Shown: one piece after another, positions 1 to 30,849 of the stretch
Layout: every line of letters begins with the position of its first letter
Numbering within the stretch: position 1 is the first letter of the stretch
IMG/VR virus record: IMGVR_UViG_3300042691_036815
Location: 1-30,849 of that record
DNA length: 30,849 nucleotides
Direction: 5' to 3' (one strand)
From: a virus
The notes under the pieces: model-generated
Told to the model about the DNA's origin: nothing
What the model saw: the letters and a program-made list of their open reading frames with translations, nothing else
Database searches by the model: none
Position numbers and translations under genes: made by a program

Positions 1-66
1 ATTATACTAAATGAAAATTATTCATTTTATGGAAAAAATATTAATAAAATATTACAAGATTTGAAT
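1..66 (+). repeat. Direct repeat at 5' ends of the kinase-like genes, unit 1 (partial)
   Basis: Bases 1-66 match 747-812 with three mismatches. This places the true start of the first gene about 36 bases before the window. Similarity between copies 1 and 2 extends further into the gene than between copies 2 and 3, so copies 1 and 2 are probably the closer pair. Confidence 0.88.
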
Positions 67-711
67 AAAATATGTAATGAAAATAATTATTATAATATTG
101 ATATAACATCAAAAATAAATAACTATTTATCAAATATAATAAAACCATTAAATGATGGAAGTTATAGAATTGTTTATCCTTTGGATAATGATTTTGTAAT
201 AAAAGTAGCATTGTCTATTGATGGTATAAAATCTAATAAAACAGAAAAAGAGGCACAGAAAATATTAGGAAAATATAGTGCCAAAGTTTTTTATCATCAG
301 AAAGATTTTTATTATATTTTATCCGAAAGGTGTGATCCGGTTAATAGTCAAAAAGAATGGATAACAAAAGCACTAAATGGTGATGTTGGATTGTATAATA
401 AATTATATAATCTTATATCTAAAGAATACAATTCTCAGTTAGTTAAATATATTGTTTATTATATTATAGGAATATCAATTGACAAAAAATATTTATATGA
501 TATATTTGAAGGCGAACAGTATGATATATTTGATGGCGAGCAGATGGATCCTGAAGATAATAATGATCTTTTATCTACAGAATTTGCTAAAAAAGTCATT
601 GAACTTTATCAAAGTGGATATAAATATGCCGTATTAGATTCGGCTTATAGGAATTTGGGATTTGGTTCTGACGGAAGACCTGTTTTTATTGATATGGGAT
701 CAACTGATTAA
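1..711 (+). CDS. Kinase-fold-like protein, copy 1 (5' end outside window)
   Basis: The reading frame is open from base 1 and its first residues, IILNENYSFYGKNINKILQD, match residues 13-32 of the next gene. The true start therefore lies just before the window, and the TTG at 61 is not the start. The protein looks like a degenerate protein-kinase fold: a glycine-loop-like stretch DGSYRIVYPLD, a lysine in FVIKVAL, an acidic helix NKTEKEA, a hinge-like YYILSERC, then D-S-A-Y-R-N and FIDMG in place of the catalytic loop and DFG. The catalytic-loop lysine is Ala here, so activity may be lost. It ends five residues after the DFG-like triplet, with no activation segment. It overlaps the next start as TAATG. 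Substrate and function are unknown; the kinase-fold call is motif-based inference. Confidence 0.7.
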   Translation: MILNENYSFYGKNINKILQDLNKICNENNYYNIDITSKINNYLSNIIKPLNDGSYRIVYPLDNDFVIKVALSIDGIKSNKTEKEAQKILGKYSAKVFYHQKDFYYILSERCDPVNSQKEWITKALNGDVGLYNKLYNLISKEYNSQLVKYIVYYIIGISIDKKYLYDIFEGEQYDIFDGEQMDPEDNNDLLSTEFAKKVIELYQSGYKYAVLDSAYRNLGFGSDGRPVFIDMGSTD

Positions 712-778
712 TGAATAATTTATTATTAAAAGAGTATATTAAGAGTATTATACTAAATGAAAATTATTCATTTTATGG
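711..778 (+). repeat. Direct repeat at 5' ends of the kinase-like genes, unit 2
   Basis: Bases 711-778 match 1464-1531 with two mismatches in 68 by my count, and 747-812 match 1-66 with three mismatches. The repeat spans the start codon and first ~22 codons. The identity includes synonymous positions, unlike the rest of these genes, so recent duplication, gene conversion or selection at the nucleic-acid level are possible. Confidence 0.9.
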
Positions 779-1460
779 TAAAAATATTAATAAAATATTG
801 CAAGATTTAAATTATATCAGTGCCCGCCAAGAAAATGATGAAGAATTTGCTGAGGAAGCGGATCAATATCTGGTTCAAATAACCAAAAAACTAGGAGAAG
901 GATCTTTTAGGAGAGTTTATGATCTAGATGATGATTTTGTTCTTAAGATTGCTTTAGTAGAGGAAGGTAAAAACGCGAATCTTTCGGAAAAAGAAGCGTA
1001 TAAAGTTTTGAAAGAATACAGTCCTAAAATTTATATTCATGGGAAAGATTATAGATATATATTGGCAGAAAAATGTGAAGTAGCATCTTCATTAGAAGAT
1101 GAAGAATATTGGATGCTAAAATGCATGAATTATGATGAAGAATTATATAATGAATTAAATAATTTTATTTATGAATATATAAAAGATGGGGAAGTTGTAG
1201 GCGAAGGAATGAACGATTTATGTAGATTATTTATAATGTATATAATTGGTATATCTATAGAGAATAATTTTTTATCTAAATTTAATTATCGTACAATGAG
1301 TGACGAAGATAATAAAAATTTACTTTTATTAGATTTTTCAAAAAAAATTATACATGCATATAACGATGGATATCACGGCCCTATTACAGATGCAAAAATG
1401 GATAATATAGGGTTTGGATCTGACGGGCGACCTGTTTTTGTAGATATGGGATCATTTTAA
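711..1460 (+). CDS. Kinase-fold-like protein, copy 2 (best conserved motifs)
   Basis: This 249-residue protein is the clearest kinase-like copy. Visible motifs are a glycine loop LGEGSFRRVY (61-70), ATP-lysine-like K79 in VLKIA, a helix-C-like SEKEA (92-96), hinge-like ILAEKCEV (117-124), a catalytic-loop match D227-A-K229-M-D-N232 and a DFG-like D245-M-G. It stops two residues after that triplet, so activation segment, APE motif and most of a standard C-lobe are missing. Residues 1-21 are almost the same as in copy 3 and end with L15-N16-E17. This fits the (I/L)-x-E rule for T4 prohead protease, so the leader may be a capsid-targeting propeptide (inference). The start is shared with the preceding stop (TAATG), suggesting translational coupling. 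No clear Shine-Dalgarno sequence is seen. Confidence 0.75.
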   Translation: MNNLLLKEYIKSIILNENYSFYGKNINKILQDLNYISARQENDEEFAEEADQYLVQITKKLGEGSFRRVYDLDDDFVLKIALVEEGKNANLSEKEAYKVLKEYSPKIYIHGKDYRYILAEKCEVASSLEDEEYWMLKCMNYDEELYNELNNFIYEYIKDGEVVGEGMNDLCRLFIMYIIGISIENNFLSKFNYRTMSDEDNKNLLLLDFSKKIIHAYNDGYHGPITDAKMDNIGFGSDGRPVFVDMGSF

Positions 1461-1463
1461 TAA

Positions 1464-1531
1464 ATGAATAATTTATTATTAAAAGAGTATATTAAAAGTA
1501 TTATACTAAATGAAAATTATTCATTTTTTGG
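1464..1531 (+). repeat. Direct repeat at 5' ends of the kinase-like genes, unit 3
   Basis: Partner of the repeat at 711-778, differing at two bases (an A/G in the leader and a T/A near its end). It covers the start codon and the conserved leader peptide. Confidence 0.9.
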
Positions 1532-2228
1532 CAGTAAGATAAATAATATATTGTATCATATTAATAAAATATATAATAATGTTTATCCTGAAAATGATGA
1601 TGTTGAGGATGTATACGCTGATGTTTATGATTATTTATATAAAGAACTAGGTTATAGTGACACATACGGCTCATTTAGGCATGTATACGAACTTGATCAA
1701 GATTTTATTATTAAAATAGCTAGAAACTATACAGGCGTAGAAAACAATAAATCTGAAAAACAAAATCAAGTATTGTTAGGAAAATTTAGCCCTAAAATAT
1801 ATATAAGTCACAAAGATTATTTTTATATTGTTGTTGAAAAATGCAATACAATTGGTGATTACAATGGATACTCAAGACAGGCTATTGATTGGATTAAAAA
1901 TGCATTGAATAATGATTATATATTTTATTATCATATAGAGCCAGTATTAACAGAATATAATAATAGATCTGGTATTGACGATTTAATAAAATTATTTGTT
2001 AGATATATATTATCAATAGCAGGATTAGAAAATTCATATAATCAATTTAATACATATAAAAATGATGAAATTAATAAAGAAATATTATCATTGCCAATAT
2101 GTATGCTTATTACCAAGCTATATGATTCTGGAAATACCAAGGGCGTTTTAGACCTTAGAACTGCCAATGTTGGGTATGGTGCAGATGGAAGGTGTGTGCT
2201 GTTAGATATAGGTAATTTTGATGGTTGA
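1464..2228 (+). CDS. Kinase-fold-like protein, copy 3
   Basis: This is the third tandem paralogue (254 residues), starting three bases after the previous stop with the same MNNLLLKEYIKSIILNENYS leader. The kinase-like motifs are YGSFRHVYELD, lysine in FIIKIA, SEKQN, hinge-like YIVVEKC, D-L-R-T-A-N in the catalytic-loop position and LLDIG as DFG. Arg replaces the catalytic-loop Lys. The protein ends six residues after DIG, like its sisters. The body has diverged strongly from copies 1 and 2 while the leader is nearly unchanged even in DNA. A small hairpin follows the stop and may end the transcript of this array. Function is unknown. Confidence 0.72.
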   Translation: MNNLLLKEYIKSIILNENYSFFGSKINNILYHINKIYNNVYPENDDVEDVYADVYDYLYKELGYSDTYGSFRHVYELDQDFIIKIARNYTGVENNKSEKQNQVLLGKFSPKIYISHKDYFYIVVEKCNTIGDYNGYSRQAIDWIKNALNNDYIFYYHIEPVLTEYNNRSGIDDLIKLFVRYILSIAGLENSYNQFNTYKNDEINKEILSLPICMLITKLYDSGNTKGVLDLRTANVGYGADGRCVLLDIGNFDG

Positions 2229-2252
2229 CGCTGTGCCCATCGTAAGCTAGTG

Positions 2253-2274
2253 AGGGTCAGAACCCTTTGCTTTT
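2253..2274 (+). terminator. Weak hairpin with T-rich tail after the kinase-like array
   Basis: AGGGT (2253-2257) pairs with ACCCT (2262-2266) around a CAGA loop and is followed by TTGCTTTT. The five-pair stem is short, but its location just after the stop of the third kinase-like gene suits a transcription terminator. Confidence 0.35.
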
Positions 2275-2284
2275 GGAAAACATT

Positions 2285-2893
2285 ATGCACGTACCATATG
2301 GACACTTCCCCGAATACATTCAAATTCCAATAAGATATATGACGGCCAGCGGGTATTCAGTCTTTGATTGCTCTGGTTTTCCTTTTTCCCCTCCCGTCAA
2401 AAGAGAATTTCAGGATGTCCTTCATATAGCTAATTTAATTTATTTAAATCCTTCGGACAATATATTTAATGTGTGGCACGAGGCAGGCCATGCCATCATA
2501 GCAGACACAAATTATGCTATGGGTATTAATTGGGAGCCTATTATTACATGTGAATTTAATAATTTTACATATTTTTCTAGAGATGACAAGGAATCATTGG
2601 CCTCTATTGCTTGTGTTTATATGGCAGATTTACATGGCATGGATTTTGTCGATGGTCTTGCGGGATATCAGTATATTGAATATGAATATAATCAATGGAA
2701 GAAAAATGGAAAACCAATGTGTCCTATTTATGAAAGGGTATTATATATACATAAATGCATAGATAATCATATTGTTCATGAATATCCAATGGATAGGTGG
2801 CAACTAGGAACAGATATTGCAAAATATCATGAAGTTCACCCAAAGTCTTATGGTCGTAAAATTACTAAATCTAAAATCAACAAGATTGTATAA
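2285..2893 (+). CDS. HEAGH-motif protein, possible zinc metallopeptidase
   Basis: I take the ATG at 2285 rather than the upstream in-frame TTG at 2267, because the 2267 start would lie in the tail of a hairpin and a GGA lies a suitable distance before 2285. The 202-residue protein carries W-HEAGH-AII at about residues 64-72, an HExxH zinc site with the same core as FtsH-type M41 peptidases. No FtsH ATPase domain or membrane segment is present. A third metal ligand is not certain; the stretch ACVYMADLHGMDF about 40 residues later is a candidate. The C-terminal ~60 residues are basic and His-rich. The gene stands between the kinase-like array and the exonuclease promoter. It may cleave a host or phage protein, or be an inactive relative; the substrate is unknown. 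Confidence 0.6.
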   Translation: MHVPYGHFPEYIQIPIRYMTASGYSVFDCSGFPFSPPVKREFQDVLHIANLIYLNPSDNIFNVWHEAGHAIIADTNYAMGINWEPIITCEFNNFTYFSRDDKESLASIACVYMADLHGMDFVDGLAGYQYIEYEYNQWKKNGKPMCPIYERVLYIHKCIDNHIVHEYPMDRWQLGTDIAKYHEVHPKSYGRKITKSKINKIV

Positions 2894-2945
2894 AACACTT
2901 ATACGACCGTTCATCGGGTGATCCCGCCTCCCTATGCGTTAGATG

Positions 2946-2974
2946 TTGTGACGCCCCCTTGCCTGTGCTATGAT
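2946..2974 (+). promoter_or_regulatory. Sigma70-type promoter with extended -10, upstream of the exonuclease
   Basis: TTGTGA (2946-2951), 17-base spacer, TATGAT (2969-2974) with TGC directly before it (extended -10). It lies in the 157-base gap before the exonuclease gene and points towards it. The -10 has five of six consensus bases. Confidence 0.6.
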
Positions 2975-3006
2975 GAGTCATCCACGAGGATCATGACGTG
3001 TGCTCT

Positions 3007-3047
3007 GATACTCTTCATACATCTTACATACACACAATGAGAGTGTC
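3007..3047 (+). promoter_or_regulatory. Leader hairpin that could mask the exonuclease ribosome binding site
   Basis: GATACTCT (3007-3014) can pair with AGAGTGTC (3040-3047), eight pairs with one G-U, just before the ATG at 3051. The right arm contains the purine-rich GAGAGTG, the only plausible Shine-Dalgarno sequence. The loop is about 25 bases and pyrimidine/A-rich. Translational control is an inference. Confidence 0.4.
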
Positions 3048-3050
3048 AAC

Positions 3051-3968
3051 ATGAATCCGCAGCAAGATACCAAAAAGCACGTTCTTCTCGTAGACTTCAA
3101 CAATATCTTCCACCAGGCACATTCGCCATGGACTCAATCCAACCCGAATGAATCCAACAACGCCGTTATCTTCAATTTTCTAAATGTGATTACATCTACA
3201 TACAAGAATATGGAAGCAACACATCTTGTATTCTGCTTTGAAGGCAGACCAGAATTCAGAAAGGCTTTGTATCCTTCATATAAGGCGAATCGAAAGAAGG
3301 ATAAGGATCTTCCTGTCTATACTCATTTTTACCGCCAGATAGAATGGATGCAGAAGAATATTCATCAATTGATTCGCTGCACGTCAATGCGACATCTAAA
3401 TCTAGAATCAGATGATTGTATTTATGAGGCTTGTCACCGAATTTCTTCTGCTCTCTATAATGAAGATGATGTAATCACAATTATCTCGGCAGACAAGGAT
3501 CTTATCCAGTGCTTAGATATTGACCCTAGAATCAAACTGTATTCTTCTGTTGGTAAAAGCTACAGAGAAAGGCAGGATAACTTTCTAATGATTAAGTCTC
3601 TTGCGGGGGATAGCTCTGACAATATCCATGGCATTGCGAGAGTCGGTGAAGTTCGAGCTAAGCAAATCATTGAGGGTGGAATTGATAAGTGGTTAAATGA
3701 GGCTCTAGAGCTTCACTGCGACATATTCAGACGTAACATGAAGATTTGTAAGCTTTACCGTTGGAAAGAATATGAAGAATATGTTTCAACGCATATGGCG
3801 GATTCTGAAATTAGTCAGTTGACAGAAAATGCTCAACATATTTTTATGTCTGACAGCAATTATTATCACAATTGCATTAAGGCATTTGGTGATCTAGGAA
3901 TTAAAGATCCTAAAATGATTGAGAAAGTCATAAATATGAATATGTCTCTTAGGGTAATGCCTGTATAG
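3051..3968 (+). CDS. 5'-3' exonuclease / flap nuclease (T4 RNase H-like, FEN family)
   Basis: This 305-residue protein has the layout of the phage FEN/5'-3' exonuclease family (T4 RNase H, T5 D15), which removes RNA primers and 5' flaps at the replication fork. The metal-binding acidic motifs are visible in order: LLVDFNN near residue 15, FEGRPEFRKALYPSYKANRK near 64-83, ESDDCIYEA near 119, and IISADKDLIQ near 144. A helix-hairpin-helix DNA-binding region follows in LAGDSSDNIHGIARVGEVRA near 184-203. Length matches T4 RNase H (305 residues). It has its own promoter and a possible masking hairpin. The helicase follows after a gap with another promoter, so both are likely part of replication or repair. 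The family call is secure; in vivo role is inferred. Confidence 0.9.
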   Translation: MNPQQDTKKHVLLVDFNNIFHQAHSPWTQSNPNESNNAVIFNFLNVITSTYKNMEATHLVFCFEGRPEFRKALYPSYKANRKKDKDLPVYTHFYRQIEWMQKNIHQLIRCTSMRHLNLESDDCIYEACHRISSALYNEDDVITIISADKDLIQCLDIDPRIKLYSSVGKSYRERQDNFLMIKSLAGDSSDNIHGIARVGEVRAKQIIEGGIDKWLNEALELHCDIFRRNMKICKLYRWKEYEEYVSTHMADSEISQLTENAQHIFMSDSNYYHNCIKAFGDLGIKDPKMIEKVINMNMSLRVMPV

Positions 3969-4000
3969 AGTCGGATTCCCTGTTCTAAATATATCCAAGG

Positions 4001-4029
4001 TTGACAGGTGTGCTCTGCGGGAGTATACG
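4001..4029 (+). promoter_or_regulatory. Near-consensus sigma70-type promoter upstream of the helicase
   Basis: A perfect TTGACA (4001-4006), a 17-base spacer and TATACG (4024-4029) precede the helicase gene. This is the best promoter match in the window. Confidence 0.75.
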
Positions 4030-4048
4030 TCATATCCCTAAACGTATA
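4024..4048. promoter_or_regulatory. Inverted repeat over the -10 and start region, operator-like
   Basis: TATACGT (4024-4030) and ACGTATA (4042-4048) form a perfect seven-base inverted repeat with an 11-base centre. The left arm is the -10 box of the helicase promoter and the centre holds the predicted transcription start. The position suits a repressor or activator operator, but no regulator gene is identified here. Confidence 0.45.
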
Positions 4049-4073
4049 AACATCAATATAGGTGAATAGATCT

Positions 4074-5825
4074 ATGAGTTATAAATATGAAAATGAATGG
4101 CTCCAATTTTTCCCTTTTCCTACTCCGCGAAGAGAACAGGGGGAGGCAATAGGAGATGCAATTGAAGCTATAAAAAATGGAAAGAAATTTGTTTGTCTAG
4201 ATCTTCCAACGGGAATTGGTAAGTCTTCTATTGGTATCACTCTTATTCGTTGGGCCAATCAATATTTACCTAACCACAGTGAAGATATTAATAATGGAGG
4301 GACAATACTTACAACACAGAGAATTCTTCAGTCTCAGTATATGAGAGACTTTGAAGATATTGGATTAAAGAATCTTGAATCTAGATCAAACTATACTTGC
4401 CATTTTAATCCAAATGAAAACTGCTCTGAGGCAGTAGATCTAATGAGAATGGTCGGTAAAGATCCCAAGCAAAAATCATTCAATAATATGTGGAGAAGTG
4501 AATGCGGCGGAAAAGCAGCAGATTCTAATTGTGATTATGTAAGATCAAGACTTGCATACATTATGTCTCCATTATCTATTACAAGCTTTGCATATTATCT
4601 GAATGCTCGCACAATGAATCCTAAGAAGCAATTGCTTGTCATTGATGAAGCACATAATATAGAACAACAACTAATGATGTTCGTTGAGACAAGAATTGAT
4701 AAGAATTTCTGTGAAAATTTCCTGAATCTTACTTGGCCTGTAAGTGAAGATGACATTCATGAAGATACGCCAAAAGCAATAGAGTCAAGAAAGATATTTA
4801 TTGAGTGGGTAAGAGATATTTACATTCCTCTTGTCAAAGAAAAAGAAAAAGAGGCAGACGCTAAGAAAAAGAAGTTAGAAGAACTCAACCTTCAGAATTT
4901 GTCTGAAGCAAAAGAAATCATCTCAACATGTAATAAGATCATTGATGCCTCAAAAGCCATAAAAGCATTTTATGATGAGTACGTCAAGAATCCTGATAAC
5001 TGGATTGCACAGGTAGAACTTCGATGGTCAGAGAAAAATGGAAAGAAGACTGTATCCAACAAGTATCTTGTCTATAAGACAGTAGATATCTCAGGCTATG
5101 CTAATGGTCTTCTCTATAATAATGCAGATATTGTTGTGGTTATGTCGGCCACTATTCTAAATGGCCCTGCATTTGCTGCTTCTGTAGGCATTCCGGCAAG
5201 TCAAACCATTTTCATATCAAAGACATCTCCATTTCCCCCTGAAAACAGAATGGTATATATGATGGGATGCGGAAATATGGCAATGGCAACGAGAGATGAC
5301 ACCTTGCCAAAAATGGTTCAAGCCATAGAAGAGATATTGGATGATCATGAAGGTCATAAAGGCATCATTCACACGCATACTTATGGAAATGCAGAGTATA
5401 TAAAGCAGAATATTAATTCTAAGTACGCAAAGAGACTTCTGTTTCATGATCCCAAAGACAGAGATCTTGTATTGAATGAACATTGCGAAAGAACGGGAGA
5501 GGACACGGTTCTAATATCTCCCTCGATGGCAGAAGGTGTTGATTTGAGAGATGATTTAAGTCGATTCCAAGTTATTATGAAGGTTCCTTATCCTTTCCTT
5601 GGAGATCCTTTGATTAAGAGAAAAATGGATATCAATGCTACATGGTATCCATATCAAACAACAAAGATCCTTTGTCAGATGTTAGGAAGATCTATTAGAA
5701 ATGAATTTGACAATGCTAATACATATATTCTAGATTCCGGTTTTAATGATTTCTATAAGAGAAATAGAAAGTTGTTTCCTGAGTGGTTTGCCGAGTCATA
5801 CCGAAGTATTTCTGGGCCTAAGTAA
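4074..5825 (+). CDS. DinG/XPD-type superfamily 2 DNA helicase with Fe-S cluster cysteines
   Basis: The start is set at ATG 4074 because AGGTG at 4060-4064 is a good ribosome binding site nine bases before it; the in-frame GTG at 4062 overlaps that site. The 583-residue protein has Walker A DLPTGIGKSSIG near residue 43, the DEAH box VIDEAHNIE near 189-197, and late helicase motifs MAEGVDL and QMLGRSIRN. Four cysteines near 109, 117, 144 and 153, between Walker A and DEAH, match the 4Fe-4S domain of XPD/DinG helicases. These enzymes are ATP-driven 5'-3' DNA helicases that unwind branched or R-loop substrates. A charged Lys/Glu-rich helical stretch near 255-285 suggests the arch domain. It follows the exonuclease and has its own promoter. 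It could instead be named a Rad3-like helicase. Confidence 0.9.
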   Translation: MSYKYENEWLQFFPFPTPRREQGEAIGDAIEAIKNGKKFVCLDLPTGIGKSSIGITLIRWANQYLPNHSEDINNGGTILTTQRILQSQYMRDFEDIGLKNLESRSNYTCHFNPNENCSEAVDLMRMVGKDPKQKSFNNMWRSECGGKAADSNCDYVRSRLAYIMSPLSITSFAYYLNARTMNPKKQLLVIDEAHNIEQQLMMFVETRIDKNFCENFLNLTWPVSEDDIHEDTPKAIESRKIFIEWVRDIYIPLVKEKEKEADAKKKKLEELNLQNLSEAKEIISTCNKIIDASKAIKAFYDEYVKNPDNWIAQVELRWSEKNGKKTVSNKYLVYKTVDISGYANGLLYNNADIVVVMSATILNGPAFAASVGIPASQTIFISKTSPFPPENRMVYMMGCGNMAMATRDDTLPKMVQAIEEILDDHEGHKGIIHTHTYGNAEYIKQNINSKYAKRLLFHDPKDRDLVLNEHCERTGEDTVLISPSMAEGVDLRDDLSRFQVIMKVPYPFLGDPLIKRKMDINATWYPYQTTKILCQMLGRSIRNEFDNANTYILDSGFNDFYKRNRKLFPEWFAESYRSISGPK

Positions 5826-5827
5826 TT

Positions 5828-5844
5828 CTTCTTAAAATAAGAAG
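5828..5844 (+). terminator. Possible A/T-rich hairpin after the helicase gene
   Basis: CTTCTT (5828-5833) pairs with AAGAAG (5839-5844) around an AAAAT loop, immediately after the helicase stop. No T tract follows, so it may stabilise mRNA ends rather than act as an intrinsic terminator. Confidence 0.3.
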
Positions 5845-5858
5845 TGGTGGGGATTATA

Positions 5859-5886
5859 TTTACATTATGTATGATTTATATATAGA
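5859..5886 (+). promoter_or_regulatory. Candidate promoter upstream of the DUF192-deaminase gene
   Basis: TTTACA (5859-5864), a 16-base spacer and TATAGA (5881-5886) precede the start at 5920. The region is very AT-rich, so chance matches are likely. Confidence 0.35.
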
Positions 5887-5919
5887 TGAATATAAATTCT
5901 TGGAGATAGTATACATATC

Positions 5920-6672
5920 ATGAATATGATAAGATTAGTTGTTCAAAATTCAAATAAAGATATATGCGCATTTTTAGCTGAAACTGAAATAGAGAAATCA
6001 CAGGGGTTAAATAATTACGGTGTTTTACCGCAAGGAGCAGGTTTGCTTTTTGTGATGGGATATCCACAGGAAGTTCAATTCTGGATGGATAAGGTTTCCT
6101 ATCCAATTGATATTATCATGATGGATGAGCAAGGAATTGTAAGAAAAGTATTTAAGAATTGTCTTCCCGGATCTATGGAGAGATATATTGCTTATGATAT
6201 TAAGTGGGTATTAGAGATGAAGGCTGGTGAGGCCGATAGAAATCTAATTATGCCGGGCTCTTTCCTAAGAGCAATCGTAAAGCCATATGATTTCAGTACA
6301 TTGGTAAGGCCGGAGCTTCTATGTATTCATGCTTCATATAATTCAACCTTAGAGAATGGTGAATCATATGGCGCAGTAGTTGCTATAAATCAAACACCTA
6401 TTGGTTGGGGATGGAATAGAACAGTACAGCAGAAGAATCCTCTATTACATGCAGAAATGGTCGCAATGAATGATGCGATACTAAGGGGAAGTTCTATATT
6501 GAATGCAGATATATTTACAACTCATATGCCATGCATGATGTGTGGGGCAGCAGCAACTTGGTCAGGCATAAGAAACATTCATTATCTTCTTGATTCTGAT
6601 CATTCTACATTATTGAAGATTGCAGATAAAACAAAAACTCACATTCCGGCCTTTTATAAACTTTCTATGTAA
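5920..6672 (+). CDS. DUF192 domain fused to a cytidine/dCMP deaminase-like domain
   Basis: The 250-residue protein joins two known domains. Residues ~5-115 match DUF192 (COG1430), a small beta fold of unknown function usually found alone: AETEIEKSQGL, GAGLLFVM, FWMDKVSYPIDIIMMDEQG, LPGSMERY. Residues ~130-250 match the zinc-dependent cytidine deaminase fold, with HAE (H177, E179) and PCMMC (C205, C208) giving the zinc ligands and catalytic Glu. Such enzymes convert cytosine nucleosides or nucleotides, or tRNA/DNA bases, to uracil products. The order P-x-M-M-C and length suggest a ComEB/dCMP-deaminase-like type, but substrate is not certain. GGAG lies about 13 bases before the start. It is flanked by promoters and seems a single transcript unit. 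The fusion is unusual; function of the DUF192 part is unknown. Confidence 0.82.
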   Translation: MNMIRLVVQNSNKDICAFLAETEIEKSQGLNNYGVLPQGAGLLFVMGYPQEVQFWMDKVSYPIDIIMMDEQGIVRKVFKNCLPGSMERYIAYDIKWVLEMKAGEADRNLIMPGSFLRAIVKPYDFSTLVRPELLCIHASYNSTLENGESYGAVVAINQTPIGWGWNRTVQQKNPLLHAEMVAMNDAILRGSSILNADIFTTHMPCMMCGAAATWSGIRNIHYLLDSDHSTLLKIADKTKTHIPAFYKLSM

Positions 6673-6679
6673 AATGATA

Positions 6680-6708
6680 TTGACTAATTTGTGAATTGCG
6701 TTTATATT
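6680..6708 (+). promoter_or_regulatory. Sigma70-type promoter upstream of gmd
   Basis: TTGACT (6680-6685), a 17-base spacer and TATATT (6703-6708) sit 35 bases before the start of the dehydratase gene. Five of six bases match in each box. Confidence 0.68.
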
Positions 6709-6743
6709 GTCTCTACTTTGTAAGATAAGAGGTAATACAGACA

Positions 6744-7721
6744 ATGCAAAACGCAATAGTTACTGGAGTAATAGGACAAGACGGAAGTTATTTAGCTGAA
6801 TTGCTTCTTTCTGAGGGATATAATGTCACCGGAGTTTATCGAAGGATAAGTTCTGGCACAAATTATGATAATGTAAGTGAATGTTTATCTAATCCAAATT
6901 TTAATTTGATTGAAGGCGATATTTGCGATTCTGGATTTATGACTGGATTGGTTATTAATCAAAAGCCAGAATTATTTTTTAATTTAGCCGCGCAATCTCA
7001 TGTTGGGTATAGCTTTGAAACGCCAGCAGAAACATTTAGAGTAAATGCGGAAGCTGTTGTTGGTCAGTTGGATATCATAAGAAAGCACAGTCCCGAGACT
7101 CGCTTTTATCAGGCATCCACAAGTGAAATGTTTGGCGGTCTAAATTGTCCTGTAAATGGATATGATGAGTCATCCGCGTTTGGACCTAGAAGTCCTTATG
7201 CAGTTGCTAAAGTGGCCGCACATTACGCTGTGAATAACTACAGGGCAGCATACAACATTTATGCATGTTCAGGAATATTATTTAATCATTCATCCGTAAG
7301 AAGACCAAAAGATTTTGCTACAAGAAAGATTGTCGATGGTGTGGTTAGAGTGAAGAATGGATTACAGGAACATGTTCAAATGGGAAATCTTGCGGCATGT
7401 AGAGATGAAGGGCATTCAAGAGATTATGTAAAAGCGATGTATATGATGCTTCATAATGAAAATGGTCCTACGGATTATGTTGTGTCAACAGGCGTTACCG
7501 TTTCTATAGAAACAATGTTTAAGTATGTCTGTGAAGACCTTGCGGGGTTAAAGTTTGAAGATGTTTATCAGGTTAATCCTAAGTATATGAGGCCATCCGA
7601 AGTTCATTATTTAGTAGGTAATTCAAATAAAATAAAAGAAGAATTAGGCTGGGAACCAAATTATACTTGGAAAGATACATTGCGAGAAATGTACGAAAGT
7701 GACGTAAAGTCGGTTAGGTAA
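6744..7721 (+). CDS. gmd: GDP-mannose 4,6-dehydratase
   Basis: This 325-residue short-chain dehydrogenase/reductase family member matches GDP-mannose 4,6-dehydratase, which turns GDP-mannose into GDP-4-keto-6-deoxymannose in the cytoplasm using bound NADP. Evidence is the N-terminal TGVIGQDGSYLAE (7-19), characteristic of this enzyme, the active-site ASTSEMFG with T126 and E128, and Y152-x-x-x-K156. The later CRDEGHSRDYVKAM and C-terminal RPSEVHYLVGNSNKIKEELG segments are also typical. Length is slightly below the usual ~345-370 residues. It has its own promoter and starts the sugar cluster. No mannose activation genes are present, so host GDP-mannose would be the input. The product feeds fucose, rhamnose or perosamine routes; the downstream aminotransferase favours perosamine. 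Confidence 0.92.
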   Translation: MQNAIVTGVIGQDGSYLAELLLSEGYNVTGVYRRISSGTNYDNVSECLSNPNFNLIEGDICDSGFMTGLVINQKPELFFNLAAQSHVGYSFETPAETFRVNAEAVVGQLDIIRKHSPETRFYQASTSEMFGGLNCPVNGYDESSAFGPRSPYAVAKVAAHYAVNNYRAAYNIYACSGILFNHSSVRRPKDFATRKIVDGVVRVKNGLQEHVQMGNLAACRDEGHSRDYVKAMYMMLHNENGPTDYVVSTGVTVSIETMFKYVCEDLAGLKFEDVYQVNPKYMRPSEVHYLVGNSNKIKEELGWEPNYTWKDTLREMYESDVKSVR

Positions 7722-7726
7722 TAATT

Positions 7727-7807
7727 ATGCTTACTCCACCCATGGTTCTATTGATAGTGGTCGCTATTATCGTGATTTTTGCCATCGCTTGGTTAGAGCT
7801 TGAATAG
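7727..7807 (+). CDS. 26-residue single-span membrane micropeptide
   Basis: This tiny ORF starts five bases after the gmd stop, with AGG at 7716-7718 spaced eight bases before its ATG, a good ribosome binding site inside the end of gmd. It encodes MLTPPMV followed by an unbroken hydrophobic helix of about 17 residues (LLIVVAIIVIFAIAWL) and a short acidic tail ELE. It fits a single-pass inner-membrane peptide. The -35 box of the next promoter overlaps its end. Function is unknown; small phage membrane peptides often affect host lysis timing, exclusion or membrane enzymes, but nothing here picks between these. It could be a chance ORF, though the strong hydrophobicity and ribosome binding site argue against that. 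Confidence 0.55.
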   Translation: MLTPPMVLLIVVAIIVIFAIAWLELE

Positions 7808-7829
7808 TCATAGCCTATGATGCTATAGA
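7800..7829 (+). promoter_or_regulatory. Extended -10 promoter upstream of the ferritin-like gene
   Basis: TTGAAT (7800-7805), an 18-base spacer ending TGC, and TATAGA (7824-7829). The TGC before the -10 makes it an extended -10 type. The gene starts 64 bases further on, leaving a leader with AAGG near 7881 as ribosome binding site. Confidence 0.5.
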
Positions 7830-7893
7830 CTGATCATCGTGAGCTATCTACTCAATAACATTTCGACTAAACACGTAAATAAGGCAAATTAAA

Positions 7894-8373
7894 ATGTCAA
7901 ATATTCAATCATACTATAATACTTCATCCGACCAATATAATAATTTTTATATTCTTCTCACTTCGATAACAAGTGCTGAATATAATTTGTCTCACCAATA
8001 TAGAATGGTAGCCAAATTTCATTTGAGAAATCAAGAAATTATGCTATATGAAAAGTTTATTCTTGATATGGCCGATGAATCCCATGAACATTACTTGGAA
8101 ATGCTAAATTGGTGTTCATTAACATGGAATGGTGAGGGCTCTTATCTTCCGCAAATGTCTGTTGATTCAAATGCTTGGAGATTATCTCCTCGATCTGACG
8201 CTCATGAATATTTAGTGCAAATAATGAAAAGCGAAGAAGAAGTTTTGACAATGTATAAAACTTTAGCTAAACTGTGCCCCGAAGAAATGCAAGACTTTGT
8301 TGATTCCATGATCACAGAGGAATACAAACATATTCTTGAACTAAGAAGAATGACTAGAATTGCTTTTGTGTAA
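7894..8373 (+). CDS. Ferritin-like four-helix protein
   Basis: The 159-residue protein is almost all helix and shows a ferritin/rubrerythrin-like metal pattern: a Glu in SAEYNL near residue 28, DESHEHYLEML near 61-72, EEEV near 112, and EEYKH near 146-150 (an E-x-x-H). This is the spacing of a two-iron site in a four-helix bundle. The first helix pair has an atypical order (D-E-S-H-E-H) so the exact ligands are not certain. Ferritin-like proteins store or oxidise iron, or protect DNA, and some act as oxygenases on organic substrates. It lies between gmd and a glycosyltransferase with its own promoter, so it may either belong with the sugar genes or be an independent iron or stress gene. The downstream gene starts two bases after its stop, suggesting coupling. 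Confidence 0.6.
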   Translation: MSNIQSYYNTSSDQYNNFYILLTSITSAEYNLSHQYRMVAKFHLRNQEIMLYEKFILDMADESHEHYLEMLNWCSLTWNGEGSYLPQMSVDSNAWRLSPRSDAHEYLVQIMKSEEEVLTMYKTLAKLCPEEMQDFVDSMITEEYKHILELRRMTRIAFV

Positions 8374-8375
8374 TT

Positions 8376-9290
8376 ATGAAAAAAATACTTTGGATATCTG
8401 ATTATACTTCTTTAGATCATATAGGCGGCGCTGAACTAACAACGGATGCATATATAGAAACATTGAAGCATGTTGCTGTTGTTGAGCAAGTAAAGACACA
8501 TGCTTTAAATAGAAGTATGATTGATGCAGATTATGATCTTGTGATCATGGATTCAATGACAAATATAAGATCATTGATTATTTATGATATTATTAAGAAA
8601 TTTAAGTTTGTTTCTATTGAGTATGACTATAATAAAGTGTCTATGAACAGGCATGTTATGGATACCAATGAAATTAATCAATATTTGAATGGTGATTCTG
8701 AGTGGGCAATGTTTTACAAGACATTTTGGCAGCATCCAAATAGAGTTGCTACACTCTTTATGTCCGAAGGGCAGATGAATATTCATATTGAAAAATTTAA
8801 TGATGCCGGATTAGAAGTAGATAAAAATTCTTTAATTGTTATAGGAAGTAATTTCACAGATAATGCATATAATCTTATTGATAAATTGAACAAGAAAAGA
8901 GCCGAGTCCGAATCTTGGATAGAGAATGATTATTTGGTTTTTGATTCTTCAAATCCACTGAAGGGCAGAAAAGAAACGGTCGCTTATTGTGAAGAACATA
9001 AAATAAACTATCACTTATTTTCAAATTTATCTCCTAATCAATTGCTTAGGTTAATGAGCAAGTCAAAGGGGATTGTATATATGCCTACAATGCACGATAC
9101 ATGCCCTAGATTGCTTATAGAGGCAAAGATGCTGGGGTTGGATGTCGTAACCAACAACTACGTACAGAACGCAAATGAGGCATGGTTCAGAGATGGAGAT
9201 TCTTATTCAATTAAAAATTATCTTCTCAAGAATAAGCAATTATTTGCATTATTAATAAATCAATATATTGCGTATAACTCACTCACATGA
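8376..9290 (+). CDS. GT-B fold glycosyltransferase (GT4-like)
   Basis: The 304-residue protein has a GT-B layout: an N-terminal MKKILWISDYTSLDHIGGAE with a glycine-rich GGAE loop, a central linker NPLKGRKETVAYCEEH that resembles the start of the GT4 C-terminal domain, and the nucleotide-sugar region MPTMHDTCPRLLIEAKMLGL (E near 245 and 250s) followed by DVVTNN. Such enzymes move a sugar from a nucleotide donor to an acceptor. The protein is shorter than typical GT4 enzymes (~370). It begins two bases after the ferritin-like stop and overlaps the next glycosyltransferase by four bases (ATGA), so the two are likely translated together. The donor could be the GDP-sugar made by neighbouring genes; the acceptor is unknown. 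Confidence 0.78.
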   Translation: MKKILWISDYTSLDHIGGAELTTDAYIETLKHVAVVEQVKTHALNRSMIDADYDLVIMDSMTNIRSLIIYDIIKKFKFVSIEYDYNKVSMNRHVMDTNEINQYLNGDSEWAMFYKTFWQHPNRVATLFMSEGQMNIHIEKFNDAGLEVDKNSLIVIGSNFTDNAYNLIDKLNKKRAESESWIENDYLVFDSSNPLKGRKETVAYCEEHKINYHLFSNLSPNQLLRLMSKSKGIVYMPTMHDTCPRLLIEAKMLGLDVVTNNYVQNANEAWFRDGDSYSIKNYLLKNKQLFALLINQYIAYNSLT

Positions 9291-10102
9291 TAAGTTTTGC
9301 TGTTCACACATATAATGAAGCTGACGCATTAGATCGAATGATCTATAGTATCATGAAGATAAAGAATGAGAAGATAAACGAAATCTTCATTGTAGATCAT
9401 AGGTCTAGTGACCATACACAAGATGTCATAGCGAAGTATAAGGATTCTCATCCAAGAATAGAAATCAATTCATATTATGAAGAGAAAGATTTTGGCGGAG
9501 AATCTAAATTTACATTTGCAGATTTAAGAGATTTTACAATAAGAAATACAAAGAATGATTATGTCGTATTATCTGATTCTGATTTTATATATGGCCCTGG
9601 ATTTGATACGACAATAGAAATGGCGTGTAATGTATTTTTATCAAATCCATCTATGTATGCATTAACTTATGAAATTCCAATAATTAAACAACATGTTCAA
9701 TTTGAAAATTCAAGAATAAAATCTTATGGAGAGGATTCTTATGTTCATCCTCATGCAGCGAGAATCTTAAATAAAAACTTAGGAAAATATATGCAGAAAT
9801 ATATGGATGGCCTGATAGAATGGTTTTATCCAAATGATTACGAGTATCTTTATTTTAAATTAGATATTGGATCAGGTTCTGTGTTATCCATTGATATAAA
9901 AAATAATGATTATTCTAAAATGAGAAATAAAATGAATCATTTTCAAAAATTAATTGTAGACAATAATACATCTTCTAATTTTTTAGAATATCTTGATGAA
10001 AAAGATGACAATATTAATGAATATAATCACGGTCATGATATTAAAAAGATAAAACTTAATAGAGATTTCTATTATGTAGAAAATAAAAATTTAACATTAT
10101 AA
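9287..10102 (+). CDS. GT-A fold glycosyltransferase (family 2-like)
   Basis: This 271-residue protein starts with ISFAVHTYNEADALDRMI, the beta-strand plus loop that opens GT2 enzymes, followed by EIFIVDHRSSDHT and then VVLSDSDF, where D-S-D serves as the metal-binding DxD that holds the nucleotide sugar. The C-terminal ~90 residues are AT-rich, polar and charged, with HGHDIKK near the end. It overlaps the upstream GT-B gene by four bases. It probably acts in the same glycan pathway as the aminotransferase and acyltransferase that follow. Donor and acceptor cannot be read from the sequence. Confidence 0.82.
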   Translation: MISFAVHTYNEADALDRMIYSIMKIKNEKINEIFIVDHRSSDHTQDVIAKYKDSHPRIEINSYYEEKDFGGESKFTFADLRDFTIRNTKNDYVVLSDSDFIYGPGFDTTIEMACNVFLSNPSMYALTYEIPIIKQHVQFENSRIKSYGEDSYVHPHAARILNKNLGKYMQKYMDGLIEWFYPNDYEYLYFKLDIGSGSVLSIDIKNNDYSKMRNKMNHFQKLIVDNNTSSNFLEYLDEKDDNINEYNHGHDIKKIKLNRDFYYVENKNLTL

Positions 10103-10117
10103 AAATGGACAAAATAT

Positions 10118-10765
10118 ATGGCAAATGGTGTTTATAAAATAACTGAAGATTTTGAATCTGCATTGGGCAAATATACTGGCGCTCCATATGTAGTTACCGT
10201 AGATAATGCAAGTAATGGCTTGTTTCTTTGCTTAATGTATGAAAAAACAAAGGGTATGGAAATTACAATTCCATCCAGAACATATATGTCTGTCCCTTGC
10301 TCTATAATACATGCAGGAAGCAAGGTAAATTTTGAACAAGTAGAGGGCACAAAAATAAAAGGTGCATATCAGCTAAAGCCAACGAAAATATGGGATGCTG
10401 CATTATCTTTTACACATAATATGTATAAACCTGGAACGCATATGTGCATTTCATTTACAGGCCCAAGCAAACATTTCAAGTTAAGTAAGGGTGGGGCAAT
10501 ATTGACGGATGATTACCAGGCATATCTTTGGTTTAAGAGAGCTAGATTTTCTGGAAGAAGGGAATGCTCTTATTTTAATGATAACTTCGATATGATTGGG
10601 TGGAATTTCTATATGATGCCTGAGCTAGCCGCCAGGGGATTATTGCTTATAGACCAGTTTTATGATAGAGATACAGGGTTGCCATTAGATATGCCTGATC
10701 TAGAGCTTTCGTATCCAGATTTATCTAAGTATGAAGTTTATACAAAAGCAAATCGCGAAGATTAA
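10118..10765 (+). CDS. Compact DegT/DnrJ/EryC1-type sugar aminotransferase
   Basis: The protein matches the PLP-dependent sugar aminotransferase family (DegT/DnrJ/EryC1/StrS) but is only 215 residues against the usual ~370. Visible landmarks are FESALGKYTGAPYVVTVDNA at the substrate-entry region, IPSRTYMSVP, IWDAALSF with D93 in the place of the PLP ring-nitrogen partner, SFTGPSKHFKLSKGG with K118 as the likely Schiff-base lysine, and NFYMMPELAARGLL matching the YRMT..QAA..GL helix. The central linker and C-terminal small domain are reduced. With gmd upstream and an acyltransferase downstream, it may act as a PerA-like enzyme making GDP-perosamine from GDP-4-keto-6-deoxymannose with glutamate as amino donor. 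Another keto-sugar is possible. Activity of such a short form is not assured. Confidence 0.78.
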   Translation: MANGVYKITEDFESALGKYTGAPYVVTVDNASNGLFLCLMYEKTKGMEITIPSRTYMSVPCSIIHAGSKVNFEQVEGTKIKGAYQLKPTKIWDAALSFTHNMYKPGTHMCISFTGPSKHFKLSKGGAILTDDYQAYLWFKRARFSGRRECSYFNDNFDMIGWNFYMMPELAARGLLLIDQFYDRDTGLPLDMPDLELSYPDLSKYEVYTKANRED

Positions 10766-10767
10766 AT

Positions 10768-11367
10768 ATGAAAAAAAGATGTATAATAGGCCATGGGGCT
10801 TTTGCAAAAGAAGTGTATGCTTTATGCGAAGATGAATCTATAGAGTTTTTTGTAGATGACCATTTTATCGACAAAGATACTCCATGTTTCGTTGGGCCTA
10901 TATCTAATTTAGATTTAGACACTTATGAAATAGTCATAGCGATAGCCGATCCCTCATCAAGAAAAAAAATATCTGAAAAATTAGGTAATAATGCTAAGTA
11001 TTTCAATGTAATACATAAAAGTGTTATATTTTATGACAATAATCATATAATTGGTAACGGAAGTGTAATATGCCCAAATGTAGTTATATCCACAAATGTA
11101 GTGTTAGGAAAACATTCACACATATATATAGGTACAAACATAGGTCATGACTTTCTATCTGGTGATTATTTTACAACGGCAATGGGAGTTAATGTTGCAG
11201 GAAATGTAACTGTTGGTGATTGTGTTTACATGGGAAATAACTCTACCGTAAAGCAAAAAATAAATATATGTAGTAATGTTACGATAGGTCTTAATGCTGG
11301 CATCGTAAAAAACATAGAAAAAGAAGGAACTTACATAGGAACACCCGCAAAATGTCTCATCCCGTAA
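10768..11367 (+). CDS. NeuD/PglD/PerB-type sugar O/N-acyltransferase
   Basis: This 199-residue protein has the two-part layout of bacterial nucleotide-sugar acyltransferases. Residues ~1-75 form a small Rossmann-like domain (RCIIGHGAFAKEVYAL, then FFVDD) and ~85-199 are left-handed beta-helix hexapeptide repeats (IIGNGSVICPNVVISTNVVL, VAGNVTVGDCVYMGNNSTV). The GHDF segment supplies the likely catalytic His, as in PglD. The end, GTYIGTPAK, is typical. These enzymes use acetyl-CoA to acetylate an amino group on a nucleotide sugar. It starts two bases after the aminotransferase stop, the expected order for amination then N-acetylation, like perA-perB. It overlaps the next glycosyltransferase by 16 bases. 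Confidence 0.85.
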   Translation: MKKRCIIGHGAFAKEVYALCEDESIEFFVDDHFIDKDTPCFVGPISNLDLDTYEIVIAIADPSSRKKISEKLGNNAKYFNVIHKSVIFYDNNHIIGNGSVICPNVVISTNVVLGKHSHIYIGTNIGHDFLSGDYFTTAMGVNVAGNVTVGDCVYMGNNSTVKQKINICSNVTIGLNAGIVKNIEKEGTYIGTPAKCLIP

Positions 11368-12155
11368 TAAACATTTTTATTTCATTTCGATGTAATTACA
11401 AATACGTAAATGAGTGTTTATCTTCTTTATATGTTCAAAAAAATATAAATAGAGAATTAATTAAGTTATTTATATATGATGATTTAACTCCAAGGGAAGA
11501 TGATAGTTTTGAGTATAAGAAATATTCAAAATCTATTAATAGATTTTTGTCTTATTTTAATTATGAGTATCATTATAATGTTGATAATATTGCTAAATAC
11601 AATTTACATGGTATTTACGATATGTTTTCAAAAATAAATAAAAATGAAATAATTGCTTTTTTAGATGGTGATGACAAGTTAGTCGGAGAATATGTATTAG
11701 AAAAATACATTAAAGAATATGAAAAAGAAAATATAAAAATTGTCTTTGGTAATCCTTTTCCTGATATTTCATTCAATAATGTTCCGACGTATTCAAAGTT
11801 TGAATACAAAGATTTTTTATATCAGATAGTTAGAAATGTAAAATGGTTTTCATATCATATGAAAACAATAAAATCAGATCTTATATTAGATCATGATTAT
11901 GATATAGATTTATTCAAAATAAATGGAGAGCCGCTTATACCCATAGATCAGGCACTTTTTTACGAAATAATAGAGAAAAATAAAATAGATAAACACAATA
12001 TTTCTTATATAGAAGATTATAATTACTATTATAGAATATATGAAGGCAATAAATCCGAATCTTATATTAGAAAAATGCAAGAGCAAGAAATTATTATACG
12101 AAATAAACAAACAGACTATTATAAAAAATTAAATACAAATGAACACAACAAATGA
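11352..12155 (+). CDS. GT-A fold glycosyltransferase (family 2-like), AT-rich
   Basis: The 267-residue protein opens with VINIFISFRCNYKYVNECLS and LFIYDDLTPRED, then IIAFLDGDDKL, which supplies a D-x-D-D metal site. These are marks of GT2 glycosyltransferases. It overlaps the acyltransferase end by 16 bases and the following nuclease start by 17, so it belongs to a tightly packed unit. The base composition is visibly more AT-rich than the nuclease and GT-B genes after it, with many ATA, AAA and TTA codons. That may mean a separate origin. Substrates are unknown. Confidence 0.8.
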   Translation: MSHPVINIFISFRCNYKYVNECLSSLYVQKNINRELIKLFIYDDLTPREDDSFEYKKYSKSINRFLSYFNYEYHYNVDNIAKYNLHGIYDMFSKINKNEIIAFLDGDDKLVGEYVLEKYIKEYEKENIKIVFGNPFPDISFNNVPTYSKFEYKDFLYQIVRNVKWFSYHMKTIKSDLILDHDYDIDLFKINGEPLIPIDQALFYEIIEKNKIDKHNISYIEDYNYYYRIYEGNKSESYIRKMQEQEIIIRNKQTDYYKKLNTNEHNK

Positions 12156-13059
12156 AAATGAAGAGACACCATTAGAAGAAAATAATAATTCTCTAGAAAT
12201 ACAAAAAAAACATAAAATATCTTGGAGCCAATATCGCTTGTGGAAGAATTGCCCACATAAGCATTGGTTGATATACAGAGAAGACGAACCAAGAGATCCG
12301 CCAAGTAAATTTACTGATTATGGAACATGCATTCATAATACAGCGGAGGATTGGTTTAGAGAGATACAGTCTGGTTTAGTCCCTGACTTTGATATACCTC
12401 ATAGGTTCTTGATGCATTTCATGAACATTGCGATGCCTAACCAACTTAACAAGGTATATTCACCTTTACAGGCATTCAAGAAAGATGAGTTGGCTGAATG
12501 GGTAAGGGCAGGCAAAGAAAGCTGCATTGAACTAATTCAGTTTATAGAAAACAAATATCTTAAAAATGGATGGGAAGTTTTCTCTCCAGAACATGATCTA
12601 TTAACTCCTTTAGATGAAGAACATCATAAGGATTATTATTTCAATGGATTTGTTGACTTAATCTTAAGAAAGGGTGATAAATTTAAAATATTGGACTATA
12701 AGTCTTGCTCATGGGGATGGGGGAAAGACAAAACATCTGATCCTAATGTGATAGGGCAGGTACAAGCATATGCTCACTTTTTCTTTAAGCAACATCCTGA
12801 ATTAGTTAAAGATATTGAGAATATAGAAACTTCTTATATCTTAGTGAAAAGAACGGTGTCCACAGGATTTAGGATAGAAGAGCTAGGGGTTCAGGTCACG
12901 GATAGCGTAATAGAAGAAATTCTAAATAATTTTAGAAATATGATAGACCACTTAGAGAAAGGTACTCATCCTTATTGGGGTACAATTAATGGTGAGTGTT
13001 CATCTTATGGTGGATGTAAGTTTGCCGGAACTCCTAAATGTAAATTTGGTAGAAAATAA
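12139..13059 (+). CDS. Cas4/RecB-type PD-(D/E)XK nuclease with probable Fe-S cluster
   Basis: The 306-residue protein has the sequence order of the Cas4/AddB-like PD-(D/E)XK exonucleases: ISWSQYRLWKNCPHKHWL with C38, a GTCIHNTAEDWF helix with H66, NGFVDLIL with D173, KILDYKSCSWG with D186 and K188, and VIGQVQAYAHFF. Three C-terminal cysteines (C287, C293, C301) together with C38 match the four ligands of the 4Fe-4S cluster in this family. Such proteins are DNA exonucleases or end-processing nucleases in recombination; phage members may work with replication or host DNA breakdown. No CRISPR genes are nearby, so a Cas4 adaptation role is not implied. The 17-base overlap with the glycosyltransferase upstream suggests coupling. 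Confidence 0.85.
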   Translation: MNTTNENEETPLEENNNSLEIQKKHKISWSQYRLWKNCPHKHWLIYREDEPRDPPSKFTDYGTCIHNTAEDWFREIQSGLVPDFDIPHRFLMHFMNIAMPNQLNKVYSPLQAFKKDELAEWVRAGKESCIELIQFIENKYLKNGWEVFSPEHDLLTPLDEEHHKDYYFNGFVDLILRKGDKFKILDYKSCSWGWGKDKTSDPNVIGQVQAYAHFFFKQHPELVKDIENIETSYILVKRTVSTGFRIEELGVQVTDSVIEEILNNFRNMIDHLEKGTHPYWGTINGECSSYGGCKFAGTPKCKFGRK

Positions 13060-13073
13060 CATAGCATTTTCTA

Positions 13074-13102
13074 TTGAGTAGCTTCTATATCTGTGATATA
13101 TT
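13074..13102 (+). promoter_or_regulatory. Extended -10 promoter upstream of a GT-B gene
   Basis: TTGAGT (13074-13079), a 17-base spacer ending TGA, and TATATT (13097-13102), located 38 bases before the start at 13141. AAAGGTG at 13127-13133 then serves as ribosome binding site. Confidence 0.62.
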
Positions 13103-13140
13103 ATTGCCATTGGTTTCATGAAAATAAAAGGTGATAATAA

Positions 13141-14451
13141 ATGTCTCAAGAAAAAATAGAAGTTTCAATACAAAGACCTGTCGGGGCAGAAAAGAAAATA
13201 AGAATTCTTACTCTATCCGATACTCCACTTGCTACTTCCGGAATCGGAATACAGGCAAAGCAGCTTATTATGGGATTACTTGATACAGGTAGATATCAGG
13301 TTTTTTCTATTGGCGGTGCGGTTGCTCACCATGACTACAATCCCCAGGTAGTTACAGAATACAATGGCGATTGGGTTATTTTTCCAACAAAAGGGTTTGG
13401 TGATGATTCCAATGTTCATCAATGGCTAAGGCAGTTTAATCCTGATATTGTGCTTGCGTTTACCGATCCTAGATTCTTCATTCACTTATTTAAGACAGAA
13501 GATGAAATTAGGGATATGGCACCATTGATTCTATGGACTGTTTGGGATAATGAGCCTATGCCTCTCTATAATAAAGAGATGTATAGCTCTAGTGATGACA
13601 TTGTGTTTTTCTCTCGATATTCTTATGAATTCCATAAACCTATGCAAGATATTGTTGAGTGTAATTTTCATTGCTGTGCTCTTGCAAGAGAGAATGGCCT
13701 ATTCTTTCCTATGGAAGAATCAATGAGAAAACAAGCCAGAGCTAAAATATTTGGTGATAAAAATAAAACAAATACAAACTTTTTGTATGTATCAAGAAAT
13801 GCGCGAAGAAAAAGGCCGTCGGATATCTTAGTAGGCTTTCAGAAGTTCATCAATAGACTAACGCCTGAAGATAAAGCAAATAGCAAGCCAGTAATGATTA
13901 TGCATACAAATCCATTAGATCATGAAGGGCCGAATCTATTTGAAGTTGTAAATCTCTTAGGTCTTCAAGATTATGTCTTGTTTTCTAGCGCAAAGTCTAC
14001 AGATCAAGATATGAATATTCTCTATAATTCAGTAGACTGCACAATCAATGCTTCTATGAATGAGGGGTTTGGTATGTCTGTTCATGAGTCATTACTAGCG
14101 GGAACTCCCGTTATAGCAACGAGAACGGGCGGAATGACAGAACAAATGACAGATGGTGAAAATGTCTTTGGGATTATCATGGATCCTGACCAGAAAAATT
14201 TAGTAGGATCCCAGCTTGTTCCTTATATCTTTGAAGATCTTGCCTCGCCAGATACCATTGCGGATAGCCTAATGACAATGTATAGGATGCCAGCAGAAGA
14301 ACGAAGAAAGTTAGGTCTTATGGGTCAAGAGCATTTAGCAAAGAATAATAAAATGGAAGATATTATTACTTTCTGGGACTCTTTGCTCACAGAAAGAGTT
14401 AATGATTATAAGAATCCGGAAAGAGTTAGATACAATTTTAGAAAAATGTAA
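13141..14451 (+). CDS. GT-B fold glycosyltransferase (GT4-like), first of a pair
   Basis: The 436-residue protein is a clear GT4-type enzyme. The N-terminal domain has ILTLSDTPLATSGIGIQAKQ, with the glycine-rich donor/acceptor loop. The C-terminal Rossmann domain has YVSRNARRKRPSDILVGFQK, then NASMNEGFGMSVHESLLAGT with the E-x7-E motif and PVIATRTGG. A nearby promoter and a good ribosome binding site indicate a fresh transcript start. Codon choice is closer to the helicase and baseplate genes than to the AT-rich glycosyltransferase at 11352. The gene at 16466 is a second enzyme of the same broad type. Donor and acceptor are unknown; phage DNA, virion or host surface glycans are all possible. 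Confidence 0.88.
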   Translation: MSQEKIEVSIQRPVGAEKKIRILTLSDTPLATSGIGIQAKQLIMGLLDTGRYQVFSIGGAVAHHDYNPQVVTEYNGDWVIFPTKGFGDDSNVHQWLRQFNPDIVLAFTDPRFFIHLFKTEDEIRDMAPLILWTVWDNEPMPLYNKEMYSSSDDIVFFSRYSYEFHKPMQDIVECNFHCCALARENGLFFPMEESMRKQARAKIFGDKNKTNTNFLYVSRNARRKRPSDILVGFQKFINRLTPEDKANSKPVMIMHTNPLDHEGPNLFEVVNLLGLQDYVLFSSAKSTDQDMNILYNSVDCTINASMNEGFGMSVHESLLAGTPVIATRTGGMTEQMTDGENVFGIIMDPDQKNLVGSQLVPYIFEDLASPDTIADSLMTMYRMPAEERRKLGLMGQEHLAKNNKMEDIITFWDSLLTERVNDYKNPERVRYNFRKM

Positions 14452-14453
14452 TT

Positions 14454-15725
14454 ATGAATAAAAATTTACTTGAAGACATTAAAAAAAGAGGATTAATTTC
14501 CAATATTATATTAGAAGAACAACTTGTATTTTCTATAAATAGTGGTAATAAATATGCTTATCTGGGCGTAGATCCTACAGCACCAAGTCTTCATTTGGGA
14601 AATTTATTGCCAATAATATTGCTTATTCATTTATCTAAGATCGGAATATCTCCCATAATATTATTAGGTGGGGCAACTGGCATTATAGGAGATCCATCAG
14701 GGAAAGACTCTGAAAGAAATCTTTCGGATATTGATAATATTAATAAAAATTTAGATTCTATTAAAATTCAAATTGAAAAAATATTTTCTAGTGATAATTT
14801 TAAAATAGTCAACAACCATGATTGGATAAAAAACATATCATATATACATCTTCTTCGTGATATAGGAAAACACTTTTCCGTTAATAAGATGATATCAAGA
14901 GAATCGGTAAAGAAGAGAATAAATGAAAATGAAAATGGAATAAGCTATACTGAATTTTCTTATATGATATTACAATCATATGATTTCTATCATTTATTTG
15001 AAAATTATGGATGCTCATTACAAATAGGAGGCAATGATCAATTAGGTAACATTTTATCTGGAATAGATTTGATCAGAAGAAAACTTGATAAACAGGCTTA
15101 TGGTATAACATGTCCATTACTGCTAAATTCTTCCGGAGAGAAATTTGGAAAAAGTGCCGGTAATGCTATATGGTTAGACCCGAATAAAACAAGCCCATAT
15201 GAATTTTATCAATACTGGATGAATACTGACGATAATGAAGTATATAAATACTTAAAACTTTTTACATTTATAGATTTAGACGAAATAGAAAAAATTTATG
15301 AAATGCACATGCGCAACCCGCACGAAAGATATGCTCAATCTATACTTGCCAAAGAACTAACCAAAATGATTCATGGAGAAGACGAGCTTGCAAAAGTTAT
15401 TAAAACCACAGACATTTTATTTAACAAGATTTATAAAAATATTCTTAATATAGAAGACATATTATTAATTATTGATAATATTGATACATTAACCATAGAA
15501 AAGTCAAATATTGAAATTGTAAAAATTACTGATATTATATTAAAACTAGGAATAGTAAATTCAAATACCAAGGCAAGAGAAATAATAAGACAGGGTTCTT
15601 TGTATATTAATAATCATCAAATTAAAGATGAAAAATTTGCAATAATTGAATCATTTTTAATAGATGATAGATTTATTATCGTAAGACACGGTAAGAAAAA
15701 TAACTATATTGTTCAATTTGTATAG
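14454..15725 (+). CDS. tyrS: Tyrosyl-tRNA synthetase
   Basis: This complete 423-residue class I aminoacyl-tRNA synthetase charges tRNA-Tyr. The signatures are AYLGVDPTAPSLHLGN, where HLGN (47-50) is the HIGH motif; GATGIIGDPSGKDSERNL; the tyrosine pocket Y170-x3-Q174-x2-D177; QIGGNDQLGNILSG (190-203); and KFGKS (230-234) as the KMSKS loop. Residues ~355-423 are an S4-type RNA-binding domain (KAREIIRQGSLYINNHQI). Length and order match the standard bacterial and mitochondrial form, so it looks functional. It starts two bases after the glycosyltransferase stop and is visibly AT-richer than its neighbours, suggesting separate acquisition. Phages rarely carry such enzymes. No tRNA gene is in the window, so its tRNA partner is the host's or lies elsewhere in the phage genome. 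Confidence 0.95.
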   Translation: MNKNLLEDIKKRGLISNIILEEQLVFSINSGNKYAYLGVDPTAPSLHLGNLLPIILLIHLSKIGISPIILLGGATGIIGDPSGKDSERNLSDIDNINKNLDSIKIQIEKIFSSDNFKIVNNHDWIKNISYIHLLRDIGKHFSVNKMISRESVKKRINENENGISYTEFSYMILQSYDFYHLFENYGCSLQIGGNDQLGNILSGIDLIRRKLDKQAYGITCPLLLNSSGEKFGKSAGNAIWLDPNKTSPYEFYQYWMNTDDNEVYKYLKLFTFIDLDEIEKIYEMHMRNPHERYAQSILAKELTKMIHGEDELAKVIKTTDILFNKIYKNILNIEDILLIIDNIDTLTIEKSNIEIVKITDIILKLGIVNSNTKAREIIRQGSLYINNHQIKDEKFAIIESFLIDDRFIIVRHGKKNNYIVQFV

Positions 15726-15765
15726 TATTTACATAATATAATCATATATATAGGAATATATTATA

Positions 15766-16425
15766 ATGTCAAGGTTACTAAAAGAAGTTCCACTAAGAAA
15801 TCAAAATACACAGCAATCGCAACCTTCACCTGTATTTAAAGATCCGATTCAATCTGCATTGGAAGAGACAAGAAAGCATCATGAACAAATGATGATGAGG
15901 GAAATGATGAGAGAGATGGGAGGCTCTGTTCCGTCTTCTCATCTTATGCACAATAATCCCCCTCAAAGAAATTTAGATGCGCGACAGGCTTACGGCGGAT
16001 ATCAACCATCACAATTACTAAGGGAAGTTCCTAATGTCGATGCGTTTAGGGATCCTGTTCAAAGGGAAAGAGCCGGCGTACAAATATTAGGTGAAGTTCC
16101 TAATCAGAAGAACACGGCGAGAGGAAACAATAAAGCATTAATCAATGAAGAGCAAATTAAAATTTGGAATAATGTATTAAAATTTTATGAAAGTAGAGGA
16201 AGCTACAAAAGTAAATTTTTTCAAATTGCATCTCTTGATATTAACGTAAATAATGGAAATCCGATTGATTATGTTTTGCATCAAAAGATGAATGATAGTA
16301 TTTACATCAACAATCCTGTTCATGATGAATATCAACTTTCCATGCTGAATGAAAATAAAGCATCTAATTATACTGTTACTACTTGCAATATGGGTGGAAT
16401 TAATATAGAATTGATCAAGGGTTAG
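15766..16425 (+). CDS. Unknown protein with three LLxEVP-type linear motifs
   Basis: I do not recognise this 219-residue protein. The first ~125 residues are polar, rich in Gln, Arg, Pro, Met and probably disordered. They contain three spaced copies of a short motif: RLLKEVP at 3-9, QLLREVPN near 83, and QILGEVPN near 106. The first two are followed by a similar FKDPIQ or FRDPVQ. A Met/Glu-rich helix (MMMREMMREMG) lies between. The last ~80 residues look folded, ending in NYTVTTCNMGGINIELIKG. AGGA about 10 bases before the ATG is the ribosome binding site. The repeats could be docking motifs for a partner. All three also fit the (I/L)-x-E cleavage pattern of T4 prohead protease, so a virion or scaffold role is possible. 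Function is unknown. Confidence 0.7.
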   Translation: MSRLLKEVPLRNQNTQQSQPSPVFKDPIQSALEETRKHHEQMMMREMMREMGGSVPSSHLMHNNPPQRNLDARQAYGGYQPSQLLREVPNVDAFRDPVQRERAGVQILGEVPNQKNTARGNNKALINEEQIKIWNNVLKFYESRGSYKSKFFQIASLDINVNNGNPIDYVLHQKMNDSIYINNPVHDEYQLSMLNENKASNYTVTTCNMGGINIELIKG

Positions 16426-16465
16426 TAAGTATAACCCAAAATCATTATTCTGTAGAGGTTTCATA

Positions 16466-17713
16466 ATGAGTCAGTCAGAAATACAAGAATTCGTAGAGCC
16501 ATTTTACAAAGTTTGCGTAAGGGGTCCGGCCCACACACGTTCTGGATATGGAGAGTATGTAAGATCTCTCCTCAGAATACTTAGTCAATATGTTGAGTAT
16601 GAAATTACACTTCAATCAACAAGGTGGGGACAAACTCCTTATATCTTCGATAAGGCGCATCCTGATATGGAATTACTCAACGAGTTATCCATAAGAACAA
16701 AGGCTGAATATGATGCGAAGATAAAATACGATGTATCTTATCAGGTTCAGTTACCTAATGAATGGGATCCTCAGTTAGCCAAATTCAATATAGGTGTCAC
16801 TGCGGCTACAGAAGTGGATAGGGTAACTCAACAATGGCAAGAATGCTGTAACCAAATGGACTTGGTAATTGCGATGAGTGAGCACACAAAAAGATCACTT
16901 TTGAATGGCCCTATAGAAATCACAACGCCAATCATTGTTTTGGGATCCTGCTTCAAGGAATGTTTCACAGATGATATCTATCATCCAACCGACTTAGGTT
17001 TGGATATTGATCCTAAGGTGAAAGATCTTTTCCTTCATGTAGGGCAGATATCTGATATGGACCCAATGCGTGATCGCAAGAATACATATGGTTTGATATA
17101 TGCTTTCAAGAAAGCATTTGCCGTTGATCCAACGAAGGGTCTTATACTCAAAGTTAACATGGGAAGAAATCATTATCTAGACTTCTCACAGACATCGGCA
17201 TCTATCAATAAATTCATTGAGGTCAACGGACTTCAGCATTCTAGGGCAAATATTTATCTTCTTCATGGAACAATGACGGATAAGCAAATGGCGTCTTTGT
17301 ATAGACATCCCAAAGTAAAGGCATTTGTCTCTTTCACAAGAGGCGAAGGATTTGGGATTCCTTTCTTAGAGGCCGCCGTATCTGGATTGCCTATCATTGC
17401 TGCAAATCATTCATCATATCCAGAGTTTCTAACTGTAGGTAGTGAAACATGCTTTTGTAAGGTAGATCATGAAATGGCACCTGTTCATGAAAGATTTGTT
17501 GATAATAATATTATCCCTCAAGGGGCAATGTGGGCTGAAATCCATCCAGATAGCATGGTGAAATCTCTAACTAGGTTTGCTGAAAAAGGCACTGACGTTC
17601 CTCGTCAAAAGGCAGGGAAAGCAAAGTCATATGTCGTGAGTAAATACGACAAGGTAAATATGGCAATAGAGCATCAGAGATCTCTAAGAACACTTTTTCC
17701 GGATAAATTCTAA
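16466..17713 (+). CDS. GT-B fold glycosyltransferase (GT4-like), second of a pair
   Basis: The 415-residue protein has the GT4 hallmarks: VRGPAHTRSGYGEYVRSLLR near the N terminus, LFLHVGQISDMDPMRDRKNT at the start of the C-terminal domain, and FVSFTRGEGFGIPFLEAAVS with E-x7-E, then GLPIIAANHSSYPEFL. A good ribosome binding site (AGAGGT) lies seven bases before the ATG. It is separated from the GT-B gene at 13141 by the tyrosyl-tRNA synthetase and the LLxEVP protein, which may have been inserted between them. It probably acts in the same glycosylation programme. Sugar and target are unknown. Confidence 0.87.
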   Translation: MSQSEIQEFVEPFYKVCVRGPAHTRSGYGEYVRSLLRILSQYVEYEITLQSTRWGQTPYIFDKAHPDMELLNELSIRTKAEYDAKIKYDVSYQVQLPNEWDPQLAKFNIGVTAATEVDRVTQQWQECCNQMDLVIAMSEHTKRSLLNGPIEITTPIIVLGSCFKECFTDDIYHPTDLGLDIDPKVKDLFLHVGQISDMDPMRDRKNTYGLIYAFKKAFAVDPTKGLILKVNMGRNHYLDFSQTSASINKFIEVNGLQHSRANIYLLHGTMTDKQMASLYRHPKVKAFVSFTRGEGFGIPFLEAAVSGLPIIAANHSSYPEFLTVGSETCFCKVDHEMAPVHERFVDNNIIPQGAMWAEIHPDSMVKSLTRFAEKGTDVPRQKAGKAKSYVVSKYDKVNMAIEHQRSLRTLFPDKF

Positions 17714-17721
17714 TAATAAAA

Positions 17722-18300
17722 ATGAAAAAATTCTTTCTAAATATGTTTGAAAGTGTAGTTGGTGTTGTTGAGGGCATTAACTTAAATTTAAGATGGCAGC
17801 AAATTATTATTTATGCTTTTCTTATTTGTCTTGTTTTGAATATAGCAATGTTTGTTGCTTTGTTTGGGTGGACAGCAATGTTTATTTTGGCAATTATTTC
17901 TTTAATAATTGTTTGTTTATTTGAATATGCATATATTGTAAGATTTACAAAAATAATCGTAGCAATGGAAGATGCAATCACAGGATCTATGGATGAGATA
18001 AATGATTCGATAGATGAATTCAATAATCTTATCAAAGAGCTTCCGTATATTGAAGATTATGCAGCTACGGTAAAAATGAGAAATTCTATTATATCAATAA
18101 AAATGAATTTAATAGAAATACCTACGTTAATAGACAGAGCAATTAAGAATCAATCTTCTGATGCTATGATTGAGGATGATGAGCAAGAAGAAGACAGTAA
18201 TGTGGGAATCGTATTCGCCTCTCCACCTAGAGAAGAGACTGAGGAAGAGTTCTTAGAGAATCTAAGAAGGCGAATGGAAAGCTTAGAGAACGAACAATAA
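17722..18300 (+). CDS. Membrane protein with two spans and an acidic cytoplasmic tail
   Basis: The 192-residue protein has an amphipathic N-terminus and two hydrophobic segments at roughly residues 28-48 and 50-73, then a helical soluble region (MEDAITGSMDEINDSIDEFN) and a very acidic tail with EDDEQEEDSN and EETEEEFLENLRRR. The layout suggests an inner-membrane anchor with both ends inside the cell. It starts eight bases after the glycosyltransferase stop and lies just before the late sigma factor. I recall similar short membrane proteins with an SLD/SID helical region in marine T4-like phages, but cannot confirm a match. Function is unknown. Confidence 0.68.
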   Translation: MKKFFLNMFESVVGVVEGINLNLRWQQIIIYAFLICLVLNIAMFVALFGWTAMFILAIISLIIVCLFEYAYIVRFTKIIVAMEDAITGSMDEINDSIDEFNNLIKELPYIEDYAATVKMRNSIISIKMNLIEIPTLIDRAIKNQSSDAMIEDDEQEEDSNVGIVFASPPREETEEEFLENLRRRMESLENEQ

Positions 18301-18316
18301 AATGGGGTCAAGATAA

Positions 18317-19402
18317 ATGACGACTGAAATCAAAAGAGTTGAAATTGACAGAGATAATAGCCCACTTCAAGCTTTGCGAGATGAGGCATTGGAAGAAGGA
18401 AGAGAAAGATCTGAGGGAAGTTCTAATTTTATCAAAAAGATAAAAAGATCAAAGGGAAAAGCAAAACATTATTTTGGTGATGAAGCTCAGGTCGGCATTG
18501 AGGAATATTTATCCCATTTGCTAGGAAATGTTAAAATTCCATACGATGGTAATTTGGATAATTATTTATTAAATGGAAAATTTACTCAAAATTCTTCAAT
18601 GGAGGGTAATTATTTCGGATCTGTTTCGGGATACTTTGAAGGATACGTAAATGAGTCTCCTCATCATGGGTATATAGAGGATACATGCAATGGATATTTG
18701 AGCGGAACATTCTCTGGCCCAACATCAAATGGCTCTACAAACCTAAATGGATATTTTACAGGTAATTTTGTCGGATCATTTGAGAATGTTGCTTGTCATC
18801 AAATCTACGATCATAAAATAAGGGTTGCTTTTGAGGCATTGGTAAATGGTATTATTCATACATACAAGATAAATTTTTATGGTGAAGATGTTTACCACAT
18901 TGGCCATGAAACAGTCACATTTCTATATGAAACTTTATCAAAGTACGACCCTTCAAAAACAAAGAAGGCATTCTCTTACTTCAACGTTTGCGCAATGAAC
19001 TTTCTATTCCAAAAGTCAGGCGCTCTAAAGAAGAGCCGAAATAGAACTTTGGATATTATGGATGCAAATGTAATCAATCATATCAATGAGTGGGATAAAC
19101 CATCTTACTCACAGAATTATGAAGATATTTTAGAGGGAGAAGAGTTCTATCACTTACTGGTCAAAGAATTAGACAATTGGGCAATTATACCCAACCTACA
19201 TCCAGATGAATATAGAATGATAGAAACAATAAAAATACTTATTAATAATTCTGCGGATATAGAAGTAATTAATAGAAAGATTATCTATCAATTAATTAGA
19301 GAAATAGGCAATTTTACTCCGACAGATGTTACAAAAAGATTTAGAAGTATTAGAGAAAAATATAAGAATTTTAAAAATAAATACGACAATGGATACGTAT
19401 AA
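18317..19402 (+). CDS. Late transcription sigma factor, gp55-like, with a repeat-domain insert
   Basis: The 361-residue protein resembles T4-like late sigma factors (T4 gp55, 185 residues), which direct host RNA polymerase to late promoters. Region-2-like sequence lies at ~168-235: FEALVNGIIHTYKINFYGED, ETVTFLYETLSKYDPSK, KAFSYFNVCAMNFLFQK. An N-terminal part SKGKAKHYFGDEAQVGIEEY (45-64) also looks gp55-like. Between them, ~75-157 is a foreign-looking segment of glycine/aromatic repeats such as GYFEGYV, NGYLSGTFSG and NGYFTGNFVGSF, similar to short beta-strand (MORN-like) repeats. The C-terminal ~120 residues may supply the rest of the promoter or polymerase contacts. A GGGG-rich site is about 10 bases before the ATG. 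The gene precedes the baseplate cluster it probably helps express. The sigma call rests on motifs only. Confidence 0.75.
   Translation: MTTEIKRVEIDRDNSPLQALRDEALEEGRERSEGSSNFIKKIKRSKGKAKHYFGDEAQVGIEEYLSHLLGNVKIPYDGNLDNYLLNGKFTQNSSMEGNYFGSVSGYFEGYVNESPHHGYIEDTCNGYLSGTFSGPTSNGSTNLNGYFTGNFVGSFENVACHQIYDHKIRVAFEALVNGIIHTYKINFYGEDVYHIGHETVTFLYETLSKYDPSKTKKAFSYFNVCAMNFLFQKSGALKKSRNRTLDIMDANVINHINEWDKPSYSQNYEDILEGEEFYHLLVKELDNWAIIPNLHPDEYRMIETIKILINNSADIEVINRKIIYQLIREIGNFTPTDVTKRFRSIREKYKNFKNKYDNGYV
18539..18787 (+). repeat. Glycine/aromatic repeat segment inside the sigma factor gene
   Basis: Codons ~75-157 of the sigma gene encode repeated NG-Y-[FL]-x-G-x-[FV]-x-G units separated by polar linkers. 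The flanking sequence reads as a normal gp55-type protein if this stretch is removed, so it looks like an in-frame insertion. Confidence 0.55.
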
Positions 19403-19407
19403 ATAAT

Positions 19408-19725
19408 ATGGGATTAGAATCAATAGAAGTAGTAGACTTAATCAATGAGGTTATTTCTAAGATAAATGAAGATAGAGAAACCGCAAGGCAGTTCTTGGAT
19501 TCACTATCAAGTGAAATGGCTGAAAAGGAAGATCATGCTATCTTTGGTGATGTTGCAAATAAATATATGAAATCTCTTCATAAGACAACAGACCAAATGA
19601 CAAAATTAATTGAACTTGTCCTAAAATACAGAGAAGAGGAAGAGGAATTTTCTTTAGAAAAATTGCAAGATTTAGTTAAGAAAACTCCATCCAAAGACTA
19701 CAATGATGATGAGGAATATTTATAA
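19408..19725 (+). CDS. Small helical acidic protein, unknown
   Basis: The 105-residue protein is predicted helical throughout by its heptad-like pattern, with an acidic C-terminus (REEEEEFSLEKLQDLVKK, ending DDEEYL). I do not recognise the family. It begins five bases after the sigma factor stop and overlaps the next start (TAATG), so it is in the same translation unit. An acidic end with bulky hydrophobics is a feature of clamp-binding tails in T4 gp33 and gp55, so a late-transcription partner is conceivable, but the match is weak. Confidence 0.6.
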   Translation: MGLESIEVVDLINEVISKINEDRETARQFLDSLSSEMAEKEDHAIFGDVANKYMKSLHKTTDQMTKLIELVLKYREEEEEFSLEKLQDLVKKTPSKDYNDDEEYL

Positions 19726-19925
19726 TGGAAAATAATAATGATGCATTATCAAAAGAACAATATGAACAAATAAAACAAAAATTAACTGAATTAGAAAAAC
19801 AATATAAAGAAAAAATAGAACAGCTAGCTATTGTCACAAATGAATTGGCTGATATAAAATACAAGATAAATATATGTTTTGATTTAATTAATTCTTACTA
19901 TAGCGAAGAGGTTACTACCAAATAA
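19725..19925 (+). CDS. Small coiled-coil protein, unknown
   Basis: The 66-residue product is nearly all coiled coil: YEQIKQKLTELEKQYKEKIE and NELADIKYKINICFDLIN keep a heptad pattern. The start shares a base with the preceding stop (TAATG), and its stop is four bases before the baseplate spike gene. This tight coupling supports a real gene. It may be a chaperone or assembly factor for the next gene, but that is inference from position only. Confidence 0.6.
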   Translation: MENNNDALSKEQYEQIKQKLTELEKQYKEKIEQLAIVTNELADIKYKINICFDLINSYYSEEVTTK

Positions 19926-19929
19926 TTAA

Positions 19930-21564
19930 ATGGCAGGAGTTTTAGGACCACTTACCCCCAATACATTATCTGATCCATTAGTATTGGATCGCAAATTAGC
20001 TAGGGAACAATTACTAACTCAAAGTAAAGGGTCGGATTTCTTTCAGGCTGCCATTGTATTAGAGATAGATCCGATAGGTGGTCTTTTTGGTAATAATGGG
20101 GAGACAGAGGTTGGGTGCCCACGGTTTAGTATTCGAGCAAGAATATTGAATCAGACAGCAGAAGGCGGCAATGCTGACTTCATGAATGACACAGATCAGT
20201 TGCCTGTTTATTTTCCATTTGAACCAAATTATCATGAATATAATCCAATCAAAGTTGGTGAGAAAGTTTGGGTATTTGAACTTAATGGATTGCAGGGAAC
20301 AGTGCAGAGATTTTGGAAAAGCAGAATCAATTCTCCCGCTGCTCTAGATTTAGCAGATTTTGTAAGGCCAACAAATAACTATTCAGATGCTTCTTATGAG
20401 GCGAATATAGGAAGAGAGCCTGATTCCCCAATACAGGATGTCAATTTAGATAGAAGAATTTCTGATACCGTGGATAAAGTTGCCTCAAGGGATCCTAGTG
20501 TCTTTGGGGACGTAGACATTCCAGATAATGCCCGGTCGTCCTTTTCCAGAGTGACGCAAGATTCCGCATTGAAGTACGGATTTGTAAATGAAGCATTTCC
20601 TGAATGGTTTTATAGGCCATCAGATAAAGTAGGTCAGGGATCAAATAACTCAGGATATCTATTCGGAACAAATATGTTTACAATAGAATCCGAAGAAGAT
20701 GTCATAGAAGACATAGCTGATCTAATGTCTATATTTGGTGCTTCTAATGATGCTTCTGATTTTTCAAATGCAAATGACCGTGAAGTAATGGTTGCGGATA
20801 GATCATTGATATCTGTAAATGCAAAAGAGAAAACAGCATTGGGTATTTTAGTTGCTGGTAGAGAATATTATGTAAATTCTTTTACATTCGATTCATCTAC
20901 GCTCGCTGTGTTCGAGAACTTTACCATAGATAGTATTCCTGCTTTCTCAAGTGCCCTAGAATCAATCGGAGGAACGAATCAGGAAGAATCCCCGTCCTTG
21001 CTAGCTAGAAGCTCTAATATACGTTTGTGGGCTCGCGATACAGTTGTTGTAGGCATTGATAACGGCAATGGTATGTTTATGTCTAATGAAGACAATGGTA
21101 CATTTATATCAAAGTTTGACGGATCTTATCTGTTTAAATCTAGTGAAACTGAATTACAAATAGATCCGGAAATCATATCGCTTTCTATAGGTGGCTCCAC
21201 AATGGATATGTCATCTGATAGTATAGAGATAAATGCATTGGCTAGTTCTATGTCTATGAACTCTTCGGGAATATCTATGACTACATCTAATTTAAATTTA
21301 TCTAGTGTAACTCAATTTTCTTTCCCGGCGACAATAACGACGGGTGGCCCTATTTCATTTGCATCTCCAGCCTCATTTGGGACTGCACCAATTCCAGTTG
21401 TGAATAAAACGACAATGGATGCTTTATCTGCTGCCATAGTCACGGCGTCTGGTAATCCCGCATTGGCTGCTGCTGGCCCTGCTGCCCCGGCAATAGTGGC
21501 GGTACTAACTCAGATAGCAGCTTCTATAAACGGACTTCCTTATTCCCCAAATCTAAGTGGATAA
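19930..21564 (+). CDS. Baseplate central spike/hub protein, gp5-like without visible lysozyme
   Basis: The 544-residue protein starts the baseplate run. Residues ~40-150 look like the gp5/gpV OB-fold: CPRFSIRARIL, QLPVYFPFEPNYHEYNPIKV, GEKVWVFELNGLQGTVQRFW. The C-terminal ~200 residues alternate small, polar and hydrophobic residues (ISLSIGGSTMDMSSDSIEIN, ISMTTSNLNL), the mark of a trimeric beta-helix needle, followed by an Ala-rich end. T4 gp5 has a lysozyme domain between these parts; here residues ~150-330 show no lysozyme motif I recognise. It would puncture the outer membrane at the tail tip, perhaps with cell-wall hydrolysis done by another protein. The match to gp5 is by layout and position, not close sequence. 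Confidence 0.75.
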   Translation: MAGVLGPLTPNTLSDPLVLDRKLAREQLLTQSKGSDFFQAAIVLEIDPIGGLFGNNGETEVGCPRFSIRARILNQTAEGGNADFMNDTDQLPVYFPFEPNYHEYNPIKVGEKVWVFELNGLQGTVQRFWKSRINSPAALDLADFVRPTNNYSDASYEANIGREPDSPIQDVNLDRRISDTVDKVASRDPSVFGDVDIPDNARSSFSRVTQDSALKYGFVNEAFPEWFYRPSDKVGQGSNNSGYLFGTNMFTIESEEDVIEDIADLMSIFGASNDASDFSNANDREVMVADRSLISVNAKEKTALGILVAGREYYVNSFTFDSSTLAVFENFTIDSIPAFSSALESIGGTNQEESPSLLARSSNIRLWARDTVVVGIDNGNGMFMSNEDNGTFISKFDGSYLFKSSETELQIDPEIISLSIGGSTMDMSSDSIEINALASSMSMNSSGISMTTSNLNLSSVTQFSFPATITTGGPISFASPASFGTAPIPVVNKTTMDALSAAIVTASGNPALAAAGPAAPAIVAVLTQIAASINGLPYSPNLSG

Positions 21565-21578
21565 TACTATATATTAGT

Positions 21579-22076
21579 ATGAGTAATAATCCTTTACAAA
21601 GCGCATCTACGCCTAAAATATCTAGGAAATTCGTTTATAATGCGGATGGTACGGATGTAGGTCAGTCAAGAAATACAAGCTCATCAAATGTGAAGAATCC
21701 AATAGCTATCTCTACTCCAATGGCTATATCCGAAAGATTTGGTATGTTTGATATGAGAGAAGATATTTTAAGTGTAGTCAAAGATCAGTTAAAAATGATA
21801 TTGCTTACAAATAAAGGTGAAAGGGTTGGTAATTATGATTTTGGAGCAAATGTAAGAGCAATCTTGTTTTCTCAGATTGAAAATGATATAGAAGACATAT
21901 TAATAGAAAACATACAGAAAAATGTTGAAAAATATATGCCTTTTACAAGACTTATTTCTTTTAATTTATACACAGGAAATGAAATAGAAGATTTACAAGA
22001 AAATGAAATGTTAATAGAAATTACTTTTTCTGTAGAATCTTTAAATTTGCAAAGTAGTGTTGAGGTAATTTTCTAA
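21579..22076 (+). CDS. Baseplate wedge protein, gp25-like
   Basis: The 165-residue protein contains the gp25-like core: MREDILSVVKDQLKMILLTN, KGERVGNYDFGANVRAILFS, then a helix DIEDILIENIQKNVEKYMPF and LIEITFSVESL. In T4, gp25 joins wedges to the sheath and is shared across contractile injection systems. The N-terminal ~55 residues are Ser/Asn/Thr-rich and likely flexible, making it a little longer than T4 gp25 (132). It sits between the spike and the gp6-like wedge gene, the usual order. Confidence 0.9.
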   Translation: MSNNPLQSASTPKISRKFVYNADGTDVGQSRNTSSSNVKNPIAISTPMAISERFGMFDMREDILSVVKDQLKMILLTNKGERVGNYDFGANVRAILFSQIENDIEDILIENIQKNVEKYMPFTRLISFNLYTGNEIEDLQENEMLIEITFSVESLNLQSSVEVIF

Positions 22077-22088
22077 GGTAAAAATAAT

Positions 22089-23912
22089 ATGGCTAATAAT
22101 AGAATAAATTATCTTAATAAAGATTTTGATCAGTTAAAATCCTCTTTGATTAGATACGCTAGAGAGAACTTCCCTTTGGCGAATCAAGATTTTAGTGAGG
22201 CTTCATCTGCCGGTATGCTTATTGAATTAGTGGCATACGCAGGCGATGTAATGTCTTTTTACATTGATCATGCTTACAATGAGCAATTTATTGATACAGC
22301 CAATGAGACGACAAATATTCAAAGAATAGCGGCAAGGTATGGATATAAAATTCCTGGCCCTAGCCCTGCAATTGCGTTGTGTAAATTTGTCATACAAGTT
22401 CCCGTTCTTCAAAGCGGAAACGCAGCAGCGCCAGCGCCAGATCTTAGAGCAGCGCCAATTCTTTTACCAGGTACAATTGTCCAATCAAATTCTGGCATTG
22501 ATTTCACTTTAACAAATAGAATTGATTTTACTGACTCAACAAATGCCACTTTTGTTGCGGGAGACAGAGATAATCTTGGTAATCCTTTGAATTTTCAAAT
22601 TATTAAAAATGGATTTGTTATTTCGGGTCAGACTAAATCAATCAATATAAATGTTGGAAATTTTGTTCAATTTAGAGAAGTATTAGTTCCAGCTAAAGAC
22701 ATAACGCAAATATTGGAAATATCTGATTCTCAAGGTAATTTATATTATGAGGTTGATAATCTATACCAAAATGTAATTTATCAAGCAGTAAATAATACAT
22801 CAAGAAACACTGAATATGAACCGGAACAACTTCTTAAACAGATTTATGTTCAAAGAAGATTTACTCAAGAATTTCAGTTGGGATCTAGATTTACGAAATT
22901 GACGTTTGGTTCTGGTGATCCTAGCAGCACAGATATTGATTCTATTCCAAACCCAGGTAATTTCTCTACGCCACTTTTCGGCAAGACAACATTCTCTAAT
23001 TTCACGATAGATCCATATAGATTTACTCAAACATCTACATTAGGGATAGGTCCGGCAAATACGAATATTACTATTCGATTTAGATTTGGTGGCGGTAGCG
23101 GTCATAATGTGGCTGAAAATAATATACGAAAGATTAAAATTCCATTACTACAGGAACCTCATCCTAATGCTGCGATTACTTCTGCCGGATTAAGAAAGTC
23201 GATTGTTCAAACATTGTCGGTGATAAATCCTGATCCCGCAAATGGCGGAACGGATCCTCCAACATTGGATGATGTTAGAATAGCTGCTCCGGCAAATTAT
23301 GCTGCACAATCGAGAACCGTGACCGCACCTGACTTTATTGCCAGAATACTCAGTCTTCCACAATCCTTTGGGTCTGTATTTAGGGTGTCTGCTCAGAGAT
23401 CTAAATTCGCTCGCGGAACCATGGATATCAGAGTTGTTTCTAAGGATAAAGACGGAAGGCTAATTACAACGCCAGAGTCAGTGAAGAAGAATATAGCACA
23501 ACTTCTTTCTCCGAACAGAATGCTTACGGATAACATTCAGATATTGGACACTCAGATTATTAACTTAGGATTGGAAGTTTCTTTGGTCAAGGCGGCCGGT
23601 GTAAATATAGATTCTCTAAGAGTAAATGTTCTTAGAGCACTTAAAAATTTCTTAGATATAAATAACTTATTCATTGGTCAGCATTTGATAGAGGATGAGA
23701 TAAGGTCTGTAGTATTTAATATAGCGGGAGTTGCTGCCGTAAACGAAATTAAGTTTACGAACATAAGAGGAACAATTGACGGTTATGTATACAGCAACAC
23801 TCGATTTGATATTCCGCCTCCTGCTGAAAGAAGAGGAATATTAGAGTGTCCGAAGAGCGGCATATTTGAATTCAGATTCTCAGAAAGAGATATAAAAGCG
23901 AGCATAAGATAA
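22089..23912 (+). CDS. Baseplate wedge protein, gp6/J-like
   Basis: This 607-residue protein matches the T4 gp6 / baseplate J family, which builds the inner wedge ring. The N-terminus has INYLNKDFDQLKSSLIRYAR, SAGMLIELVAYAGDVMSFYI and FIDTANETTNIQRIAARYGY, typical of gp6. The middle is beta-rich, and residues ~370-560 have SIVQTLSVINPDPANGGTDP, VTAPDFIARILSLPQSFGSV and NRMLTDNIQILDTQIINLGL, common in J-type proteins. It follows gp25 by 12 bases. Length is close to T4 gp6 (660). Confidence 0.92.
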   Translation: MANNRINYLNKDFDQLKSSLIRYARENFPLANQDFSEASSAGMLIELVAYAGDVMSFYIDHAYNEQFIDTANETTNIQRIAARYGYKIPGPSPAIALCKFVIQVPVLQSGNAAAPAPDLRAAPILLPGTIVQSNSGIDFTLTNRIDFTDSTNATFVAGDRDNLGNPLNFQIIKNGFVISGQTKSININVGNFVQFREVLVPAKDITQILEISDSQGNLYYEVDNLYQNVIYQAVNNTSRNTEYEPEQLLKQIYVQRRFTQEFQLGSRFTKLTFGSGDPSSTDIDSIPNPGNFSTPLFGKTTFSNFTIDPYRFTQTSTLGIGPANTNITIRFRFGGGSGHNVAENNIRKIKIPLLQEPHPNAAITSAGLRKSIVQTLSVINPDPANGGTDPPTLDDVRIAAPANYAAQSRTVTAPDFIARILSLPQSFGSVFRVSAQRSKFARGTMDIRVVSKDKDGRLITTPESVKKNIAQLLSPNRMLTDNIQILDTQIINLGLEVSLVKAAGVNIDSLRVNVLRALKNFLDINNLFIGQHLIEDEIRSVVFNIAGVAAVNEIKFTNIRGTIDGYVYSNTRFDIPPPAERRGILECPKSGIFEFRFSERDIKASIR

Positions 23913-23921
23913 AATAAATAT

Positions 23922-25322
23922 ATGATAGCGATACTAAAACCAACAAAAGATACATTTATAACAAATGCGATAATATCTATAACGAATACCGCAGAAAACT
24001 CAAATATGGGTCTTGCCGGCGCTTTAAGTATTTTTCATTTTTCTGGCACAAACAATCCGCAATTAATAGATGTCAATCAAAATTCACGCATACTCATGGA
24101 GTTTGACCTTGCAAGTTTGGATGCCTATTCATCTTCTGGGATACCATCTCCGCTCTCTGCATCATACTTCCTACAGTTGTTCGACGCACCAGTGAACGAA
24201 TTTCTTCCGGGTGCATTTCATCTGGTAGCACAGAGAGTGTCCGGCACTTGGGAGGAAGGGAACGGATTTGACCTTCAGGCATATTCTCAATTAGGCGCCG
24301 TCAATTGGCTGTCCAAAAGCATAGATTCTCCATGGATTACTCCAGGCGGTGATTTATATCAGACGCCATTTGTATCTCAGTCTTTCTCTAATGGATTTGA
24401 GAATTTATACATGGATGTTACGTCCTTGGTAACAGCATCTCTCTTGAATAATGATACAAAGCTCAATGTATGTGTTCGATTGAATAATGAAGAGGAAAAT
24501 GGCGCTTATCCTGTTGATTACAAAGTGTTTTTCTCCAAAGATTCTCCAAATGAACTTACATATCCTAGATTAATTGTGGGAACATCAAACGATGTGCTTA
24601 TTTCTCAAAGGGCAGGAATATCATTAGGCTCTACAGGAAGTTTATTTATTACTTATGCCCCAAACGGAACTCTTCAAAATATACCAGATGTTTCAAATGC
24701 AGACGATGTGTTAAATATTCAAATATCTTCTTCTATTGGTTATGTATCAACTACATCTGGTTCTTATGTAAAGACTGGATTTTATGATGCTGATATTTTT
24801 ATTCCTTTTACTGCGGAATTAGCAAGTCACATAGCATCATCGGGCTCAATTATATTTTATGATACATGGACAAGACCATCAGATTCGGCTTTGGTTTACT
24901 CAGGCCAGTTTAAAGTTGTAAGTGCGACAAATTCTAATTTAGAAATAAAAGAATATAAATCGTCAATGCCTAAACTTAAGCCTGAGTATATGCCAAGTGA
25001 AGTTCCTATGCTGAGAGTTTTTATACAAGACGATAGCATGAATAGATCACCAGTAGCTAGACCAGAATCTTCTCTTTCTTCTTATTTGCCGGGATTAAAA
25101 TATGAAGTAAGGAGAGGGGATAATCAGGCTTTAGTGATTGAGGCAAGTGATTTCACACAGTTAAGCTCTCATGAAGATGGGAGTTTCTTCTGGTTTCCAA
25201 TGAGTAACTTGCCGCAAGGGTATTTATATGAATTTAATTTTTACTATAATATAAATGGTCAAGTAATTAAATTAAATAAGAATGGATATCAATTTAAAGT
25301 TAATGTAGATACAAGAGTGTAA
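23922..25322 (+). CDS. Baseplate-cluster protein with a CBM96/DNRLRE-like beta domain
   Basis: The 466-residue protein begins with IAILKPTKDTFI and runs through RILMEFDLASLD, FHLVAQRVSGTWEEGNGFD, MDVTSLVTASLL and YPRLIVG over residues ~3-220. This pattern resembles the DNRLRE/CBM96-type jelly-roll domains that bind polysaccharide. The rest is beta-rich and ends with FNFYYNINGQVIKLNKNGYQ. Placed between gp6-like and the large wedge protein, it is probably a wedge-periphery subunit in the position of T4 gp7/gp8, perhaps with a glycan-contacting face. Exact T4 equivalent is not clear. It starts nine bases after the gp6-like stop, and the next gene follows after three bases. Confidence 0.6.
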   Translation: MIAILKPTKDTFITNAIISITNTAENSNMGLAGALSIFHFSGTNNPQLIDVNQNSRILMEFDLASLDAYSSSGIPSPLSASYFLQLFDAPVNEFLPGAFHLVAQRVSGTWEEGNGFDLQAYSQLGAVNWLSKSIDSPWITPGGDLYQTPFVSQSFSNGFENLYMDVTSLVTASLLNNDTKLNVCVRLNNEEENGAYPVDYKVFFSKDSPNELTYPRLIVGTSNDVLISQRAGISLGSTGSLFITYAPNGTLQNIPDVSNADDVLNIQISSSIGYVSTTSGSYVKTGFYDADIFIPFTAELASHIASSGSIIFYDTWTRPSDSALVYSGQFKVVSATNSNLEIKEYKSSMPKLKPEYMPSEVPMLRVFIQDDSMNRSPVARPESSLSSYLPGLKYEVRRGDNQALVIEASDFTQLSSHEDGSFFWFPMSNLPQGYLYEFNFYYNINGQVIKLNKNGYQFKVNVDTRV

Positions 25323-25325
25323 AAA

Positions 25326-28300
25326 ATGACAAATAAAAATCCTTACATATCATACACTCCACCAGAAAAGCCGATGGTTAGGATTACAAAGCCTTCTGTT
25401 TTGACGGATGCTGACTTAGATAGAATAAGAGAGATTAGAAATAATTTCACAGACGAGGCGAAGAGCTTAGATCAGGTATTTGGCGGCTCTGAATATGTAG
25501 CAGATCTTGATACTGGCTTAGGATTTACTAGTTCAAACCAATTGGATGTCGATTTTTCTAGATTTGAAAATCATGCATTCTTTGGGTCTGCTGAGCAGTA
25601 TGTGATAGCTGCATTTTCTAAAATATTGGCGTCGAATGGCGCTATCATTTATCCCTATGCGGCAACTGAGCCACAATATCAGCAGTATCTTAGGGATATG
25701 TCTGGTTTTGAAAATTGGGTTTTTGTAAATTTTCCTAAAAATACTGGATTTTTGCACTTTAATGAGCAGACTTACGTGGTCTGCAAAGATGTTCCGGCTT
25801 CATTGTTGGCATCAGATAGACAAATATCAGGAACAGAGACATTAAATCCTGTTACAAGTTCCATGACGGTAGAATTCTGGCTTAAGCCTACATTCACTGT
25901 ATCGCCAGCAACAGGTACGCTGTTTGATTATACAAATGATGGTAATGGATACAAGATAGATGTATTAAGTGGCTCTACAGAGGGAATGTTTTTAAGAACA
26001 TCAATGATATCTGGCAGTAGAGAAGAGTCTGTGTCTATATCCATTGATGATTCTTTTAATCATTATGCATGTGTATTTGATAGAAGAAGAGAACTTGACA
26101 ATATCTCAATATATTCAAATTTTGAATTATCAGGATCTTCTTCCAGAAGCAATGAGATAGGCGCCATCAATGTAACTGGCGGAAAGTTTTATATTGGCGC
26201 AAATAATCTAAGTGGAAGCGCCGGAAGTGAGTTGCTTTCTGGATCTGTAGATGAATTAAGGGTGTGGAAAAGCATAAGGACGCCAGAGCAATTATCTATC
26301 AATTCAAAAAGAACCGTAAGGGCGCAGGATGATTTATTATTGTTATTTGATTTTAATGAAATCAATAATCCGGCCTCAACAACGCAATATGTTATTGATC
26401 ATAGCGGCCAGGAACTCCATGGCGTAATATTAGGCGTAACGGGATCTTATACAAGACAAACGACAGGCTCTTTAGAGTATGGATTTAATCCAATGCTCTA
26501 TGAGACTCCAAGTCCTATATTATTTCCTTCTTACGATCCTATTGTTGAATTTTACAAAAAACTAATATCTACGGCAATACAATATGATTTACAAAATCCA
26601 AATCTTATTACAAAATTAATACCAGAAGAAATAATGAAAATGTCTGAGACGGGTATTGATCCCTCTATAGAATTAATGAGAAGGAAAGAGCCAGTCACAG
26701 AGTTTAGTCAATATATATTTGGCGCATCAATCACTAAACAATCAGATATAAAAGGTGTTTTAGATTCATTTCTTTTTGTTATTGCCAAAATGTTTGACGA
26801 ACTTAAAATATTCATTGATCAATATAAAGAATTTCAATCAACAAGTTATGGCGGAAGAAGATTTCCGGACAAACTTCTTAACGATATGTTGTCTAGATAT
26901 GGAATAGATCTCAAAGGCATTTTCTCAGAGACTTCTTTAGATCAGTTTCTAAAAGGAGAGAACGTTCAGATAAATGGTGATGTCATTGCCCAATCATTGG
27001 AAGAGATTCGCGGAGTAATCTGGAGAAGAGTCTTTAACTCAATGACAGGATTATTGAAGTCTAAGGGAACTAGAGAATCATTGAAAGGAATGTTTAGGGC
27101 AATAGGAATAGATCCTGACTCTAATTTTAGAATTAAAGAATTTGGCGGATTCAATCAATCTATTATAGAAAATAGATTTATCAGAAATTCTAGAAACTTG
27201 CCGTTTATTAATTTTAGCAATGAAGATTCTATAGGATTATTTGTTCCTGCATTTTATGTATATGACACATCTATTAAATCCCCAAATACTGGATTTCACA
27301 TTGAAATGTTGGTTCAGTTACAAAATGTAGGATCAGGAGGATTTCCACAATCATTGGGCAGATTAGCTATTAATAATCCTGTTTCTGGTGAGTATGAAAC
27401 GTATGGCGAGTGTGTGGCCTATTCTGGTATGGGGGGCGATCCTAGAATAGAATTTAGCTACATGCCAATTTCCTCTACTCTTGGCCCTATAAGAGTCTCT
27501 ATATCTGGAGATTTCTTCGATGGTAAAATTTATAGAGTGGCTTTCGGAAGGCAATTGCTAACAAGCGGAACATTAGGCGATGTTCAGGGTAACTACTATG
27601 TAAGCACAAACTCTGTCGAGTATGACAACTTAGATGAAGTTAAGTTTGCATATGTTGAAAATCAAATTGTCAATAATGATATTATTGCGGATGGCGCAGA
27701 CTCATTGTCTGTTGATTTTATTGAGGCTAATTTATTCTTTAAAGAAAATATATATGAAAATACACAAATAGAATCTCAAAATGCAAATTTAAGTGGATTT
27801 ATAAATGCGGAGTATAAAATAACAGAAATCCATTCTTATGATATAGGATTATATAACGAAAATATTAATTACATTCACGCCTTAAATCCATTTAATGTTT
27901 CTACTTCAGATTTATCATCGGAGCTAGTTAGGAGAAATATTTCTATTGATCCTCTTACGTCAACTCTTAATAATCTGGGTAATCTTTTCAATGTCGTTCA
28001 GTTGGAACAGGCATTGAATGCGGATGAAGATGGAAGATTGTCGATCATTAATGAATCAGGATTTCAAGGATTAGTCCTCACAAATTTCGGCCAGACATTT
28101 AATGTGTATGATGGTGTGCCTCAAAATGTGGTAAGTTATTTCTCATCATCTCAAGAAGTAGGAGAAGATCCTAGATTTTTCAATGTTATCAATTACAAAG
28201 AATTAACAATGGATTGGGATAGAGCAGGCGCAGACGATTTAGATAGAATTGTTGTGAGAGAGGGCGATGATGCAATTAATCCATCTTTAGATCTTCTTCC

Positions 28301-29018
28301 TATTTATGATCCTAGAGTTTCCATAGACTTTTCTATTGTTGATTCTTTAAATGATGACATATCACTAATTATTTCAAATTTACAAACATTAGGAAATTCA
28401 ATATCTTCATTTAAAAACAGATATTTGTATGATTTTCAAGAGCTTCAACATCTAAGAAAAATATACTTTAATAGATTATCTGATAAAATACAATTAAAAC
28501 AATTTTTTGAATTTTTTAGATATTTTGATGATAATATGATAGATTTTCTTATTCCATTGATTCCGGCCAGAGTTGAGTTCTTGGGTGGTAGATTTGTTGT
28601 GGAACCACACGCCTTGGAAAGATCTAAGAATGTATATCAGGACTACAATGGAATGTTTTCTGTTGGGAAGTCCCCAAGAGAAATAAGAAATGCGGCGCAA
28701 GTTGGAATAATCACTGGTTACATTTCCAGAGTAGGCTCTCAAGTCGGCGGCGTGACCGCAAATAGCTATCATAATGGCGGCATCAGCCAGAACAATACTA
28801 ATGTTCCTATTGTTTCTCCATCGAGGGGTGTTTCATATGTTGAGGGCGCAGTTGCTATATCTTCATTGAATGCATTTACATTATCAAAAAATCAATTTGG
28901 GCAAAATGTAACAAGATATATAGATTATGATGAATCACTTAATATAAATTTTAAAAATAATCTATTTAATAAGGGAAATTCTGAAATAATGAGAATCTTG
29001 TTTGGAGAAGACACATAA
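25326..29018 (+). CDS. Large baseplate wedge protein (gp7-position) with a LamG-like domain
   Basis: This 1230-residue protein is the largest in the window. Residues ~175-345 look like a concanavalin/LamG-type jelly roll: SMTVEFWLKP, SFNHYACVFDRR, GGKFYIGANN, SGSVDELRVWKSIRT. Such domains usually bind sugars. Residues ~440-620 (TEFSQYIFGASITKQSDIKG, FNSMTGLLKSKGTRESLKGM) carry a GxR..L motif also found in tail protein I/gp7-like wedge proteins. A final part (~1030-1110) is helical, with RYFDDNMIDFLIPLIPARVE. Its size and place match T4 gp7 (1032 residues), a backbone of the wedge. The LamG-like domain would be an addition, possibly for host glycan contact. The gp7 label is inference from position. 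Confidence 0.7.
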   Translation: MTNKNPYISYTPPEKPMVRITKPSVLTDADLDRIREIRNNFTDEAKSLDQVFGGSEYVADLDTGLGFTSSNQLDVDFSRFENHAFFGSAEQYVIAAFSKILASNGAIIYPYAATEPQYQQYLRDMSGFENWVFVNFPKNTGFLHFNEQTYVVCKDVPASLLASDRQISGTETLNPVTSSMTVEFWLKPTFTVSPATGTLFDYTNDGNGYKIDVLSGSTEGMFLRTSMISGSREESVSISIDDSFNHYACVFDRRRELDNISIYSNFELSGSSSRSNEIGAINVTGGKFYIGANNLSGSAGSELLSGSVDELRVWKSIRTPEQLSINSKRTVRAQDDLLLLFDFNEINNPASTTQYVIDHSGQELHGVILGVTGSYTRQTTGSLEYGFNPMLYETPSPILFPSYDPIVEFYKKLISTAIQYDLQNPNLITKLIPEEIMKMSETGIDPSIELMRRKEPVTEFSQYIFGASITKQSDIKGVLDSFLFVIAKMFDELKIFIDQYKEFQSTSYGGRRFPDKLLNDMLSRYGIDLKGIFSETSLDQFLKGENVQINGDVIAQSLEEIRGVIWRRVFNSMTGLLKSKGTRESLKGMFRAIGIDPDSNFRIKEFGGFNQSIIENRFIRNSRNLPFINFSNEDSIGLFVPAFYVYDTSIKSPNTGFHIEMLVQLQNVGSGGFPQSLGRLAINNPVSGEYETYGECVAYSGMGGDPRIEFSYMPISSTLGPIRVSISGDFFDGKIYRVAFGRQLLTSGTLGDVQGNYYVSTNSVEYDNLDEVKFAYVENQIVNNDIIADGADSLSVDFIEANLFFKENIYENTQIESQNANLSGFINAEYKITEIHSYDIGLYNENINYIHALNPFNVSTSDLSSELVRRNISIDPLTSTLNNLGNLFNVVQLEQALNADEDGRLSIINESGFQGLVLTNFGQTFNVYDGVPQNVVSYFSSSQEVGEDPRFFNVINYKELTMDWDRAGADDLDRIVVREGDDAINPSLDLLPIYDPRVSIDFSIVDSLNDDISLIISNLQTLGNSISSFKNRYLYDFQELQHLRKIYFNRLSDKIQLKQFFEFFRYFDDNMIDFLIPLIPARVEFLGGRFVVEPHALERSKNVYQDYNGMFSVGKSPREIRNAAQVGIITGYISRVGSQVGGVTANSYHNGGISQNNTNVPIVSPSRGVSYVEGAVAISSLNAFTLSKNQFGQNVTRYIDYDESLNINFKNNLFNKGNSEIMRILFGEDT

Positions 29019-29022
29019 TAAA

Positions 29023-29880
29023 ATGAATCAAGATAAAATAGAAAAATTAGTAGCAGAAAAAGTAATTAAAAAGCTTCAAGAAAAGAAAGATAGATGTTAC
29101 AGGAAAGCAAAGGCTACATATGATGTGTTTCCTTCGGCATATGCTTCTGGCGCAATTGTTCGTTGTCGCAAAGGAGAAATATGGAAAGAATCTCCCGAGA
29201 TAAATAAAGATAACAAAAATAGCATGAATGAAGATGCGTCAATTGTGAATGTGGCTTTGGAATTAGCCGGACTTATTCCGGGAATAGGCGAATTTGCGGA
29301 CGCGACCAATGTTGTTCTTTATTCAAGAAAAGGTGAGTATCTTCATGCTGCATTGTCAGCAATATCTATCATACCGACAATTGGTGACGCAATAGGAAAG
29401 GGAGGAAAACTTGCTGTATTTGCAAGTAAGGTTGCCCCAAAAGGAGGCAAGGTAGAAAAATTAGGAAAAGAAACTGTTGATATGATTATCAAAGTTAAAG
29501 ATTTAATAAAAAATAATAAGACTTTAATTGATAAAATGTTTGATGCTTTAGAAAAAAATGCTGAAATAGCAAAATTTTTACCAAAAATAAAAGAGGCAAT
29601 TAATATTTTCCTAACAGAAGATAATAAATTAAATGAAAAAAAAAGAAAATTAGATAAGCCATCATCTGAAGAATCACTAAGAGATTGGTTTGGTAGAAAA
29701 GGTGAAAAAGGAAGTAAGGGCGGATGGATAGATTGCAATACTTGCAAGAAAAACAAAGAGACTGGTAGAAAAGAATGCAAGGCTTGCGGCAGATCTGAAG
29801 GAGAGAAAAGGTCTAAGTATCCAAAGTGCAGGCCAACGCCATCTCAATGCGACGGGTTTAAAAATAAAAAGGAAAAATAA
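29023..29880 (+). CDS. DUF5872-like protein with a glycine-rich helical hairpin domain
   Basis: I take ATG 29023 over the in-frame TTG at 29002, which would overlap the previous gene; GGAGAAG lies 12 bases before 29023. The 285-residue protein has three parts. N-terminal KKDRCYRKAKATYDVFPSAY followed by ASGAIVRCRK is a motif I know from phage and large algal virus proteins (DUF5872-like). The middle, LAGLIPGIGEFADATNVVLY and IIPTIGDAIGKGGK, is a pair of Gly/Pro-capped hydrophobic helices like pre-toxin or membrane-associating segments. The C-terminal SLRDWFGRKGEKGSKGGWID followed by CNTCKKNKETGRKECKACG is Cys-rich and Lys-rich, with YPKCRPTPSQC near the end. It may be a virion-borne protein that meets membranes or DNA during entry. 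Function is unknown; a DUF5872 search would confirm the family. Confidence 0.65.
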   Translation: MNQDKIEKLVAEKVIKKLQEKKDRCYRKAKATYDVFPSAYASGAIVRCRKGEIWKESPEINKDNKNSMNEDASIVNVALELAGLIPGIGEFADATNVVLYSRKGEYLHAALSAISIIPTIGDAIGKGGKLAVFASKVAPKGGKVEKLGKETVDMIIKVKDLIKNNKTLIDKMFDALEKNAEIAKFLPKIKEAINIFLTEDNKLNEKKRKLDKPSSEESLRDWFGRKGEKGSKGGWIDCNTCKKNKETGRKECKACGRSEGEKRSKYPKCRPTPSQCDGFKNKKEK

Positions 29881-29885
29881 TAATC

Positions 29886-30849
29886 ATGATGTTAATACCA
29901 ATTAAAGGAAAGTTCAGTAAGAATACTTTTTCTACTGGCGGCGGTGGAGAGCCTATTCCTACTCCATTGGGAGATGCCACATATTGGGGAACATTAGCTG
30001 CTTATGCAGATCTTAGTACATTACCGGAAGGAGATATCCGCCAAGGAGATTTGGTAACGGTGACAGATACGGATGGCAGCGGATCTACAGGTGATTTAAT
30101 ATTTTCTGAAGGGATTTGGCGTTTGCAAAGGGCGGTATTCGCTTCCGTTGCATTAATGAACTCATATCCACAGTCTATATATCCCTCTGCATTGGCGGCA
30201 ATACCATCGGACGATGATACCGGAACTCGCTATGTTTATGCAGGCTCAGAATGGTTCAGGGCACCATATGGAACAAACTTTCAGTATCCTATTCTTTCTT
30301 CTGTCGCTGATCTTTCCACAATTGCAGATCCTCAAGATAGCGACCAGGTAATTGTATTTGAAGATCCGTTTGTCGGAAGATTTTTGTATGATGCTTTTCT
30401 GCCCGGATGGATGTTGATTGAGGGTTTCTTTGCCTCTGCATCTGCGATGAACGCTTATTCTGATACGAGTATTATTGATGGCGCAGTTGCTTTAGTGGGG
30501 GCAACGTCCCCATTTGGTGATAATGCTATTGTTTATATTTATGACGGTGATAATTCTGTGTGGGTACGTACTCCATCAAGTACCAATTATCAATTTCCTC
30601 CTCTTTCGTCTATAGGAGATCTTTCAACAATTCTTGATCCTTTAGATCAGGATACAGTAATTGTAATAGATACACCTTTTGCTGTTGGGAAGTTTCGATA
30701 CAACGGAACTGATTGGCAATTAAATACTGCTTCGTTTACATCGTTTTCCCAGATGACTTCGTATGCCTCTACTCCGATTGAAACGGGATGTGTGGCTTTC
30801 GTAGAAGAATCAGGGGACTTTACCGAAAACGCAGTAGTTTATCTTTATG
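29886..30849 (+). CDS. Tail-fibre-like protein made of ~103-residue repeats (3' end outside window)
   Basis: The frame starts at ATG 29886 (a second ATG follows directly) and stays open to the last base, giving at least 321 residues. The N-terminus has a Gly/Pro hinge (STGGGGEPIPTP), typical of a fibre attachment region. From residue ~33 there are repeats of about 103 residues: ~33-135, 136-238 and 239 onward. Shared landmarks are ADLSTL, ADLSTI or GDLSTI near the start, a W (W79, W175, W277), a MN or MT plus Y (MNSY, MNAY, MTSY), and a closing YGTNFQYP or SSTNYQFP. The pattern suggests beta-rich modules in a long fibre or appendage. Its place after the baseplate genes supports a structural role. 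Receptor or enzymatic activity cannot be judged without the missing C-terminus. Confidence 0.75.
   Translation, partial: MMLIPIKGKFSKNTFSTGGGGEPIPTPLGDATYWGTLAAYADLSTLPEGDIRQGDLVTVTDTDGSGSTGDLIFSEGIWRLQRAVFASVALMNSYPQSIYPSALAAIPSDDDTGTRYVYAGSEWFRAPYGTNFQYPILSSVADLSTIADPQDSDQVIVFEDPFVGRFLYDAFLPGWMLIEGFFASASAMNAYSDTSIIDGAVALVGATSPFGDNAIVYIYDGDNSVWVRTPSSTNYQFPPLSSIGDLSTILDPLDQDTVIVIDTPFAVGKFRYNGTDWQLNTASFTSFSQMTSYASTPIETGCVAFVEESGDFTENAVVYLY
29982..30849 (+). repeat. Tandem ~309-base (103-residue) protein repeat units in the fibre-like gene
   Basis: Three units are visible in translation, with boundaries near 29982, 30291 and 30600, the last incomplete. Protein identity is moderate, so they are old duplications. 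More units may follow outside the window. Confidence 0.65.

Follow-up and report, generated by a model that had tools for sequence, protein, structure and literature searches.

A compact DegT-fold aminotransferase in a phage gene cluster for a candidate N-acylated amino sugar

Results

Gene content of the sugar cluster

The DNA analysed here (the window, 30,849 nucleotides) is the whole of IMG/VR record IMGVR_UViG_3300042691_036815, with identical sequence, and is a fragment of a virus of bacteria, i.e. a phage. It wholly contains a sugar cluster with three sugar enzymes (Table 1). Profile matches and coordinates agree with an earlier sequence-only reading that recognized gmd, a DegT-type aminotransferase and a NeuD/PglD-type acyltransferase here, the latter two adjacent; judged from the sequences, the matches of the cluster genes to their families are not due to chance. 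The acyltransferase gene starts 2 bp past the stop codon of the aminotransferase gene, while gmd is set apart from this pair by three genes, one ferritin-like and two for putative transferases. No fcl, rmd, rmlB, other 4,6-dehydratase or reductase for the Gmd product was found in the window's sugar cluster, nor any gene for GDP-fucose or GDP-rhamnose. Promoter and terminator scans gave no signal above chance level.

Table 1. Sugar-related genes of the window and the evidence for their assignment
Feature	Position	Strand	Evidence
gmd, GDP-mannose 4,6-dehydratase (family assignment), 325 aa	6744..7721	+	PF16363, TIGR01472, 1rpn, catalytic motifs intact
Putative glycosyltransferase, GT4-like, 304 aa	8376..9290	+	Motif only; homologues in branch-B phage sugar cassettes
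Family 2 glycosyltransferase, 271 aa	9287..10102	+	PF00535 3.6e-10
Compact DegT-fold PLP sugar aminotransferase (predicted), branch A, 215 aa	10118..10765	+	PF01041, invariant Asp93/Lys118, fold
NeuD/PglD/VioB/PerB-type sugar N-acyltransferase (predicted), 199 aa	10768..11367	+	TIGR03570, PglD_N, hexapeptide, His127
Weak family 2 glycosyltransferase, 267 aa; overlaps acyltransferase gene	11352..12155	+	PF00535 0.0013, below gathering score
GT4 glycosyltransferase, phrog_2170	13141..14451	+	Profile matches
GT4 glycosyltransferase, phrog_2170	16466..17713	+	Profile matches

The three glycosyltransferases originally proposed for the cluster differ in how well they stand. The 271-aa protein is a clear GT2 enzyme and the 267-aa protein a weak one, while the 304-aa protein has no match in the profile libraries or among PDB chains. 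The latter does begin with an invariant GGAELT, and its DTCPRL..EA motif recalls GT4 enzymes. The two phrog_2170 genes are further, clear GT4 members.

Family assignment of the gmd product as a GDP-mannose 4,6-dehydratase is strong on sequence grounds. The protein matches GDP_Man_Dehyd (PF16363) over its full length (7e-96), and the active-site motifs STSEMFG (from residue 125) and SPYAVAK (from 150) are intact. Its top PDB match is the GDP-mannose 4,6-dehydratase 1rpn (1e-78, residues 2-324) versus 1e-27 for the GDP-heptose dehydratase 7us5, and these scores rule out the latter identity. With TIGR01472 it reaches 308 bits, under the equivalog cut-off of 415, as do most phage Gmds.

A compact DegT-fold aminotransferase

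DegT sugar aminotransferases are normally two-domain proteins of about 340-440 amino acids. At about 55% of this length the window enzyme falls short of the two-domain architecture; the earlier reading named the family correctly and overlooked this strong reduction, which sets the protein apart from an ordinary PerA. The short length is genuine because the relatives are equally short (195-253 aa, mostly 209-215, in 60-odd relatives), which also rules out a frameshift or truncation artefact. Aligned with full-length relatives, the enzyme lacks about 37 positions internally and, at its end, ~107 columns with the whole C-terminal domain. Among the neighbour genes a profile of that domain matched only full-length DegT proteins and no separately encoded copy, which speaks against its having been split off into a gene next to the enzyme.

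Sequence and structural model support the catalytic residues and the fold of the compact enzyme, whereas its substrate is a prediction. Among 43 diverse relatives, Asp93, Lys118-His119, Gly125-Gly126 and Gly161 never vary, and Lys118 aligns opposite the Schiff-base lysine when the family profile is compared with the PDB. The enzyme has the fold, the PLP-binding Asp93 and the Schiff-base Lys118 of the DegT family. A ColD-type dehydratase is excluded, since the Schiff-base position is occupied by Lys, not His, and followed by His.

In single-sequence searches the match to PF01041 (5e-13) is limited to residues 7-78, PerA is not singled out (0.0022), and NCBIfam yields weak LegC/PseC matches only. 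The family profile, when compared with the PDB, matches the Caulobacter perosamine synthetase best (3bn1/3dr7, 4e-11; next 7b0m, 4e-9). The AlphaFold model (pLDDT 88.7, pTM 0.87) likewise retrieves GDP-perosamine synthase as the top seven Foldseek matches in the PDB (4.6e-9, TM 0.65). By profile and by fold, the lead of PerA over other sugar aminotransferases in the PDB is small, about 1-2 orders of magnitude.

As the internal segment and the C-terminal domain are absent, the protein might no longer be a sugar aminotransferase and act instead as another PLP enzyme, or in binding or regulation; without the C-terminal domain, activity could be altered or lost. The size of the missing segments, the failure to find the domain among the neighbours and the confinement of the single-sequence PF01041 match above noise to residues 7-78 are consistent with such a loss. 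We nevertheless consider it improbable, given that the PLP-binding Asp, the Schiff-base Lys and the Gly-Gly motif are invariant in both branches of the family (see below) and that the enzyme is highly conserved (median pairwise identity of 82% within the sample), lies beside sugar genes and is translationally coupled to the acyltransferase.

The acyltransferase

A PglD_N Rossmann domain (PF17836) and a hexapeptide β-helix (PF00132) place the acyltransferase among the NeuD/PglD/VioB/PerB-type enzymes, and it matches TIGR03570 (NeuD/PglB/VioB) with 1e-41 (143 of 160.8 bits). His127 aligns with the catalytic His of PglD and is invariant in 37 relatives. The family includes PerB, which is not the closest NeuD-type relative: VioB (8e-21) and PglD (6e-18) rank above PerB (2e-7).

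Two branches of a viral enzyme family

The compact aminotransferases form a large, nearly virus-restricted family, with at least 584 matches in IMG/VR versus 21 in 84,980 cellular genomes. Two branches can be distinguished, here counted as non-redundant loci (64 for branch A, to which the window enzyme belongs, and 71 for branch B). In branch B, gmd adjoins the aminotransferase at 69 of the 71 loci. Branch A has a NeuD-type acyltransferase nearby at 44 of the 64 loci, directly after the aminotransferase at 29, with a stop/start overlap in 27 of these; gmd is present at only eight of the 64, the window being among these exceptions. Anywhere in the record, gmd occurs in 10 of 48 branch-A records, sometimes 30-40 kb away, and a recognisable 4,6-dehydratase is usually absent from the contigs of branch-A relatives. 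RmlB scores above cut-off in two branch-A phages, and an RmlD-like reductase family appears in 26 of 67 neighbourhoods. Because gmd is seldom found in branch A, the substrate shared by these enzymes may come from the host and could be something other than a GDP sugar. In many branch-A phages the cluster is likewise flanked by homologues of the two phrog_2170 GT4 genes.

Branch B has the order WbuC-like cupin, N-acyltransferase (AntD-like) or methyltransferase, mini-aminotransferase and Gmd, the acyltransferase and methyltransferase never occurring together. The cupin, at position -1 or -2, has no Pfam match and is borderline for WbuC (41.2 of 42 bits); an FdtA-type 3,4-ketoisomerase function, and with it a 3-amino sugar, thus finds no support but may still apply. 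One phage (G037) carries both branches, and its gmd adjoins the B and not the A enzyme. The Gmds encoded with branch B group in a clade that excludes the window Gmd, itself a long branch. We lean towards the view that these two large, nearly virus-restricted families of mini-DegT aminotransferases (about 195-225 aa) make phage amino sugars, branch B as a mobile, modular GDP-amino-sugar cassette with an exchangeable cap, and branch A together with the NeuD-type acyltransferase from a keto-sugar that is either borrowed or encoded.

Discussion

Predicted pathway and product

In bacteria, the GDP-perosamine pathway consists of Gmd, PerA and PerB and contributes to the O-antigens of Caulobacter, E. 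coli O157 and Brucella. In the window phage, Gmd would convert host GDP-mannose to GDP-4-keto-6-deoxymannose, the miniature PLP-dependent enzyme would place an amino group on C4, and the NeuD-type left-handed β-helix enzyme would cap this group with an acyl residue from a presumed donor. One or more of the phage glycosyltransferases might then transfer the sugar to a virion or host-surface glycan; the earlier reading also named DNA as a possible acceptor.

The cluster very probably makes an unusual nitrogen-containing sugar, and the product is probably some N-acylated 4-amino-4,6-dideoxyhexose. The earlier proposal of a phage route to GDP-perosamine or its N-acyl form is borne out in part, by a sound Gmd, an aminotransferase whose family profile and fold match PerA best, an acyltransferase of the PerB family, a window without a reductase for the Gmd product and the tie of branch B to gmd. 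It is weakened by an acyltransferase nearer to VioB and PglD, by the unspecific single-sequence search and the small margin in the PDB, by the scarcity of gmd or any 4,6-dehydratase in branch A, by the gene order in phage G037, by the place of the window Gmd outside the branch-B-linked clade and by the separation of gmd from the pair. Perosamine itself is a plausible identity for this sugar. GDP-N-acyl-perosamine is our best single guess for the window phage, because it belongs to the exceptional branch-A cases with gmd and has no GDP-fucose or GDP-rhamnose gene in the cluster; we put a product of the GDP-perosamine series at slightly below even chances.

Alternatively, two unrelated routes may share one sugar island. 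Gmd would then serve GDP-L-fucose or GDP-D-rhamnose synthesis, with a reductase from the host, an unseen phage reductase or its own reducing activity, while the aminotransferase and acyltransferase would work on a dTDP- or UDP-linked 4-keto-6-deoxy sugar supplied by the host, of the viosamine, Fuc4NAc or bacillosamine type. The predominance of branch-A loci without gmd and usually without a 4,6-dehydratase on the contig, the RmlD-like and RmlB genes and the affinity of the acyltransferase to VioB and PglD are compatible with this, as are the pairing of gmd with fcl in cultured cyanophages (PMC9602691) and the chlorovirus PBCV-1 GMD, which also reduces its product to GDP-D-rhamnose (PMC4691112). 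The window, however, holds the whole sugar cluster without fcl, rmd, rmlB or another 4,6-dehydratase, both PDB profile and fold prefer GDP-perosamine synthase, and the sister branch B is linked to gmd. We therefore regard two separate routes as possible, at roughly one chance in three. Overall, we give about even odds to the reading in which a few viral enzymes build a nucleotide-linked N-acylated 4-amino-4,6-dideoxyhexose, with GDP-N-acyl-perosamine as its most likely form in this phage; the close coupling of aminotransferase and acyltransferase genes in branch A and the recurrence of the pair in phage immuto (see below) also speak for it.

Relation to known systems

The window shares with the bacterial Gmd/PerA/PerB pathway the clustering of the same three enzyme classes and Caulobacter PerA as nearest PDB relative by profile and fold, but it is virus-encoded, its aminotransferase is about half-size without the C-terminal domain, and its acyltransferase is nearer to VioB/PglD. 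Mimivirus provides a viral parallel, making an N-acetylated 4-amino-4,6-dideoxy sugar, UDP-viosamine, for its own glycans with the same three enzyme types: the 4,6-dehydratase R141, the PLP aminotransferase L136 and the 4-N-acetyltransferase L142 (PMC4691112). That pathway is UDP-glucose based, in contrast, and belongs to a giant virus of amoebae. The T4-like cyanophages P-SSM2, S-SKS1, DSL-LC02 and S-SCSM1 also carry gmd with glycosyltransferases (PMC9602691), but pair it with fcl or another epimerase/reductase rather than an aminotransferase, whereas fcl is absent from the window. A list of viral genes already includes the perosamine synthetase rfbE (PMC8226683); for a phage perosamine pathway, we found only KEGG-level mentions in the literature.

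A cultured counterpart of the window is Flavobacterium phage immuto (Immutovirus), with a compact aminotransferase and a NeuD-type acyltransferase of 70% and 43% identity to those of the window, flanking PD-(D/E)XK and two GT4 genes, and a baseplate wedge homologue also common to both. In its complete genome, unlike the window, Gmd was not matched at E 1e-10, and it has an additional full-length DegT. The immuto pair is annotated, by analogy only, as a transaminase and a pilin glycosylation protein. Full-length phage DegT enzymes belong to the same superfamily as the compact one and sometimes adjoin gmd, as in LR756511 (342 aa); a PerA identity is rejected for the latter, since PerA ranks below ArnB and a generic sugar aminotransferase among its PDB matches. 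A further case is a full-length DdhC-like 3-dehydratase of the DegT superfamily in the branch-A phage G032. Occurrence of full-length and compact DegT enzymes in the same genome suggests that they have separate roles.

If these assignments hold, the mini-aminotransferases would mark the lower size limit for active sugar aminotransferases in this superfamily, and a half-size enzyme common in environmental phages and near-absent in cells would mean that phages evolved sugar-making enzymes of their own, beyond borrowing from hosts. The linkage of branch B to gmd and its alternative acyl and methyl caps give a concrete product prediction. If this is confirmed, the cultured phage immuto would offer a test system for private phage sugars, which may coat the virion, shield DNA or alter the surface of the host so as to keep out rival phages.

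Results

The 30,849-base IMG/VR fragment derives from a myovirus; its baseplate module spans approximately 19930-29018 and includes a wedge protein (22089-23912) that shares 28-30% identity with counterparts in Flavobacterium phage immuto, Microcystis phage Mel-JY01 and a huge uncultured phage. The genes of its sugar cluster are tightly packed on one strand. Family matches and coordinates confirm the sequence-only reading that gmd, a DegT aminotransferase gene and a NeuD/PglD-type acyltransferase gene share this cluster, the last two being adjacent.

Genes of the sugar cluster (all on the same strand)
Gene	Position	Remarks
gmd	6744-7721
Ferritin-like protein	7894-8373	159 aa; PF00210 3e-4, below gathering score
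Putative transferase	8376-9290
GT2	9287-10102
DegT (compact aminotransferase)	10118-10765
NeuD-type acyltransferase	10768-11367
Weak GT2	11352-12155
PD-(D/E)XK	12139-13059
GT4 (first)	13141-14451
Tyrosyl-tRNA synthetase	14454-15725	423 aa, full-length; PF00579 7e-85 plus C-terminal domain
GT4 (second)	16466-17713

The ferritin-like gene, placed between gmd and the transferase genes, has a homologue in none of the related loci compared. The tyrosyl-tRNA synthetase gene sits within the phage glycosyltransferase region and has no homologue among the related phage loci fetched; the window contains no tRNA gene. At the left end lie three tandem paralogues (1-711, 711-1460 and 1464-2228), of which the second and third begin with the identical peptide MNNLLLKEYIKSIILNENYSF; the first, truncated at the edge of the window, retains its tail. 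By analogy with the T4 capsid-targeting sequence this common start could be a capsid-packaging signal. The remainder appears kinase-like by eye (GSFR.VY ... DFVIKIA), but the two paralogues tested gave no match in Pfam. The gene at 5920-6672 fuses DUF192 to a cytidine/deoxycytidylate-type deaminase domain.

The compact aminotransferase comprises 215 residues, compared with 342-445 for full-length phage DegTs from the same search. In a profile-profile alignment residues 7-190 pair with columns 36-271 of 378; an internal stretch of some 37 columns is skipped and the final 107 or so are absent. This size is genuine, since 67 non-redundant relatives span 195-253 residues (mostly 209-215); Asp93, Lys118-His119 and Gly125-Gly126 are invariant across 43 diverse members. 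When the AlphaFold model (pLDDT 88.7, pTM 0.87) is compared with PDB folds, Caulobacter GDP-perosamine synthase (PerA) takes the top places with seven chains (best 4.6e-9, TM 0.65 by query), and ArnB, WbpE and other sugar aminotransferases come close behind. The family sequence profile likewise ranks perosamine synthetase first (4e-11; next entry 4e-9). Together these matches support a nucleotide-sugar aminotransferase and lean towards PerA. Lys118 aligns with the lysine of the perosamine synthetase SFFGNK motif, which by position, with an inferred numbering offset, should be K186 of the PDB titles.

The window Gmd matches GDP_Man_Dehyd over its full length (7e-96) with complete catalytic motifs, and its closest solved structure is GDP-mannose 4,6-dehydratase 1rpn (1e-78), GDP-heptose dehydratase and GDP-6-deoxy reductases ranking far behind. 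The sequence is divergent, reaching no more than about 46% identity with any of the phage Gmds gathered, and branches apart from the Gmd clade linked to branch B, the sister branch of the window aminotransferase; its exact tree position is uncertain because its branch is long. The acyltransferase ACYLTRANSFERASE is a member of the NeuD/PglB/VioB family (1e-41) that contains PglD_N and hexapeptide domains; its His127, at the catalytic position, is invariant in 37 relatives. VioB and PglD resemble it more closely than Caulobacter PerB does, a weak argument against a GDP-specific enzyme.

IMG/VR scans recovered 508 relatives with the window aminotransferase, at least 599 with a distant paralogue about 30% identical to it, and at least 584 viral matches with a joint alignment; as such scans find close relatives only, these counts are lower bounds. 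Nearly the same patterns as in the joint scan, run on 84,980 cellular species genomes, yielded 21 loci, likewise a lower bound. Most are MAG or single-cell contigs, several with further virus-like genes, and some (for example Prochlorococcus single cells and an alphaproteobacterial contig) could represent islands truly of host origin. The two branches rarely share a contig; where they do, as in one phage carrying both, gmd adjoins B.

In branch A, to which the window belongs, a NeuD-type acyltransferase occurs in 44 of 64 non-redundant loci (window excluded); in 29 it directly follows the aminotransferase, and 27 of those pairs have overlapping stop and start codons. True gmd is rarer than in branch B (Fisher P ~1e-26): 8/64 fetched neighbourhoods and, on whole-contig search of incomplete contigs, 10/48 records. 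Among 45 branch-A contigs, which are likewise incomplete, RmlB exceeded the cut-off in 2 and a UDP-GlcNAc dehydratase was present in 1. The complete 160 kb immuto genome carries the branch-A pair with no Gmd match at E 1e-10. As most contigs show none of these dehydratases and immuto has no Gmd match, the keto-sugar of branch A is probably often host-supplied, and the window phage is probably among a minority with its own dehydratase. In L031 (8647-9354) and four similar branch-A loci a WbqC-like gene (PF08889, 1e-72) replaces the acyltransferase after the compact DegT, a place suggesting that its product may also modify the amino group. In one branch-A phage (L090:3180-5687) a Gmd-like gene lies together with genes for an epimerase and a SIS-domain (GmhA-like) protein, a grouping that resembles a GDP-6-deoxy-heptose route.

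Of 71 non-redundant loci of branch B, 69 contain gmd (62 of them in the directly adjacent position), 59 a gene for a small WbuC-like cupin, 29 one for a left-handed beta-helix acyltransferase and 25 one for a SAM methyltransferase. None holds both of the latter two (hypergeometric P ~3e-8, for loci that are not fully independent). The closest PDB entries to the acyltransferase are 3vbi-3vbp, which we take to be AntD, the 4-amino-4,6-dideoxyglucose N-acyltransferase. One reading is a gene set for GDP-4-amino-4,6-dideoxymannose in which the cap carried by the amino group can be exchanged. The four-gene cassette of cupin, acyltransferase or methyltransferase, compact DegT and Gmd (L094-L173, e.g. 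L156:5102-7562) also occurs in Prochlorococcus and alphaproteobacterial single-cell contigs.

Discussion

In the likeliest pathway Gmd, assigned by family, would dehydrate GDP-mannose; the compact enzyme, by fold and residues, would aminate C4; the NeuD-type enzyme would N-acylate the amino sugar; and the clustered glycosyltransferases would attach it, with a virion or host-surface glycan as candidate acceptor. For transfer to DNA, the one point in favour within the window is the presence of glycosyltransferases. The proposed route to GDP-perosamine or its N-acyl form stands in part: Gmd is sound and PerA ranks top by fold and profile, but the margin is small, the acyltransferase resembles VioB/PglD more closely and branch A mostly lacks gmd.

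Phages commonly carry gmd: in Baltic water it ranks among the commonest viral metabolic genes, at 60% of stations (PMC9301287), and in cultured cyanophages it is paired with GDP-fucose synthase (PMC9602691), a pairing also found here in such genomes. Perosamine synthetase appears once in a published list of viral genes, from KEGG annotation (PMC8226683), and Mimivirus UDP-viosamine with its 4-N-acetyltransferase is a partly characterised analogue (PMC4691112). There is thus precedent for amino sugars made by viruses. We found no description of the miniature DegT family or the branch-B cassette in the open-access literature, and this nearly virus-restricted family of miniature aminotransferases is the more interesting fact of the analysis.
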